A DNA stretch of 64,000 nt from Mesorhizobium huakuii. GTDB taxonomy: Bacteria; Pseudomonadota; Alphaproteobacteria; Rhizobiales; Rhizobiaceae. Of the stretch, positions 1-64,000 are shown in pieces (within the stretch, counting starts at the first letter, position 1; each line of letters begins with the position of its first letter). Location: assembly GCF_014189455.1 (NCBI RefSeq), contig NZ_CP050296.1, positions 4,646,001 to 4,710,000 of the forward strand. The letters run 5' to 3'. The notes beneath the pieces were generated by a model. That model saw only the letters and a program-made list of their open reading frames with translations, searched no databases and had not been told where the DNA came from. A program made the translations under genes and the position numbers.

Positions 1-175
1 ACATCGCCGCCAGGATCACATAGATGAACAGCGCGGTCATGCGGTCGACGGCGCCAGCCGAGAGGAATTGCGGCGCAATGGCAAGCAGCGCGATGATGAC
101 AGCAACAGCCACCGCCGCGATCCGCGATGTCGCCGTACCGCGCTCGATGACCGGTGAGGACGAAACGGTGCTCGT
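1..175 (-). CDS. livM: Branched-chain-type ABC transporter permease (LivM), N-terminal part, runs off the window
   Basis: This is the start of the second membrane subunit of the importer encoded by the next four genes; the rest lies beyond position 1. The frame reads TSTVSSSPVIERG, then a hydrophobic stretch IAAVAVAVIIALLAIAP that fits a first membrane helix, then MTALFIYVILAAM. The natural start would be an ATG at 175-173 overlapping the livH stop as ATGA, as at the other junctions of this operon, but the sequence reads ACG. Unless ACG is used, the first conventional start is a GTG at 112, which would remove the leader before the helix. The family assignment rests on position after livH and the hydrophobic N-terminus. 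Confidence 0.6.
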
Positions 176-1068
176 GACGCGCTCCGCGAAGGCAGACGCA
201 ACAGGCCGCGCAGCCCGAGGCCGGATGTCGACAACCGCACGAACAGCACGACGAGGAACACCGCATGGCCGCCAATCAGAAATCCCTGCGGATGCACCTG
301 CGCGCCAAGCGTCTGCGCAAGCGCCAGCACGATGCCGCCGATCAGCGTTCCCCACAGTGAGCCGGCGCCACCGATCACCGCCGCCTCGAAAGCAAACAGC
401 AATTGCGGCGCGCCGGCATAGGGGTCGAAGGTGGCGCGCATGCCGAGGAAGGCGCCGGAAAGGCCAACCGTGACCATGGCAATGGCCGCCGCAATGGCAT
501 TGGCGCGGCGTGCATCGACGCCGACCAAGCCGGCCGTATCAGGGTCTTCCGAAGTGGCGCGGATCGCGCGGCCAAGCCTGGTGCGGGTCAGGAAAAGCTG
601 CAGCCCGCCCAGCAGGATCACGGCGGTGGCAAACATGATCACGGCAAGCTTGCCGACATAGATGCTGCCTGGCCACTCCCAGGAATCATAGGACAGGCTG
701 CCGATATAGGGCGCCAGCGAACGGGTATCGGCGCCGAACTGTTCGAACAGCATGTTGTCGATGACGATCGCCAGGCCGAACGTGGTCAGGATCGGCAACA
801 GCGCCCCGCCGCGCGCGCTGCGCTCGAGCAGGAAGCGCTGCAGCGCCCAGCCGATCGCCGCCATCAAAGGCAACACGATGAGCAGGCCGACAAAGGGCGA
901 GATATGGAACCGCGAGGCCAGCCACCACAGCGCAAAGGCAGCGAACACGGCGAGGCTGCCATGGGCGAGGTTGATGATGCGCATCACCGAAAACATGAAC
1001 GACAGGCCGCAGGCGATCAGCGCATAGTAGCCGCCGAGAAGAATGCCCTGGATGATCTGATTGCTCAT
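37..1068 (-). CDS. livH: Branched-chain-type ABC transporter permease (LivH), probable protocatechuate importer subunit
   Basis: Inner-membrane permease of a high-affinity importer. The protein starts MSNQIIQGILLGGYYALIACG and contains the LivH hallmark INLAHGS near residue 33 and the EAAVIGGAGSLWGTLIGG loop, with about eight hydrophobic helices. The literal reading frame gives 343 residues, but the last 45 or so (Arg/Ser-rich) are livM N-terminal DNA read in the wrong frame. A single T at plus-strand position 174 changed to G (ACGA for ATGA on the coding strand) would restore a TGA stop at 172-174 and a 298-residue protein, the usual family length. It starts with an ATGA overlap with the upstream ATPase gene. 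Confidence 0.85.
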   Translation of the reverse strand: MSNQIIQGILLGGYYALIACGLSFMFSVMRIINLAHGSLAVFAAFALWWLASRFHISPFVGLLIVLPLMAAIGWALQRFLLERSARGGALLPILTTFGLAIVIDNMLFEQFGADTRSLAPYIGSLSYDSWEWPGSIYVGKLAVIMFATAVILLGGLQLFLTRTRLGRAIRATSEDPDTAGLVGVDARRANAIAAAIAMVTVGLSGAFLGMRATFDPYAGAPQLLFAFEAAVIGGAGSLWGTLIGGIVLALAQTLGAQVHPQGFLIGGHAVFLVVLFVRLSTSGLGLRGLLRLPSRSASRAPFRPHRSSSAVRRHRGSRRWLLLSSSRCLPLRRNSSRLAPSTA

Positions 1069-1789
1069 GCCAGAACGCTCCCGGGGCTTTTCCGGTGCAG
1101 GCCGAAATAGGCCTTCGTCACATCGTCGCGCGACACCGCCTTGCTCGGCCCTTCGAGCGCAACACGCCCCTCGAGCATGCAGATCACCCGGTCGGAGACC
1201 GCGAGCGCGCGGTTGAGGTCCTGTTCGACGAGGATGATGGTCGTGCCGGAAGCGATCAGCCCCTGAAGGGCCGCATAGACGCGATCGACGATCAGTGGCG
1301 ACAGGCCGAGCGAAACCTCGTCGAGCAAAAGCACGTCCGGATTGCTCATCAGCGCGCGGCCGATCGCCGTCGCCTGCTGCTCGCCACCCGAGAGATGGCC
1401 CGTCCTGGCGTGGCGGCGCGGCTTCAGGTTCGGAAACATCTCCAGCACCTTGTCGACGCTCCAGTCGCCCGGCCGGCCGGCGGTCTTGCCGAGCAGCAGG
1501 TTCTCCTCGACCGTCATCTGCACGAACAGCTTTCGCCCCTCCGGGACCAGCGCGATGCCCATGCCGACGCGCCTGTGCGACGGCACGCTGGTGAGGTCGG
1601 CGCCGTCGAGCAGCACGCGGCCGGCGGCCGGCTGATGCGCGCCGGCGATTGCCCTGAGCAGCGTCGTCTTGCCGGCGCCATTGGCGCCGACCAGCGCCAG
1701 CGTCTCGCCGCGTTCGACAGAGAAGCTAACGCCACGAACCGCCTGTAAGAGGCCGTGGCGGACAACCAGATTCTCGACCGACAGCAGGC

Positions 1790-1793
<4 letters not shown>
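1065..1793 (-). CDS. livF: ABC transporter ATP-binding protein, LivF type
   Basis: Cytoplasmic ATPase subunit that powers the LivHM-type permeases. Walker A is GANGAGKT at residues 36-43, the signature is LSGGEQQ, Walker B is VLLLDEVS, and the switch histidine is replaced in the usual LivF manner by IILVEQDLNRAL. The 242-residue length is normal. It is in an operon with ATGA overlaps on both sides (with livG upstream and livH downstream), so the subunits are probably translationally coupled. By homology of layout with the Sinorhizobium meliloti pcaMNVWX operon, and because the operon carries a PcaQ-box promoter, the substrate is inferred to be protocatechuate or a related aromatic acid, not an amino acid. 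Confidence 0.9.
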
Positions 1794-2530
<737 letters not shown>

Positions 2531-2554
2531 CAGGCGGCCCTCGTCAGCGGTCCA

Positions 2555-3871
2555 TCAGCCGTTGTAAGGCAGAAGCTTGGCTTCGACCGGCACCTTCGGG
2601 TCGGTGGCGTTCTCGGTCACCACATAGTCGAGCGGGAATTTGCTGCCTTCCTTGGCGGCCACCCACTGCGTGCCGATGATCGGGCCGGGCGAGACATTGG
2701 CGACCGGTCCGCTGGTGAAGTCGACCTTGCCGATCATCGTCTCGGTCTTGAGCGTGCTCAGCGCCTTGGCCACCGCCGCCTTGTCCTTGGCGTTGGTGCT
2801 GGCCTTCAGCGCTTCGAAGCCGGCGTCGAGCAGCGACATCGAGGCGCCGAGCTGCTGCGTCCACTGCTTGCCGCTCGCCGCCTCGTAGCCGTCGGCGAGT
2901 TCGGTGCCCGAAACACCGGTCAGCGGCGACTTGTAGGGGAAGGCCTTGTGCCAGTAGGCGGCGCTGGAAATCTTCATGCCGAGATCGCCGAGCGCCTCGA
3001 TGTCGGACGGGAACAGCCCGGTCTTGGCGACCTGGCAGATCTTGATCTGCTTGATCAGCCCTTGCTGCGCCGCCTGGCGCCAGAAGGCGGCGAAGTCAGG
3101 CGGGATCGGGAAGGAGTTGAAGATCTCGACGCCTTCCTGCTTGAACAGCGCGATCTGCGAGGAATAGTCGGTGGTGCCGGTTTCATAGGCGCCGGGATCG
3201 ACAATGGTAAAACCTTGCTTGGCCAGCAGTGGCGCCAGATTGGCGCGGATGGCGTTGCCGTCGGCATCGTTGGGATACATGACGCCGACCTTCTTGTTGG
3301 TCTCCATCAGGTTCCATTGCGAGATGTAGGTCTTGAAGAACTCGCCGACGCCGAAGCCGAAATGATAGGTCCATTTGAACGGCGAGGGCGCGCCGGGCTT
3401 GGCACCACGGCCGAAATACCATGCTTCCCACGGCATGACGGTCGACAGGCACGGCACGCCGGCGGCCTCGCAGGCATCGGCCACCGGATTGATCACTTCG
3501 GGCGTCGACACCGCCAGCATCAGGTCGATGGCCTGGTTGTTGATCAGGTCCTTGGCGAGCTGGCCGGCGCGGGAGGGATCCGATTGCGTATCCTGATCGA
3601 GGATTTCCACACTGTATTTCTTGCCGCCGATCTCAAGGCCGCCGGCCAGCGCCTTGCGGGCAAGATCGAGCACATAGCCGTCGGTCTGGCCGAAGCCGGC
3701 CAGCGGCCCGGTGCGCGGACTGACGAAACCGACCTTGAGCGTGTCGCCTGCCTGCGCGAAGGCGCTCTTGCCGCCCAGCGCGAGCGCGGCGCCGCCGGCA
3801 ATCGAGGTGGCAATGAACTGGCGCCGAGACACGCCACGAATACTGGATCTGCTACCGCTAGCGTAGGTCAT
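2555..3871 (-). CDS. pcaM: ABC transporter periplasmic substrate-binding protein, PcaM-like (protocatechuate uptake)
   Basis: Periplasmic receptor (Peripla_BP_6 fold, LivK/amide-binding type) that delivers substrate to the LivHM/FG importer downstream. The N-terminus carries a twin-arginine motif SRRQFIA followed by a hydrophobic AGGAALALGG stretch and an AFA-Q cleavage site, suggesting Tat export. I chose ATG 3871 because GAGGGAGGAATGC stands just before it; the open frame continues upstream to 3952 but that part is promoter DNA shared with pcaD. The promoter contains a near-consensus PcaQ box. In S. meliloti a PcaQ-controlled ABC importer (pcaMNVWX) takes up protocatechuate; equivalence here is inferred from operator, neighbours and fold, not from ligand residues. 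Confidence 0.82.
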   Translation of the reverse strand: MTYASGSRSSIRGVSRRQFIATSIAGGAALALGGKSAFAQAGDTLKVGFVSPRTGPLAGFGQTDGYVLDLARKALAGGLEIGGKKYSVEILDQDTQSDPSRAGQLAKDLINNQAIDLMLAVSTPEVINPVADACEAAGVPCLSTVMPWEAWYFGRGAKPGAPSPFKWTYHFGFGVGEFFKTYISQWNLMETNKKVGVMYPNDADGNAIRANLAPLLAKQGFTIVDPGAYETGTTDYSSQIALFKQEGVEIFNSFPIPPDFAAFWRQAAQQGLIKQIKICQVAKTGLFPSDIEALGDLGMKISSAAYWHKAFPYKSPLTGVSGTELADGYEAASGKQWTQQLGASMSLLDAGFEALKASTNAKDKAAVAKALSTLKTETMIGKVDFTSGPVANVSPGPIIGTQWVAAKEGSKFPLDYVVTENATDPKVPVEAKLLPYNG

Positions 3872-3887
3872 GCATTCCTCCCTCTGT

Positions 3888-3967
3888 GGTCCTCCATCGG
3901 TACAGTGCACCAGTGGTTTGGTTCGGTAAAATGATATTTTGCGGTGTTTCATTAACCCCAGGGTTAG
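3888..3967 (-). promoter_or_regulatory. pcaM-type promoter with PcaQ box, inverted copy of the pcaD promoter
   Basis: On the minus strand, positions 3967-3952 read CTAACC-CTGG-GGTTAA, one mismatch from the PcaQ consensus ATAACC-N4-GGTTAA known from S. meliloti. The following 64 bases closely match the region ahead of pcaD at 4937-5016; the two 80-base arms align without gaps at 64 of 80 positions, including 27 identical bases (3917-3943). This places the importer operon under PcaQ. Confidence 0.75.
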
Positions 3968-4012
3968 GAGATTTCCGATGAAGACGGCGCCCGGCTCGAC
4001 CAGCCCAATGCC

Positions 4013-4930
4013 TCACTTGCCCGGTCTGGCCGCTTCGCGAATGGTTTGCAGCAGGATGGTGAAGGCCGGCGAGGGCGCCGTGTCGGTGCGCATCGTCAGG
4101 CCAACCGGTCCTTTGGTCTCCTCGGTGTCGACCGGCAAAGCGACGAAGGTGCCGTTGGCGAGCTCGTTGGCCACCACGCCGGCCGAAATGATCCACACCG
4201 CATTGCTTTGCCGCATGAAGGAACGCCCGAAGGAATCCGAGACCGTCTCGATCTCGGTGGCCGGTGCGGTCATGCCGTTGGTGATGAACAGGCGATCGAC
4301 GAAGGGACGGATGACGGATTCCCGGGTCGGCATCAGCACCGGGAATTCGTCGAGCCTCGCGAAGATGTCCGCCCCCGGTTCCAGCAGCGGATGTCCGGCC
4401 CGCACCACGAACAGCACCTGTTCGGAATAGAGGTGCTCGAAGAAGAAGCCGGTCATGTTTTCTGGCGCCGCCAGTCGGCCGACGACGAGATCGAGCGCGC
4501 CGATGCGCAATTGTTCGAGCAGCACGGCATTCTCGCCGGTGACGATCTTGATCGCCGCCCCGGTGTTTTCCCTGAGGAACAGGCTCATGGCCTGTGGCAT
4601 GACCTTCGCCGACACTGTCGGCAGCGCGCCGATGCGGATCGGATGGCGGTTGATGGCGCCGTCCTGGCGCACGGAATCGACGCCGCGTTTCAACGCTGTA
4701 ATCGCCGAGCCGGCATGGCCGAGGAAGATCTCGCCAAGCCTTGTGACGCGGATGCCGCGGCCGTCACGCTCGACGACGGCGACACCGAGCGCCTCCTCCA
4801 GCTCACGCAGCGTCTTGGTCACCGCCGGCGCGCTGACATGCAGGAAATCGGCGGCGCGGGCCACGCTGCCTTGCCGCGCGACCTCCAGGAAGGCCTGCAG
4901 ATGACGGAACCGGATGCGGCTCTCGACCAT
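4013..4930 (-). CDS. pcaQ: LysR-type transcriptional activator PcaQ
   Basis: Regulator of protocatechuate catabolism, which in rhizobia and Agrobacterium responds to beta-carboxymuconate/carboxymuconolactone intermediates. The N-terminal winged helix-turn-helix (residues about 8-66) reads RFRHLQAFLEVARQGSVARA and SAPAVTKTLRELEEALGV, and the remaining 235 residues form the LysR substrate-binding domain. The 305-residue length is typical. The gene sits between the importer promoter and the pcaD promoter, each with a PcaQ box, and the box at 4937-4952 lies just 7 bases before its own start codon, suggesting autoregulation as well as divergent activation. Confidence 0.9.
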   Translation of the reverse strand: MVESRIRFRHLQAFLEVARQGSVARAADFLHVSAPAVTKTLRELEEALGVAVVERDGRGIRVTRLGEIFLGHAGSAITALKRGVDSVRQDGAINRHPIRIGALPTVSAKVMPQAMSLFLRENTGAAIKIVTGENAVLLEQLRIGALDLVVGRLAAPENMTGFFFEHLYSEQVLFVVRAGHPLLEPGADIFARLDEFPVLMPTRESVIRPFVDRLFITNGMTAPATEIETVSDSFGRSFMRQSNAVWIISAGVVANELANGTFVALPVDTEETKGPVGLTMRTDTAPSPAFTILLQTIREAARPGK

Positions 4931-4936
4931 AATTTG

Positions 4937-5016
4937 ATAACCCCGGAGTTAATGAAGTGGCGCAAAATATCATTTTACCGAACCAAATGCCTTGTGCAAT
5001 GTGGAGATGGAGGATC
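4937..5016 (+). promoter_or_regulatory. pcaD operon promoter with PcaQ box
   Basis: Positions 4937-4952 read ATAACC-CCGG-AGTTAA, one mismatch from the PcaQ consensus ATAACC-N4-GGTTAA. The arm 4937-5016 is a gap-free inverted copy (64 of 80 identical) of the importer promoter at 3888-3967, ending in the GATGGAGGATC ribosome-binding region of pcaD. The box probably serves pcaD rightward and pcaQ leftward. Confidence 0.78.
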
Positions 5017-5022
5017 GAAATC

Positions 5023-5832
5023 GTGCCATTCGTCACCATCGGCGGCATCACGCTGCACCATCGCCACATCAAGGCGACCGGCAATGCGCGCGCGGTCATA
5101 TTCATCAATTCGCTGGGCACCGACTTCCGCATCTGGGACGACATTGTTTCGGCGCTTGATGGGGAAATGTCCCTGCTGGTCTATGACAAGCGCGGCCACG
5201 GGCTCTCCGACATCGGCGACATCAGGTCGATCGACGATCATGTCGACGATCTTTCGGGGCTCATCGATCATTTCGGATTGGAGAAGATCGTGCTGTGCGG
5301 CCTGTCGGTCGGCGGCATGATCGCGCAAGGGCTCTATGCCAGGCGGCCGGAGATCGTCGAGGCCATGATCCTGTGCGACACGGCCCACAAGATCGGTACC
5401 AACGAGAGCTGGAACACACGCATCGCGGTCGTTGAACGCAAGGGTATCCAGGCCATTGCCGACGGCGTGCTCAAAGTGTGGTTCACCCCCGCCTTCCACA
5501 CCGCACGGGTGGCCGAGCATGACGGCTATTGGAACATGATGACCCGGCAAGCGCTCGCCGGCTACATCGGCACGTGCGCTGCTGTCCGCGATGCGGATTT
5601 CACCGAGAGCGCGCGCCGCATCGCGGTGCCAACGCTCTGCGTCGTCGGCGACCAAGATGGCTCGACGCCCCCCGATCTCGTCCGCTCGCTGGCCGCTCTG
5701 ATCCCCGGTGCGCGCTTCGAGATCATCCGCGACGCCGGACACATCCCTTGCGTCGAACAGCCTCAAGCACTGGTCGCGCTGATCCGCGATTTTGTCGCAT
5801 CGCTTGCCCCTGGAGCACAAACCCATGGATGA
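5023..5832 (+). CDS. pcaD: 3-oxoadipate enol-lactonase PcaD
   Basis: Hydrolyses beta-ketoadipate enol-lactone to beta-ketoadipate in the protocatechuate branch. It is an alpha/beta hydrolase with the nucleophile elbow GLSVGGM (serine near residue 92 of the chosen start), an acid in VVGDQDG and the histidine in DAGHIPCVEQP. I chose the GTG at 5023 (PFVTIGGITLHHR) because GGAGGATCGAAATC precedes it and because 269 residues fits the family; the frame stays open to an upstream ATG at 4957 but that part is promoter sequence. It is the first gene of pcaDCHGB-pobA and overlaps pcaC by 8 bases. Confidence 0.93.
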   Translation: MPFVTIGGITLHHRHIKATGNARAVIFINSLGTDFRIWDDIVSALDGEMSLLVYDKRGHGLSDIGDIRSIDDHVDDLSGLIDHFGLEKIVLCGLSVGGMIAQGLYARRPEIVEAMILCDTAHKIGTNESWNTRIAVVERKGIQAIADGVLKVWFTPAFHTARVAEHDGYWNMMTRQALAGYIGTCAAVRDADFTESARRIAVPTLCVVGDQDGSTPPDLVRSLAALIPGARFEIIRDAGHIPCVEQPQALVALIRDFVASLAPGAQTHG

Positions 5833-6232
5833 AGTCCCCGGCAACGCAGCCAGATATCGCACCGGTCTCGCGGTGCGACGCGCCGTGCTCGGCGACCGCC
5901 ATGTCGACCGGGCCGAGGTCACCGCCACGGATTTCGATCAGCCTTTCCAGGAACTGATCACCGAGGCGGCCTGGGGGACGGTGTGGTCGCGGCCGGGTCT
6001 CAGCAAGCGCGAGCGCTCGATCGTCACGCTGGCGCTGCTGGCGGCACTCGGCCATGATGAAGAGGTCGCCCTGCATGTGCGCGCCACCGCCAACACCGGT
6101 GCTACGCGCGACGATATCTGCGAGGCGTTCCTGCATGTCGCCATCTATGCCGGCGTGCCGGCCGCCAACCGTGCCTTCAGAATAGCCAAGGACGTGTTTT
6201 CGGAAATGGACGGAGCCGACAATGCCAGCTGA
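5825..6232 (+). CDS. pcaC: 4-carboxymuconolactone decarboxylase PcaC
   Basis: Decarboxylates gamma-carboxymuconolactone to the enol-lactone that PcaD hydrolyses. The 135-residue protein shows the AhpD/CMD-like core: [26 protein letters not shown], followed by [27 protein letters not shown]. The start at 5825 (MDEVPGN) is preferred to the open upstream frame because it gives the family length of about 134 residues and an overlap with the pcaD stop. The 3' end overlaps pcaH by 11 bases, so translation of the cluster is probably coupled. Confidence 0.95.
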
Positions 6233-6977
6233 GGCCGGCTCGAACCGGAGGCCCGAGACCGGCGCTTTCTTCCAGCGCGACCGGACATGGCATCCGCCGG
6301 CGCTGACGCCGGGCTACAAGAGTTCGGTGCTGCGCTCGCCGCAGAAGGCGCTTTTGTCCTTCGACAACACCCTGTCGGAAATAGCCGGACCGGTCTTCGG
6401 CCACGCCATGCTGGGCGAACTCGACGCCGACCTGATCCACAATTTCGCCAGGCCGGGCGAGAGCGCCATCGGTGAGCGCATCATCGTCCATGGGCGCGTG
6501 CTCGATGAGCGCGGCATCGGCGTTCCCGGCGTGTTGCTCGAATTCTGGCAGGCCAATGCCGGCGGCCGCTACCGCCACAAGAAGGATGGCTATCTCGCCC
6601 CGCTCGACCCGAATTTCGGCGGCTGCGGCCGCACCATATCAGCCGAGGATGGCGGTTATGCTTTTCGCACCGTCAAACCCGGTCCTTATCCCTGGCCGAA
6701 CGGGCCTAATGACTGGCGTCCGGCGCACATCCATTTCTCGGTCTTCGGCCATGGCTTCGCCCAGCGGCTGATCACGCAGATGTATTTCGAGGGCGACCCA
6801 CTGATCTGGAAGTGCCCGATCGTGCGCGGCATCGCCGACAAGGCGGCCATCGAGGCGCTGACGGCCATCCTCGACACGCAGGCGACGATCCCGATGGATG
6901 CGCTCGCCTACAAGTTCGACATCGTGCTGCGCGGCCGCCGCTCGTCGCTATTCGAAAACCGGCTGGAGGGCAATTGA
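6222..6977 (+). CDS. pcaH: Protocatechuate 3,4-dioxygenase beta subunit PcaH
   Basis: Iron(III)-binding subunit of the intradiol ring-cleaving enzyme that turns protocatechuate into 3-carboxy-cis,cis-muconate. All four iron ligands are visible: Tyr117 in GRYRHK, Tyr156 in PGPYPWP, His169 and His171 in [11 protein letters not shown], with the same 39-, 13- and 2-residue spacings as in the Pseudomonas enzyme. The protein is 251 residues, normal for the family. The stop codon overlaps the pcaG start (TGATG), consistent with stoichiometric production of the two subunits. Confidence 0.97.
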
Positions 6978-7591
6978 TGGCGCAATCGCTCGACCGCCTC
7001 AGGGAAAGCCCCTCGCAGACCGCTGGCCCTTACGTCCATATCGGGCTGACGCCGAACTTCTGCGGCATCGGCGGCGTCTATGCGGCCGACCTTGGCGCGA
7101 CCATGGTCAACGACAAGACCAAGGGCGAGCGCATCGCTCTCAAAATCCGCGTGCTCGACGGCACCGGTACGCCGCTCAAGGACGCGCTGATCGAGATCTG
7201 GCAGGCGGACGCCGACGGGTTTTACAACTCACCGGCCGAATTGCGCGGCGCCGCCGATCCGAACTTTTTCGGCTGGGGCCGTTGCCCGACGGATATGGAC
7301 ACCGGCATCTGCGCATTCGAGACGATCAAGCCTGGTCGCGTACCATTCCGGGATGGTCGCCTGATGGCGCCGCACATCACGCTATGGATCGTCGCCCGCG
7401 GCATCAATCTCGGCCTGCACACACGGCTGTATTTCTCTGACGAGGAAAAAGCCAATGCCGAGGATCCGATCCTGGCGCGCATCGAACATCGCATCCGCGT
7501 GCCGACGCTGATCGCCGAGCGCCAGGGCGACACCTACGTCTTCGACATCCATCTCCAGGGGGAGAAGGAAACGGTCTTCTTCGACAGCTAG
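6977..7591 (+). CDS. pcaG: Protocatechuate 3,4-dioxygenase alpha subunit PcaG
   Basis: Non-metal subunit that pairs with PcaH in the (alpha-beta-iron) oligomer. It starts [20 protein letters not shown], the typical PcaG entry, and keeps the intradiol-dioxygenase fold (DALIEIWQADADG, PHITLWIVARGINLGLHTRLYF) while lacking the ligand set seen in PcaH. ATG 6977 overlaps the pcaH stop and gives 204 residues, the usual length; the longer open frame from 6812 runs inside pcaH and is not real. pcaB follows after 8 bases with AGGAG before its ATG. Confidence 0.96.
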   Translation: MAQSLDRLRESPSQTAGPYVHIGLTPNFCGIGGVYAADLGATMVNDKTKGERIALKIRVLDGTGTPLKDALIEIWQADADGFYNSPAELRGAADPNFFGWGRCPTDMDTGICAFETIKPGRVPFRDGRLMAPHITLWIVARGINLGLHTRLYFSDEEKANAEDPILARIEHRIRVPTLIAERQGDTYVFDIHLQGEKETVFFDS

Positions 7592-7599
7592 GAGATCTC

Positions 7600-9821
<2,222 letters not shown>

Positions 9822-9844
9822 CGGGCGGCCAACGATGCGCGGAT

Positions 9845-10516
9845 CTATCGACCCAGAAGGTTGCGCTCGACGGTTCTGAGGTGCGCAAGCATTGCGTTTT
9901 TCGCACCTTCAGGATCGCGATGAAACAGGCAATCTAGGATCGCCTGGTGCTCGTCGCAGTAGGCTCGGCGGCGTTCCTCCGAGAACGAACGCTTCTTCAT
10001 TTCGAACCAGGGTGACTGGTTGCGAATGGCGCGCATGAGATTGTGGATCTCCTTCAGAAAGTCATTGCGGCAGCACGCAAACACCCGGTGATGGAATTCC
10101 GCGTCCCAATGCTCGAAATCCGGCATGTCCCTGGCGTCGCATGCGGTCTGGTGCGCTTCGCGAACCGCGTTCAGTTCGGTGGCGCTGGCATTGGTTGCGG
10201 CAAAGGCGGCGGCCGCCGGTTCGAGCAGCTGTCTGATCTCCATCATGTCGGCGGGGCTGGTGCCTTCCATCCGCGTGACCATTGAGGTGATCGACGTCGG
10301 GTTGGTCGCGGTCAGAAAGGTACCTCGACCGACATGGCGGACGACAGTTCCATCGTCCTCCAGGAAGCCGACGGCACGGCGCACTGTGTTGCGCGCGACG
10401 CCGAATTCGACCGCTAGGTCGCGCTCAGGCGGCATGCGGCCGTCCTCAAGCCACTCGCCCGAGGAAATCCGCTTCTTGAGCATTGTTGCGATATCGTTGG
10501 CGACGAGTTTCGGCAT
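9845..10516 (-). CDS. GntR-family (FadR/FCD) transcriptional regulator
   Basis: Probable repressor of the divergent catabolic and transport operon that starts at 10723. The N-terminal winged helix reads LKKRISSGEWLEDGRMPPERDLAVEFGVARNTVRRAV (shown here in family terms: PPERDLA and NTVRRA are the diagnostic parts, residues 28-48). The C-terminal FCD domain has the acidic/histidine metal-site pattern in EHWDAEFHHRVF and EHQAILDCLF. Length 223 is normal. Three copies of TGAACCAAT in the 206-base divergent gap are the likely operators. The effector is unknown. Confidence 0.85.
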   Translation of the reverse strand: MPKLVANDIATMLKKRISSGEWLEDGRMPPERDLAVEFGVARNTVRRAVGFLEDDGTVVRHVGRGTFLTATNPTSITSMVTRMEGTSPADMMEIRQLLEPAAAAFAATNASATELNAVREAHQTACDARDMPDFEHWDAEFHHRVFACCRNDFLKEIHNLMRAIRNQSPWFEMKKRSFSEERRRAYCDEHQAILDCLFHRDPEGAKNAMLAHLRTVERNLLGR

Positions 10517-10544
10517 CCGTTAAGAGCTTTTATCTGATCCAATG

Positions 10545-10699
10545 TTGAACCAATATTATCAACCGATTGCCGCGAGGTCCAGCGTTCAGATGAAAAACGG
10601 GCGCGATATGCCTATATTTTGTCGATCTGTGAGTCGGAATCCTCTTGAAGCGTGAACCAATCGGCGATAGCGTGTATCGAAAGAGCCAGTATTGGTTCA
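10545..10699. promoter_or_regulatory. Divergent control region with three TGAACCAAT repeats (likely GntR operators)
   Basis: The gap between the GntR gene and the FAH-family gene contains TGAACCAATATT at 10545-10556, TGAACCAAT at 10653-10661 and the inverted copy AGTATTGGTTCA at 10688-10699. The first and last form a widely spaced inverted pair. Such repeats next to a GntR gene are good operator candidates; no footprint is known. Confidence 0.55.
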
Positions 10700-10722
10700 T
10701 AAAAGGTTCAGGGAGGAAGTGG

Positions 10723-11601
10723 ATGCGGGTCGCGACTTTTTCGATCGCCGGCGAACGTCGCGTGGGTCTTGTCGACCTCGATGCCCAGACCATTGCCCCC
10801 TTCGATTTCTCCGTCGACCAGGCCAAATCAGGCATTCTGGCTTTGATCGAGCGCAATGGCGCCGGCCTGCCGCGCACGCTCTCGCCGATCCCGCTGGTGC
10901 AGGTCGAGATCGAAGCGCCGATCCCGCAGCCGCGCCGCAACATCTTCTGCGTCGGCAAGAACTATCACGAGCACGCGCATGAATTCGCCCGCAGCGGTTT
11001 CGATTCCAGCGCCGGCGCCGGCGCGATCCCCAAGCATCCGATCATCTTTTCCAAAGTGCCGGAATCGGTCGTCGCCAACCATGCCAGCGTGCTGATCGAT
11101 CCCTCGGTTTCGACGGCGATCGACTACGAGGCGGAACTGGCCGTCATCATCGGCAAGGGCGGGCGCGGCATTTCGAAGGCGAATGCGCTCGACCATGTCT
11201 GGGGCTATACCATCGTCAACGACGTCACGGCGCGCGACCTGCAAGGCAAATACAGCCAGTGGCTGATCGGTAAGTCGCAGGACACATTCTGTCCAATGGG
11301 GCCATGGGCGGTGACCAAGGACGAACTTGATCTGGCGACCGCCGGCATCCGGTGTTTCGTCAATGAGGATCTGCGTCAGGATTCCCGGATCTCGCTGCTC
11401 ATCTTCGACATTCCGACCATCATCGCCACCCTGTCGCAAGGCATCACGCTGAAGCCCGGCGACATCATCGCCACCGGCACGCCGGTCGGTGTCGGCATCG
11501 GTTTTGATCCGCCGAAATACCTCAAGGCCGGCGACGTCGTGCGCATCGAGATCGACGGCATCGGCACGCTGGAAAACCGCTTCGCGGAGCATGCGCAATG
11601 A
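10723..11601 (+). CDS. Fumarylacetoacetate hydrolase (FAH) family protein
   Basis: Likely acts on a carbon-carbon or decarboxylation/hydration step of a small keto acid in the cytoplasm. The family core begins at KNYHEHAHEF (around residue 80), with metal-site parts EAELAVIIGKGGRGI and VNDVTARDLQ, then KSQDTFCPMGPW and the C-terminal TGTPVGVGIGF. At 292 residues it matches the YcgM/HpcE-like and ureidoglycolate-lyase-like groups. ATG 10723 has GGGAGGAAG upstream; the frame extends to 10645 through operator DNA, which I exclude. It overlaps the next hydrolase gene by ATGA. The exact substrate cannot be read from the sequence. Confidence 0.82.
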   Translation: MRVATFSIAGERRVGLVDLDAQTIAPFDFSVDQAKSGILALIERNGAGLPRTLSPIPLVQVEIEAPIPQPRRNIFCVGKNYHEHAHEFARSGFDSSAGAGAIPKHPIIFSKVPESVVANHASVLIDPSVSTAIDYEAELAVIIGKGGRGISKANALDHVWGYTIVNDVTARDLQGKYSQWLIGKSQDTFCPMGPWAVTKDELDLATAGIRCFVNEDLRQDSRISLLIFDIPTIIATLSQGITLKPGDIIATGTPVGVGIGFDPPKYLKAGDVVRIEIDGIGTLENRFAEHAQ

Positions 11602-12377
11602 CCACGGTGACAGTTGGCCAGGTGGTTGCCGAAACCGTCGGCGATGGTGCGGCCGTGGTGATGATCCATGGCCTCGGCGGCACGTCGAACATGTTCCAGC
11701 CGCAGATGGCGGCACTTTCCGGGTACCGCGTCATCCGGCTCGACCTTCCGGGCTCTGGCCGCTCGCCACGCCCGATCGAACCACTGACCATCGAAGGGAT
11801 GAGCGAGGCCGTCATCCGCGCCATGGCCGGCATGGGGGTCGTATCTGCGCATTTCGTCGGCCATTCGATGGGCACCATCGTTTGCCAGCAGATCGCCGCG
11901 ACGCAGCCCTCGCTGGTTAAATCGCTGGCGCTGTTCGGTGCGCTCGCGGAACCGGCTGAAGCGACCAGGCAAGGGCTCGGCAATCGGGCGCGGCTGGCGC
12001 GTTCGGGTGGTATCGCCGACATCGCCGACCAGATCGTCGCCAATGCGATCTCGGCGCACACCAGGGAAACCTCGCCTGCCGCCGTCGCCTTTGTGCGGGA
12101 GTCGATCACCAGGCAGGATCCGGAATCCTATGCCCGCACCTGCGAGGCGTTGGCCAAGGCGACCGCCGTCGATGCGCGCAGGATCACGGCGCCGACATTG
12201 CTGGTCACCGGCGACGCTGACACGGTCAACCCGCAAGGGGTCGCCCAGGCGCTTGCCGACAAGATCAAGGGCGCCGTATTCTCGTCGCTGGATCGGTGCG
12301 GGCACTGGGCCACGGTGGAAAGCCCGCGCGAAAGCAGCCAGAAGCTCGCCGATTTTTTGAGACGGGTTGATAGGTGA
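11598..12377 (+). CDS. Alpha/beta hydrolase
   Basis: Cytoplasmic esterase or C-C bond hydrolase of the alpha/beta fold. It has the oxyanion HGLGG motif, nucleophile elbow GHSMGT near residue 95, an acid in TGDADTVNP and the histidine in CGHWATVESP. The 259 residues are typical of enol-lactone hydrolase or meta-cleavage hydrolase relatives. It overlaps the FAH-family gene by ATGA, and the amidohydrolase gene follows after 52 bases, so it belongs to the same pathway, substrate unknown. It resembles PcaD-type hydrolases in layout but a second pcaD is not implied. Confidence 0.85.
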   Translation: MTTVTVGQVVAETVGDGAAVVMIHGLGGTSNMFQPQMAALSGYRVIRLDLPGSGRSPRPIEPLTIEGMSEAVIRAMAGMGVVSAHFVGHSMGTIVCQQIAATQPSLVKSLALFGALAEPAEATRQGLGNRARLARSGGIADIADQIVANAISAHTRETSPAAVAFVRESITRQDPESYARTCEALAKATAVDARRITAPTLLVTGDADTVNPQGVAQALADKIKGAVFSSLDRCGHWATVESPRESSQKLADFLRRVDR

Positions 12378-12429
12378 GGATTTCAGATCGGGCGTAGAAC
12401 TACGCGCTCGGCAAGTTGGGAGGCTTGTG

Positions 12430-13770
12430 ATGGCAGACGATAGCTGGAACGGCAACGGTTCGGGCAGCACGCTGTTCACCAATGTGCGCGTGCTCGACGC
12501 ATCAGGTGAATATCCCTACACCGGCGAGGTGCTGGTGCACGGCAACCGCATCAAGCAGATCACCAAGGGCTCGTCGCGCTTCGGCTCGTCCTCTTCGTCG
12601 TCCTACACTGGCGGCGCACCAGGGGGCGCAACCGTCATCGACGGCATGGGCGCGACGCTGATGCCCGGCATGATCGATGCGCATCTGCATCTGTCCTGGA
12701 ACAACGCGCCCGGCATCGACCCCATCCAGATGATGGAGATCGAGGAGCACATGCTGGTCACCATGGAAATGGCCAAGCTGGTGCTCGATGCCGGTTTCAC
12801 CGCCGGCAGGGGTGCGGCCGCCGCCAAGCCGCGTCTCGATGTCGTCGCCAAGAAATTCATCAACCAGGGCCGCTTCCCCGGACCGCGCTACCTCGCGGCG
12901 GGGCCGGAGATCACCACGGTCGGCGGCCTCGGCGATTCCTCGCCGTCGCACATTCCGCATGAGGGGCTGAACCTCGGCATCGTCGTTTCCGGTCCCGAGG
13001 AAATCCGCCGCACCGTGCGCCAACTGATCAAATACGGCGTCGATTCGATAAAGCTCAATCTGTCCGGCGAGAGCATCACCGGCATGGGCGCCGAGGAGAC
13101 GCCGATGTCGGAAGAGGAGGTCGCCATGGCCGCTTCCGAGGCGCGCTGCCGCAACAAGGTGCTGTCGGCGCATGCGCGCTCGTCCGGCTCGGTCAAGCAG
13201 TGCGTCCGTCACGGCATCCAGAACATCTACCATGCCTCCTTCGCCGACGAGGAAGCGCTCGACATGCTGGAAGCGGTCAAGGACAAGCATTTCGTCGCGC
13301 CCGGCATCGCCTGGCTGATCAACACCGCGCGCCATGCAGAGCAATGGGGCATCAAGCCGGGCTCGCCGCTGTCGCTCGAATATGAGCGCGAACTCGAAAT
13401 GTGCATCGACACGATGAAGAAGATGCACCGGCGCGGCATCCGCGTCCTGATCGGCGGCGACTACGGTTTTGCCTGGACGCCGCAAGGCACAAACGCAAAG
13501 GACATCCAGACCTTTGTCGAGATGCTCGGCTTCTCGCCGATGGAAGCGATCCAGGCCGGCACGAAGTATGGCGGCCAGATCATGAACATGGGCGACGAGC
13601 TCGGCATGATTAAGGAAGGTTACCTCGCCGACATCCTGCTGATCGACGGCGACCCCATCGCGGATGTGCGCATCCTGCAGGACAAGAACCGCATCCTCGC
13701 CATCATGAAGGACGGCAAGTTCCACAAGGCGCCGCGCATGAACGAGCAGCGCCGGCGGCTGACGGCATGA
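12430..13770 (+). CDS. Amidohydrolase family protein (metal-dependent)
   Basis: Metal-dependent hydrolase of the amidohydrolase superfamily (imidazolonepropionase/prolidase-like group). The beta-strand 1 metal motif is DAHLHLSW (His85 and His87), later ligands are likely in SAHARSS and NIYHASFAD, and the catalytic aspartate in IGGDYGFAW. The C-terminal ending KEGYLADILLIDGDPI is typical. I chose ATG 12430, with GGGAGGC upstream, instead of the frame's earlier ATG at 12367 inside the preceding gene. An unusual Ser/Gly-rich insertion lies at residues 48-66. It overlaps the permease gene by ATGA, so import and hydrolysis are tightly linked. Confidence 0.85.
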   Translation: MADDSWNGNGSGSTLFTNVRVLDASGEYPYTGEVLVHGNRIKQITKGSSRFGSSSSSSYTGGAPGGATVIDGMGATLMPGMIDAHLHLSWNNAPGIDPIQMMEIEEHMLVTMEMAKLVLDAGFTAGRGAAAAKPRLDVVAKKFINQGRFPGPRYLAAGPEITTVGGLGDSSPSHIPHEGLNLGIVVSGPEEIRRTVRQLIKYGVDSIKLNLSGESITGMGAEETPMSEEEVAMAASEARCRNKVLSAHARSSGSVKQCVRHGIQNIYHASFADEEALDMLEAVKDKHFVAPGIAWLINTARHAEQWGIKPGSPLSLEYERELEMCIDTMKKMHRRGIRVLIGGDYGFAWTPQGTNAKDIQTFVEMLGFSPMEAIQAGTKYGGQIMNMGDELGMIKEGYLADILLIDGDPIADVRILQDKNRILAIMKDGKFHKAPRMNEQRRRLTA

Positions 13771-14816
13771 GCCTGCTCGACCGGCCATCGCAGTCGGCGC
13801 TCTCGGAGGGCGGCATGACGCGCCGGCAGGCCTGGGGCCTTGTCGGCCTGCTTGGCGTCGCGATCATCGCATGGCTGGTCTTCGCTGTCTGGCCGGATTG
13901 GCTGAACGCGATCCTGATTTCGAAAAAGGCCTTCGTCAGCGCCATCCTCAACGGCATCACGCTGGCCGGCCTCTATTTCCTCGTCGCCAGCGGCTTCACG
14001 CTGATCTTCGGCCTGATGCGCAACGTCAATCTCGCGCATGGTTCGCTCTATCTGCTCGGCGCCTATATCGGCTACGAAGTCACCAACCGCACCGGCTACT
14101 GGCTGCTCGGCGTCGCCGCCGGTTTTGCCGTGCTGGCCATCGTCGGCGTCGTCATGCAGGTCTTCGTTTTCCGTCGCCTCGAAGGCGATGATTTGCGCCA
14201 GACCCTGGTCTCGATCGGCATCTCGATCGTCGCCGCCGATCTGATGCTGGCGGTGTGGGCCGGCGGCACCTACCAGATCACCACACCGGAATGGCTCGAC
14301 GGCGCCCTGACCTTGCCCATCATCACAGCCGTGCGTTCCAACGGCGCCTCGGTCTTCCTCACCTATCCGCTCTACCGCGTCGTCGTGCTGGCGGCGGCGA
14401 TCGTCATCGGCGTCGGCCTGTGGCTGATGCTGCACAAGACCCGCGTCGGCATGATGATCCGCGCCGGCGTCGACGACCGCGCCATGCTGCAGGCGTCGGG
14501 TGTGAATGTGCATGCGGTGTTCGCCATCGTCTTCGCCGTTGGTGCCGGCCTTGCCGGCTTTGCCGGCGTCGTCGGCGGCTCGGCGCTCTCGGTCGCGCCC
14601 GGTGAGGATGTGCGCTACCTCCTGGCCTCGCTGGTCGTGGTCATCGTCGGCGGCATGGGTTCGATCACGGGCGCCGCCATCGGTGCGCTGCTCATCGGCC
14701 TCGCCGAGCAGATCGGCCTCGTCTACTTCCCGACCTATGGCATCGTGCTGACCTTCGTCATCATGGTGGTGACGCTGGCGGTCCGACCGCAAGGCATTAT
14801 GGGGAAGGCAAGATGA
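13767..14816 (+). CDS. livH: Branched-chain-type ABC transporter permease (LivH)
   Basis: Inner-membrane permease of the second branched-chain-type importer in the window. After a roughly 20-residue cytoplasmic leader it has multiple helices, the LivH hallmark RNVNLAHGSLYLLGAY and the cytoplasmic coupling region LLASLVVVIVGGMGSITGAAIGALLIG. The 349 residues are slightly long owing to the N-terminal extension. ATGA overlaps tie it to the amidohydrolase before and the LivM-type gene after. The substrate is likely the compound processed by the FAH-family protein, hydrolase and amidohydrolase. Confidence 0.9.
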   Translation: MSLLDRPSQSALSEGGMTRRQAWGLVGLLGVAIIAWLVFAVWPDWLNAILISKKAFVSAILNGITLAGLYFLVASGFTLIFGLMRNVNLAHGSLYLLGAYIGYEVTNRTGYWLLGVAAGFAVLAIVGVVMQVFVFRRLEGDDLRQTLVSIGISIVAADLMLAVWAGGTYQITTPEWLDGALTLPIITAVRSNGASVFLTYPLYRVVVLAAAIVIGVGLWLMLHKTRVGMMIRAGVDDRAMLQASGVNVHAVFAIVFAVGAGLAGFAGVVGGSALSVAPGEDVRYLLASLVVVIVGGMGSITGAAIGALLIGLAEQIGLVYFPTYGIVLTFVIMVVTLAVRPQGIMGKAR

Positions 14817-15841
14817 GCCTGGCTATCGCCACCCCCAATGCAGCGGCGCAGCGGAACTGGCTGGAGAAGCTCGGCGCCGGCCACATCATTCTGGCCGTCG
14901 CGTTGGTGCTCTATCCCTTGGTGGCATCCGATTTCTTCCTGACGCAGATCGGCGGCTATTCCTTGATCTTCGGCATGCTCGGCCTGTCGCTGATGCTGCT
15001 CGCCGGCTATGGCGGCATGGTGAGCCTGGCGCAGATCACTGTTGCCGGCATAGCCGCCTATGCCATCGCCATCCTCGGCAACAACAATTCCAACATCCTC
15101 GGCTTCGGCTGGCCATGGTGGCTCGCGGTGCCGTTCGCGCTGCTTGCGGCGGCTTTGGCATCGGCGCTGATCGGCTGGATCTCGGTGCGCACCGAGGGCA
15201 TCTACACCATCATGATCACGCTGGCGATCGCTACCGCGACCTACTATTTCGCGCAGCAGAACTACGCCATTTTCAACGGCCATTCCGGCTATGCCGGCAT
15301 CCGTGCGCCAGCCTTCTGGAGCGTCAACTGGCGTGACCCCAGGCCGTTCTACTATCTCTGCCTTGGCCTGGCGGTGCTCTCCTATGCCGCCGTGCTCTAC
15401 GGCTCGCGCTCGACCTTCGGCATGACCTTGCAGGCGATCCGCGACAATCCGCGCCGCATGCGTGCGCTGGGCTATCACGTCACCGCGCATAAGGTCTTCG
15501 CCTGGCTGCTGGCCGGCGTGATCGCCGGACTGGCGGGCGTGCTGCTGGTCTGGTTCAACGGCCGCGTCTCGCCCGGCACCATCGGCGTCGATGCCGCGAT
15601 CGACGTGCTGATCATTGCCGTCATCGGCGGCCTGCGCCACCCGATCGGGCCGTTTCTGGGTGCGGTCGTCGTTATCCTGATGCAGACCTTCGCCATCGAC
15701 ATCGTCGGCGCCGAGCGTTTCAACACGCTGATCGGCATGGTGTTCCTGGTGATCGTCTTCGTCTCACCGGATGGAATTCTTGGGTTGTGGGGGAGGATCA
15801 AGCCACATCTTGCCCAGGAGTCCTTGCGTCCCGGCCCCTAG
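14813..15841 (+). CDS. livM: Branched-chain-type ABC transporter permease (LivM)
   Basis: Partner permease of the preceding LivH-type protein. It shows the LivM pattern: IFGMLGLSLMLLAGYGGMVSLAQ, RTEGIYTIMITLAIA and TLQAIRDNPRRMRALGYHV, followed by VLIIAVIGGLRHPIGPFLGA and a C-terminal FVSPDGILGLWGR. Length 342 is normal. It overlaps livH by ATGA. The substrate-binding protein gene begins 52 bases after its stop with its own strong GGGAGG ribosome-binding site. Confidence 0.9.
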   Translation: MSLAIATPNAAAQRNWLEKLGAGHIILAVALVLYPLVASDFFLTQIGGYSLIFGMLGLSLMLLAGYGGMVSLAQITVAGIAAYAIAILGNNNSNILGFGWPWWLAVPFALLAAALASALIGWISVRTEGIYTIMITLAIATATYYFAQQNYAIFNGHSGYAGIRAPAFWSVNWRDPRPFYYLCLGLAVLSYAAVLYGSRSTFGMTLQAIRDNPRRMRALGYHVTAHKVFAWLLAGVIAGLAGVLLVWFNGRVSPGTIGVDAAIDVLIIAVIGGLRHPIGPFLGAVVVILMQTFAIDIVGAERFNTLIGMVFLVIVFVSPDGILGLWGRIKPHLAQESLRPGP

Positions 15842-15893
15842 CCGCCGGGATGGAATGAACCACTGCAAAAACGAAATCAACGGGAGGAAAATC

Positions 15894-17141
15894 ATGAGGA
15901 TGCATAGACGTACAGTGCTCGCGCTGGCTGTGTTCACCGGGCTAACGGCGCCGTCGATGGCGCTGGCTGCCGACGACACCATCAAGATCGGCCTGCTCGC
16001 CACTTTCGAGGGGCCGTTCACGGTGCTCGGCGAGGATAGCGAGCGCGGCGCCATGACCGCGGTCGAGGAAGTCGGTGGCAAGGTTGCCGGCAAGAAGATC
16101 GAGATCGTCAAGGGTTCGTCCGATGCCTCGCCCGACAGTGCGGTACGCGCCGCGCGCAAGCTGGTCGAGCAGGACGGCGTCAAGGTGCTGGTCGGCCCGC
16201 TCTCGGGCGACGAAGGCCTCGCCGTCAAAGACTACGCCAAGACCCAGCCGAACGTGACCTTCATCAACGGCACTTCGGCCGCGCAGGACACCACGCTGCG
16301 CAATCCGGCGGAGAACTTCTTCCGCTTCTCGACCGATGGCGCGCAGTGGATGGCCGGCCTCGGCACCTATGCCTTCAAGGACAAGGGCTACAAAAAAGTC
16401 GCCACCGTCGCCGAGGACTATTCCTTCCCCTACACGCAGGTGTTCGGCTTCATGGCCGAGTTCTGCAAGGCCGGCGGTCACGTGCCGTCGAAGTCGTGGG
16501 TGCCGATCGGCAACAAGGACTTTTCCTCGGTCATCGCCGCCATTCCTGAAGGCGTCGACGCGATCTATGTCGCGCTCGGCGGCGCCGATGCTGTCAACTT
16601 CCTGACCCAGTACCAACAAAGCGGCGGCACCGCGCCGCTGATCGGCGGTTCGATCACCGTCGACCAGACCGTGCTGACCTCGAAAGGCAAGCTGAAGGAT
16701 GTGCTGAAGGGCACGCCGTCGGCCGGCCCGACCGCCGACACCAATGACGCGCCGGCCTGGAAGGCCTTCGTCGAGGCCTACAAGAAGCAGCCGGGCGCGT
16801 TTCCGTCGCCCTCGCTCTTCGCCCATGGCTACTATGTCGACATGAAGGCGACGCTGCTCGGCCTCGACCAGGTCGGCGGCGATGTCTCCGACGGCGGCAA
16901 GAAGCTGCGCGACGCGCTGTCGAAACTGTCCTTCGACACGCCGACCGGCAAGGTGTCGCTCGACAAGAACCGCAACGCCATCGCCGACATCTTCCTGACC
17001 GAGGTCACCGAAGGCGCCGACGGCAATCTCCTCAACAAGCTGGTCAAGGTCGTGCCGCAGGTCAACCAGACGCTCGGCATTCCCGAAGACGAGTTCATGA
17101 AGCTCGGCGCGGTCAACCGCGACAATCCGAGCTGCCCGTAA
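15894..17141 (+). CDS. ABC transporter periplasmic substrate-binding protein (Peripla_BP_6 type)
   Basis: Periplasmic receptor for the LivHMG and LivF-fusion importer. The start MRMHRRTVLALAVFTGLTAP gives a clean Sec signal peptide with an ALA-A cleavage site near residue 23; GGGAGG precedes the ATG at 15894. The mature part has the family pattern IKIGLLATFEGPFTVLGED and VKVLVGPLSGDEGLAVKDYA. The open frame reaches back to 15771 inside livM, which I reject. Length is 415 residues. The ligand is unknown; aromatic or amide-type compounds are plausible from the neighbouring hydrolases. Confidence 0.9.
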   Translation: MRMHRRTVLALAVFTGLTAPSMALAADDTIKIGLLATFEGPFTVLGEDSERGAMTAVEEVGGKVAGKKIEIVKGSSDASPDSAVRAARKLVEQDGVKVLVGPLSGDEGLAVKDYAKTQPNVTFINGTSAAQDTTLRNPAENFFRFSTDGAQWMAGLGTYAFKDKGYKKVATVAEDYSFPYTQVFGFMAEFCKAGGHVPSKSWVPIGNKDFSSVIAAIPEGVDAIYVALGGADAVNFLTQYQQSGGTAPLIGGSITVDQTVLTSKGKLKDVLKGTPSAGPTADTNDAPAWKAFVEAYKKQPGAFPSPSLFAHGYYVDMKATLLGLDQVGGDVSDGGKKLRDALSKLSFDTPTGKVSLDKNRNAIADIFLTEVTEGADGNLLNKLVKVVPQVNQTLGIPEDEFMKLGAVNRDNPSCP

Positions 17142-17152
17142 CCGGACGTCGA

Positions 17153-17950
17153 GTGCAGCCGCCAGTGACCGAAAGCTTCGCAGCAAACCGTCTCCAGAGC
17201 ACCGGCGCCTATGCGCTGGAGCTCGATGGCGTGGCGCGGCATTTCGGGGCGCTGGTGGCGCTCTCGGGCATCACTATGAGGATCGCGGCCGGCGAACGGC
17301 GCGCGGTCCTCGGCTCCAACGGCGCCGGCAAGACGACTCTGTTCAACGCCGTGACCGGCGACTTCCTGCCGACGGCGGGGCGCATCCGTTTCTTCGGCGA
17401 GGACATCACCGACCTGCCGCCGCATGAGCGCATCCGGCGCGGGCTGCGCCGCACCTATCAGATATCGCAATTGTTCAAGGGCCTGTCAGTCCTCGATTCC
17501 ATCTTTCTCGCTTGCCGTGGCGTTTCGCGCCGGCGGTTCTCGCTGCTGCGCCCGGCGGCAAACGACGTCAACATGGTGCAGGCGGAATCGATCCTCAACG
17601 CCGTGCATCTGGAAACCTACCGCGACACGCTGGTGGCGACGCTGAGCCACGGTCAGCAGCGCCAACTGGAGATCGCGCTGGCATTGGCCGGCGCGCCGCG
17701 CTTCATCCTGTTCGACGAGCCGGCGGCCGGCCTGTCGCCGACCGAGCGCCGCGATCTCGTCGCCATCCTCAACGCGCTGCCGAAGCATATCGGCTACATC
17801 ATCATCGAGCACGATCTCGATGTCGCGCTGCGCGTCTCGGAATATGTCTCGATGATGCACAATGGCCGCCTGTTCAAGGAAGGCACACCGCAGGAGATCG
17901 AGGCCGATCCTGAGGTTCAGGAGATCTATCTCGGGGGCAAGCATGGCTGA
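17153..17950 (+). CDS. livG: ABC transporter ATP-binding protein, LivG type
   Basis: ATPase subunit of the second importer. Walker A is GSNGAGKTT, the signature is LSHGQQRQLEIALAL, Walker B is FILFDEPAAGLSP and the switch region is IIIEHDLDVAL; the C-terminus ends in the LivG-type DPEVQEIYLGGKHG. The GTG at 17153 is the longest start, 12 bases after the binding-protein stop; an initiation slightly downstream is possible because the conserved domain begins near residue 20. It overlaps the next gene by 8 bases. The 265-residue length is normal. Confidence 0.88.
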   Translation: MQPPVTESFAANRLQSTGAYALELDGVARHFGALVALSGITMRIAAGERRAVLGSNGAGKTTLFNAVTGDFLPTAGRIRFFGEDITDLPPHERIRRGLRRTYQISQLFKGLSVLDSIFLACRGVSRRRFSLLRPAANDVNMVQAESILNAVHLETYRDTLVATLSHGQQRQLEIALALAGAPRFILFDEPAAGLSPTERRDLVAILNALPKHIGYIIIEHDLDVALRVSEYVSMMHNGRLFKEGTPQEIEADPEVQEIYLGGKHG

Positions 17951-20174
17951 GCGCACCTCTCGCCAAACGCCTGGGAAGATCGCCAAGGCCATGCTGCGCA
18001 TCGACGATCTGCAGGTCTTCTATGGCGAGAGCCATGCGCTGCAAGGTGTTTCCCTGACGCTGGAAAGCGGCGTGCTGTCGGTGGTCGGCCGCAACGGTAT
18101 GGGCAAGTCGACGCTGTGCAACACCATCGTCGGCTTGAAGCGGGCCAAGTCCGGCTCGATCCGCGTCGACGGCCGCGAAATCACGGCGCTCGAGCCGCAC
18201 GAAATCCATCGGCTCGGTGTCGGCTATGTGCCGCAAGGCCGCCGTGTCTGGCCAAGCCTGACGGTCGACGAGCATCTGCGCCTCGCCGCCGGCAACAGGC
18301 GCGATGCGAGCTGGACAGTCGAGCGCGTCTACCAGACCTTTCCGCGCCTGGCCGAACGCCGCGGCAATGGCGGCTCGCAGTTGTCTGGCGGCGAACAGCA
18401 GATGCTGGCCATCTCGCGGGCGCTGCTCAGCGATCCCAAGCTTTTGGTTATGGACGAGCCGACCGAAGGTCTGGCGCCAGTCATCGTCGACCAGGTCGAG
18501 CGCATGCTGGTCGACCTCGCCGCCGAAGGCGAGATGGCGGTGCTGGTTATCGAGCAGAATATCGGCGTGGCGACCGCGGTGTCGAACCAGGTCGCCATCA
18601 TGGTCAATGGCCGCATCAACCGGCTGATGGATGCCAAGGCGCTCGCCGCCGACCGCGAATTGCAGCAACGGCTGCTCGGAGTCGGCCGCCATGGCGAGGA
18701 AGCGCAAGTCACGCCGGCGGACGTGGCGCAGGCCAGGGAACAACTGGCTGAAGTTTACCGCGTCGACAGGGCTGGCACCGGTTCGGCCGAGCCGATGCCG
18801 CAGAACGGCGTCTATCGCCCAGTCACCGAACTGCCCAACCGCTGGAACGTCCCGGTCACCGAGCTGCGGCAGGCAGCGGTCGACAAGGCAGCACCGCAGG
18901 ACGATTTGAAAAAGGTTTTTGCCATTCCCTTTGCCGAGCGCATCGGCCGGACCGTGCTGGTCGTCGGCACTTTTGACACCAAGGGCAAGGAATTGCGCTT
19001 CGTCGCCGACCGGCTGAAAGCGCTCGGCCTGCCCGTGCGCACGGTTGATCTCTCCACATCGGGAAAACCGACAAGCGCCGATGTCCCCGCCATGCAGGTG
19101 GCCGGCATGCACCAGCGGGGTTCGTCCGCCGTCTTCACCAATGATCGCGGTGGCTCGGTCAGCGCCATGGCCGAAGCCTTCGCACGCTGGATCGAGCGCG
19201 AACCGCGCATCGGCGGTGTGATCTCGGCCGGTGGTTCCGGCGGCACCACGCTGGCAACGGCGGGCATGCGCGTGCTGCCGGTCGGCATCCCGAAGCTGAT
19301 GGTCTCGACGGTGGCGGCCGGCGACGTCGCCCAATATGTCGGCGGCGCCGACATCATGATGCTCCATTCGGTCGCCGATGTTCAGGGGCTGAACTCAATC
19401 ACCGAACAGGTGCTGTCCAACGCCGCGCACGCCATGGCCGGCATGGTCGCGCAACTGCCCAACGCCGAGGCGTGGGAAGCAAAACGCAAGCTGGCGCGAC
19501 CGGCCGTCGGCATCACCATGTTCGGCGTCACCACGCCTCTGGTGCAAGCGGTGACCAAACGCCTCGAGGCCGACTATGACTGCCTCGTCTTCCATGCCAC
19601 CGGCATTGGCGGGCGGGCGATGGAAAACCTCGGCGACTCCCGGCTGCTGTCGGCCTTCCTCGATCTCACCACCACGGAAGTCGCTGACATGATCGTCGGC
19701 GGCGTCTTCCCGGCGACAGAGGATCGCTTTGGGGCGGCCATCCGCACCGGTCTGCCCTATGTCGGCTCGACCGGCGCGCTCGACATGGTCAATTTCGGCC
19801 CGCGCGACAGCGTGCCGGAGAAATTCCGCAGCCGCAAATTCGTCATTCACAATCCCAACGTCACGCTGATGCGCACCACGCGCGACGAGAACCGCGCTTT
19901 CGGCGAATGGATCGGCGCCCGGCTCAACGCCATGAACGGCCCGGTGCGCTTCCTGCTTCCCGAAGGCGGCGTGTCGATGCTTGATGCGCCCGGCCAGCCC
20001 TTTCATGATCCGGAAGCCGACAACGCTCTGTTCGAGGCGATCGAGAAGACGGTTCGCCGCACGCCCTTGCGCCATGTCGAACGCGTGCGGGCCAACATCA
20101 ACGACACGCCTTTCGTCGACGCGGCGATTGCTGCCTTCCACGCGATCACGCCGAAGCTGCAGAGGCGGGCATGA
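17943..20174 (+). CDS. LivF-type ABC ATPase fused to a Tm-1-like (UPF0261) domain
   Basis: Two-domain protein of 743 residues. Residues 17-250 are a complete LivF-type ATPase: Walker A GRNGMGKST at 49-57, signature LSGGEQQ at 147-153, Walker B LLVMDEPTEGL. After a linker of about 80 residues, residues 334-743 form a full Tm-1-like/UPF0261 domain: VVGTFDTKGKELRFVADRL, ISAGGSGGTTLATAGMRVLP, FGVTTPLVQAV, FHATGIGGRAME. UPF0261 proteins are usually separate; the domain relates to the N-terminal part of tomato Tm-1 and binds nucleotide, but its reaction is unclear. ATG 17943 overlaps the livG stop. It closes the importer operon, suggesting the domain acts on the imported compound or regulates uptake. 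Confidence 0.9.
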   Translation: MAERTSRQTPGKIAKAMLRIDDLQVFYGESHALQGVSLTLESGVLSVVGRNGMGKSTLCNTIVGLKRAKSGSIRVDGREITALEPHEIHRLGVGYVPQGRRVWPSLTVDEHLRLAAGNRRDASWTVERVYQTFPRLAERRGNGGSQLSGGEQQMLAISRALLSDPKLLVMDEPTEGLAPVIVDQVERMLVDLAAEGEMAVLVIEQNIGVATAVSNQVAIMVNGRINRLMDAKALAADRELQQRLLGVGRHGEEAQVTPADVAQAREQLAEVYRVDRAGTGSAEPMPQNGVYRPVTELPNRWNVPVTELRQAAVDKAAPQDDLKKVFAIPFAERIGRTVLVVGTFDTKGKELRFVADRLKALGLPVRTVDLSTSGKPTSADVPAMQVAGMHQRGSSAVFTNDRGGSVSAMAEAFARWIEREPRIGGVISAGGSGGTTLATAGMRVLPVGIPKLMVSTVAAGDVAQYVGGADIMMLHSVADVQGLNSITEQVLSNAAHAMAGMVAQLPNAEAWEAKRKLARPAVGITMFGVTTPLVQAVTKRLEADYDCLVFHATGIGGRAMENLGDSRLLSAFLDLTTTEVADMIVGGVFPATEDRFGAAIRTGLPYVGSTGALDMVNFGPRDSVPEKFRSRKFVIHNPNVTLMRTTRDENRAFGEWIGARLNAMNGPVRFLLPEGGVSMLDAPGQPFHDPEADNALFEAIEKTVRRTPLRHVERVRANINDTPFVDAAIAAFHAITPKLQRRA

Positions 20175-20263
20175 AGAATTGGACTTCGCCACCGTGCGGG
20201 TGGATGTTTGAAAATATCGCCGGTCGCCCCGTGCCGACCGTATTGTCTTGGGGAGGATAGATC

Positions 20264-22451
20264 ATGGACGCGCAGACCTTTGGCGCTTTCCTGTTGTGGC
20301 TGATCATTGCCGCGGTTGTCGTGGTGATCGCCGTCTACATCTTGCGCTGGCTTTATCGCCGCTCGACCAAGGAGACGGCGTTCGTGCGCACCGGCTTCCT
20401 GGGCGAGAAGGTGGTGGTCAATGGCGGCGCGTTCGTCATCCCGGTGCTGCACGAGATCACCCCGGTCAACATGAACGTGCTGCGCATCGAGGTGCGGCGC
20501 GAGGACGGACTGGCGCTGATCACCCGCAACCGCATGCGCGTCGACCTGATCGCCGAATTTTTTCGTGCGCGTCGGCGCCAGTCGCGAGCTGGTGGCGGCA
20601 GCCGCGCAGACGCTTGGCCGCCGCACGCTGCAGCCCGACAGCCTGCGCGAATTGCTGGAGGGCAAGTTCGCCGGCGCGCTGCGCACCGTGGCCGCCCAGA
20701 TGACGCTGGAAGAAATGCATGAATTGCGCGGCGACTATGCCGCCAGGGTGCGCAGGCTCGCCGAGGAATCGCTCGCCGCCAACGGCCTGGAACTCGAAAG
20801 CGTCGCCATCGTCGACCTCGACCAGACCAGCCTCGAATATTTCGATCCGTCAAACGCCTTCGACGCCGAAGGCCTGACGCAGCTGACGGAATCGATCGAG
20901 ACCCGGCGCCGGATGCGCAACGAGATCGAGCAGCGCACGCTGGTCGATATCCGCAACCAGAATCTGGACACCCAGCGCAAGGTGCTGGAGATCGATCGCG
21001 ACAGCGAATATGCCCGCCTCGAACAGGAGCGCGAGGTCGAGATTCGCCGTGCGGCACAGCGTTCGGAGCTCGCCATCGAGCGGGCGTTGCGCGACCAGGA
21101 GTCCGAGCAGGCACAGCTTTCGTCGCGCGAAGCGGTCGAAAAATCGCGGCTCAACCAGGAGCGCAACATCACCGAGGAGCGCATCAAGAGCGAGGAGGAC
21201 ACGCAGCGCCGCGAGATCGCGCGCCGCCGCTCGCTCGACGAGACCGAGATGAAGATGCGCGAACTGACCGAGCGCGAGCAGATCGCGCTCGAACTGTCGC
21301 TGGAGAAGGCCCGCATCGAGCGCGAAGGCGCGCAAAGCAAGCTCGAGATCGAACGCAAGAAGCTGCTTGAAGTCGCCGAACTGGAACGCCAGATCGCGCT
21401 CGCCGAAAAGGCGCTGGAGGTGACCCGGGCCGAGGCGGAGAAGCGTCGTGCCGAGATCATCGAGAACCAGGCGACCGAGACCGCGCGGATCGCGCAGGAG
21501 CGCGTCGTCGACGAGGTCCGCATCGAACGCGAGCGCCACCTCGAAGCGCTGCAGATCGCCAAGCGCCAGGCGTTCGAGGAAGCCGAGATTTCGGCCGGCG
21601 AAGAGGTCGAGCGCGCCCGCATCACCACCGAGCGCGGCATCGAGGAAGCGCGGCTGATCAAGGACCGCGACATCAGGCAGCTGGGTGTCGACCGCGACCA
21701 GAAGATCGAGATCGCCGAGATCCAGAAGGCGATCGACATCGCCAAGAAGACGCAGGAGCGTTCCTCCGCGATCGCGGCTTCCGAAGCCGTGCGGGCCAAG
21801 GCGGTCCAGGCCGAGGAGCAGGCCTTCACCGCCCGCGAGCGCGAGATCGCCGAACGTCGCAAGCTGACCGACCTGATCGGCGCGCAGCGCGAAGCCGAGC
21901 GCGAGGCGCTGCGCATCACATCCGCGGCGGACGCCGAGATGAAGGCGGCGAAGAGCCTGGCCGAGGCGCAGAAGATCGCCGCAGTCGCTTCGGCCGAGTC
22001 GGAGAAGATCCACGCCCTTGCCGCGGCCCAGCGCTACGAGGTCGACGCCGCCGGCCACCGCCAGCTCAACGAGGCCGAGAACATCCTTTCCGAAGGTGCG
22101 CGGGCCGGGCGCCTGCGCGGAAAGCTGCTCGACCACATGGAAGGGATCATCCGCGAGAGCGTCAAGCCGATGGAGAAGATCGACGGCATCAAGATCCTGC
22201 ATGTCGACGGCATCAATGGCGGCTCAGGCGGCAACCGCAACGTCACCGACGAGGTCATCGATTCCGCGCTGCGTTACCGGGTGCAGGCGCCGATGATCGA
22301 CAATCTGATGAAGGAGATCGGCATCGAGGGCGGTTCGCTCGGCCGCATGACCGACGTGCTGCGCGACGCCAAGGATATTTCCAGCCTGACCCGTGACAAG
22401 AAGGGCAAAGGCAAACCCGCCAAGGACGACGATGACGACCGCGATCACTGA
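20264..22451 (+). pseudogene. Flotillin/SPFH-family (YqiK-like) membrane protein, broken by a one-base frameshift
   Basis: The gene starts at ATG 20264 behind GGAGG. An N-terminal membrane helix (about residues 9-30) leads into an SPFH domain whose first half ends in RVDLIAEFF; the protein then switches frame at a run of six T (20558-20563). Removing one T joins it to VRVGASRELVAAAAQTLGRR and the rest, giving one protein of about 729 residues with a long charged coiled coil (EREVEIRRAAQRSEL and similar) and a conserved C-terminus, VIDSALRYRVQAPMIDNLMKEIG. As written, only a 152-residue fragment and a separate open frame from 20565 exist. It could be a real mutation or a homopolymer error. Flotillins scaffold membrane microdomains. 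Confidence 0.85.
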
Positions 22452-22524
22452 GGTGAGGGCGGTGTTTCGTTGTGCTTCGTTGGGCCGTGCGAGACGATAT
22501 CTTGCGCCTGATTGCCAAGTGGTT

Positions 22525-22665
22525 CCCCCACTCCGTCGCTGCTTCGCAGCGCCACCTCTCCCCCTCCGGAGGGAGAGGAAAGGAGCCTGCCGCGGATGGT
22601 TCGCGCCCTTCCTCTCCCCCGTCGATCGGGGGAGAGGTGTCGAGCGAAGCTCGACGGAGTGGGGG
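22525..22665. repeat. 141-bp palindromic intergenic element with nested hairpins
   Basis: The ends are exact inverted copies: CCCCCACTCCGTCG at 22525-22538 and CGACGGAGTGGGGG at 22652-22665. Inside are small hairpins CGCTGC-TTC-GCAGCG and TCGAGC-GAA-GCTCGA just inside each end, and two larger ones built on CCTCTCCCCC and GGGGGAGAGG. The whole folds into a cruciform. Elements of this kind are scattered in rhizobial intergenic DNA and are probably non-autonomous mobile repeats. It fills most of the 278-base gap between the flotillin gene and the SRPBCC gene. Confidence 0.8.
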
Positions 22666-22729
22666 TCGACCTGGCGCGGCGCGGGACAATGCATGCGCGG
22701 ACTGCAATGCCCATAGCCGGCTCGCAAGC

Positions 22730-23167
22730 ATGACCAAGGTCTATGTCTCCTCGGTCATTCCAGCGCCGGCAGCGGAGGTGTGGAAGCTGGTGCGAAACTT
22801 CAACGCATTGCCAAGCTGGGCGCCGTTCGTCGCCGAGTGCCGCATCGAGCAGAACGCCCAGGCCGACCAGATCGGCTGCATCAGGAATTTCACGCTGAAG
22901 GACGGCGGCCGCATTCGCGAAAGGCTGCTGGCGCTGTCCGACTACGACCTGTCCTGCAGCTATGCGATCCTCGAAAGCCCGATGGCGGTGGAGAACTATA
23001 TTGCCACCCTGTCGCTGACGCCGATCACCGACGGCAACCTCACCTTGGCCGAATGGCAAGCGGAGTTCGATTGCGCGCCGGATCGCGAGGCTGCTCTCAT
23101 GCATCAGATCGGCCATGGCGTGTTTCAGACCGCCTTGACCGCGCTGAAACACCGGTTCGGGCGCTGA
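22730..23167 (+). CDS. SRPBCC (START/Bet v1-like) family protein
   Basis: Small ligand-binding-fold protein of 145 residues, MTKVYVSSVIPAPAAEVWKL to the C-terminal helix VFQTALTALKHRFGR. It resembles MxaD/polyketide-cyclase-like SRPBCC proteins: a VWKLVRNFNALPSWAPFV entry and an IRNFTLKDGGRIRERLLALSD strand block. The ATG at 22730 follows a weak ribosome-binding region; the open frame continues upstream through the palindromic repeat, which I exclude. It is clearly similar to the N-terminal domain of the next gene, suggesting tandem duplication. Function is unknown. Confidence 0.8.
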   Translation: MTKVYVSSVIPAPAAEVWKLVRNFNALPSWAPFVAECRIEQNAQADQIGCIRNFTLKDGGRIRERLLALSDYDLSCSYAILESPMAVENYIATLSLTPITDGNLTLAEWQAEFDCAPDREAALMHQIGHGVFQTALTALKHRFGR

Positions 23168-23176
23168 CGCCGGCCG

Positions 23177-24703
23177 ATGGTCAAGGTTTGCCAGAGCACG
23201 ATCATCGATGCACCGGTTGACGAGGTCTGGGCGATCCTGCGCGATTTCAACGGCCATGACCGCTGGCATCCGGCGATCGCTTTCAGCGAGATCGAGGGCG
23301 GCGAACCGGTCGATGCGGTAGGCTCCGTGCGTCACTTCCGGCTGAACGATGGCGGTGAATTGCGCGAGCAGTTGCTGGCACTGTCCGACAAGGACCGGCG
23401 GCTGAGCTATTGCCTGCTCGAAGCGCCGCTGCCGCTGATGGGCTATGTCGCCTCGCTGCGGCTGAAGCCGGTGACCGACGGCAATGCCACCTTCTGGGAA
23501 TGGCGCTCCGAATTCCAGCCGCCGGCGCATCGCCGCGACGAACTGGTCAGGCTGGTCACCGAAGGAATCTACCAGGCCGGCTTCGCGGCGGTGCGCAATC
23601 TGCTGCGACGCAGGAGCGTGGGCTCGCCAGTCGAGACGAGACCGCCCCATGCGATGGTCGGCCCGACCCCGTTGGCGAGCATGCCGCGTGCCGTGTCAAT
23701 GGCCGCGCCTGGCCAGGCCGCAACGACCCGGGCGATCGTTGTCGAGCGCTATGGCGGACCGGAGGAGTTGCAGTTCAAGGAGATCGGGCTGCCGCCGCCA
23801 GCGCCGAACGAGGTGCGGATCCGCCACACGGTGATCGGCGTCAATTTTATCGACGTCTATTGCCGCACCGGGTTTTTCGACCTCCTGCAGCCGCCCGGCG
23901 TGCCGGGCATGGAGGCGGCCGGTATCATCGAGGCAGTCGGCTCGGCGGTGTCGGGCTTTTCGATTGGCGACCGTGTTGCCTATGCCTGTCCGCCGGTCGG
24001 CGCCTATAGCGAGCGGCGCAATATGGCGCCCGAGCTGCTGGTTCATCTCTCGGACGACATTGCCGATGAGATCGCCGCCGCCGGCCTGCTCAAGGGCGTC
24101 AGCGCCAGTTTCCTGCTGCATGATGTCCACGCCGTGAAGCCGGGCGATATCGTCCTCATCCATGCAGCGGCCGGCGGCATCGGCCAGTTGCTGGTGCAAT
24201 GGGCGCGTCATCTCGGGGCGACGGTGATCGCGACCGTGTCGAGCGACGACAAAGCCCGCGTCGTCGAGCGTCTCGGCGCGCACCATGTCATCGTCTATTC
24301 CCGCGAAAATTTCGCCGATGCCGTCATGCGGCTGACCGGGGGCAGGGGCGCCGACGTCGCCTATGACGCAGTCGGCAACGACACATTCGCCGGCTCGCTC
24401 GCCGCCCTTGCCGTGCGTGGCCATCTCGTCAGCTTCGGTCAGGCTTCAGGACCGATCGGCAATTGGGATATCGGCCGCTTCGCGTCGAAGTCGCTGACCA
24501 TTTCGCGGCCCAACTATGGCCACTACACCGACACGCCGGAAAAACTCGCGCCGCACGTCGCCAGGTTCTTCCAGGCGCTGCGGCAAGGTGTGGTCCGCGT
24601 AGAGGCGCCGACGCGTTACACCCTCGCCAACGCCGCCGACGCGCACCGCGATCTGGAATCCCGCCGCACGACCGGAGCGCTGGTCCTGCTGCCGAAGCCG
24701 TAA
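23177..24703 (+). CDS. SRPBCC domain fused to a zinc-independent quinone oxidoreductase
   Basis: A 508-residue fusion. Residues 1-145 are an SRPBCC domain closely similar in layout to the preceding protein (LRDFNGHDRWHPAI, VRHFRLNDGGELREQLLALS). A 38-residue Pro/Ala-rich linker follows, then residues 184-508 form a complete quinone oxidoreductase of the medium-chain dehydrogenase superfamily: VRIRHTVIGVNFIDVYCRTG, NADP-binding IHAAAGGIGQLLVQWA, TGGRGADVAYDAVG. No structural zinc cysteine cluster is visible, consistent with the QOR branch. There is no frameshift at the join, so the fusion is probably real. It may bring a bound substrate to the reductase. Confidence 0.85.
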   Translation: MVKVCQSTIIDAPVDEVWAILRDFNGHDRWHPAIAFSEIEGGEPVDAVGSVRHFRLNDGGELREQLLALSDKDRRLSYCLLEAPLPLMGYVASLRLKPVTDGNATFWEWRSEFQPPAHRRDELVRLVTEGIYQAGFAAVRNLLRRRSVGSPVETRPPHAMVGPTPLASMPRAVSMAAPGQAATTRAIVVERYGGPEELQFKEIGLPPPAPNEVRIRHTVIGVNFIDVYCRTGFFDLLQPPGVPGMEAAGIIEAVGSAVSGFSIGDRVAYACPPVGAYSERRNMAPELLVHLSDDIADEIAAAGLLKGVSASFLLHDVHAVKPGDIVLIHAAAGGIGQLLVQWARHLGATVIATVSSDDKARVVERLGAHHVIVYSRENFADAVMRLTGGRGADVAYDAVGNDTFAGSLAALAVRGHLVSFGQASGPIGNWDIGRFASKSLTISRPNYGHYTDTPEKLAPHVARFFQALRQGVVRVEAPTRYTLANAADAHRDLESRRTTGALVLLPKP

Positions 24704-24788
24704 CCGAGGCTCCAAGTCCGAGTTTTCGTTTTAAGGCTTGTTGAGATTCAGGATTCCAGTTTTGGCTTGGTTGTGATTCAAGCTTTGG

Positions 24789-25136
24789 ATGGACCGATTC
24801 GTGCTGACGGACGCCCAATGGGCGAAGATGGAACCGCATTGTCTGGGTAAACCAACCGACCCCGGACGAAGTGGGGGTGACAATCGCCGCTTCATTGAAG
24901 CCTTGCTTTGGATCGTGCGGACCGGAAGCCCATGGCGAGATCTTCCCGCCTTCTTCGGGAGCTGGAACACCGTTTTCAAGCGCTACCGCGATTGGGTCAA
25001 AGCCGATGTTTTTATAAAGCTTTTCGAGGCCTGCTCGGATGAACCGGACATGGAATACGCCATGGTCGATGCCACCATCGTCAAGGTCCACCGCCATGGA
25101 CAGGGCGCAAAAGGGGGACTCAAAGCCAGGCCATAG
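24789..25136 (+). CDS. IS5-family transposase, N-terminal frame (orfA)
   Basis: First 115 residues of the transposase: MDRFVLTDAQWAKMEPHCLG, RRFIEALLWIVRTGSPWRDLP and the first catalytic aspartate region YAMVDATIVKVHRHGQGAKG. The frame ends in GLKARP and a TAG. A slippery run GCAAAAGGGGGA at about 25108-25119 lies shortly before the stop; a -1 slip there gives the standard IS427 continuation GTQSQAIGRSKGG. This domain alone (DUF4096-type) is not a full transposase. Confidence 0.88.
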   Translation: MDRFVLTDAQWAKMEPHCLGKPTDPGRSGGDNRRFIEALLWIVRTGSPWRDLPAFFGSWNTVFKRYRDWVKADVFIKLFEACSDEPDMEYAMVDATIVKVHRHGQGAKGGLKARP

Positions 25137-25153
25137 GCCGCTCCAAGGGCGGC

Positions 25154-25540
25154 ATGACCACCAAAATCCTGGCGCTCACCGATGCACTTGGAAATCTGGT
25201 GCGCTTTGTCCTTTTGCCCGGCCAGCGGTTCGACACGGTGGGCGTTGCACCGCTCATTGATGGTGTCTGCTTCGGCGGCTTGATCGCCGACAAAGCCTTC
25301 GACAGCAACACCATCATTGCCGATCTGAACGAGCGCGGCGCCAAGATCGTTATTTCACAGCACTCCCGTCGCGCTTCTCCCCTGCCGCTCGACAAGGAAC
25401 TCTACAAATGGCGCCACCTAATCGAGAACTTCTTCTGCAAACTCAAGGAGTTCAAGCGCATCGCCATGCGTGCCGACAAAACCGACCATAGCTTTGCAGC
25501 CTTCATCAATCTCGCGGCTGCCGTCATTAACTCACGATGA
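25154..25540 (+). CDS. IS5-family transposase, C-terminal frame (orfB)
   Basis: C-terminal DDE part of the transposase, expressed by -1 frameshifting from orfA; the frame is open upstream of its first ATG, through SQAIGRSKGG. It carries the second catalytic aspartate in LIADKAFDSNTI and the glutamate region WRHLIENFFCKLKEFKRIAM, followed by DHSFAAFINLAA. The stop lies in the right inverted repeat. All three acidic catalytic positions appear intact, so the element may be active. Confidence 0.88.
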   Translation: MTTKILALTDALGNLVRFVLLPGQRFDTVGVAPLIDGVCFGGLIADKAFDSNTIIADLNERGAKIVISQHSRRASPLPLDKELYKWRHLIENFFCKLKEFKRIAMRADKTDHSFAAFINLAAAVINSR

Positions 25541-25572
25541 ATCTCAACAAGCCTTAGAGCGTCAATAAATAA

Positions 25573-25586
25573 TTTGACGCGCGCAA
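25573..25586. promoter_or_regulatory. Candidate LacI operator upstream of the LacI-family gene
   Basis: TTTGACGCGCGCAA sits 136 bases ahead of the LacI start codon, just right of the insertion sequence. The core TTGACGCGCG recurs at 28961-28970 ahead of the Gfo/Idh/MocA gene. CG-centred quasi-palindromes of this type are typical LacI-family operators, so autoregulation plus control of the adjacent operon is inferred. Confidence 0.5.
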
Positions 25587-25721
25587 CTCTTTTGCGTTGT
25601 AGTGGAAACGCGAAAATTTGACTGAACAAATTCAGTCAAGCAATGCTGCCTCACGGCAACGGCGGCAGGACTGATTCTGGCCGGACCGGGAAGGTCGGCG
25701 GGCGCGGGCAAAGGAATATCG

Positions 25722-26756
25722 ATGGCGGAGAAGACCCACCGCACGATGGATGATTTCGCCAGGGCGTCCGGCGTGTCGCGGCCGACCCTGTCGAAGTATT
25801 TCGACGATCCTGCCAGCGTGAAGCCGGCGACGCGGGCGCGCATCGAGGCGGCGCTGCGCTCCTCGGACTATCAGCCCAACGTTTTCGCGCGCAATCTCAA
25901 CCGCAAGCGCACCCGCAATGTCGGCATCGTCGTGCCGACGATTACCGATCCGTTCTATGCCGAAATGGTCAGCCGCATCGAACTGCGCTGCCGCGATGAG
26001 GGTTTCTGGCCGATCGTCATCTCTTCGCACGGTTCGCCGAAACTGGAGGCGGAATCGGTCAAGACGCTGTTGTCGCTGAAGGTCGCCGGCGCCATCGTCG
26101 CTCCGCTCGGGTTGGTCTCCGAACCCGGCGTCTTCGAGCGGATGAGCGAGGACATTCCGATCGTCTATTTCGACACTTACATCGAAGGTGACACGCCTTT
26201 CGTCGGCAACGACAACCACCAGAGTACGTCGACCATCGTCGACTATCTCTGCCGGTCCGGCGAACCGCCGGTCTATGTCGACATTCCGCATGTGAACCAC
26301 AATTCGGGCGAACGCCTGCAGAGCTATATCGAGACGATGCGAGCCGCCGGCCTGGAACCCGTCGTCCTTGAGGCGGCGGGCGGCTACAACTGGGATTTCG
26401 AGCGCATCGGCCATGAGTGGATGGAGCGGACGCTCGAGAAAGGCGGCCTGCCGGCGCGCACGCTGCTGTGCGCCAACGACCGTCTCGCCTTCGGCGTCAT
26501 GGCGGCGGCTTTTTCGCGCGGGCTGAAGATCGGCCGCCGGCCCGATTGCGACTTCCGCGTCGCCGCCCATGACGATCATCCGCTGAGCCGCTACACCTGT
26601 CCGGCGCTGACCACCATGGCGCAGGATTTCGCCGCCATGGCCGGCCGCAGCGTCGAGATGCTGCTGGCCTTGCTGGATGAGACCGACCCGCCCGGCCAGG
26701 GTCTGGCACGCAACGTCAAGCTCGGCGCGGCGCTGGTGATGCGTCAATCAGCCTGA
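25722..26756 (+). CDS. LacI-family transcriptional regulator
   Basis: DNA-binding regulator of 344 residues. The N-terminal helix-turn-helix is TMDDFARASGVSRPTLSKYF (residues 9-28) with the hinge RNLNRKRTRNVGIVVPTITD; the rest is the periplasmic-binding-protein-like sensor (VAGAIVAPLG, RTLLCANDRLAFGVM). A ribosome-binding site AAAGGAAT precedes the ATG. It converges with the esterase gene, overlapping by 13 bases at the 3' ends. Shared operators suggest control of the dehydrogenase-esterase operon and perhaps of a now truncated gene at 29040. The effector is probably a sugar or sugar acid. Confidence 0.9.
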   Translation: MAEKTHRTMDDFARASGVSRPTLSKYFDDPASVKPATRARIEAALRSSDYQPNVFARNLNRKRTRNVGIVVPTITDPFYAEMVSRIELRCRDEGFWPIVISSHGSPKLEAESVKTLLSLKVAGAIVAPLGLVSEPGVFERMSEDIPIVYFDTYIEGDTPFVGNDNHQSTSTIVDYLCRSGEPPVYVDIPHVNHNSGERLQSYIETMRAAGLEPVVLEAAGGYNWDFERIGHEWMERTLEKGGLPARTLLCANDRLAFGVMAAAFSRGLKIGRRPDCDFRVAAHDDHPLSRYTCPALTTMAQDFAAMAGRSVEMLLALLDETDPPGQGLARNVKLGAALVMRQSA

Positions 26757-27709
26757 GTGCGTGTTTGCAATTGCAGCCAGGCCGCCGCCTCGCTCACCGC
26801 TTGCCGCGCCGCCAGAATGTGGCGGCCCATCGAGACGAAGCCGTGGATCTGTCCCGGCCAGTGCCGCAGGACCAGCGGTACGCCCTCGGCCCGCAGCCGC
26901 TCGGCATAGGCCGTGCCTTCGTCGGCAAGGATGTCATGGCCGGCGATCACGACAAACGCCGGTGCGGCGCCGGCAAGGCTCGAGGCCAGCAGCGGCGAGA
27001 CGCGCCAGTCGGTGATGTCGTCCGGCGTTCGCACATAGTGGTCGCGGAACCAGGCCATGGTGGCGGCGGTGAGCCCGAAGCCGTCGCCGAAGCGCCGGTA
27101 GCTGTCGGCTGTCTGGCGTGCATCGGTGTTGGGATAGATCAGGATCTGGGCGGCAAGCGGCGGCGCCAGCCCGTCGCGGGCGAGCAACGCCAGCACCGCG
27201 GCAAGGTTGCCGCCGGCGCTGTCACCGGCAAGGCTGATGCGGGCGGGGTCGATGCCCAGTTCTCCGGCGTTTTCCGCCATGAAGCGGAGCGCCGCCGCGC
27301 AATCCTCGAGCCCTGCCGGAAACCTGTGCTCCGGCGCCAGCCGGTAATCGGGGCAGACGACGACGGCGTTGCCCAGATTGGCGAGCCATCGGCAGATCTC
27401 GTCATGCGAATCGAGATTGCCGATGACCCAGCCGCCGCCATGCAGATAGAGCACGGCGCGCGCCCCGGTTCGCGGTGCGCCGATGCCGCGATGGATGCGG
27501 AACGTGACCGGGCCGTTCGGCCCGTCGATCTCTTGTTGCGAGGTCGCCGCAACCGGCTCGTGCTCGCCCTGCTGTGTCGGGAAGGAAGCGTTGTAGGCGG
27601 CCCGCGCCGCCGCCACGCTGCCGTTCTCGAATGGCTCGCCACCGGCCGCACGGCCGATTTCGAGGGCGCGCAAGGCATCCGGATCGAGCGTCATCCCCAC
27701 CTCCGTCAT
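26744..27709 (-). CDS. Alpha/beta hydrolase, GDXG esterase/lipase (HSL) family
   Basis: Carboxylesterase-type enzyme of the hormone-sensitive lipase family. The oxyanion motif is YLHGGGWVIG, the nucleophile motif GDSAGGNLA, the acid lies in AGHDILADEG and the histidine in GQIHGFVSMG. The 321-residue length is normal. It follows the Gfo/Idh/MocA gene after 8 bases and is therefore the second gene of that operon. It could remove acyl groups from an esterified sugar or open a lactone before oxidation; the substrate is not readable. Confidence 0.88.
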   Translation of the reverse strand: MTEVGMTLDPDALRALEIGRAAGGEPFENGSVAAARAAYNASFPTQQGEHEPVAATSQQEIDGPNGPVTFRIHRGIGAPRTGARAVLYLHGGGWVIGNLDSHDEICRWLANLGNAVVVCPDYRLAPEHRFPAGLEDCAAALRFMAENAGELGIDPARISLAGDSAGGNLAAVLALLARDGLAPPLAAQILIYPNTDARQTADSYRRFGDGFGLTAATMAWFRDHYVRTPDDITDWRVSPLLASSLAGAAPAFVVIAGHDILADEGTAYAERLRAEGVPLVLRHWPGQIHGFVSMGRHILAARQAVSEAAAWLQLQTRTQAD

Positions 27710-27717
27710 GCCCGTGC

Positions 27718-28866
27718 CTAGGCGAGCAGGCTGCTTGCCTCGTCCTCGGTCAGCAGCGCCGGCTGGACGACATCGCCAGCAATGGCGACCGAGCTTTTGG
27801 TTTCGCCCGAATGCAGGATCGCTTCCATGATTTCCAGCACATGCAGCGCCAGATTGCCGGATGCGCGGGGCGTTGCCCCTGTCTGGAGCGAGCGCACCAG
27901 ATCGGCGACGCCGAGCATACGATAGTTGGCGCGATCAGGCGCTGCGTATGGCCAGTTACGGGCGCCGTAGAGCTCGCCTTCGCTGGCAAAATCCTTCCAC
28001 TCGGCGCCGCGTTCGGACAGCGAAACGGTGCCGCCGAACGTGTCGGGATCGGGCAGGCGCAGCGAGCCTTCCGTGCCATGCAGTTCGATCGGATGGTTGG
28101 AGTGCTTGAAGACGTCCCATGACGCGCCGAAGGTGACGGTGGCGCCCGAGCGGAATTCGAGCAGCGACAGCACGTTGGTCGGCGTGCCGACCTCGAAGCT
28201 GGTGTTTTTGAACGGTCCTTCGGCGGTGATCAAGCGTTCCTCCTGGCCGCGCGTCGCCATCGCCATGACGCGCGCGACAGGACCGAGCAGATTGACCAGC
28301 ATGGTCAGGTAGTAGGGGCCCATGTCGAACACCGGGCCGCCGCCCGGCTGGTAGTAGAATTGCGGGTTCGGGTGCCAGTGCTCCATGCCGCGCCCCATCA
28401 TGAAGGCGGTGCCGGTGACCGGGCGGCCGATGGCGCCCTCATCCATCAGGCGGCGCGCCCGGCGCCCGGCGGCACCGAGGAACGTATCAGGCGCCGAGCC
28501 GAGCAGCACGCCGCGCTTGGCCGCCTCTGCCACCAGCCGACGCCCGTCGCTGGCCGACGTCGCCAGAGGCTTTTCGGTGAAGACATGTTTTCCCGCCGAA
28601 AGCGCTGAGAACGAAATGTCGAAATGTGCGGCAGGAATGGTCAGGTTGAGGACGAGATCAATCTCGGGGTCGGCGAGCAGCGCATCGACGCCCAGTGCCT
28701 TGATGCCATATTCCTTGGCTCGCAACGCTGCCATGTCGGTCGAGATATCGGCGCAGGCGCGCAGCTCGATGCCGCCGAAAAGCGCGGCATTGCGCAGGTA
28801 GGTCATCGAGATGTTGCCGCATCCGATGACGCCGATTCCGAGCTTCGTCTTTGATTTTGCCTGCAT
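27718..28866 (-). CDS. Gfo/Idh/MocA-family oxidoreductase
   Basis: NAD(P)-dependent dehydrogenase for a sugar, sugar acid or polyol. The Rossmann motif is IGVIGCGNIS near residue 11, the catalytic lysine lies in VFTEKPLATS, and the C-terminal domain includes GGPVFDMGPYYLTMLVNLLG with the conserved aspartate. The 382 residues are typical. GGGAGGTAAGG stands ahead of the ATG. An operator-like site at 28960-28973 lies about 95 bases upstream, shared with the LacI gene. Confidence 0.88.
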   Translation of the reverse strand: MQAKSKTKLGIGVIGCGNISMTYLRNAALFGGIELRACADISTDMAALRAKEYGIKALGVDALLADPEIDLVLNLTIPAAHFDISFSALSAGKHVFTEKPLATSASDGRRLVAEAAKRGVLLGSAPDTFLGAAGRRARRLMDEGAIGRPVTGTAFMMGRGMEHWHPNPQFYYQPGGGPVFDMGPYYLTMLVNLLGPVARVMAMATRGQEERLITAEGPFKNTSFEVGTPTNVLSLLEFRSGATVTFGASWDVFKHSNHPIELHGTEGSLRLPDPDTFGGTVSLSERGAEWKDFASEGELYGARNWPYAAPDRANYRMLGVADLVRSLQTGATPRASGNLALHVLEIMEAILHSGETKSSVAIAGDVVQPALLTEDEASSLLA

Positions 28867-28959
28867 TTTTGGCCTTACCTCCCAACTTCGTCATGCTCTG
28901 CCGGATCCGTTGCTCCGGCAACGGATCATCTTCGAAAAGCGCTATACAACATTTTAAAT

Positions 28960-28973
28960 ATTGACGCGCGTAA
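28960..28973. promoter_or_regulatory. Candidate LacI operator in the divergent gap
   Basis: ATTGACGCGCGTAA shares its TTGACGCGCG core with the site at 25573-25586. It lies in a 173-base AT-rich gap between the Gfo/Idh/MocA start and a truncated gene start at 29040, and is placed to control both directions. Confidence 0.5.
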
Positions 28974-29039
28974 AATTTTTATAGAACATGCGAAAATGCT
29001 GGCGCGATATTGGGAGGCTGCCGGCCTTGGGAGGAGAAG

Positions 29040-29206
29040 ATGACAGACCTGAAAAAACGGCCGGGCGCCGATGCGAATCCCGTGGGTCATGCGCGCATAG
29101 ATCTTTCCGTCGCGGCCAGGGACCGCGACGGGGTCAGGCATAGATCACCTTGGCCCCGGTCCTATCGAGCTGGCTGCGTATCGGGCCGGACAGGCCATCG
29201 TCGGTG
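29040..29206 (+). pseudogene. Truncated gene start next to the DeoR gene
   Basis: GGGAGGAGAAG immediately precedes an ATG whose frame reads MTDLKKRPGADANPV and then GHARIDLSVAARD. Coding-like sequence stops at about 29133, where the 3' end of the oppositely oriented DeoR gene begins, and the frame then reads nonsense to a stop near 29206. The strong ribosome-binding site and promoter with a LacI-type operator suggest this was the first gene of a divergent LacI-controlled operon, cut off when the 29134-36300 block arrived. The family cannot be recognised from 30 residues. Confidence 0.4.
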
Positions 29207-29895
29207 ATCACAACATCGACGCTCGACAGCGAAAATGCCTTGGAGGTCCCGCTGACGCCCCATTTGCTCGAATCCGCAAGGAGGACAACGCGCCGGGCCA
29301 TGCGCACAAGGTTTCGCTTCGTTCGCGCCATGTCTTCGTTCACGTCGACCACATCCAGTGACGAGTCAATCGCATGCGCTCCAACAAAGACCTGATGCGC
29401 CACCAAGCCGCCGAGAGCCGTGTCGGCATCGGTGATCAGCGTGCTCACCGTGTCTGGATAGACCCGGCCACCGATCATGTGAACGTCGAGCCCGGGCCGA
29501 TGCATCAGATGCTGCACGATATTCATCGCCGTGGCCGCGACCACGACATTGCTGAGCGGTGGTAACAGCATGGCAACCTGCATCAATGTCGAGCCGCCGT
29601 CGAAGATGACCGATTGGTTGTCCTCGAACAGTTCTACCGCTGCCCGGGCGATGCGTTTCTTTGCATCGAGGTTCGTTTGCATCCGCCGGGCGAACGCGGC
29701 CGTGGTCGAATCCGTGGTCCGGGTCACCGCCCCTCCACGGGTCTTGGTCAGCAGTCCCTTGCGGTCCAGTATCTCGAGGTCGGAGCGCACCGTGACTTCC
29801 GACACGCCAAAATCGTCTGACAGGTCCTTGATGCGAACCTGTCCGCTGCGTTGCACTTCACCCAGGATCGATTGGCGTCTCTGCTCTGACAACAT
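29134..29895 (-). CDS. DeoR-family transcriptional regulator
   Basis: Sugar-responsive regulator of 253 residues. The N-terminal helix-turn-helix is MLSEQRRQSILGEVQ followed by VRIKDLSDDFGVSEVTVRSD (residues about 20-40); the C-terminal DeoRC sensor contains GGSTLMQVAMLLPP, GGRVYPDTVSTL and KWGVSGTSKAF. ATG 29895 is chosen because the helix-turn-helix begins there and GGAGGCAAGGA precedes it; the open frame continues far upstream antisense to the aldolase gene. It is divergent from the aldolase-kinase-transporter operon, with TTCGAAAG repeats in the gap. Confidence 0.9.
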   Translation of the reverse strand: MLSEQRRQSILGEVQRSGQVRIKDLSDDFGVSEVTVRSDLEILDRKGLLTKTRGGAVTRTTDSTTAAFARRMQTNLDAKKRIARAAVELFEDNQSVIFDGGSTLMQVAMLLPPLSNVVVAATAMNIVQHLMHRPGLDVHMIGGRVYPDTVSTLITDADTALGGLVAHQVFVGAHAIDSSLDVVDVNEDMARTKRNLVRMARRVVLLADSSKWGVSGTSKAFSLSSVDVVITDDGLSGPIRSQLDRTGAKVIYA

Positions 29896-29963
29896 TGCCC
29901 TGTCCTTGCCTCCATGCGCCAAGCGATCGCCTTGGCCTCGGTTCACTCTACCAAAAATATGCG

Positions 29964-30010
29964 AATTCGAAAGATTTCGAAAGATTGCATTTATCCTTTC
30001 TTTCGAAAAC
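29964..30010. promoter_or_regulatory. Candidate DeoR operator cluster (TTTCGAAAG repeats)
   Basis: The 162-base divergent gap contains TTCGAAAGA at 29966-29974, TTTCGAAAGA at 29975-29984 and CTTTCGAAAAC at 30000-30010. Direct repeats built on TTTCGAAA are typical of DeoR-family operators and lie between both start codons. Confidence 0.6.
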
Positions 30011-30057
30011 ACTGGGTACGGGATTTTGAAGTCAATCGATTGGAGAGTTTTGGACCC

Positions 30058-30858
30058 ATGAGCCTCGGAACCAAGGTGCGCCTGGCGCGCCTCTTCTCGC
30101 ATCCATCGGGGAACCTTTTTGGCGGCGCGGTCGACCACTTCGTCGGCTATGGCGACGTGCGCAAAGGCGGCCTTGCCGACCTGCCGGGTGCGCTTGCACG
30201 CGTCATGGCGGGCAAACCCGACTACGTCAGCATCCAGCCTGGCACCGCGCGCCATCTGTGGCCGCAATATGCGGGCAAGGCTTCCCTGGTGATCCAGGCC
30301 GGCTGCTTCACCCCGGACGATCGCATCAGTGAGCTGATTGCAACGCCCGAGGATGCGGTGCGCGCTGGCGCCGATGCGTTGGCCGTGGCCATTCCGGTGC
30401 GCGGCGCGACCGAGGGCAAATACATACGCTGGCTGACCGATTCGGTGAATGCGGCGGCCCGTTACGGCATGCCGGTGGTGGCGCATATCTACCCTCGCGA
30501 TTTCACCGACGGGGCAAAAATCGTCTTCACCCCCGACGAGATCGCCTATGCGGCGCGCATCGGCTATGAGTCCGGCGTCGACGTGATCAAGATCGGCTAC
30601 ACGGGCGATTTCGAGTCGTTTCGAGAGACCGTTCGGACCTGCCCGGTGCCGGTTGTGATCGCCGGTGGTCCGAAGACCGACACGCTGCTCGGCGCCCTTC
30701 AGCAGACGGCGGACGCGATCCGTGCCGGTGCGCGCGGCGCCGTGGTGGGCCGCAATCTCTGGGGGCATGGCGATCCTCAGAAGGCGGCGCTTGCCTTTCG
30801 CGGCGTCATCCATGACGGCCTGTCGGCGCAAGATGCCCTGGCGAAAGCGGGGGCCTGA
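30058..30858 (+). CDS. Class I aldolase, DhnA/LsrF-like
   Basis: Schiff-base aldolase or thiolase of the DeoC/LacD/DhnA class, 266 residues. The likely catalytic lysine lies in GVDVIKIGYTGDF (around residue 180), with a phosphate-binding region VVIAGGPKTD and AGARGAVVGRNLWG near the C-terminus. Its substrate would be the phosphorylated product of the PfkB kinase next door. I chose ATG 30058, in the GGAGAGTTTTGGACCC context, because the earlier open frame from 29914 is operator DNA. LsrF (AI-2 processing) is the nearest named relative I recognise, but no lsrK or lsrB is present. Confidence 0.82.
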   Translation: MSLGTKVRLARLFSHPSGNLFGGAVDHFVGYGDVRKGGLADLPGALARVMAGKPDYVSIQPGTARHLWPQYAGKASLVIQAGCFTPDDRISELIATPEDAVRAGADALAVAIPVRGATEGKYIRWLTDSVNAAARYGMPVVAHIYPRDFTDGAKIVFTPDEIAYAARIGYESGVDVIKIGYTGDFESFRETVRTCPVPVVIAGGPKTDTLLGALQQTADAIRAGARGAVVGRNLWGHGDPQKAALAFRGVIHDGLSAQDALAKAGA

Positions 30859-30861
30859 ACG

Positions 30862-31811
30862 ATGCCCGCCGTCCCCTCGATCCTCGGCTTCGGCGCTATT
30901 GCGATCGACGACATCGTCTATGTCGATCAGCCGTTGTCGGCGGGCAAGGGGAAGGTTCTGCAGAGTGCCCGGGCTTTCGGGGGAAATGTCGCAACGGCAC
31001 TTGCCGCCGTCGCGCGGCTCGGCGGAAGCGCCGGGTTCGTCGGATGGCTGGGCAGTGCCGCCGACGACGCCGTGTTGTGCGATCTCGTTGCGAGCGGCGT
31101 TGAAACCGCGTTCGCGCCGCGCCACCCTCACGCGCGCCCGGTGCGCTCGCGCATCACCGTCGGTTCGGATGGGGAGCGGTTCATCGCATATGACGACGAA
31201 GCGATGCTGGGCACCACGCCGGATTTCTCGGGCGAGGTCCTCAGCCGCGCGACCGTCCTGATCGTCGACAGTTACGCGATCCGCTCGCTGGATGTCGTGG
31301 CTCGGGCTCGCGATCTCGGCCTAGCGATCCTCGGCGATATCGAATGGAGCGGCGGCCCAGCCACCGAGAGGCTGATCGCGCTATGCGACCACCTCATTCT
31401 TCCCCTGGGCTTTGCACGGGCCGCTACGGGCTGCCGATTGCCCGCCGAGATACTCGATGCATTGTGGTTGCCGTCGCGGTCCGCCGTGGTTCTGACCGAT
31501 GGTGGCAGGGGCGTGTACTATCGCGGACGCGATGCGACAGGGCTCTGGCACCTGCCTCCGCACCGGGTTGTCGTCGTCGACTCGACCGGTGCCGGTGACT
31601 GCTTTCATGGCGCCTATGCCCATGCATTGACGCGCGGTTCCGACACCGCCGGCCGGGTGGCATTCGCTGCGCGGCGGCGGCCTTTTCGATAACGGGGCGT
31701 GGCGGGCGCGAGGCGCTTCCGACGAATGACCAGGTCACGGAACTGCTGGCATCGGCAAACGCGCCGTCGGCAGTCGAACTCAGATATGCGCAACTCGATA
31801 CCGGAACATAG
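30862..31811 (+). pseudogene. PfkB-family carbohydrate kinase with a C-terminal frameshift
   Basis: ATP-dependent sugar kinase. The frame from ATG 30862 has the N-terminal ILGFGAIAIDDIVYVDQP, GGNVATALAAVARLGG and the PfkB signature DSTGAGDCFHGAY with the catalytic aspartate near residue 248. It then fails at a GCG-rich run (about 31668-31680): the literal protein ends AFAARRRPFR at 31692. Inserting one G restores AFAAAAAFSITGRGGREALP and a stop at 31811, giving about 316 residues. The active site is upstream of the break, but the lost C-terminal helices normally complete the ATP site. It follows the aldolase by 3 bases. Confidence 0.82.
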
Positions 31812-31900
31812 CCTGAAACTATCCGAGGAAACATTTTCACGGGCGAAAGGGCCAAGAAGGATAATAAAAATCAGTGGCTTAGACTTGTGGAGGGAGGAAT

Positions 31901-33046
31901 ATGGCAGAAGTCGTTCTTGAGAATATCTGCAAGACCTACGGGAACAATTTTCGCGCAATCGACCAATTGAACCTGTCGGTCGAGGACGGCGAGTTCTTGA
32001 TTCTCGTCGGGCCGTCCGGATGCGGCAAATCCACCGCGTTGCGAATGATCGCGGGACTGGAGGACATCACCAGCGGCAGCCTTCGGATCGGCGGTACCGA
32101 CGTCGTCGACATGCCGCCCAAGGATCGCGACATCGCGATGGTGTTCCAGAGCTATGCGCTCTACCCGCATATGACTGTGTTCGAAAACATCGCCTTTTCG
32201 ATGCGGCTGGCAGGCAAGCCGAAGGCCGAACGCAAGAAGCGCGTGGACGAGATCGCCAAAACCCTTCAGCTGACGTCTTTGCTGGACAGCAAACCCGCCA
32301 ACCTTTCCGGCGGACAGCGTCAACGCGTTGCCATGGGCCGCGCCATGGTGCGCGAGCCGGCCGCCTTTCTCATGGACGAACCGCTTTCCAATCTGGACGC
32401 GAAACTGCGTGTCCAGATGCGCGCCGAAATCACCAGCCTGCAAAAGCAGCTCGGCGTGACGACTATTTACGTGACCCACGATCAGACCGAAGCGATGACG
32501 ATGGGGGACAGGGTCGCGGTGCTGAAAGGCGGCGTGCTGCAGCAGGTCGACACACCGAAGAGGCTCTATGAATCACCGGTGAACGCCTTCGTCGCCGGCT
32601 TTATCGGTTCTCCCTCGATGAACCTTTTCGAGGCCACCCTGACGGGCGACGAACTGACGGCCGGCGCCTTTGCCATCCGGCTGCAGGATGCGGCCTTCGT
32701 GCGCAGGCCAGGCTTGAGGTCGTATGCAGGGCGCAAAATCGTGTTCGGGATCCGGCCGGAGCATCTCTATGACAGCAGCCTCGAATCCGGCCGCAAGTAT
32801 CAGACGATACCCGCAAAGGTGACGTCGATCGAAGAGCTCGGATCCGAACATATCGTCCATCTGAACATCGACGCGGTCCGGGTGGACTCCGGCGATCCCG
32901 ACGCGGTGCAGGACTTCGGCCTGACGTCGAACGCGGTGGCGAAATTCGAACCGGACAGCGCAGTCCGCTCCGGCTCGGAAATCCGGTTGGCCCTGGATGA
33001 TAGCAAGCTCCATTTCTTCGATCCCGAGACGCATCTGGCGATCTGA
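31901..33046 (+). CDS. CUT1-type sugar ABC transporter ATP-binding protein (UgpC/MalK-like)
   Basis: ATPase of a carbohydrate importer. Walker A is GPSGCGKST near residue 37, the signature LSGGQRQRVAMGRA, Walker B AAFLMDEPLSNLD and the switch histidine in YVTHDQTEAMTM; residues 235-381 form the MalK-type regulatory OB domain (FGIRPEHLYDS). Length 381 is normal. It sits upstream of the binding protein and two permeases, an order that makes it the first transporter gene after the aldolase and kinase. GGAGGGAGGA stands before the ATG. Confidence 0.93.
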   Translation: MAEVVLENICKTYGNNFRAIDQLNLSVEDGEFLILVGPSGCGKSTALRMIAGLEDITSGSLRIGGTDVVDMPPKDRDIAMVFQSYALYPHMTVFENIAFSMRLAGKPKAERKKRVDEIAKTLQLTSLLDSKPANLSGGQRQRVAMGRAMVREPAAFLMDEPLSNLDAKLRVQMRAEITSLQKQLGVTTIYVTHDQTEAMTMGDRVAVLKGGVLQQVDTPKRLYESPVNAFVAGFIGSPSMNLFEATLTGDELTAGAFAIRLQDAAFVRRPGLRSYAGRKIVFGIRPEHLYDSSLESGRKYQTIPAKVTSIEELGSEHIVHLNIDAVRVDSGDPDAVQDFGLTSNAVAKFEPDSAVRSGSEIRLALDDSKLHFFDPETHLAI

Positions 33047-33169
33047 AGATCTGTGGCAGAGCCCGCAGGCGAGAGCGAGGCGCCTGCGAAGTACTCGTAA
33101 GAAGACTTCTGAATGAAGCAGATGATCGGCTGCATTGTGCGGTCGATCCTAGAGAAGGAGGAGAAAAAA

Positions 33170-34417
33170 ATGACGTTTCGGATAAAGCCCGCGATGCTGA
33201 AAATAGCCGCGGCCGCATGGTTGCTTGGCGCAACCGCCGCCATGGCGGACACGACGCTGGAATTCACCCAATGGTGGGAGCCTGAATTGCCCGCAGGCTC
33301 CTTGCGGAAAATCATGGACGATTTCGAGGCCGCGAATCCCGGCATCAAGGTGACGCTGGTCAGCGGCCCCTATGCGACCACGCGAGACCAGATCTCGGTT
33401 GGTGCTGCAACCGGAACGCTCAGCGACGTCGTCGGGCTCGACGGCGCCTGGGTGAACAATCTGAACGCGCAGGGTGCGCTCGCCGACATGAACCCGATGA
33501 TGGATGCGAGCAAGTTCGACAAAGCCCAAGTCGCCGACATCATCAAGGTGGACGGCAAGGCGGTGATGTTTCCCGTGGCTTCCTTCGTCTATCCGGTCTT
33601 CGTCAATTTGGACCTCGCCGCCCAGGCGGGCGTGACCAAGCTGCCGTCGACCCGCGCGGAGTTTCTCGAAGCCGCCAAGAAGATGACCCATGCCGACAAG
33701 AACCAGTATGGCTGGGTGCTGCCGCTGTCGCTGCAGACGCCGTCCGGCGTCCAGAACGACATGATGTCGTGGGTCTGGGCATCGGGTCAGTCGATGATGG
33801 CGGACGGCAAGCCCGCTCTCGAGGGCAAGCCCGTGGTGGACATGCTCACCTTCGTCAAATCACTCAACGACGCCGGCACCATCTCGCCCGGCATCGCCAC
33901 CAAGACCGAGCAGGAAAAGGTCGAGGAATTCGTCAACGACCGCGTCGGGATGATGATCGACTCGCTCGCGCATGTGAACCTCATCCGCAAGCGCAATCCC
34001 AAGCTGAACTTCGACCTCATCCCGGTTCCGGTCGTGGAGGGCTATACGGGCAAGCGCGGCCTTCCCTATGCCTCCTGGGGCATCGGCATCTCTGCTGCCT
34101 CGAAACATCAGGAAGAGGCCTGGAAACTCGTCCAATATCTGATGGGTGAAAAGGTGAATGCCAAGCTGGTGTCGCTTGCCAACGCCTTCCCCGGCAACGT
34201 CAACGCCAAGCCCGATTTCGTGACCTCGGACAAGGCTTTCGGCAAGGCTTTTGAAATCTTCAAGACCGGTTATCTCGCCAATGAGTTCACCGGCCTGCCG
34301 GTGGCTGAAGACCTGATGACCCAGTTCGACGTGCAAGCCCAGAAGATGCTCGCCGGCGAGCAGTCTCCGGAACAAGCTGCTGCCGCCGCTCAGAAGGGCT
34401 GGATGGCGAAATTCTGA
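33170..34417 (+). CDS. CUT1-type ABC transporter sugar-binding protein (SBP family 1)
   Basis: Periplasmic receptor of 415 residues. The signal peptide MTFRIKPAMLKIAAAAWLLG ends in AMA-D; the mature protein begins TTLEFTQWWEPELPAG and has the MalE-type fold (DFEAANPGIKVTLV, GLPYASWGIGISAASKH). ATG 33170 follows AAGGAGGAGAAAA; the frame upstream to 33113 is excluded. It is followed by a stable hairpin before the permease genes, which often raises the amount of binding protein relative to the membrane subunits. The sugar is unknown; the aldolase and kinase suggest one phosphorylated then split. Confidence 0.92.
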   Translation: MTFRIKPAMLKIAAAAWLLGATAAMADTTLEFTQWWEPELPAGSLRKIMDDFEAANPGIKVTLVSGPYATTRDQISVGAATGTLSDVVGLDGAWVNNLNAQGALADMNPMMDASKFDKAQVADIIKVDGKAVMFPVASFVYPVFVNLDLAAQAGVTKLPSTRAEFLEAAKKMTHADKNQYGWVLPLSLQTPSGVQNDMMSWVWASGQSMMADGKPALEGKPVVDMLTFVKSLNDAGTISPGIATKTEQEKVEEFVNDRVGMMIDSLAHVNLIRKRNPKLNFDLIPVPVVEGYTGKRGLPYASWGIGISAASKHQEEAWKLVQYLMGEKVNAKLVSLANAFPGNVNAKPDFVTSDKAFGKAFEIFKTGYLANEFTGLPVAEDLMTQFDVQAQKMLAGEQSPEQAAAAAQKGWMAKF

Positions 34418-34445
34418 TCGGCCTGTTCCCGTTTGCTATCTTCGA

Positions 34446-34477
34446 CCGGGTGGTCTGACTTCGGGCAGGCCACCCGG
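34446..34477 (+). promoter_or_regulatory. Intercistronic stem-loop after the sugar-binding protein gene
   Basis: CCGGGTGG at 34446-34453 pairs with CCACCCGG at 34470-34477 around a loop, in the 138-base gap between the binding-protein and permease genes. No T-run follows, so it is more likely an mRNA-stabilising or partial attenuator structure than a full terminator. Confidence 0.6.
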
Positions 34478-34555
34478 CAACAACGGATCGGCAATTTGAG
34501 ATGGACCTGTTTTTGAAGCTTACCTTCTCTTGAAGGCGTATCCCAAGGTTGGCAC

Positions 34556-35452
34556 ATGACCCGGCAAAAGCGCTCCCACCACAAGCTGAAACGAGCGGTC
34601 GCACCCTACCTCTATCTGTCGCCCTCGCTGCTCATAATCGGGCTTCTGATGCTGCTGCCGATGGTGACGGTGATTGCCTATTCGTTCCAGAACAGCGCGG
34701 TGCTGCGTCGTGACCCATCCTTTGCCGGACTGAAACACTACCAGGCGATCTTCGACGACCCAGTGTTCTGGGCTTCGCTGTGGCACACGCTCTACTTCAC
34801 CTGCATGAGTGTCATTTTCCACATGACCATCGGCATGGCCTTCGCGCTCATGCTGAACAGCGACCGCATCAATCCGACGCTGCGCAATATCCTGCGCGTG
34901 CTCTACATACTGCCCTGGCTGTTCACCGCGGTGATCATCGCCGTGATCTGGCGCCTCCTGCTCGAGCCGAACGGCGTCGTGAACAGCATTCTCCTGCAAT
35001 TGGGCATCATCGGTTCCAAGGTCGAGTGGTTTTCCTCGCCCGAGACCGCGCTGCACGCCGTCACCTTCGCCAATATCTGGGCGGGCTATCCGCTCTTCAT
35101 GGTCAGCCTGCTCGCAGGCTTGCAGGGCATCCCCAAGGATTTCTACGAGGCCGCCGATATCGACGGGGCGAAGGCTTACCAGAAGCTGATCTTCATCACC
35201 ATCCCGCAGCTGATGCCGATCATCATCAGCATCTCGCTGCTCGACTTCATCTGGACCATGCAGGTCTTTCCGTTGATCTGGATAACGACGGGCGGTGGCC
35301 CGATCTACTCGACCGAGGTCCTCAGCACCTACACGTACAAGCTGGCGTTTTCGAGCTACAACCTGTCGCAGGCCTCGGCGAGCGCTGTGGTCATCCTGCT
35401 GATCTCTCTCGGCCTGACGCTGTTCTACATCCGCTATCAGAAGGCGCGGTAG
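34556..35452 (+). CDS. CUT1-type sugar ABC transporter permease (MalF/UgpA-like)
   Basis: First membrane subunit of the sugar importer, 298 residues and about six helices. A basic start MTRQKRSHHKLKRAVAP leads into the first helix LIIGLLMLLPMVTVIAYSF. The EAA loop that contacts the ATPase is EAADIDGAKAYQKLIFITIP near residue 198. It lies 138 bases after the binding-protein gene, past the hairpin, and the second permease gene begins 5 bases after its stop. Confidence 0.92.
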   Translation: MTRQKRSHHKLKRAVAPYLYLSPSLLIIGLLMLLPMVTVIAYSFQNSAVLRRDPSFAGLKHYQAIFDDPVFWASLWHTLYFTCMSVIFHMTIGMAFALMLNSDRINPTLRNILRVLYILPWLFTAVIIAVIWRLLLEPNGVVNSILLQLGIIGSKVEWFSSPETALHAVTFANIWAGYPLFMVSLLAGLQGIPKDFYEAADIDGAKAYQKLIFITIPQLMPIIISISLLDFIWTMQVFPLIWITTGGGPIYSTEVLSTYTYKLAFSSYNLSQASASAVVILLISLGLTLFYIRYQKAR

Positions 35453-35457
35453 TCACC

Positions 35458-36300
35458 ATGAGGAAAAGGCACACGCCGAAAGACAGGCTGATCACCTTTG
35501 CGCTGCATGTCGCGCTTGCCGCGGGGTTGTTCTTCGCGGCCTTCCCGATCTACTGGATGCTGAGCAGCTCGTTCAAATCGAATACCGAAATCTTTGCCCT
35601 GCCGCCAACCATCCTGCCCAAGGCCTTCACGCTGGAAGCGTATGCAGCCATCCTTGGCGACCCGGTAAAGCTGCGCTTCTTCTTCAACAGCTACTTCGTG
35701 GCCGGAGCGGTGACCGTGCTGACGGTGCTGATCGCCTTGCTGGCGGCCTATGGGTTCAGCCGCTTCAACTTCCGCGGCAAGGGCAGCCTGAACACACTCA
35801 TCATCAGCACGCAGACGATTCCGCCGATCACGCTTTTGATCCCCTTCTTCGGGCTTGTCGTCTCATACGGTATCTTCGATACCTACGTCGCACTGATCCT
35901 GACTTACCTGGTGTTTACACTGCCCTACGCGATCCTGCTGATGACTGGATATCTGAACACCTTGCCCCGCGATCTCGACGAAGCGGTGGCTGTCGATGGC
36001 GGCAGCAGCTGGACCGCACTCTGGCGGGTGATCGTCCCGATTTCACTGCCTGGTATCGTGGCGACGTCGGTCTACACCTTCCTGTTGTGCTGGAACGAAT
36101 TTCTCTTTGCGTTGACGCTGACGAAGTCAACGTCCATGCGCACCGTCCCGATCGGCATCCAGCTGTTGATGGGGCAGCACGCCTTCGAATGGAACCAGAT
36201 GATGGCGATGAGCGTGCTCGGCTCGCTACCGCTCTTGCTCATCTATCTCGTTGCCCAGAGGTACTTCCTCGCCGGCATGACCGCGGGCTCGGTCAAGTAG
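35458..36300 (+). CDS. CUT1-type sugar ABC transporter permease (MalG/UgpE-like)
   Basis: Second membrane subunit, 280 residues. MRKRHTPKDRLITFALHVAL starts the protein; the MalG-type pattern continues with LLAAYGFSRFNFRGKG and the EAA loop DEAVAVDGGSSWTALWRVIVP, and the C-terminus is YFLAGMTAGSVK. ATG 35458 is 5 bases after the previous stop; the open frame reaching back to 34780 overlaps the first permease in another frame and is rejected. This is the last gene of the DeoR-linked block. Confidence 0.92.
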   Translation: MRKRHTPKDRLITFALHVALAAGLFFAAFPIYWMLSSSFKSNTEIFALPPTILPKAFTLEAYAAILGDPVKLRFFFNSYFVAGAVTVLTVLIALLAAYGFSRFNFRGKGSLNTLIISTQTIPPITLLIPFFGLVVSYGIFDTYVALILTYLVFTLPYAILLMTGYLNTLPRDLDEAVAVDGGSSWTALWRVIVPISLPGIVATSVYTFLLCWNEFLFALTLTKSTSMRTVPIGIQLLMGQHAFEWNQMMAMSVLGSLPLLLIYLVAQRYFLAGMTAGSVK

Positions 36301-36350
36301 GATCCCCCCACGGGGGCATCAAGGAATAAGCGGTATCAAGGATTGAAAGG

Positions 36351-37172
36351 ATGAACGTGAAAGACCTCAAAGTCGGCTGCCAGACCTTTACCTGGGAAAT
36401 GCTCGGCGACCGTTTTGCCGGCGGCCCCGACGATCTGTTGAAGGCCATCGCCGATGGCGGCTATTCCGGCATCGAGATCACCGACACCATGATCGGCCGC
36501 TACGCCGACCGGCCGTCGGAGTTCGCTGCCGCGCTGAAATCGTCCGGCCTGACGCTGGTCTCCTTCGCCTTCGGTTCGAACAGCGGGTTTACGCTCAAGG
36601 ATCAGATCGACGCCGAGCTCGAGGCGGCGCAGCGCTGGATTGATTTCGCCGCCGCATTTCCCGGTGCGCTGGTCTCGATGGGTTCGGCTACCGTGGTGTC
36701 CGACGGGCCGCGCGACGACAAGTTCGCCATCGCCGCCGAGGTTTACAACAAGGCCGGCGAGCTCGGCCGCAGGGCCGGTGTCCAGGTGGCGGTGCATCCG
36801 AGCTCGCACCACAACACGCTGCTGTTCGACCGCGCCGACTATGACAGGATCTTTGCCTTGCTCGACCGCGATCTGGTCGGCTGGGTGCCGGACACCGGCC
36901 ACATCCTTCGCGGCCACAAGGACATGGCCGACACGCTGCGTACCTACCGCGACCGCATCCGCTACATCCATTTGAAGGACGTCGACGCCAGCGGCACCTG
37001 GGCGATGCTGGGCAAGGGCGTCTGTGACACGCCGAAGGTTATCGAGATCGCCGGTGCGGCGCCGCGTTTCAATGGCTGGCTGGTGCTCGAAGAGGAATCC
37101 GAAACGGCCGCCGCCGATCCCGCCGGCGCGGTCAAGACCAACCGCCAGACAATGCGCAGCTACGGCGCCTGA
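36351..37172 (+). CDS. Sugar phosphate isomerase/epimerase (xylose-isomerase-like TIM barrel)
   Basis: Metal-dependent isomerase or dehydratase of the AP_endonuc_2/IolE-like family, 273 residues. Likely metal ligands lie in GYSGIEITD, VAVHPSSHHNTLL, GWVPDTGHIL and RIRYIHLKDVD. A GGATTGAAAGG-type ribosome-binding region precedes ATG 36351, 50 bases after the permease stop. It starts a tightly packed operon of six genes to 41646, in which two dehydrogenase/isomerase pairs suggest breakdown of an inositol-like or keto-sugar compound. Confidence 0.85.
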   Translation: MNVKDLKVGCQTFTWEMLGDRFAGGPDDLLKAIADGGYSGIEITDTMIGRYADRPSEFAAALKSSGLTLVSFAFGSNSGFTLKDQIDAELEAAQRWIDFAAAFPGALVSMGSATVVSDGPRDDKFAIAAEVYNKAGELGRRAGVQVAVHPSSHHNTLLFDRADYDRIFALLDRDLVGWVPDTGHILRGHKDMADTLRTYRDRIRYIHLKDVDASGTWAMLGKGVCDTPKVIEIAGAAPRFNGWLVLEEESETAAADPAGAVKTNRQTMRSYGA

Positions 37173-37183
37173 AGAACGAGACG

Positions 37184-38260
37184 ATGATCAAGAAACAAGA
37201 CAGACGCCTGAGAGTCGGTGTGCTCGGTTGCGGCCCGATCGCGCAGTTCGCGCATCTGCAATCCTGCGCCAAGGCCGCCAATGCCGACCTCTACGCCATC
37301 TGCGACGCGGCGCCCGATCTGCTCGCCCGCATGGGCGCCACCTACGAACCACAGAAGATGTATGCCGACTATGACGCCATGCTCGCCGATCCCGAGCTGG
37401 AGGCGGTGATCGTCGCCACGTCTGACGCCTATCACGTGCCGATGTCGATCAAGGCGCTCGATGCCGGCAAGCATGTTCTCTGTGAAAAGCCGATCGGCAC
37501 TTCGGTGGAAGAAGGCGAGGCGCTGGCGGCGGCCGTGAAGCGTTCGGGCAAGGTGCTGCAGGTCGGCCACATGAAGCGCTTCGACCCGGCGCTGGAGGCC
37601 GCGCGCGACTTCGTCCGCGACGAGATGGGCGAGGTGCTGGCGCTGAAGGCTTGGTATTGCGATTCCACCCACCGCTACACCAACACCGACGCCATTCAGC
37701 CGCTGCCGGTCACCAGCAAGCTGGCGAGGAAACCTTCGGGCAATCCGAAGGCTGACCTCAGGCAATATTTCATGCTGGCGCACGGCTCGCATCTCGTCGA
37801 TACCGCGCGCTTCCTGTGCGGCGAAATCACCGCCGTGCGCGCGCGCCTCAACGAGCGCTTCGGCGCCTATTGCTGGTTCGTCGAAACCGAATTCGTCAGC
37901 GGCGCGCTCGGCCATCTCGATCTGACCGTCGCCGTGCGCATGGACTGGCACGAAGGGTTCCAGCTCTATGGTGAGAACGGCTCGGTCATCGCCAAGACAT
38001 TCAACCCCTGGTACTTCCGCGCCAGCGAGGTCGATATCTTCCATGAAAAGGACGCGACCTCGCGCAAACCGCTCGGCGCCGACGGCCATTTCTTCCGCCG
38101 CCAGTTGGAAGGCCTTGCCGACACCGTGCTGAACGGCGCGACGATGCGCGGCGCCAATGTCGAGGACGGCATCGCCTCGATCCGCGCCATGGTCGCCATT
38201 GCCCGCTCCGTGGAAACGGGCGAGCGGGTCGAACTTGCCTCCGTCTCGGGTGCGGTCTGA
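37184..38260 (+). CDS. Gfo/Idh/MocA-family oxidoreductase
   Basis: NAD(P)-dependent sugar or polyol dehydrogenase of 358 residues. The Rossmann motif is VGVLGCGPIAQ near residue 12, the catalytic lysine is in HVLCEKPIGTS near residue 98, and the C-terminal domain has MLAHGSHLVDTARFLCG with the conserved aspartate and histidine. It starts 11 bases after the isomerase gene and its stop overlaps the next start (TGATG). It is distinct from the Gfo/Idh/MocA protein at 27718-28866. Confidence 0.88.
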   Translation: MIKKQDRRLRVGVLGCGPIAQFAHLQSCAKAANADLYAICDAAPDLLARMGATYEPQKMYADYDAMLADPELEAVIVATSDAYHVPMSIKALDAGKHVLCEKPIGTSVEEGEALAAAVKRSGKVLQVGHMKRFDPALEAARDFVRDEMGEVLALKAWYCDSTHRYTNTDAIQPLPVTSKLARKPSGNPKADLRQYFMLAHGSHLVDTARFLCGEITAVRARLNERFGAYCWFVETEFVSGALGHLDLTVAVRMDWHEGFQLYGENGSVIAKTFNPWYFRASEVDIFHEKDATSRKPLGADGHFFRRQLEGLADTVLNGATMRGANVEDGIASIRAMVAIARSVETGERVELASVSGAV

Positions 38261-39078
38261 TGCGCCTCGGCATCTTCGCCAAGACCTTTGCGGGCACTGA
38301 CCCCGCCGCCGTGCTGGCTGCGGTGAAGCAGGCCGGATATGAGACGACGCAATTCAACCTCGCCTGCGCCGGCCTGCCGTCAATGCCGGATGCGGTACCA
38401 GCGGATGCCATCGCTTCCATCCGCGCTGCCGCACAGTCGACAGGCGTTTCGCTTGCAGCACTCTCGGGCACCTACAATATGGCGCATCCCGACAGGGCCG
38501 TGCGCGACGATGGCCTGAGGCGCCTCGCCGTCGTCATCAAGACGGCAGCATCCCTCGGTATCCCGCTGGTCACGCTCTGCACCGGCTCGCGCAATATTGC
38601 CGATCAATGGGCCTATCATCCCGAAAATGCCACGCCTTCTGCCTGGTTCGACATGGCTGCCGAAATGGGCAAGGCGCTGGCGCTGGCCGAAGATGCCGGC
38701 GTCGATCTCGGCATCGAGCCTGAGCAGGCCAACATCGTCACCTCGGCCAGGGACGCGACGCGTCTGATCGCCGACATGCGTTCCAGGCATCTGAAGATCG
38801 TGCTCGATCCGGCCAATTTGTTCGAGCACGCGATAGCGGACGAGGCACGCGCCATCGTCGCCGCCGCGATCTACGAGGCCGCCGGCCACATCGCCATGGC
38901 GCACGCCAAGGACCGGCATGGCGACGGCCGCTTCGCCACGGCAGGGCAAGGCATCGTCGATTTTCCGGATTTCGTCGCGCGGCTGAAGGCCGTGGGTTTC
39001 GATGGAGCGCTGGTCACGCACGGGCTGTCCTCTGATGAGGCCCCTGGCGTCGCCGCCTTCCTGCGGGGGCTGCTCTGA
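38260..39078 (+). CDS. Sugar phosphate isomerase/epimerase (TIM barrel)
   Basis: Second xylose-isomerase-like barrel of the operon, 272 residues. MRLGIFAKTFAGTDPAAVLA begins the barrel; likely metal ligands are in VDLGIEPEQANIV, LKIVLDPANLFEH and IAMAHAKDRHGDG. The protein resembles the hydroxypyruvate isomerase/tagatose epimerase group. It overlaps the dehydrogenase before it and the hydrolase after it by one base each (TGATG), so it is part of the same transcript. Confidence 0.82.
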   Translation: MRLGIFAKTFAGTDPAAVLAAVKQAGYETTQFNLACAGLPSMPDAVPADAIASIRAAAQSTGVSLAALSGTYNMAHPDRAVRDDGLRRLAVVIKTAASLGIPLVTLCTGSRNIADQWAYHPENATPSAWFDMAAEMGKALALAEDAGVDLGIEPEQANIVTSARDATRLIADMRSRHLKIVLDPANLFEHAIADEARAIVAAAIYEAAGHIAMAHAKDRHGDGRFATAGQGIVDFPDFVARLKAVGFDGALVTHGLSSDEAPGVAAFLRGLL

Positions 39079-39911
39079 TGAGTGCGGCGCCAACGATCCT
39101 GCTGCGCGACGATGCCGCGCTTCGTGTCTTCGACACCGGGCAGGGCAGGCTTCCCGTCGTCTTCCAGCATGGTCTCGGTGGCGATGCCGCCCAGGCGGCG
39201 CAGAATTTTCCTGACCAACCATCATACCGCCGGCTGACCGTCGAATGCCGCGCGCAGGGCGGCTCCGGCGCCGGCAGCAAGCGTCCGTTTTCGATCGCCA
39301 TGTTCGCCGACGATGTGCTGGCCGCCGCTGATGCGGCTGGACTCGACCGCTTCGTGGCCGGTGGCATTTCGATGGGAGCGGCGATCGCGCTGCACCTCGC
39401 GAGCCGGCACCCTGACCGTATCCTTGGCCTGGTGTTCGTGCGTCCCGCCTGGGCCTTCGACGCAGCACCACAAAACATGCGCCCTTACGTCGAAGTAGCC
39501 GAACTCATCCGTCGGCTTCCACTGGCTGAAGCGCGAGACGCCTTCGCGTCCTCCGCGACAGCGGCCCGCTTTCGCACAGAGGCGCCGGACAATCTCGCCT
39601 CGCTGCTCGGCTTTTTTGCCCGTGAAAACGCGGTTGTCTTTGCCGAGGTGATGCAGGCGATCGCTAATGACGGGCCTGGCGTGACGCAGGCGGAAGCCGC
39701 CAGCCTCGCAATCCCCACGCTGGTCATCGGCAGCGGGATCGATCTCGTCCATCCCTTGGCGACCGCGCACGAGCTTGCCGCGACCATCCCCAATGCCGCC
39801 TTCGCCGAGGTGACGCCGAAAGCAGCAGACAAGGATCACCATTTCGCCGAAATCCGCGCCGCTATCGGCGGCTTTCTCGACAGAAATTTCAACAACCAGG
39901 ACCAATCATGA
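39078..39911 (+). CDS. Alpha/beta hydrolase
   Basis: Hydrolase of 277 residues with an FQHGLGG oxyanion motif, nucleophile GGISMGAAI near residue 96, an acid near VIGSGIDLVHP and a histidine candidate in DKDHHFAEI. In a sugar operon it could be a lactonase or esterase. Start overlaps the preceding stop (TGATG), and its stop overlaps the epimerase-like gene start by ATGA. The substrate is unknown. Confidence 0.8.
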   Translation: MSAAPTILLRDDAALRVFDTGQGRLPVVFQHGLGGDAAQAAQNFPDQPSYRRLTVECRAQGGSGAGSKRPFSIAMFADDVLAAADAAGLDRFVAGGISMGAAIALHLASRHPDRILGLVFVRPAWAFDAAPQNMRPYVEVAELIRRLPLAEARDAFASSATAARFRTEAPDNLASLLGFFARENAVVFAEVMQAIANDGPGVTQAEAASLAIPTLVIGSGIDLVHPLATAHELAATIPNAAFAEVTPKAADKDHHFAEIRAAIGGFLDRNFNNQDQS

Positions 39912-40630
39912 CTTCAAAGCCCCTGTCAGGCCCCGCCGCCATCGCCGCGTTGCCACACGATCGCTTGATCGCCGAATTTTCGCTCTGGTCGGCCAATCTC
40001 GCCAACTTCGAGAGCGACCTGAAACGGATCGAACCTCATGTCGATCTGCATCACATCGACGTCGCGGACGGTCATTTCGCGCCGTCCTTCCTGTTCTTCC
40101 CCGATCTCGTCGCCCGCATCGCCGGGCTGACGGCCAAACCCATCCACGTCCATCTGATGGTCGATGATGCGATCGTCGAAGCACAGACGCGCCAGTTCAT
40201 CGAGGCCGGCGCCGACATGATCAGCGTCCATGCCGAAAACGGCGAGGCGGGATTGCGCGCCGTGCGGCTGGCACGCGAACTCGGCGCCGAAGCCGGCGTC
40301 GTGCTCAGGCTGGAGACGCCGGTCGAGGCGGTGACGCCTTTCGTCTCCGAGGTCGCCTTCGTCACGCTTCTGGGCACGGCGATCGGCGTCAAGGGCCAGA
40401 GCCTGTCGGAGAAAGCCTGCGACAGGCTGGGCGCCGCCCGTGCGATTCTGAGAAAGGCCGGCCGCGAGGCGGCCGTCGTTCTTGCTGCCGATGGCGGCAT
40501 CCGCCACGAGACGGTGCCCTTGCTGCGCGCGGCCGGCGCCGAAACCGTGGTTCTCGGTTCGCTCGCCTTTGGTGACAAGGATCTCGCCGGCCGCATCGGC
40601 TGGCTGCATGGGCTGAAGGTTGCGGCATGA
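39908..40630 (+). CDS. Ribulose-phosphate 3-epimerase family protein
   Basis: TIM-barrel epimerase of the RPE family, 240 residues. It keeps the family motifs in altered form: LHHIDVADGHFAPS for the usual LDVMDGHFVPN, PIHVHLMVDD for the metal histidine strand, and AADGGIRHETVPLLRAAGAE for the phosphate-binding end. The divergence suggests a different sugar phosphate from D-ribulose 5-phosphate, for example an allulose- or keto-pentose-type substrate. It overlaps the genes on both sides by ATGA. Confidence 0.82.
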   Translation: MTSKPLSGPAAIAALPHDRLIAEFSLWSANLANFESDLKRIEPHVDLHHIDVADGHFAPSFLFFPDLVARIAGLTAKPIHVHLMVDDAIVEAQTRQFIEAGADMISVHAENGEAGLRAVRLARELGAEAGVVLRLETPVEAVTPFVSEVAFVTLLGTAIGVKGQSLSEKACDRLGAARAILRKAGREAAVVLAADGGIRHETVPLLRAAGAETVVLGSLAFGDKDLAGRIGWLHGLKVAA

Positions 40631-41646
40631 CCAATGAAGCCGCCCTCGCGATCGATCTTGGCGGCACCGAGCTTCGTGCCGCCCTGGTCGACCGTGACGG
40701 CAAGATCCTGGCCTTCGCCGCCGTGCCGACACAGGCACAGGCCGGCCCCGACGTGGTGATCGGCCAGATCGAGGCGCTGGCCGCGACCGTGCATGCCGAG
40801 GCGCCAGGCCTCGCCATTGTCGGCGTCGGCGTCGGCGCGCCGGGGCCGCTCGATCCGCTGGCCGGCATCGCCGTCGGTCCGCCGACGCTCGCCGGCTGGC
40901 AGGATGTGCCGCTGGCCGACATCCTCGAGCGCCGGCTCGGCCTGCCGGTGCGGTTGGAGAACGACGCCAACGCGGCCGCACTCGGCGAATGGCGTTTCGG
41001 CGCCGGCCACGGCGCTCGCTCGCTGGTCTTCGTGACTGTGTCGACCGGCATTGGCGGTGGCGTCGTTGCCGACGGGCGCATCCTGCACGGCCGCCGCGGG
41101 CTGGCCGCCGAGATCGGCCATATGACCATCACCAATGAGGGCGAGCGCTGCGTCTGTGGTGTCGTCGGCTGCTTCGAAGCCATCGCCTCGGGCACGGCAC
41201 TTGGCCGCCGCGCCAATGCCGCGACATCAGCCTTCGACGGCTCGACGCTGCGCCGCCTCTCCGCCAATGCCGAGGTCACGGGTCGCCATGTGGTCGAGGC
41301 GGCAAGGCTGCAGGACGACCTCGCTCTGGCCTTGCTCGAGGAGGAGGCGCGCTGGCTGGGCGTCGGCTTCACCAACCTCTTGCATCTCTATTCGCCGGAC
41401 GTGCTGGTCGTTGGCGGCGGCATCGCCAATGGGCTAGACCTGATGCATCCGGTTATCGAGGCGACCATCCGCCAGCGCGCCATGCGCGCCTATCGCGACG
41501 TGCCGATCGTCCAGGCGCAGCTCGGCCGCCATGCCGGGCTGGTCGGCGCCGCCAGCCTTGTGCTGTTCGATGATGGCAGCCTGGCCGCCCGCATGCCTGT
41601 CGGTCCAAGCACGTTCCCGGAAGCGCGGAGGGACTTCAATGGCTGA
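40627..41646 (+). CDS. ROK-family sugar kinase
   Basis: ATP-dependent sugar kinase (no N-terminal DNA-binding domain), 339 residues. The ATP motif is AIDLGGTELRAALVD, the catalytic aspartate is in LENDANAAALGE, and the ROK zinc site is EIGHMTI with CVCGVVGCFEAIASG, where all three cysteines of CxCGxxGC are present. It is the last gene of the 36351-41646 operon and probably makes the phosphorylated sugar used by the epimerase. A strong hairpin follows at 41660-41692. Confidence 0.9.
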   Translation: MTNEAALAIDLGGTELRAALVDRDGKILAFAAVPTQAQAGPDVVIGQIEALAATVHAEAPGLAIVGVGVGAPGPLDPLAGIAVGPPTLAGWQDVPLADILERRLGLPVRLENDANAAALGEWRFGAGHGARSLVFVTVSTGIGGGVVADGRILHGRRGLAAEIGHMTITNEGERCVCGVVGCFEAIASGTALGRRANAATSAFDGSTLRRLSANAEVTGRHVVEAARLQDDLALALLEEEARWLGVGFTNLLHLYSPDVLVVGGGIANGLDLMHPVIEATIRQRAMRAYRDVPIVQAQLGRHAGLVGAASLVLFDDGSLAARMPVGPSTFPEARRDFNG

Positions 41647-41659
41647 CACGTCAACGTAA

Positions 41660-41692
41660 AAATGGCCGGAGGCGCGATGCCTCCGGCCATTT
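41660..41692. terminator. Bidirectional terminator between the ROK gene and dctA
   Basis: AAATGGCCGGAGGC at 41660-41673 pairs perfectly with GCCTCCGGCCATTT at 41679-41692 around a 5-base loop. A-rich and T-rich edges lie on either side, and it sits in the 64-base gap between two convergent genes. Confidence 0.88.
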
Positions 41693-41710
41693 GGTGTGCG
41701 ACCGCGCGGA

Positions 41711-43039
41711 TTACTCGGCGGGAACGACATCCGCCGGCAGGCTGTCGTCGGCCGTGCCGGCCAGGGCTCTCGCCAGCTTGGCCTCGTCGAGCTCGCCTTC
41801 CCAGCGGGCGACAACCAGCGTGGCGACGGCATTGCCGATGAAGTTGGTCAGCGCCCGGCATTCCGACATGAAGCGGTCGACGCCGAGGATCAGCGCCATG
41901 CCGGCGACCGGCACCGACGGCACCACCGAAAGCGTCGCGGCCAGCGTGATGAAGCCGGCTCCCGTGATGCCGGCGGCACCTTTGGACGAGAGCATCGCCA
42001 CCAGCAGCAGCAGGATCTGGTCGCCCATCGACAGGTGGATGTTCGTCGCCTGGGCGATGAACAGCGCGGCAAGCGTCATGTAGATGTTGGTGCCGTCGAG
42101 GTTGAAGGAATAGCCGGTCGGGATGACCAGTCCGACCACCGAGCGCTTGGCGCCGGCCTTTTCCATCTTCTCCATCAGCGAGGGCAGGGCCGCTTCCGAC
42201 GAGGAGGTGCCCAGCACCAGCAGCAGCTCTTCCTTGATGTAGCGCAGCAGCGACAGGATGGAGAAGCCGTTGTAACGGCAGACCGCACCCAGCACGACGA
42301 ACACGAACAGCAGCGACGTCGCGTAGAAAGTGCCGACCAGCATGGCGAGGTTGATGACCGAGCCGATGCCGTATTTGCCAATGGTGAAGGCCATGGCGCC
42401 GAAGGCGCCGATCGGGGCTGCCTTCATCAGCACGCTGACCAGCTTGAACATCGGCGCCATCAGCGCCTGCAGGAAGTTGAGCACCGGCGCGCCCCTGTCG
42501 CCGACCAGCGCCAGCGCGATGCCGAACAGCACCGAGAAGAACAGCACCTGCAAGATGTCGCCATCGGCGAAGGCGCCGACGATCGTGCTTGGGATGATGT
42601 TTATCAGGAAGCCGGTGACCGACTGGTCATGCGCTTTGGCGGCATAGGTGTTGACGGTCGAGGCATCGAGCGTGGCCGGGTCGATGTTGAAGCCGGCGCC
42701 CGGCTGAACGACATTGGCGACGACGAGGCCGATGATCAGCGCCAGCGTCGAGAAGGTGAGGAAGTAGAGCATCGCCTTGCCGGCGACGCGGCCGACCTTC
42801 TGCAGGTCGCTCATGCCGGCGATGCCGGTCGCGACCGTCAGGAAGATGACCGGGGCGATGATCATCTTGACCAGCTTGATGAAGGCGTCGCCGAGCGGCT
42901 TCATGCTCTCGCCGACAGACGGATAGTAGTGGCCGAGCAAGATGCCGACGGTGATCGCCACCAGCACCTGCACGTAGAGTTGGGCATAGAGGGGCTTGCG
43001 CTGCGCGGCAGGCGCGCCCGATTGGTCTGCGATGTGCAT
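41711..43039 (-). CDS. dctA: C4-dicarboxylate transport protein DctA
   Basis: Inner-membrane cation symporter for succinate, fumarate and malate, needed by rhizobia to fuel nitrogen fixation in nodules. The 442 residues match rhizobial DctA (about 441). Family motifs include the serine-rich [17 protein letters not shown] re-entrant loop, [19 protein letters not shown] and [18 protein letters not shown]. It reads leftward from a sigma-54 promoter at 43129-43144 and is divergent from dctBD. Confidence 0.97.
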
Positions 43040-43128
43040 CGATCTCTCCCTGGCCGGATGGACGGAACCCGCCCTGCGTGACTTCTCCCATCGCGGCGTT
43101 CCGGTCGCCCGCCGCTAGCAAGGAGTTT

Positions 43129-43144
43129 TGCAAGCGCTGTGCCA
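43129..43144 (-). promoter_or_regulatory. Sigma-54 promoter of dctA
   Basis: On the minus strand this reads TGGCAC-AGCGC-TTGCA, matching the -24/-12 consensus with GG and GC dinucleotides ten bases apart. It lies about 90 bases before the dctA start codon. Confidence 0.9.
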
Positions 43145-43206
43145 GATAGGTGAAAGCACGGAATCCCGGGATTCCGGGCGTTGTTCGGCATCCTTCGGCG
43201 GAAGCT

Positions 43207-43255
43207 TGTGCGGATTTCCGCACACGAGGCGTTTGCCTGGGCGGAATTTCGCATT
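43207..43255. promoter_or_regulatory. Two DctD upstream activating sites
   Basis: Site one, 43207-43224, is the near-perfect palindrome TGTGCGGATTTCCGCACA. Site two, 43238-43255, is a weaker copy, TGGGCGGAATTTCGCATT. The pair of a strong and a weak tandem site some 70-110 bases upstream of the sigma-54 promoter is the arrangement known for rhizobial dctA. Confidence 0.85.
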
Positions 43256-43283
43256 AGAGTGACGGCGAGGCCGCTAGAAAAGT

Positions 43284-45206
43284 GTGAGCGCTTTCCCTTG
43301 GGAATTGCGTCAAAACGAAAGAAGGAGAGGGCAGACGCTGCAGGCAGGCACCGACAGTGGTCCAGCAGGGTCTGCCGGCCGTGAAATGCTGCGCGAGGTG
43401 GTGGCGCGGCTGCGCGATGGCCGCTGGCTTGTCGTCGTTGTTGCCCTGGCGATCATGGCGGGCGCAATCGCTATGGCGGGGCGCATCGCCACCGGCCAGG
43501 CGACCAATGACTTGCGCGATAGCGCGCTCGCCGCTCTGCCGCTGGCGGCGGGAACGCTGACCGGCGAAATCGAAAAGCAGCGCCTGGTGCCGCTGGTGCT
43601 GGCCCGCGACGATGCCGTGCGCGGGGCGCTGCGCCGGGCCGGGACGATGCAGGAAGCGGCCCTCAACGACAAGCTCAAGGCGATTGCCGGCGATGCCTCG
43701 GCGTCCGCCATCTATGTCATCGACACGGCGGGCATCGCCATATCGGCCAGCAATGCCGGCGAGCCGACGAGCTTTGTCGGCATCGACTATAATTTTCGCC
43801 ACTATTTCAACGAGGCCATGGCCAAGGGCGCGGCCAGCCAGTATGGGCTCGGCACAATCAGCGGCCGGCCGGGTCTCTATCTTTCGAGCCGCGTTGACGA
43901 CAACGGCAAGCCGCTGGGCGTGGCGGTGTTGAAGGTCGAACTTGACGGTGTCGAAGCCAATTGGCGCTCCAGCGGGTTCCTGGTTTTCGTCACCGACGAA
44001 CGCGGCGTCGTGCTGGCCACCAGTGAGCCCGAATGGCGGTTTCATGCGCTGGCGCCACTGTCCGCCCAGGATGCCGCCGCCGCCCATGAGCAGCTGCAGC
44101 TGACGGACGCCGCCTTCGAACCGCTGCCGATACGGCGCGGTGCCGGTGACGACCTGGCGACGATCGACGGTTCGGGAAAGCCACGCCAGTTCGTCGAGGT
44201 GGTGCAGGACCTGCCCGGTGCGGTGCCCGGCTGGCGCCTCTGGCTGTTGACGCCCGCCGACGCCGCCCTCTCATCCGCCGCCAACACGGCGCGGTTGACG
44301 ACGCTGCTCGGGCTGCTGCTGACCGGCCTGCTTGCCTACGTATTCACAAGGCGCCGCCGCACCCGCCGTCTGCGGCAGGAGGCGCTGGCGCGCATGAATG
44401 CCGAACTCGAAAGCCGGGTCAGCACACGGACAGCCGAACTGACGCGCTCCAACACCGCGCTCGCCGGCGAAATCGCCGAGCGCGAAAATGCCGAGGCCAA
44501 GGTCCGCCGGCTGCGCGACGATCTCGCCCAGGCCAACCGGCTTTCCATCCTGGGCCAGATCGCCGCCGGCGTGGCGCATGAGATCAACCAGCCGGTCGCC
44601 GCCATCCGCACCTATGCCGAGAATGCCGGCCGCTTCCTCGAAACCGGCAAGACCGAACCGGCAAGCGGCAATCTGACATCGATCGTCTCGATGACCGAAC
44701 GCATCGGCGCCATCACCAATACGCTGCGCACCTTCGCCCGCCGGCCGGGTGTCGCCGCTTCGCCCTTGCCGGTGCGCGAGGCGATCGACGGCGCGCTGTC
44801 GCTGCTGTCCGGCCGCATCCGCGATTCCGGCGTCACCATCGTCAAGCCGCAAGGCAACCAATCGCCGATGGTGATGGCGAGCCGCATCCGGCTGGAACAG
44901 ATCCTGGTCAACCTGTTGCAGAATGCGCTGGACGCAATGAAGGACCAGCCCGATCCCCGCATCGAGATCGAACTCGCCGAGCGCGACGATCGGGTGTTGA
45001 TCTCGGTGCGCGACAACGGCCCCGGCCTCGGGCCAGAAGCGGCCGGCAATCTGTTCATGCCGTTCCAGACCACCAAGGAGAAGGGGCTCGGCCTCGGGCT
45101 GGTGATCTCGCAGGAGATCGCCCAGGAATTGGGCGGCACCTTGCGGCTCGATCCCGAAAGCGTCAAAGGCGCATCCTTCACCATCGATTTGAGGCGAATA
45201 GAATGA
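43284..45206 (+). CDS. dctB: C4-dicarboxylate sensor histidine kinase DctB
   Basis: Membrane sensor that detects dicarboxylates with DctA and phosphorylates DctD. After a short leader a first helix ([18 protein letters not shown]) leads to a periplasmic sensor region of about 270 residues with PAS-like pattern [17 protein letters not shown], then a second helix ([17 protein letters not shown]), the H-box [21 protein letters not shown]-box [14 protein letters not shown] and G-box [17 protein letters not shown]. The GTG at 43284 gives 640 residues; ATG 43386 would give 606, closer to some homologues, so the start is uncertain. It overlaps dctD by ATGA. Confidence 0.93.
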
Positions 45207-46588
45207 CCGACAAATCAGGGTTGGTCGCACTCGTCGACGACGATGCCGACCTGCTGCACGCCACCACGCAATTGCTCGAACTTGCCGGCTTCACTGTGGT
45301 CGCCCGCGATGCCGCTGAAACCGCACTAGCTGTCGTCGACAGGGACTTCGACGGCGTGGTCGTCAGCGACATCCGCATGCCGGGCATGAACGGGCTGCAG
45401 CTGTTCGACCGCATCAAGGCGATCGACCCTGATATACCGGTGATCCTGGTCACCGGCCATGGCGATGTCGATCTTGCCGTCGCCGCGCTCAAGGACGGCG
45501 TCTACGATTTCATCCCAAAACCCTATGCTGGCGACCGCCTTGTCGAGGCGCTGAAACGGGCGAGCGAAAAGCGGCGGCTGGTGATGGAGAACCGGCGGCT
45601 GCGCGAAGCCGCCGCGCTGGCCGCCGACGGCCTGCCGCTGATCGGCGAAGCGCCCGCCATCCGCCGGCTGCGCGAGACCTTGCGGCAGATCGCCGACATG
45701 GATGTCGACGTGCTGGTGGAAGGCGAGACCGGAACCGGCAAGGAAGTAGTGGCCGACCTCTTGCATCGGTGGGGCCGGCGCCGGGCCAAACCCTTCGTGG
45801 CGCTGAATTGCGGTGCCCTGCCGGAGACCGTCATCGAAAGCGAGCTGTTCGGCCACGAGGCCGGCGCATTCACCGGCGCGCAGCGGCGGCGGATCGGCCG
45901 TGTCGAGCATTCCAGCGGCGGCACGCTGTTCCTCGACGAGATCGAATCCATGCCGCCGGCTCTCCAGGTCAAGCTGCTGCGGGTGCTTGAAACGCGCAGC
46001 CTCACACCGCTCGGCTCGAACGAGATCCGGCGCCTCGATCTGAGGGTCGTGGCGGCGACGAAGGTCGATCTCGGCCGGCCCGACCAGCGCGGTGATTTTC
46101 GCGAGGACCTCTATTTCCGGCTCAACGTGGTGACGCTGCGCATTCCGCCTTTGCGCGAGCGGCGCGGCGACATCCCGATGCTGTTCGGCCATTTCCTCGG
46201 CAAGGCCGCCGAGCGCTTCGGTCGGCCCGTCGCCAAAATGAACGCCGCGGTCAGTGACCATCTCCAGGCGCATGCATGGCCGGGCAATGTCCGCGAACTC
46301 GCCCATTTCGCCGATCGCGTCGCCCTTGGCCTCGGCCCGGACGACGAGATGAGGGCGGTCTCCCCGCAATCGGCGGAGCCAGCGGCCTCGCTGCCCGAAC
46401 GCGTCGGCCACTACGAGGCGCAGCTCATCCGCGATGCGCTGCGCGACCATGGCGGTGACGTGCGCGGCGCTATCGACGCGCTCGGCGTGCCGCGCAAGAC
46501 GTTTTACGACAAGCTCAAGCGCTACGGCATTGCCGCGTCCGAGTTCCGCAATGGCGGCGATCCGCACCCTGTTCGAGAGCAGACATAG
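45203..46588 (+). CDS. dctD: C4-dicarboxylate response regulator DctD (sigma-54 activator)
   Basis: NtrC-type activator of dctA, 461 residues. The receiver domain has the phosphoacceptor in [13 protein letters not shown] near residue 55 and the lysine in DFIPKPY. The AAA+ domain has Walker [17 protein letters not shown], the sigma-54-contacting GAFTGAQ loop and [12 protein letters not shown]. The C-terminal Fis-type helix-turn-helix is [20 protein letters not shown]. It overlaps dctB by ATGA. The DctD sites at 43207-43255 are its expected targets. Confidence 0.97.
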
Positions 46589-46651
46589 ATTGCGCCGGCC
46601 TCACGCCTCATAACTGTTCATCCCATCCAGCCGAGCCTTCCGGAAAGAGCC

Positions 46652-47074
46652 ATGAACACGACCCTCGAAACAACGGCAAACCCCTTGCCGCAAGACCTCA
46701 CCTTTCTCAGCGAACAGCTGACGGCGTTCAACGACGGCGATGTCGGTGCGTCGGAAAGAAAGGCGCTCGCGGTGTTCGTGCGCGACGAGGCTGGCGCGGT
46801 CGTTGCCGGGATTTCGGGTTACACGGCGTGGGGCTGGCTCTACGTGCAATGGCTGTGGGTCGATGAAAGGCTGCGCGGCCAGCAAATGGCCGGCCAGATG
46901 CTGGATGCGGCCGAGAAGGAGGCCGTGGCGCGCGGTTGCAACAACGCCTGGATCGACACCTTCAATCCCAACGCCGCCAAGGTCTACCAGCGCCAGGGCT
47001 ATCAGCCCTTCGGAACGCTGGCCGATTTCCCCGTCGGCCGCAGCCGCATCTTCCTGCAGAAGAGGCTGGCTTAA
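46652..47074 (+). CDS. GNAT-family N-acetyltransferase
   Basis: Small acetyltransferase of 140 residues. The acetyl-CoA pocket motif A is [20 protein letters not shown], followed by [27 protein letters not shown], typical of the RimI-like/YhbS group. GGAAAGAG precedes the ATG. It converges with anmK and the two genes overlap by 4 bases. The substrate is unknown; a link to cell-wall amino sugars is possible only by position. Confidence 0.85.
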
Positions 47075-48190
47075 CCTGCCAGTCTTCCGCCGCGCATCGG
47101 CTGCGGTGCGCCGGTGGTGCTTGGAAAACTGATCGGCAGGCCGCGCAGCACGCGCACCGCGAGGAAGGCGAAACACTCGGCTTCCACCGCATCGCCGCTC
47201 CAGCCGAGGCTTTCGGCCTGCACCACCTCGACGCCGGCGCGGCTGGCGAGCATTGCCATCATCGTCGGATTGTGGCGGCCGCCACCGCTGACCACCAATT
47301 TCTTCGGCCGGGTTGGCAAGAGGTCGAGCGCCTTGCCGATGGCGCCGGCCGTGAAGGCGGTGAGCAGGGCCGCACCATCCTCGGCATTCAGGCCGTCGGC
47401 CATGGCGGCGCCGAAGTCGAAGCGGTCCAGCGACTTGGGGTAGGGCTTGGTCAGATAAGGATGCTGCAACAGCTTGGCGAGCCGGGCTTCGTCGACCGTT
47501 CCCGCGCGGCCAAGCGCGCCGTCGCGATCCATGTCGCCGAGGCCCTTCGACTTGATGAAATCGTTGAGCGGCGCGTTGGCGGGGCCGGTGTCGAAGGCAA
47601 CGACATTGTCGGCGCCGTCCCACCAGGTGATGTTGGCGACGCCGCCGAGATTGAGCACGGCCACTTCGCCACTGGCGCCCGCGCTGCGCATCAGCGCGGT
47701 GTGATAGGCAGCCGCCAGGGGGCGCGCCTTGCCCGCCGGCGCGCATGTCGGCCGAGCGGAAATCATAGGCGACCTTGGTGCCCAGTATGCTGTGCATCAG
47801 CTCGCCGTCGCCCAATTGCCGCGTCTGGCCAATCCGTCCGACCTGCGGCGCGCGATGCAGCACCGTCTGGCCGTGAAAGCCGACGACGCCGATATCGGCC
47901 ATCGTCATGCCGTAGCCCTCGACCAATTCCTTGACCGCCGCCGACTGCGCGCGCGTCAGCGCTTCCTCCGCCTTGCGGAAGATCGCCGGTTCCGGCCCGA
48001 CAAAATTCCAGGCTCTGGCCGCCGTCAGCGTCTCTTCCAGCAGCGACCGGATCGACTGGGCGTAAGGCATCAGCCGGTAGGTGCCGAAATCCTCGATGCG
48101 TTCGCCATCGGTCTTGATCAGCGCGACGTCGATATTGCCGTCAAGCACGGTGCCGGTCATCAGGCCGACGGCCCAGATTGGTTCCATCAT
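47071..48190 (-). pseudogene. anmK: Anhydro-N-acetylmuramic acid kinase AnmK, with a one-base frameshift
   Basis: Kinase that opens and phosphorylates 1,6-anhydro-MurNAc to MurNAc 6-phosphate, the substrate of MurQ. The first part starts at 48190 with [20 protein letters not shown] and runs to [14 protein letters not shown]. At a run of five C (plus-strand G 47718-47722) the frame changes; removing one C continues as [20 protein letters not shown], through [27 protein letters not shown] and [19 protein letters not shown], to the stop at 47071. The joined length is 372 residues, as expected. As written the literal frame runs on to 46601 with an unrelated tail. It follows the serine hydrolase gene after 7 bases. 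Confidence 0.88.
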
Positions 48191-48197
48191 CTAGCTC

Positions 48198-49196
48198 CTA
48201 AAGTCCATTGACGAGATCGCCGACCGCTTGCCGAAGCTGAACGATTCCGCTGTCGAAATGACGTGTCGGATGGATCCGGTTGGTGAGCAAGGTCCAGGCC
48301 TTGCCGCTGTCGAAATCGACCCACAGTCCCGTGCCGGTAAAGCCGGTGTGGCCGATGGTTCCAGGGCTGCACAAGGCCCCGCCGGACCAGCCCTTACAAG
48401 GGCGCTCCCAGCCATGGGTGCGTGTGGTAGACAAGGACGTGCGCATCAGGGCGGTCGAAAGCTCGGATGCGCCGGTCAGCAGCCCATGCGCGAAATCCAG
48501 TACCGAAGCGGCTGTTCCAAACAGGCCGGCATGACCGGCGCCCTGCAGCGCAGAGCAGTTGTCGTCGTGCACCTCGCCGGACAGGACGCGGTGACGCCAG
48601 GTGCAGTCCTCGGTCGCCGCGGCGGCGTCGGGCTCCGTGGACCATGCGAATCCGAGGCCGGGATCCATGTCGCGGATCGTTTTCCCCGACAGCCGCTCGA
48701 GCGCAAAGCCGAGCAGGATGAAGTTGATGTCGGAATAGACCAGGTCACGCGCCCGCCATTCGCGCTGCAGGATGAAGGCGCGCAGCAGGTCTGGGTCGCG
48801 TCCGTAAGTGTAGATCGGCTCGACGGCCGGGAAGGGCGTCTGATGGCCAAGGCACTGGCGGAACGTCACCTTTCGCTCCCAGGCCTCGGCATCATACTGG
48901 CGAAGGTCCGGCAGCACCGAGATCAGTGGCGCGTCGAGATCGATGACGCCGTCTTCGGCCAGCGCCAGAATGCGCGGCGTGGTAAAGATCACCTTGGTCA
49001 GGGACGCCAGGTCGAACCAGGTCTCGGCGGTCATCGGTCGCTGCTTCGGCACAAGTTGCGCCGAGCCGATTGCCCTGGTGATGCGGTGGCCATTGCTGTC
49101 GACAATGCCGAGCACGCCGCCGGGAATGCGCTTGCTGGACACTGCGGCTTCGAGCGGCGCGAACGCGCGGTCGAATAGCTGGGCGAGGGCGCTCAA
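48198..49196 (-). CDS. Serine hydrolase, beta-lactamase/DD-peptidase (class C, S12) family
   Basis: Penicillin-recognising serine hydrolase of 332 residues with all three active-site elements: SLTK (nucleophile serine near residue 65), the tyrosine motif YSDIN and the KTG-type box GHTGFTG. No signal peptide is visible, so it is probably cytoplasmic. Its position between a peptide importer and anmK suggests it trims imported muropeptides or D-amino-acid esters or amides; hydrolysis of beta-lactams is less likely. It is preceded by a palindromic repeat in the 222-base gap after the ATPase gene. Confidence 0.85.
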   Translation of the reverse strand: MSALAQLFDRAFAPLEAAVSSKRIPGGVLGIVDSNGHRITRAIGSAQLVPKQRPMTAETWFDLASLTKVIFTTPRILALAEDGVIDLDAPLISVLPDLRQYDAEAWERKVTFRQCLGHQTPFPAVEPIYTYGRDPDLLRAFILQREWRARDLVYSDINFILLGFALERLSGKTIRDMDPGLGFAWSTEPDAAAATEDCTWRHRVLSGEVHDDNCSALQGAGHAGLFGTAASVLDFAHGLLTGASELSTALMRTSLSTTRTHGWERPCKGWSGGALCSPGTIGHTGFTGTGLWVDFDSGKAWTLLTNRIHPTRHFDSGIVQLRQAVGDLVNGL

Positions 49197-49229
49197 TGCC
49201 GGCCTCCACTAGAGAGGCTGCGATCCTTG

Positions 49230-49387
49230 GCGCCCCCCTCTGTCCTGCCGGACATCTCCCCCACCAGGGGGAGATCAGCAGCTTTGATGTTCCGCCAACC
49301 TTCCAACGTTGGAGATTGGCGAAAGCTGCGACGACATCCGATCTCCACCCTAGTGGGGGAGATGCCCGGCAGGGCAGAGGGGGGCGC
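49230..49387. repeat. 158-bp palindromic intergenic element
   Basis: Terminal inverted repeats GCGCCCCCCTCTG (49230-49242) and CAGAGGGGGGCGC (49375-49387) enclose two hairpins built on ATCTCCCCCACCAGGGGGAGAT and a near-copy at 49351-49373, plus a central TCCAACGTTGGA. It resembles in design, but not in sequence, the element at 22525-22665. It splits the peptide-transporter genes from the serine hydrolase and anmK and could affect their read-through. Confidence 0.8.
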
Positions 49388-49418
49388 TGTCCCGCCAACC
49401 GCTGACATTCGAGGGCCA

Positions 49419-51167
49419 TCACCCTTCAACCCTCGCTCGATGATCCGGCCCAAATTGCTCCCACCGCGCCGGCGCCGGCTCGAAACCTTGCGGGCGCACC
49501 AGTGAAGGCACTTGGCGCGTGTCCAGTTCGAAATGCTCGCGCCGCCGGTCGATGGTCGGAACGGCGGCAATGAGTTTCTTCGTATAGGAATGCTTCGGCT
49601 CAGACAGCACCGAAGCCGCATCGCCGATCTCGACGATCTGGCCCGCATAGATGACGGCGATGCGATGCGCGATCCGCTCGACCACCGCCATGTCGTGCGA
49701 GATGAAAAGATAGGCCAGCCCAAACTCGCGCTGCAGGTCGACCAGCAGCTCCAGCACCTTGGCCTGGACCGAAACGTCGAGCGCCGACACCGCTTCATCG
49801 AGCACGACCACGGACGGGTTGAGCATCAGCGCGCGGGCAATGCACAGTCTCTGCCGCTGGCCGCCGGAGAATTCATGGGGATAGCGCTGAAGGCTATTCA
49901 CGGGCAGGCCGACACGTTCCAGCAGGCTCGCCATCCTGGCGCGCGTCTCGGCATCCACACGGCCACCGGTGGCGATCACCGGCTCGGCCAGGATGCTTTC
50001 GATGGTCAGTCTGGGATTGAGCGAGGCATAGGGGTTCTGGAACACCATCTGCACCGGCTTGGCGCTGTGCTCCGCCGAGGCCGCCCGAGCGCCGACCGAG
50101 AAGCTCCCGCGCGTTGAACGGACCAGCCCGAGCACCGCCTTCGCGGTGGTCGATTTGCCCGAACCGCTCTCGCCGACGATGGCCAGCGTCTCGCCCGGCA
50201 TCAGGTCGAAATCGATGCCGTCGACGGCGTGCACCGCACCGGTGGCGCGGCTGAAGAAATTGCTCTTGAGAGGGAACCGCACGACGAGGCCGTCGACCTT
50301 CAGCGCGGGTTTCATGTGCTCGCCCTTGTCGCGCTGGCCGTCGACACGCGCGGCGCTTCCGTTGGCGAAATGCGGCACATCCCGCAGCAGATGCTGCGTG
50401 TAAGGGTGCTGCGGCCTGTCGAGGATCTGGTTCAGTTCGCCTTGCTCCACGGCCTGCCCGTTCTGCATCACCATCACCTTGTCGGCGATGCCGGCAACCA
50501 GGCCGATATCATGGGTGATGAAGATCATCGACATGCCGGTCTCGCGCTTCAACTCGGCCAGCAGCGCCATGATCTGCGCCTGCACGGTGACGTCGAGCGC
50601 CGTCGTCGGCTCGTCGGCGATCAGCAGGCGAGGATTGCAGGCGAGCGCTATGGCGATCATCACCCTTTGCAGCATGCCGCCCGACAGCTGGTTGGGTGTG
50701 TATTTCAACCGCCGTGCGGCATCGGGAATGCGCACCCGGTCGAGCGCATCCTTGGCCGCTGCAGTAGCCTGCCGGCCTGTGAGGCCTCGATGCAGCCGGA
50801 ACGATTCCTCGATCTGCGTGCCGATGGTCAGCACCGGATTGAGCGAGGTCATCGGTTCCTGGAAGATCATGCCGATCTCGGCGCCGCGAATGCCGGTCAG
50901 CTGAGGTTCGGTGGCTCCCATCAGGTCGAACAGGCTGCCGTCGGCCCGCTTCAATTTCATCGAACCGCCGATGATGCGACCGCCGCCGAAATCAATGAGA
51001 CGGTTGATCGACAGCGCGGTGACGGATTTACCCGAACCGCTTTCACCGACAATGGCCAGTGTTTCGCCATCAGCCAGATCGAAGCTGACGCCGCGCACCA
51101 CCTCATTGGCTTGGCGGTCGCGGCCGAAGCCGACGCGAAGGTCGCTGACCGACAGAAGGGGCGTCAT
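49419..51167 (-). CDS. Peptide ABC transporter, two ATPase domains fused (DppD-DppF type)
   Basis: Single polypeptide of 582 residues with two complete nucleotide-binding domains, as in GsiA and related proteins. Domain 1: Walker A GESGSGKS at 41-48, signature LSGGMLQRVMIA, Walker B LLIADEPTTALD. Domain 2 starts near residue 295: GESGSGKST, FSGGQRQRLCIARA, VVVLDEAVSALD. An internal RPQHPYTQHLLRDVP closes the first half in DppD style. The start at 51167 (MTPLLSVSDLRVGFG) overlaps the DppC-type gene by ATGA; the open frame beyond it is antisense nonsense over the permeases. It powers the importer encoded upstream. Confidence 0.93.
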   Translation of the reverse strand: MTPLLSVSDLRVGFGRDRQANEVVRGVSFDLADGETLAIVGESGSGKSVTALSINRLIDFGGGRIIGGSMKLKRADGSLFDLMGATEPQLTGIRGAEIGMIFQEPMTSLNPVLTIGTQIEESFRLHRGLTGRQATAAAKDALDRVRIPDAARRLKYTPNQLSGGMLQRVMIAIALACNPRLLIADEPTTALDVTVQAQIMALLAELKRETGMSMIFITHDIGLVAGIADKVMVMQNGQAVEQGELNQILDRPQHPYTQHLLRDVPHFANGSAARVDGQRDKGEHMKPALKVDGLVVRFPLKSNFFSRATGAVHAVDGIDFDLMPGETLAIVGESGSGKSTTAKAVLGLVRSTRGSFSVGARAASAEHSAKPVQMVFQNPYASLNPRLTIESILAEPVIATGGRVDAETRARMASLLERVGLPVNSLQRYPHEFSGGQRQRLCIARALMLNPSVVVLDEAVSALDVSVQAKVLELLVDLQREFGLAYLFISHDMAVVERIAHRIAVIYAGQIVEIGDAASVLSEPKHSYTKKLIAAVPTIDRRREHFELDTRQVPSLVRPQGFEPAPARWEQFGPDHRARVEG

Positions 51168-52006
51168 GCCGGCGCCCTCCGCATCCTGGGGTCGAGGATA
51201 TCGCGCAAGGCATCCCCAAGCAGGTTGAAGCCGAGGATGCTGATCATGATGGTCAGGCCTGGAAAGATCATCAGCCAGGGCGCGGTTTCCATCAGATTGC
51301 GGCTGTCGCTCAGCATCAGGCCGAGCGAGGCGGCGGGCGGCTGCGTGCCGAGGCCGAGGAAGCTCAGGCCGGCTTCGGTGAGCAGCGCCCAGGCCAGCGC
51401 CAGCGTCACCTGCACCGTCAACGGTGCCACCAGATTGAGCAGCAAATGGCGCGTGACGATGTAGAACGAGCTGCTGCCGAAGGTGCGCGCGGCGTCGACG
51501 AATTCGCGTGCTTTGAGTGAGAGGGCAGGGCCGCGGACCACGCGGGTGAAGATCGGCGTGTAGACGATGCCGATGGCGACGACGCTGGTCCATGTGCCCG
51601 GCCCGGCGACAGTGACGATGAGCAGGGCCAGAAGGATGGCGGGGAAGGCCAGCAGCACGTCCATGATCCGCATCACCACGCCATCCCAGCGGCGCCCGAG
51701 CCAGGCCGCCGCCAGCCCGAGCACCGTGCCGGCAAGAGTGGCGAAGGCCACCGAGAAGAAGGCGACCGTGAAGGATTGGCCGATGCCGGCCATCAGCCGG
51801 CTGGCGACGTCGCGACCGAACAAATCGGTGCCCATCCAGTAGGCGCCATTGGGCGCGTGCAGCCGGTCGACGCGGAACTGTGTGATCGGGTTGTGCGGCG
51901 TCAGCCCGACCAGGCCGAGGATGGCGATCAGCAAATAGATGCCGACAATGACGCCGCCGATGCGGCCGCTGCCGTGGCCGAAGATGGCGCGCAGGATGCG
52001 CATCAC
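51164..52006 (-). CDS. Peptide ABC transporter permease (DppC/OppC type)
   Basis: Inner-membrane subunit of 280 residues with the DppC N-terminal helix GGVIVGIYLLIAILGLVGL and the motif GTDLFGRDVASRLMAGIGQS. The cytoplasmic EAA-type loop is EFVDAARTFGSSSFYIVTRH. It overlaps the DppB-type gene upstream and the double ATPase downstream by ATGA. In the peptidoglycan-recycling context it likely carries muropeptides or free cell-wall peptides. Confidence 0.93.
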   Translation of the reverse strand: MMRILRAIFGHGSGRIGGVIVGIYLLIAILGLVGLTPHNPITQFRVDRLHAPNGAYWMGTDLFGRDVASRLMAGIGQSFTVAFFSVAFATLAGTVLGLAAAWLGRRWDGVVMRIMDVLLAFPAILLALLIVTVAGPGTWTSVVAIGIVYTPIFTRVVRGPALSLKAREFVDAARTFGSSSFYIVTRHLLLNLVAPLTVQVTLALAWALLTEAGLSFLGLGTQPPAASLGLMLSDSRNLMETAPWLMIFPGLTIMISILGFNLLGDALRDILDPRMRRAPA

Positions 52007-52962
52007 TGCTCTCCCAGCCGGATGCGCGGATCGAGCGCGACATAGGCGAGGTCGACCAGGAGATTGACGATCATGAAATTGAAGGCGATGAACAGCACGG
52101 CTCCTTGCACCAGCGCGTAGTCGCGCTGCAGGATAGCGTCCAGCACCATGCGGCCGAGGCCGGGCAAGGCATAGATCTGCTCGACGATGACGGCGCCGCC
52201 CAGGAGGTAGCCGAACTCGATGCCGCTCAACGTCACGACCGGGATCAGCGCGTTAGGAAGCGCATGCCGCCAGATGACGCTGCGCGCCGAGGCGCCCTTA
52301 CTGCGCGCGGTGCGCACATAGTCGTCACTCAACACGTCGAGCATGGCCGAACGCGATATGCGCGTGACCGAAGCGGCAAAGGCAAAGCCAAGCGTGATGG
52401 CGGGCAGGATCAACTGGCTGAGATTGCGCAAGGGATCCTGCCTGAGCGGTGCGAATTCGCCCATCGCCGGCAGCACGCCAAAGCCGGCCGACAGCGTGTA
52501 GATGATCAAAAGGCCAAGCACGAAGCTCGGCGTCGACTGGCCGATCATGGCGGCGATACGCACCCCCAGGTCGGACAGTTTCTCATTGTGCGTCGCGGCG
52601 TAGATGCCTGCCGGCATGCCGACGGCAAGCGCGATGATCATCGACAGGACGGCCAGCTCGAGCGTCAGTGGGAAGCGTTCGAGGATGACATCGAGCACCG
52701 GCCTGCCATAGGTGACCGAAATGCCGAAATTGCCGTGCAGGATGCCGCCGATCCAGCGCCAGTACTGGACGAACCAGGGCTGGTCGATGCCGAAATAGGC
52801 GGCGAGCGAATCCCGCTGTGCCGGCGTCAGCAGCCCGGCTTCGGTGCCCAGCATCGCCGTGATCGAATCGCCGGGGACCATCCGGATCGCCACGAAGACC
52901 AGGACGGACACGCCAAACAGGACGAGAGGAAACGTCGCCAGTCGTCGCATCAGATAGTTCAC
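52003..52962 (-). CDS. Peptide ABC transporter permease (DppB/OppB type)
   Basis: Partner membrane subunit, 319 residues. MNYLMRRLATFPLVLFGVSV begins the protein; typical DppB patterns include GMPAGIYAATHNEKLSDLG and the EAA loop YVRTARSKGASARSVIWRHA. It lies 34 bases after the binding-protein gene and overlaps the DppC-type gene by ATGA. No unusual features. Confidence 0.93.
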   Translation of the reverse strand: MNYLMRRLATFPLVLFGVSVLVFVAIRMVPGDSITAMLGTEAGLLTPAQRDSLAAYFGIDQPWFVQYWRWIGGILHGNFGISVTYGRPVLDVILERFPLTLELAVLSMIIALAVGMPAGIYAATHNEKLSDLGVRIAAMIGQSTPSFVLGLLIIYTLSAGFGVLPAMGEFAPLRQDPLRNLSQLILPAITLGFAFAASVTRISRSAMLDVLSDDYVRTARSKGASARSVIWRHALPNALIPVVTLSGIEFGYLLGGAVIVEQIYALPGLGRMVLDAILQRDYALVQGAVLFIAFNFMIVNLLVDLAYVALDPRIRLGEQ

Positions 52963-52996
52963 GCGAAGAAGTCCTCTCGCCCAATGCCTGCCGCGG

Positions 52997-54514
52997 CTAC
53001 TGCTGGATGGTAACCTTGCTCAGGCTGAACAGCGTGCCGGTCGGCGTCGGCACGAAGCCGGCGATGTTCTTCTGCTGGGCTGTGTAGCTGTAGGACGTGT
53101 AGAGCCAGATCCATGGCGACATCTCGGCGAGGTGCTTCTCGAACTCGGCGAAGATCGCCTTGCGCTTGGCCGGGTCGGTCTCGGCGCGGCCCTGCTGCAT
53201 CTGGCTGTCCAGAGTGTCGTCGATGTAGTTCGCCACCTTCTGCAGATTGCCTGATTTGGTCCAGTAGCGGTTGTACATGGTGTAGGGGTCGGCGCGGCCG
53301 CCATTGAGCGCGATCGCCATGTCGAAATCGCCCTTCAGCCAGGCGTCGACATAGACGTTGAGCTCCATCATCTTGATGTCGAGCTTGACGCCGATTTCAG
53401 CGAGCTGCGACTGGATGACCTGGGCCTCCGCCGCCGCCGTCGGCGGCTCGCCGGTGGCGCCGATCACGGTCGCCGAAAAGCCGTCGGCAAAGCCGGCCTC
53501 GGCCATCAGCTTCTTGGCCTTTTCGACATCGCGCTTGTAGCAGAACAGCTGGATCGGATCGGTCGCCAGCGCCGGGATGGTCAGCGGTCCGGTGACCTTG
53601 CCTTCGCCGAGCGAGGCGGTGTCCAGCACCTCCTGCCGGTCGATGGCGCAGGAGATCGCCTGGCGCACCTTGAGCTCGGTCATCGGCTTGCGCGACGGGT
53701 TGAGCTGCAGCACGTGATAGGCGAGCACGGGCACGCGGTTCAGTTGCAGGCTGGCTTCCTTCGGCACCAGCGTCGCGACCAGCGGGTCGTTGAGCAGCGC
53801 GAAATCGATCTGCTTGGTGCGCATGGCGGCCAGGATCGCCGCTTCGTCCGGCAGCACGCTGATCTCGATGCCGTCGACACCGGTCGCGCCGCCGGCCCAG
53901 TCCTTGTTGGCGCTCAAGACTTCCTTGGCGTTGGGATCCCATTTGTCGAGCTTGAACGGACCTGAGCCAACCGCCTTGGTGCCGATCGAGCCGGCCTTGA
54001 TTTCGCTGGCCGGAACGATGGCAGCGTTGACGTCGCTCATCGCCGTCAGGATCGGCACGTCGGGCTGCGACAGATGGAACACGACGGTCGCCGCATCCGG
54101 CGTGTCGATGCTGGCGATCGACAGGAAGTTGGCGCGAGCGGCCGCCCCAGTCTTCTCGTCGAGGATGCGCTCGAACGAGGCCTTGACGTCGGCCGAGGTC
54201 ACCGCCGTACCGTCCTGGAATTTCGCCTTGGGATCGAGCTTGAAGGTCAGTTCCTTGCCGTCCTTGGAGAATTCCCAGGATGTGGCGATTGCCGGGATGA
54301 TCTGCAGGCTGGCGTCGACTCGCACCAGCGGCTCATAGATCAGTTCCAAAAGCCGCAGCGACGAAAACGCCGTCTGCTTGTGCGGATCAAGGCCGGTGGC
54401 GTCCTGCGACCAGGCCATATGCAGCGTTGCCGCCTGTGTTGAAACCGTGGCCATGCCGAGCATCGCGGCAACCGTGATGCCCGACAGCAATGTTCTTGTG
54501 AGATGCCTTGTCAT
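52997..54514 (-). CDS. Peptide/oligosaccharide ABC transporter periplasmic binding protein (SBP family 5)
   Basis: Periplasmic receptor of the DppBCDF-type importer, 505 residues. The signal peptide TRTLLSGITVAAMLGMATVS ends in TQA-A; the mature region has the SBP_bac_5 entry GLDPHKQTAFSSLRLLELIYEPLVR and KLDPKAKFQDGTAVTSADVK. Located between murQ and the permeases in the peptidoglycan-recycling island, it is the best candidate for binding muropeptides, anhydro-MurNAc compounds or cell-wall peptides, since rhizobia lack the MurP phosphotransferase route. Ligand specificity cannot be read from sequence. Confidence 0.9.
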   Translation of the reverse strand: MTRHLTRTLLSGITVAAMLGMATVSTQAATLHMAWSQDATGLDPHKQTAFSSLRLLELIYEPLVRVDASLQIIPAIATSWEFSKDGKELTFKLDPKAKFQDGTAVTSADVKASFERILDEKTGAAARANFLSIASIDTPDAATVVFHLSQPDVPILTAMSDVNAAIVPASEIKAGSIGTKAVGSGPFKLDKWDPNAKEVLSANKDWAGGATGVDGIEISVLPDEAAILAAMRTKQIDFALLNDPLVATLVPKEASLQLNRVPVLAYHVLQLNPSRKPMTELKVRQAISCAIDRQEVLDTASLGEGKVTGPLTIPALATDPIQLFCYKRDVEKAKKLMAEAGFADGFSATVIGATGEPPTAAAEAQVIQSQLAEIGVKLDIKMMELNVYVDAWLKGDFDMAIALNGGRADPYTMYNRYWTKSGNLQKVANYIDDTLDSQMQQGRAETDPAKRKAIFAEFEKHLAEMSPWIWLYTSYSYTAQQKNIAGFVPTPTGTLFSLSKVTIQQ

Positions 54515-54613
54515 TTTCGTCTCCCATTATGATTTGACTTGATGCCTTGCAGTTTCTGCCGACCGCTTCCAAGACACACATGCTTCGGAGTATCGGCCCA
54601 GTTCTATGCGGCC

Positions 54614-55537
54614 TTAGGCCGTCTTGTCGCTGATTGCCTTTCGCAGGAAGCCTCCGGCCTTGCCGAGGGCAGCCCGCGCCGCCTCGACATCAAGGCCAGT
54701 GATCGTCACCAGGATCGCTAGCTTCACGTCATTCCCGGTTTGCTGGAGCGCCTGTTTGGCCTGCTGCGCCGTGCAGCCCGTCGTCTGCATGACCATCCTG
54801 GTTGCCCTTGCCACCAGTTTCTTGTTGGACGGGTTGAGGTCGACCATCAGATTCTGAAAACTCTTGCCGATGCGGATCATCGAGGCCGTGGTCAGCATGT
54901 TGAGCACCAGCTTCTGCGCGGTTCCCGATTTCAGCCGGGTCGAGCCGGTGAGCACTTCGGGGCCGACGACCGGCGAGATGGCGATGTCGGCGATGCCGGC
55001 AATGGTCGAGGCCGGATTGCAGGACAGGGCGACCGTGGCGGCACCCACCCGTTTCGCATAGTTCAGCCCACCGATGACATAGGGCGTACGCCCGCTGACC
55101 GCGATGCCGACGACAATGTCGTCCGCTGTGAGCCCGATCTCCTGCAGCGCCTGCGCGCCCATTTTCGGATCGTCTTCGGCGCCTTCCAGCGACCGCACCA
55201 GGGCATCGGGACCGCCGGCGATCAGGCCGACAACCATGCCTTCGGGCACGCCGAAAGTGGGCGGACACTCCGAAGCATCGAGAACCCCGAGCCGGCCGCT
55301 GGTGCCGGCGCCGATATAGATCAGCCGCGCGCCTTTCTGGAAGGCAAGCACGATACGATCGACCGCGGCGGCGATTTCCGGCAGCACCTTTTCGACAGCC
55401 GCCGGAACAATCCTGTCCTCATCATTGATCTTGCGCAGCACATCGATGGTCGGCAGCAGGTCGATATCCATCGTCCGCGGGTTACGGCCTTCGGAAACCA
55501 GCAGGTCCAGCTCAGACATCAATCCTTGCTCGGTCAT
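54614..55537 (-). CDS. murQ: N-acetylmuramic acid 6-phosphate etherase MurQ
   Basis: Cleaves the lactyl ether of MurNAc 6-phosphate to give GlcNAc 6-phosphate and lactate, next after AnmK. The SIS domain has [20 protein letters not shown], the signature ECPPTFG with the catalytic glutamate, [12 protein letters not shown] with the second acid region, and VALSCNPAS. The C-terminal helical tail is [23 protein letters not shown] 55537 ([10 protein letters not shown]) is chosen because GAAGG stands ahead of it, giving 307 residues, close to E. coli MurQ (298). An RpiR-type palindrome lies at 55667-55685 upstream. Confidence 0.95.
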
Positions 55538-55666
55538 TCCAGTGCCTTCAAAATTCTGCTGCCCGGCATGGCTCAATGGGCGCCAGGGAACACGGACCTT
55601 GGGTCCGTCATCGCATTTTTCTTTGTTAACTTTTTAGAATTGGATATTCGTATCGTCAACAGGAGA

Positions 55667-55685
55667 TTGGAATATTTTATTCCAA
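55667..55685. promoter_or_regulatory. RpiR (MurR-type) operator upstream of murQ
   Basis: TTGGAATATTTTATTCCAA is an 8-3-8 perfect palindrome (TTGGAATA, TTT, TATTCCAA), 130 bases before the murQ start and just after the stop of the kinase gene. The same word, with only its last two bases changed, occurs between murA and the RpiR gene at 57943-57961. A related half-site AATTGGATATTCG lies at 55638-55650. Confidence 0.72.
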
Positions 55686-55697
55686 CTCCCGCGAAAC

Positions 55698-56576
55698 TTA
55701 CTGTGTACAGAGCGACCGTTTGGCAAGGATGATCGCACCGGACACGGCGTCACCGTCGGCGGGCTTCAGACGGCGCCGCACATCGGGCGAAAGCCAGGGT
55801 TCGAGCGGGCTGGCGAGGCCGCCCAGCAAGGTCACGCGCGGCGCGCCTTTTTCGAACAGCACCCGCACCAGCGTGTCGATCTGCTCGGCGGCACTTTGCA
55901 CGATGCGCCGTCCGGCGGGATCGCCCTGGTCGGCATGGCGCATCACCATCGGCGCCAACGCGGCGTAATCCGTGGCGCTGGCGCGGTCCATCCAGGCGAC
56001 GGCCTCCATCGGGTCGCCCTCGAAGCGCTGCATCACCTCCGCCAGCAGCGCTGTCCGCTCGTGCCGGCCGTCATGGGCGCGCAGAGCCAGTTGCACGGCT
56101 TTCAGGCCAAGATCGGCGCCGCTGCCCTCATCAGAGATCGGAAAACCGTAACCGCCGACCCGCAGGTCGCGCCCCTCGGCGAAGCCAAGGCCGATCGAAC
56201 CGGTGCCGGCGATGACGATGGCACCGTCCTGCCCGGAATGCGCGCCAAGGCAGGCGCCAACGCCGTCGCTGACGAAATCGATGCTGGCAAAGGGATGCGC
56301 GATTGCCCGCAACGCCTCCAGCGCACCCTTGCGGCCGATGCCGGCGAGGCCGATGCCGGCCCGGATTCGGCCGATCTCGAACGGCCCGAAGCCTGTCTCT
56401 TCGATCGCCGCGCCAAAGGCTTTGGCAATGGAAGCCCAGGCCGCGTCGATCCCGAGCCGCGTTGTCGCCGGGCCTGACAGGCCCTGTCCCAGCACGGTTC
56501 CCGCCGCATCCTCGATGCGGGCCCGGCAGCCGGTGCCGCCGCCATCGACGCCGAGGAAATAGTCCACGCCGCTCAT
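55698..56576 (-). CDS. BadF/BadG/BcrA/BcrD-type kinase, probable GlcNAc/MurNAc kinase
   Basis: ATP-dependent amino-sugar kinase of 292 residues. It starts [20 protein letters not shown], with the phosphate-binding GVDGGGT loop; IVIAGTGSIGLGFAEG and GYGFPISDEGSGADLGLKAV follow, the latter typical of N-acetylglucosamine kinases. Clostridium MurK, of the same family, phosphorylates both GlcNAc and MurNAc, so either sugar is plausible here. ATG 56576 overlaps the murA stop by ATGA, so the two genes share a transcript. Confidence 0.85.
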   Translation of the reverse strand: MSGVDYFLGVDGGGTGCRARIEDAAGTVLGQGLSGPATTRLGIDAAWASIAKAFGAAIEETGFGPFEIGRIRAGIGLAGIGRKGALEALRAIAHPFASIDFVSDGVGACLGAHSGQDGAIVIAGTGSIGLGFAEGRDLRVGGYGFPISDEGSGADLGLKAVQLALRAHDGRHERTALLAEVMQRFEGDPMEAVAWMDRASATDYAALAPMVMRHADQGDPAGRRIVQSAAEQIDTLVRVLFEKGAPRVTLLGGLASPLEPWLSPDVRRRLKPADGDAVSGAIILAKRSLCTQ

Positions 56577-57829
56577 GCGCTCAGCCGCTCGATGTCGGCG
56601 CCGCAAAGGCGCAGCTTGCGATCCAACTGCTCATAGCCGCGATCGAGATGATAGACGCGGTTGATGATCGTCTCGCCTTCGCTGACCAGCGCCGCCAACA
56701 CCAGCGACACCGAGGCGCGCAGGTCGGTGGCCATGACTTGAGCGCCATGCAGTTTCTCGCCGCCGCGCACCAGCGCCATGGTGCCTTGCAGCTTGATGTT
56801 GGCGCCGAGCCGCATCAGCTCCGGCACATGCATGAAGCGGTTCTCGAAAATGGTTTCGCGCAGCAGCGATGCGCCCTCGGCGCAACACATCAGCGCCATG
56901 AACTGCGCCTGCAGGTCGGTCGGAAAACCCGGATAGGGTTCCGTCGTGAGGTCGGCGGCCTTGAGCGGCCGCTCGCGCGAGACGATGAGCCCGCGGTCGC
57001 CGGGCCAGACGCTGACGCCGGTGGCTTCCAGCAATTGCACCACCGAGGCCATATGTTCGAGCCGGGCGTGGGTGAGCTCGAGCTGGCCGCCGGTGATCGC
57101 CGCGGCGATCGCATAGGTGCCGGCCTCGATCCGGTCCGGGATGATGTCGTGCCTGGCCGCATGCCAGCCGGTGTCGCCGGCGATCAGAATGCGGTGCGTG
57201 CCGGCGCCCTCGATGCGCGCGCCCATGGCGTTGAGGCAGGCGGCGAGATCAGCCACTTCCGGTTCGCGCGCCGCGTTGAGGATCTCGGTTTCGCCCTTGG
57301 CCGTGGTCGCCGCCATCATTGCGGTTTCGGTTGCCCCGACCGACGGCGAACTGAGTACGATGCGCGTGCCGGTCAGCCCGTTCGGCGCCGAGGCGACGAT
57401 GGAGCCGTTCTCGATCGCAATCCTTGCACCCGGTGCCGCGAGTGCCGCGACATGCATGTCGACCGGCCGCGCGCCGATCGCGCAGCCGCCCGGCAGCGAA
57501 ACCCGGGCATGGCCGAACCGGGCGAGCAGCGGCGCCAGCACCAGCACCGTCGCGCGCATTTTGCGTACCGTGTCATAAGACGTTTCCTTCGAAACGGCAG
57601 CGCTTGTGTCGATCGTCGCGGCATGCGCCGACCGCGTCACCTCGGCGCCGTGAAGCCGCACCACGCCGAGCATGTTTTCGACGTCGGTTACATCTGGCAG
57701 ATTGGTCAGTTCGAGCGGGTAGGGGCTGAGCAGGGCAGCCGCGATCTGCGGCAGAGCGGCGTTCTTGGCGCCTGAAATGGTGACCGCGCCTTCCAGTCTT
57801 CGTCCGCCGACGATCCGCAATCTGTCCAT
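56573..57829 (-). CDS. murA: UDP-N-acetylglucosamine 1-carboxyvinyltransferase MurA (recycling-linked copy)
   Basis: First committed enzyme of peptidoglycan synthesis, adding enolpyruvate to UDP-GlcNAc. The 418 residues show the EPT fold: [22 protein letters not shown] with the conserved Lys-Asn, the catalytic cysteine loop [15 protein letters not shown], and the C-terminal [21 protein letters not shown]. The active-site cysteine (fosfomycin target) is present. It is the first gene of a two-gene operon with the sugar kinase, divergent from the RpiR regulator. A recycling operon is an unusual place for murA; a housekeeping murA probably exists elsewhere. Confidence 0.93.
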
Positions 57830-57942
57830 GGCTGAACCCTTGTATGGCGAAAGCCGGGCGGCGGTCTCTCCGGAAGACCTTCTCGATTCCCGAACCTGGC
57901 CGATCCGAGAATTAATTCTGCGTTCTTGGCTGTCAATCGAAA

Positions 57943-57961
57943 TTGGAATATTTTATTCCTC
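57943..57961. promoter_or_regulatory. RpiR (MurR-type) operator between murA and the RpiR gene
   Basis: TTGGAATATTTTATTCCTC matches 17 of 19 positions of the palindrome upstream of murQ. It lies 28 bases before the RpiR start and 114 bases before the murA start, so it can control both. A further small palindrome AGAATTAATTCT sits at 57908-57919. Confidence 0.72.
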
Positions 57962-57988
57962 CAAGCACCGCAGCGCTCCAGAGGGTTC

Positions 57989-58849
57989 ATGTCCGTTCTC
58001 AAGCAGATCCATGCGAAGCTCGACGGCATGGCGCCCGGCGATCGCGAGATCGGCCAGTACATCGTCGACAATCCCGACCAGATGCTGCGGCTGTCGACGG
58101 CAGCGCTTGCGGCCGAGATCGGCCGCAGCCAGTCGAGTGTGGTCAAGTTCAGCCAGAAACTCGGCTATGCCAGCTACCAGGAGCTCAAGCTCGCCGTCAG
58201 CGAGGCCAAGGCGCAGGACTGGCAGGTGCCGGCCGGCGTTATCCACGGCTCGATCGAGGTCGGTGACAACTATCCGGTCATCCTGAAGAAGCTGATCGGC
58301 AGCAAGCTGCTGTCGATGCAGCAGACCGTCGCCGCCAACACCGAGCGCATCATCGGCCGCACGCTGGAACTGCTCGACGGCGCGCGCCGCATCCATCTGG
58401 TCGGCGTCGGCGCCTCCTCGCTGGTGGCGCGCGACTTCTCCTACAAGCTGATGAAGCTCGGCCGCAACGTGCTGCATGACAGCGACAGCCATATCCAGAT
58501 GGCCAATGCCGCGACGCTCGGGCCTGGCGACGTGCTGTTCGCGCTCTCCTATTCCGGCGCCAGCATCGAAACCTTGCGCATCGCCGAGCTTGCCCGCAAG
58601 CGCGGCACGATGGTGATCGCCGTCACCGGCCTGCACGACAATCCGCTGAGCCGCGTCGCCGACATCCGCCTCTACACCATCGCCGATGAAGAGCGCGCGC
58701 GCTCCTCCTCCATCACCGCGCGCGACGCACAGCTGACGCTGACCGATTTGCTGTTCATCCTTTTGGTGCAGAGGCAGCCGGACGCCAACGACTATGTCCA
58801 CAACAGCGAGATGGCGGTCTCCGTGCTGAAGGCCGAGCGGTCCTCGTAG
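57989..58849 (+). CDS. murR: RpiR-family transcriptional regulator (MurR-like)
   Basis: Probable repressor of the peptidoglycan-recycling genes, 286 residues. The N-terminal helix-turn-helix is LSTAALAAEIGRSQSSVVKF (residues about 28-47); the C-terminal SIS domain, which senses a sugar phosphate, includes RIHLVGVGASSLVARDFSYK and VLFALSYSGASIETLRIA. In E. coli MurR senses MurNAc 6-phosphate, the compound linking AnmK to MurQ here. ATG 57989 follows GAGGG; the longer frame from 57926 crosses the operator. The gene symbol is by role and context. Confidence 0.85.
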   Translation: MSVLKQIHAKLDGMAPGDREIGQYIVDNPDQMLRLSTAALAAEIGRSQSSVVKFSQKLGYASYQELKLAVSEAKAQDWQVPAGVIHGSIEVGDNYPVILKKLIGSKLLSMQQTVAANTERIIGRTLELLDGARRIHLVGVGASSLVARDFSYKLMKLGRNVLHDSDSHIQMANAATLGPGDVLFALSYSGASIETLRIAELARKRGTMVIAVTGLHDNPLSRVADIRLYTIADEERARSSSITARDAQLTLTDLLFILLVQRQPDANDYVHNSEMAVSVLKAERSS

Positions 58850-58906
58850 GCGTAAGCCGCCTGTAGGGCCGCCGGCGGGTTCGGCAAGCTGCGATTAGGT
58901 GGGTGG

Positions 58907-61096
58907 CTACCAGCTCGTGTGCACCTTCAGCTTGAACGAACGGCCTTCGCCGTAGGAGCAGGTCAGCGTCGTCTGACAACTGGCGACATAGGTCTTGTTG
59001 AACAGATTGGTGACGTTGAGATCGACGCCCCAATTCTCCTTCTCGTAGCCGAGTTTCAGGTCGGCGAGCGTGACGGCCGGCACCTTCGCCGTGTTCTCGT
59101 TGTCGGCCCATGAGGAGCCGATATAGCGCAGACCGCCGCCAATCGAGATGCCGTCATACCAGTCACCACGGAATGTGTAGTCGGCGGAGGCCGAGGCCAT
59201 CACTTCCGGTACGATGAAGGGCGTCTTGCCAATCAGCGCCGGGTTGGCATCCTTCGTGATTTCGAGATTGTAGGCGGTGAATGCGCCCGTAATCCGGAAA
59301 TCATCCGTCATATTCACCTTGCCTTCGAGTTCGACGCCGCGTGAGCGCACTTCCCCGGTCTGCATCTGTGTGAAGAGCGTGACGTTCGAGGGCACGTTCT
59401 GGCGCGTCAGGTCAAACAAGGACAGGGTGAACAAGGCATCGATGAAGGTCGGCACATATTTCACGCCGACTTCATATTGCGTGCCTTCTTCCGGCCTGAA
59501 CAGATTGCCCATCGCGTCCGTACCGATGATCGGATTGAAGAAAGTGGCGATGCTGGCATAAGGGGTTACGCCGTTGGCGAACTCATAGGCGAGGCCGGCA
59601 CGGCCGGAGAAATCGCCTACCGTGCTGCTCTGCGTGCTGGAGCTCGCCGAGTAGAAGGTCGGACGATTATCGGCGTCGAGCCAGCCACGGTCGTAGCGGC
59701 CATTCAGCGTCACCAGCCAGCCATCGCCAAAACGCAGCTGATCCTGCGCATAGAAGCCAAGCTGCTTCTGCGTCAGGTTCTGGTTGAGGTAGCTGACGCG
59801 TGGCGTCAGCGGCGACCCGTATACCGGATGGAAGGCATCAATGGGATTGTCGTAGTTGGGATCGTAGAGGCCAGAGGACTGTACCTGATCGATGTTGTAG
59901 TATTTGAAGTCCAGACCGGCGAGGATCGTGTGCTCGATTGGACCGGTCGTCACCTTGCCTTCGATCTGGTTGTCGAGAAGGAAGGTCTTTGCCGTGGTGT
60001 CGTGGTCGAAATTTATTCGCGCCAGGTCGGTAGGCCCGCCGGTGAGCGACCAGCCGTTCGGATAGACACTGACCTCATCGATATCGGCGGCGGTGAAGCG
60101 GGCGTTGGAACGCGCGGTCCAGTCATTGTCGAAATCGTGTTCGAACTCATAACCGATCGAGCCTTGTTCACGCTTGTAGAGATCGATGCTTGGTTCGGTG
60201 AAATTCGCATCGGGGTCGATGCGGCCGTAGTTCACCCCACCGGCAATGTGGTCCGTCACCGTGCCGTCATAGGGCAGGAAGCTGCCGCCATTATGGTTCT
60301 CGTCGATGTGGCTGTAGTTGGCCAGGATGGTCAACGTGGTTGCTTCGTCCGGCTTCCACGTAATGCTGGGCGAGATGAAGCCGCGCCAGCCGTTCTGCAG
60401 GTCGCTGTAGGTGTCGCCGCCGGCGACCTTGCCATTGATGCGGTAGCTGACCGTGTTGTTGCTGGCCACGTCGCCGACGTCGAAGCCGAGATAGACATTG
60501 CCGGCATCGTTGACGCCGGTTTCGACATAGCGCTTGCGTTCGAACTCGGGCCGCTTGCTGACATAGTTGACCAGTCCGCCGGGGTTGCTGCCGCCATAGA
60601 GCACTGAGGCCGGGCCCTTCAGCACCTCGATGCGCTCAAGGCCGAAACTGTCGACATAGAAGCCGCCGAAGCCGTAGCTGAACAGCTGCAGGCCATCCAT
60701 GTAGGTGCCGGTAGCGGTCGCCTGGAAACCGCGGATCAACAGCCAGTTGGTGTCGCTGTCCGGGCCGAAGGGCTGGGCGAAGACGCCGGCCGTGTAGCGC
60801 AAGGCCTCGTCCACCTTCTGCGCGCCCTGGTCGTCGATCTCCTGCCGGCCGACGACAGAGACGGATTGCGGGATGTCCTTGATGTCGGTTGCCGTCTTCG
60901 AGCCTGTCGTGGTCTTCTTGGCGACGACACCTTCGACCGGCCCGGTCGCGCTGCCGCCAGCCTCACCCTCGACCACCACCGGCTCAAGCTGGGTGCTGGT
61001 TTGCACGGCCTGCGCGAAGGCGGCCATCGGCGTGATCATTGCGACAGTGGCGACACTGGCCGCCAGAAGCGCCTTCCTCCGGTAAAGTCTGCTCAT
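58907..61096 (-). CDS. TonB-dependent siderophore receptor (FhuA/FoxA-like)
   Basis: Outer-membrane receptor of 729 residues that imports a ferric siderophore using TonB energy. The signal peptide MSRLYRRKALLAASVATVAM ends in AFA-Q; the TonB box region is LEPVVVEG; the plug domain includes DIKDIPQSVSVVGRQEIDDQ, RYTAGVF and LLIRGF, IEVLKGPASVLYGGSNPGG; the 22-stranded barrel ends with the C-terminal aromatic SW. A promoter with a possible TGA-N9-TCA iron box and an AraC palindrome lies upstream. Its AraC regulator gene is directly upstream on the same strand. Confidence 0.92.
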   Translation of the reverse strand: MSRLYRRKALLAASVATVAMITPMAAFAQAVQTSTQLEPVVVEGEAGGSATGPVEGVVAKKTTTGSKTATDIKDIPQSVSVVGRQEIDDQGAQKVDEALRYTAGVFAQPFGPDSDTNWLLIRGFQATATGTYMDGLQLFSYGFGGFYVDSFGLERIEVLKGPASVLYGGSNPGGLVNYVSKRPEFERKRYVETGVNDAGNVYLGFDVGDVASNNTVSYRINGKVAGGDTYSDLQNGWRGFISPSITWKPDEATTLTILANYSHIDENHNGGSFLPYDGTVTDHIAGGVNYGRIDPDANFTEPSIDLYKREQGSIGYEFEHDFDNDWTARSNARFTAADIDEVSVYPNGWSLTGGPTDLARINFDHDTTAKTFLLDNQIEGKVTTGPIEHTILAGLDFKYYNIDQVQSSGLYDPNYDNPIDAFHPVYGSPLTPRVSYLNQNLTQKQLGFYAQDQLRFGDGWLVTLNGRYDRGWLDADNRPTFYSASSSTQSSTVGDFSGRAGLAYEFANGVTPYASIATFFNPIIGTDAMGNLFRPEEGTQYEVGVKYVPTFIDALFTLSLFDLTRQNVPSNVTLFTQMQTGEVRSRGVELEGKVNMTDDFRITGAFTAYNLEITKDANPALIGKTPFIVPEVMASASADYTFRGDWYDGISIGGGLRYIGSSWADNENTAKVPAVTLADLKLGYEKENWGVDLNVTNLFNKTYVASCQTTLTCSYGEGRSFKLKVHTSW

Positions 61097-61119
61097 CAGG
61101 AAAGTCCCCGCCTGTCGTC

Positions 61120-61147
61120 GTTGAGATACTTGATCATTTATCTCAAC
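61120..61147. promoter_or_regulatory. Receptor promoter: AraC-type palindrome overlapping a possible iron box
   Basis: GTTGAGATA (61120-61128) and TATCTCAAC (61139-61147) form a 9-10-9 inverted repeat 24 bases before the receptor start. Inside it, 61131-61145 reads TGA-TCATTTATC-TCA, which fits the RirA iron-responsive pattern TGA-N9-TCA of rhizobia. AraC-family siderophore regulators commonly bind next to receptor genes, so joint control is likely. Confidence 0.55.
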
Positions 61148-61232
61148 TTATCCGCGGGTCATTGGACGGATTTGGGCGGCTTGTCCATTCTTGTCCAAAC
61201 GAGGGACATCGCGGCGTCATGTTGCGGAAATG

Positions 61233-62099
61233 TCACTGGTGGTCGGCACTTTTCATCCAGGCGCCGGGTGTCACGCCGACCACCGATTTGAACACCCGCG
61301 TCAGATGCGCCTGGTCGAAGAAGCCGGTCGCCTCGGCGATGTCGGCAAGCGAGGCAGCGTCATTCGCCATCATCGCCTTGGCCCTGTTGACCCGCGCCTG
61401 CATCTGCCAGCGGTGCGGCGGCACGCCCGTTGCCGCCTTGAAGGCATGGCTCATCGCGGTCTCGGACAGGCCGGTCAGCGCGGCGAGATCGGCAAGCCGG
61501 ATCCTGTCCAGGCAGTGCGCGTCGATATAGTCGGTGACGAGGCGCAGCTTGCGGCGCGACAGCAGTGACCGACGCCTGGCGACATCCGGCGGGTCGATCT
61601 GGAAAAGGCTGGCGAACAAGGCATTGAGCAGGCCCTCGCCATAGAGATCATGCAGCGGCTGGTCGCTGCCGCATTCGGCGGCGATCAGGCCGGCCAGCAT
61701 GGCGACGCGGTCGTCGCGAAACTGGAAGCGCGACATCTGTAAGGCCTCACGATCGAGGCTGCGGCCGAAGCGCCGCGTCAGCGTCGCCACGTCGAAATGC
61801 AAATCGAGATGTCGGATGCGGCGCAAACCCTCGACCCGGCCACGGATCGGCACACCGGCCGGAATGTAGGCCATGGAGAGGGGGCCGTCGTGGCGCGATA
61901 CTTCGCCTTTGGCGCCTTCGACGAAGAAGGCGCCGCCGCCATCCACATCGAGCGCCACAAACAGCCGGGGATCGGGAGAGACATAGTAACCCTCGGCCCG
62001 GTCACCGCACGAGACATCCCAGAGGTCGGCGACCACGCCGTCCCATAGATGCCATTTCAGGTCGCCGATGACCGAAAAGCCCTCGATCCGGCTTTCCAT
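61233..62099 (-). CDS. AraC-family transcriptional regulator
   Basis: Activator of 288 residues. The C-terminal double helix-turn-helix covers about residues 180-288: IRLADLAALTGLSETAMSHA, then DIAEATGFFDQAHLTRVFKS and VVGVTPGAW. The N-terminal half is a sensor of the PchR/AraC type with no recognisable motif. ATG 62099 (ESRIEGFSVIG) is chosen over a TTG at 62117. It lies 136 bases before the siderophore receptor gene on the same strand, so it most likely activates it in response to the ferric siderophore. A strong TGA-N9-TCA site lies upstream. Confidence 0.85.
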   Translation of the reverse strand: MESRIEGFSVIGDLKWHLWDGVVADLWDVSCGDRAEGYYVSPDPRLFVALDVDGGGAFFVEGAKGEVSRHDGPLSMAYIPAGVPIRGRVEGLRRIRHLDLHFDVATLTRRFGRSLDREALQMSRFQFRDDRVAMLAGLIAAECGSDQPLHDLYGEGLLNALFASLFQIDPPDVARRRSLLSRRKLRLVTDYIDAHCLDRIRLADLAALTGLSETAMSHAFKAATGVPPHRWQMQARVNRAKAMMANDAASLADIAEATGFFDQAHLTRVFKSVVGVTPGAWMKSADHQ

Positions 62100-62141
62100 G
62101 CGTGCAACGAAGGTCAAGTCCTGTCTGTCTCCGAGGATAAT

Positions 62142-62162
62142 ACATGATAAAAATAATCATGT
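62142..62162. promoter_or_regulatory. Candidate RirA iron-responsive box upstream of the AraC gene
   Basis: ACATGAT and ATCATGT form an inverted repeat around an A-rich centre; 62145-62159 reads TGA-TAAAAATAA-TCA, exactly the TGA-N9-TCA pattern of rhizobial RirA boxes. It lies about 45 bases upstream of the AraC start. Confidence 0.6.
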
Positions 62163-62251
62163 TTATGCCCGGTTGAGGATCGCATCGCAAGCCCCATGCT
62201 TCTGCGGTCGATCAAGGGGCGTGCGGAACCGATATCCCCGGTCAGTTGGGA

Positions 62252-63655
62252 TTAGACACTTTCGAGATAGGTCTCGATCTCGAAATCGCTGACGTTGAGG
62301 GCGAAGGTGTTCAGTTCCTGGCGTTTGCAGGCAACAAAGGAGTCGCGCAGAATCCCCGGGAAAATCTCCGCCACATGCGTTCCGCTTTCGAAGGTGGCGA
62401 TGGCGGAGGCCCAGTCCGGCGGCAGCTTGGCTGGTGCCGCGCCTTGTCCGTCATTCCCGGTCGGCTCGCCCGGCGACATCTGCCTTTCGATGCCGATCAG
62501 CGCGGCGCCCAATATGGCGGCCAGCACCAGATAGGGATTGGCGTCCGCTCCCGACACGCGGTGCTCGATGCGGCGCGCGGCGGTCGGGCCGCCGGGAATG
62601 CGGATCGCGACCATGCGGTTCTCGTAACCCCAGGCGACCGCGGTCGGCGCATAGGAGCGCGGGCGAAGCCTGCGGTAGGAATTGAAGTGCGGCGCAAACA
62701 CCAGCGTGCTTTCGGCCATCGCCGCCAGCAGCCCGCCGACCGCGTGGCGCATGATTTCCGAGCCCTGATCGGTGCCGTCGTCGAACACGTTGCGCCCTTC
62801 GGCGTCGATAAGGCTGAAATGGACGTGAAAGCCGTTGCCGGCCCGATCGCCATAGGGCTTGGCCATGAAGCAGGCGGCAAAGCCGTGCTTGCGGGCGATG
62901 CCCTTCACCGTGCGCTTGAACAGCACCGCATCGTCGGCGGCCCGCAAGGCGTCGGCGACATGGTTCAGGTTGATTTCGAACTGGCCGACGCCATTTTCGG
63001 CAATCGCCGTATCGACGGGAATGCCTTGTGCCCGGCAGGCTTCGTAGACGTCATGGATGAAGGCCTCGAAATCGTCGATCTCGTCGATCGACAGCGCCGC
63101 ATCGGAATCGAGGCGCCGCCCGGTGACCGGCGAGACAGGCCCCACCGGCCGCTGCGATTGCGGATCGACCAGGTAGAATTCAAGTTCGGTCGCCGCGACC
63201 GGGGTCAAGCCGAGCGCCTTGTAGCGGTCGAGGATGCGGGCCAGCGCCCGCCGGGGATCGCCGAGATAGGGTGCGCCGCTTTCATCGGCGAGCCAGAGCG
63301 GGACGAGTGCCGTCGGATGCGCCGTCCAGTCCACCGGCAGAATGCCGCGTCCCGTCCATTGGCAGAGGCCATCGGCATCGCCGGTCGAGAAAACCAGCGT
63401 GTTGCCTTCGATATCCTCGCCCCAGATGTCGAGCCCGATCAGCGAATAGGGCATGCGCAGCTTGCCTTCCAGCGCCTTGCGAGCCTGCTCGACGGGTATG
63501 CGTTTTCCCCGCATGACGCCATTAAGGTCGCACACAGCCGCCCTCAGACTCTGTATGTCGCTTCTGCTTTCAAGCCAGCTCAAAACGTCCGCAATTGCAT
63601 CGCTCAATTTCAAAACCTCTGGTTTTCGAAGGTGCCTCAGCCTGATCGGCCGCAC
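62252..63655 (-). CDS. Glutamine synthetase family protein, probable gamma-glutamylpolyamine synthetase
   Basis: ATP-dependent ligase of the glutamine synthetase fold, 467 residues, most like PuuA/GlnA-type enzymes that join glutamate to putrescine or another amine. The beta-grasp region includes AAVCDLNGVMRGKRIPVEQA, the catalytic domain ATELEFYLVDP, GVGQFEINLNHVADALRAAD, AGNGFHVHFSLIDAEG and RIPGGPTAARRIEHRVSGAD. The tyrosine adenylylation site of true GlnA is not evident. The GTG at 63655 gives the longest protein; a TTG at 63607 with AGAGG ahead is an alternative. A perfect palindrome lies upstream at 63695-63714. Confidence 0.88.
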   Translation of the reverse strand: MRPIRLRHLRKPEVLKLSDAIADVLSWLESRSDIQSLRAAVCDLNGVMRGKRIPVEQARKALEGKLRMPYSLIGLDIWGEDIEGNTLVFSTGDADGLCQWTGRGILPVDWTAHPTALVPLWLADESGAPYLGDPRRALARILDRYKALGLTPVAATELEFYLVDPQSQRPVGPVSPVTGRRLDSDAALSIDEIDDFEAFIHDVYEACRAQGIPVDTAIAENGVGQFEINLNHVADALRAADDAVLFKRTVKGIARKHGFAACFMAKPYGDRAGNGFHVHFSLIDAEGRNVFDDGTDQGSEIMRHAVGGLLAAMAESTLVFAPHFNSYRRLRPRSYAPTAVAWGYENRMVAIRIPGGPTAARRIEHRVSGADANPYLVLAAILGAALIGIERQMSPGEPTGNDGQGAAPAKLPPDWASAIATFESGTHVAEIFPGILRDSFVACKRQELNTFALNVSDFEIETYLESV

Positions 63656-63694
63656 TGTCCCTGGTAAAAAATGCTTGTGAGTTTTCGGGAAACT

Positions 63695-63714
63695 TATCCG
63701 ACTGTTGTCGGATA
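63695..63714. promoter_or_regulatory. Candidate operator: palindrome upstream of the glutamine-synthetase-like gene
   Basis: TATCCGAC-TGTT-GTCGGATA is an 8-4-8 perfect palindrome 40 bases before the start codon. Its position and the presence of a probable GntR-type gene just beyond suggest an operator. Confidence 0.5.
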
Positions 63715-63895
63715 TTTTTCCTTATTTTTTCAAGTCACTAACCGGGATATCGGGAGGCATTTCAAAACCAATTGCGCGATCTGCGATCGCAACATAGAGG
63801 CAAGAAGATGGAAAGCCAAGGGGCATTCGGCGTGCCGGCTCGCCGCAGGGCAGGTGCGACCGGCCTTAGGGTCGAACGACTGTCGCCCGGCAACC

Positions 63896-64000
63896 CTAGC
63901 TTCTTGCGTCCGGAAATCTGGCCTGCCGCAGGATGTGTGCAGCGCCTTCTTCGATGTCGCGCACGATGGCCCCGCGGGCGCGCGCCGCGTCCTGCGCCTC
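63896..64000 (-). CDS. C-terminal fragment, probable GntR/FCD-family regulator (continues past the window)
   Basis: Last 34 codons and stop of a gene entering from beyond 64000. The fragment reads EAQDAARARGAIVRDIEEGA and AHILRQARFPDARS. An alternating charged/hydrophobic final helix of this kind is typical of FCD-domain GntR regulators. The assignment is tentative because the diagnostic domains are outside the window. The 240-base gap to the next gene holds the palindrome at 63695-63714 and nothing else recognised. Confidence 0.4.
   Translation of the reverse strand, partial: EAQDAARARGAIVRDIEEGAAHILRQARFPDARS

Follow-up and report, generated by a model that had tools for sequence, protein, structure and literature searches.

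A MurR/MurQ-type gene island in Mesorhizobium huakuii with an ABC importer in place of a PTS and an extra MurA, probably for inducible scavenging of cell-wall fragments

A gene island of Mesorhizobium huakuii probably serves to scavenge fragments of the cell wall under inducible control. It would be a counterpart of the E. coli MurR/MurQ system in which an ABC importer and a kinase take the place of the PTS, and it has an extra MurA. The island lies in a 64,000-nucleotide stretch of contig NZ_CP050296.1 (the window, to whose first letter all coordinates refer) and is organized as a divergon, rpiR <-> murA-kinase-murQ-SBP-DppB-DppC-DppDF-S12-anmK. Its operators are conserved in relatives; where the island is split, they are found at murA, murQ or the regulator gene and are missing in front of the importer blocks of one further family.

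The MurR/RpiR-type regulator (rpiR, 286 aa; 57989–58849, + strand) combines HTH_6 and SIS domains and diverges from murA; the rest of the island is encoded on the − strand. The murA paralog (418 aa; 56573–57829; TIGR01072) is an extra copy that retains the catalytic Cys, and its stop codon overlaps, in an ATGA motif, the start of a BcrAD/NagK-type amino-sugar kinase gene (55698–56576; PF01869). The MurNAc-6P etherase gene murQ (54614–55576; TIGR00274) probably starts at an ATG internal to the ORF. The importer comprises a family 5 substrate-binding protein (SBP; 52997–54514; PF00496, SBP_bac_5), DppB-type (52003–52962; PF00528 and PF19300) and DppC-type (51164–52006; PF00528) BPD_transp_1 permeases, and a fused DppDF-type ATPase in which PF00005 occurs twice, giving two ABC domains (49419–51167). 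An S12 serine hydrolase gene (48198–49196; PF00144), in whose product inspection by eye revealed no signal peptide, and anmK (47071–48190; PF03702) complete the island. Domain and profile searches placed every gene named in a first-pass annotation of this DNA in the family it had been given, at the reported position and strand. The left boundary given there, 46652, proved to be the start of a convergent GNAT acetyltransferase gene (46652–47074, + strand; PF00583) and not of anmK. Of the 80 named loci, 55 have this gene next to the island. It was considered as a re-acetylase of deacetylated anhydro-sugars because the available text on A. tumefaciens describes deacetylation of anhMurNAc ends (PMC10838918); no support for the idea emerged, and the nearest solved relatives (2g3a and 1y9w) carry only the name acetyltransferase.

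The same palindrome occurs at both promoters of the divergon. Operator O1 before murQ (55667–55685) has perfect arms around a 3-base center and no mismatches, while the copy between murA and rpiR (57943–57961), which is kept in relatives, agrees with it at 17 of 19 positions, both mismatches lying in the final two bases; the pair described in the first-pass annotation was thus recovered. A third, weaker operator, O2 (55634–55652), had been overlooked there. It lies 33 bp from O1, immediately downstream of the TTGACG −35-like element of murQ (55654–55659, − strand), which is 7 nt past O1; murA has a TTGACA −35-like element 6 nt past its operator (57931–57936, − strand). With up to 3 mismatches allowed, no palindrome appeared in 100 shuffled sequences, and these shuffles, together with controls in other windows, ruled out chance or a simple repeat as its source. 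Across the whole genome, the 17-base core was found with at most 2 mismatches only at the murQ and murA–rpiR operators, and every row beyond these two had exactly 3. At that level there were 10 rows, three of them representing the two true operators, versus 2 with a reversed-pattern control, so that weak additional targets of the regulator may exist in this genome. By eye, the ORF translations at six of the seven other 3-mismatch places (L003–L008) included no wall gene.

A search for the same operator beside orthologous islands, proposed in the first-pass annotation, was positive. A putative operator with at least 12 of 16 matching positions precedes murQ in 75/75 loci that carry murQ and RpiR and extend far enough upstream, compared with 6/750 shuffles and 5/3459 other windows of the same loci; the 75 loci are mutually related and their operators not independent. 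For these operator counts, as for those of −35 elements and gene order, seven duplicate loci from the same genomes (L043–L046 and L049–L051) were excluded. A TTGACA-like element follows O1 by 4–7 nt in 76/76 murQ promoters, and 64 of 70 murA promoters have such a −35 element with the operator 2–6 nt upstream of it; the corresponding chance level of 4.8% was estimated on random 20-mers taken from GC-rich loci and understates what AT-richer promoters would give. In 71/76 loci, the best second site is 32–33 bp from O1.

The best solved relative of the regulator is an E. coli MurR chain, and the two proteins are 39% identical over 251 aa; on the NCBIfam MurR model it scores 180 bits, short of the cut-off of 408. 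We propose that the MurR-like protein would repress both promoters, sitting on O1 upstream of the −35 element and, at murQ, also on O2 between −35 and −10. The O1–O2 spacing corresponds to three helical turns, as if bound by a tetramer, and a rise in MurNAc-6P, the presumed effector, would release the regulator from DNA. That the regulator activates murA and murQ, or acts on them in both directions, seems unlikely, although the idea deserves weight: O1 and its murA counterpart, at the distances given above, occupy a typical activator position directly upstream of −35, and RefSeq annotates E. coli MurR as a dual regulator. Against activation, the recurrent second site between the murQ −35 and −10 is placed where a repressor would bind.

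Gene order and strands from RpiR through murA, kinase and murQ to the importer are as in the window in 69/80 named loci, 64 of which also carry S12 and anmK. Of the 74 named loci with a long enough stretch, 73 have the importer linked with S12 and anmK; in the exception, L068, neither gene is present in the 5.3 kb beyond the importer. Where the island is split, the operators can be followed separately. Two Nitratireductor genomes (G136 and G040) have the rpiR–murA–kinase block ~20–23 kb away and operators on both blocks, with a 14/16 operator at murA beside RpiR and 12–13/16 sites at murQ. Three further Nitratireductor loci (L126, L127 and L130) have 12/16 sites at murQ, and their regulator (74%) lies elsewhere in the genome with a 13–14/16 site beside it. 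For G050, which has murQ–anmK and no importer, the search returned no regulator at E 1e-40 and no operator site of 12 or more in the fetched stretches.

Five genomes that belong to another family (f6) keep the importer–S12–anmK block together but apart from murQ, at 1.3–9 kb or much further, or with just a 38% MurQ near. No such operator lies in front of the importer block in any of the five, four have the block behind a different RpiR (33% identity), and a murQ or regulator gene elsewhere retains the operator. Absence of the regulator was ruled out for the genomes of L188, L189 and L191, all of which carry it elsewhere (64–66%). In G155 and G302 the regulator gene lies next to murQ; G348 has a regulator with a 15/16 site, but a MurQ of only 38%. 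Since the f6 importer blocks have left operator control, the earlier claim of a single regulon for the whole set applies to the lineage of the window and not to every relative.

The importer had been proposed as the entry gate for wall fragments in an organism without the MurP PTS. A profile search of the genome detected no gene for a PTS EIIC component, while 7 of 14 control genomes were positive, and hence there is no MurP; together with the importer–S12–anmK linkage, this agrees with the proposed role. The gate is, however, not the sole one: elsewhere in the genome lie yejB and yejF (permease and ATPase; YejB at 540 bits), a second MurQ (36% identity) and genes resembling AmgK and MurU, so there are entries and routes besides the island. 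We suggest that the importer brings in (anhydro)MurNAc-peptides, although its SBP gives an ambiguous picture. The best solved relative is AgaA, which we take to be an opine binder, followed by generic peptide, GsiB and DppA types, with the murein-peptide binder MppA lower; a structure model of the SBP was too poor to be used (mean pLDDT 46.6). SBP family 5 is broad, and with such a ranking the importer might carry an unrelated opine-, peptide- or metal-chelate-like substrate and be linked to the recycling genes by position only. We regard this as improbable, given that importer, S12 and anmK remain joined in all the named loci just counted except L068, that they are also joined in the five f6 genomes away from murQ, and that a DgcA/L-Ala-D/L-Glu epimerase gene, of a wall-peptide type, adjoins the f6 importer block in L189, L191 and L192 and, as a short piece only, in L193.

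Inside the cell, the sugar would be freed from the peptide by the S12 hydrolase, possibly assisted by enzymes of the AmpD/NagZ type whose genes lie elsewhere. The S12 protein carries the S-x-x-K and Y motifs that are catalytic in this family, and a fold search returned the class C β-lactamase/esterase fold only, with no function indicated. AnmK would phosphorylate the anhydro-sugar to the 6-phosphate. As assembled, anmK is not one open frame, with a frameshift near a C run at 47718–47722; both pieces score as AnmK, the gene is intact in 75/77 relatives examined, and no other AnmK was found in the genome. The first-pass annotation had named anmK but missed the frameshift, and it had also missed that murA and murQ are additional copies. 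The kinase may produce the 6-phosphate of MurNAc and/or GlcNAc. It scores 258 bits on NagK_SO3507, below the cut-off of 370; its closest solved relative is the probable GlcNAc kinase 1zc6 (161 bits), ahead of the MurNAc/GlcNAc kinase 8zo3 (78 bits), and the 8oq/8ow structure entries, presumably T. forsythia MurK and its paralog, reach E values of only 0.11–0.13. MurQ (412 bits on TIGR00274, cut-off 302) would then convert MurNAc-6P to GlcNAc-6P and D-lactate, and GlcNAc-6P would enter catabolism or return to UDP-GlcNAc.

This arrangement resembles the E. coli murR <-> murQ-murP-yfeW divergon, where a MurR-type regulator likewise diverges from murQ (53% identity between the etherases, 39% between the regulators), an S12 gene lies downstream (YfeW, 25% identity to the fetched part) and the murR–murQ gap holds an operator-like site, TCGGGATATATGATTCCAT (12/16). 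Unlike the E. coli unit, the island has an ABC importer and a cytoplasmic kinase instead of the MurP PTS, includes AnmK, MurA and the kinase, and carries a separate operator at a second promoter. B. subtilis AmiE is likewise an S12-type protein. The B. subtilis cluster murQ-murR-murP-amiE-nagZ-ybbC similarly groups an etherase, a MurR-type regulator and an amidase gene, but its AmiE and NagZ work extracellularly, uptake is by a PTS, and the cluster as described in the available text contains no MurA or AnmK (PMC5061867). A Rhizobiales ABC importer with an SBP for wall fragments is known from A. tumefaciens, YejBEF–YepA; according to the available text, YejABEF is the sole muropeptide importer of that species and MurNAc is re-used via AmgK/MurU, not MurQ (PMC9790009). 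The island importer belongs to another subfamily, its DppB scoring 110 bits on the YejB model NF011712 (cut-off 445). As in the island, a sugar kinase of related fold adjoins MurNAc genes in C. acetobutylicum and T. forsythia (MurK; available text of PMC10465942), but the island kinase is closest to 1zc6 among solved structures. Among the papers listed by literature searches with limited coverage of subscription journals, none describes this island in its title or in the opening of its abstract.

The same components could instead serve to recycle wall material turned over by the cell itself, and not to scavenge from outside, the Yej importer being a minor route. The only AnmK found in the genome, an enzyme for anhydro-sugars from the cell's own lytic transglycosylases, is held by the island and would fit such a role. 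We consider it the less plausible use, but a serious candidate: most sampled genomes lack the island type (a MurQ of at least 64% identity occurs in 12/151 family genomes and an SBP ortholog in 10/297 genomes of the order), the Yej and AmgK/MurU-like genes are present, and the A. tumefaciens Yej report points the same way. Scavenging, which we favor, has points against it too, namely the SBP ranking with MppA below AgaA and the peptide types, the broken single anmK, the f6 importer blocks away from the operator and mostly behind a different RpiR, the incomplete L068 island and loci lacking murA, the unreached NCBIfam MurR and NagK equivalog cut-offs, and the coexisting Yej and AmgK/MurU-like genes.

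The second MurA scores 536 bits on TIGR01072 (cut-off 393) in a genome that also has a housekeeping-type MurA (53–55%) and a third MurA-like gene. Residues K22, N23, R91, C115, R120, D305, R331, D369, R371 and R397 (E. coli numbering), the catalytic set, are kept in 23/23 island MurA rows. The position of E. coli Lys160 is Ser in 19 and Gly in 4 of these rows, and Lys in 16/16 housekeeping-type rows; we take Lys160 to be a UDP-GlcNAc contact and not a strict family criterion. A 40-sequence tree with E. coli as its root placed the 23 island and 16 housekeeping-type rows in separate clades (supports 0.94 and 0.997). The residue check and tree leave out L167, which failed a motif filter and has Ala at this position, and the fragment L141. 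A search for an origin in another phylum saw nothing beyond the island type, since the best 120 of 8000 scored candidates were all at least 82% identical.

Under shared control, the second MurA would draw UDP-GlcNAc toward UDP-MurNAc. Tentatively, the regulon may couple breakdown to synthesis: MurNAc-6P sensing would turn on MurQ, which pulls substrate from the AmgK/MurU short-cut, together with the Lys160-altered MurA, which would restore UDP-MurNAc supply or act on a different amino-sugar acceptor. It is also quite possible that the paralog is a back-up or stress MurA, for instance under fosfomycin-like inhibition, that is under the same operator but metabolically unconnected to MurQ; the catalytic Cys is kept, and the system manages without murA, which is absent from the fetched stretch in 8/80 named loci, while G119, G348 and G155 have importer genes and no island-type MurA. 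The ATGA overlap of murA and kinase argues against a mere back-up, as do the operator and regulator that stay with murA even when it is apart from murQ.

Taken together, the island suggests that the MurR/MurQ pathway has a form without a PTS, conserved in several genera of rhizobia and relatives and, in M. huakuii, coexisting with Yej and AmgK/MurU-like genes. Should the MurA link be true, sensing of wall fragments would directly set how strongly the first committed enzyme of wall synthesis is expressed, and this would bear on how rhizobia and their relatives respond to wall damage and antibiotics.

The island lies within the 8.45-Mb, four-contig genome of the host and is organized as a divergon, with rpiR on the plus strand and murA, the amino-sugar kinase gene, murQ, the importer genes encoding the solute-binding protein (SBP), DppB, DppC and fused DppDF, the S12 hydrolase gene and anmK on the minus strand. 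The murA and kinase genes overlap through ATGA, and dppB and dppC likewise overlap; beyond anmK lies a convergent GNAT acetyltransferase gene (46652-47074). The genes and palindromes described in the first-pass annotation were confirmed: the one before murQ (55667-55685) is a perfect palindrome, from which the copy between murA and rpiR (57943-57961) deviates only in the last two bases. As read from translations, a sensor kinase and an NtrC-type response regulator are encoded next to the island (43284-46588), as they also are in genome G073 of the same genus, and genes for a TonB-dependent receptor and an AraC-type regulator lie at its regulator end (58907-62117).

A frameshift interrupts anmK close to five consecutive C (47718-47722). 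The gene is open in 75 of 77 relatives, and no second AnmK was found across the host genome. The frameshift may be an assembly error or a recent loss. The reading frame of anmK is likewise disrupted at loci L093 (one stop) and L126 (a frame difference with five stops).

A profile of the SBP recovered 149 relatives in named genomes, the best 80 of which were used; these come from Mesorhizobium, Neorhizobium, Aminobacter, Nitratireductor, Phyllobacterium, Devosia, Pannonibacter, Agrobacterium, Rhizobium and other genera. The regulator, murA, kinase, murQ and all four importer genes occur together at 69 of the 80 loci, invariably with the order and strands seen in the window, and 64 of those 69 additionally carry the S12 gene and anmK. 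The latter two are missing from the stretch at 7 of the 80 loci, six of which reach a contig end, L068 being the exception. The GNAT gene, which may be a pathway member, is kept in 55 of these best 80 loci, and follows anmK directly on the importer strand in L189, L191, L192 and L193. The island is uncommon among the sampled family and order genomes: island-type MurQ (at least 64% identity) was found in 12 of 151 family genomes and an SBP orthologue in 10 of 297 order genomes, the host's own genome counted in both, and the order sample of 297 includes four other members of the host's genus that lack the orthologue.

Across the whole host genome, the 17-base core of the palindrome occurs with at most two mismatches only before murQ and between murA and rpiR. 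Reading toward murQ, 7 nt separate the first predicted operator from a TTGACG box, and a weaker copy (55634-55652), 33 bp from the first toward murQ, falls between that -35-like box and the probable -10. Reading toward murA, the spacing from operator to TTGACA is 6 nt. A site matching at least 12 of 16 positions is present within 300 bp of murQ at all 75 loci that have murQ, the regulator and enough upstream sequence, a score attained in only 6 of 750 shuffled regions and, among other 300-bp windows from the same loci, in 5 of 3459. The 75 loci are mutually related and hence not independent. The best second site lies 32-33 bp from the first in 71 of 76 loci and scores at least 10 in 68, against 8 of 76 shuffled stretches. 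TTGACA-like boxes occur 4-7 nt after the operator in 76/76 murQ promoters and 2-6 nt after it in 64/70 murA promoters, where random 20-mers of the loci, a control more GC-rich than the promoters, give a chance level of 4.8%.

Split islands provide natural tests of this arrangement. In two Nitratireductor genomes (G136 and G040), the murA-kinase block and the regulator lie ~20 and ~23 kb from murQ, respectively, and both blocks retain operator sites (14/16 at murA, 12-13/16 at murQ). At three further Nitratireductor loci (L126, L127 and L130), the murQ sites score 12/16 and the regulator is missing from the stretch; the respective genomes encode it elsewhere (74% identity), each with a 13-14/16 site adjoining. 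Genome G050 has murQ and anmK without the importer, with no regulator genome-wide at E 1e-40 and no site of at least 12 within the fetched stretches. An additional 15/16 operator-like palindrome is found at L136:489-507, ~5.4 kb from the regulator.

Five genomes of another family, f6 (G348, G155, G302, G368 and G437), group the importer, S12, anmK and GNAT genes with no operator of at least 12 before the importer block. All five encode the regulator (64-66% identity) with 14-15/16 sites adjoining, and in four an island-type murQ (63-65%) is next to it; the sole MurQ of G348 (38%) is encoded 6 kb from the importer block. The distance between importer and murQ is 1.3-9 kb in G437, G368 and G155, whereas the two lie far apart on the G302 chromosome. 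A different RpiR gene (33% identity) and a DgcA/L-Ala-D/L-Glu epimerase gene adjoin the importer in four of the five; locus L193 has just a short piece of the epimerase gene. The importer thus moves with S12 and anmK and not with murQ, an association that favours a cargo resembling muropeptides; the predicted operator moves with the regulator and murQ. The proposal that the whole set is one regulon therefore fits the window's lineage but not every relative: operators are kept with the regulator and murQ, but importer control differs in f6, suggesting that the importer can escape the MurR-like regulator.

A MurA of 52-56% identity, assumed to be the housekeeping enzyme (the neighbour, inspected for the host's own copy alone, reads as hisD), is encoded in 15 of 15 tested genomes, 11 of which additionally encode an island-type MurA (at least 76%). 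A tree of 40 MurA sequences separates the 23 island rows (clade support 0.94) from the 16 housekeeping-type rows (0.997). Island MurA retains the catalytic residues. At the position of E. coli Lys 160, however, 19 of the 23 island rows have Ser and the other 4 Gly, against Lys in all 16 housekeeping-type rows. The host also carries a third MurA-like gene (32-41% identity) on a 311-kb contig (G000:C3:286665-287962, locus L057), whose neighbours, read from translations, resemble a radical-SAM natural-product cluster.

The island regulator and MurQ are 39% and 53% identical to E. coli MurR and MurQ, respectively, and the S12 protein shares 25% identity with the retrieved portion of YfeW, which is encoded third in the E. 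coli operon. Between murR and murQ, E. coli has a 12/16 operator-like site; shuffled upstream regions of the island reach this score in 6 of 750 cases, so that the E. coli site is suggestive only. The host's other MurQ shares only 36% identity with that of the island and is encoded within a nagA/GntR/nagK/sugar-ABC cluster (names read from translations). The host genome encodes elsewhere a YejB scoring above its cut-off (540 against 445 bits) and a YejF-type ATPase scoring below its own (777 against 834 bits). The best AmgK-like match, a TsaE-AmgK fusion, and the best MurU-like match also score below their cut-offs (159 against 500 bits and 226 against 370 bits). This fusion of TsaE to an AmgK-like domain is a single 461-aa protein (L154:7389-8774), and a MurU-like gene adjoins it.

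The importer had been proposed as the entry gate for muropeptides or cell-wall sugars in an organism without the MurP PTS. No PTS EIIC was found in the host genome, in line with the lack of MurP, but the island is an addition to other recycling genes and not the only gate. With comparative support added, the earlier interpretation mostly stands, and the island appears to be a new version of the MurR/MurQ kind, with a putative transport substrate, a putative effector and a putative reason for its second MurA.
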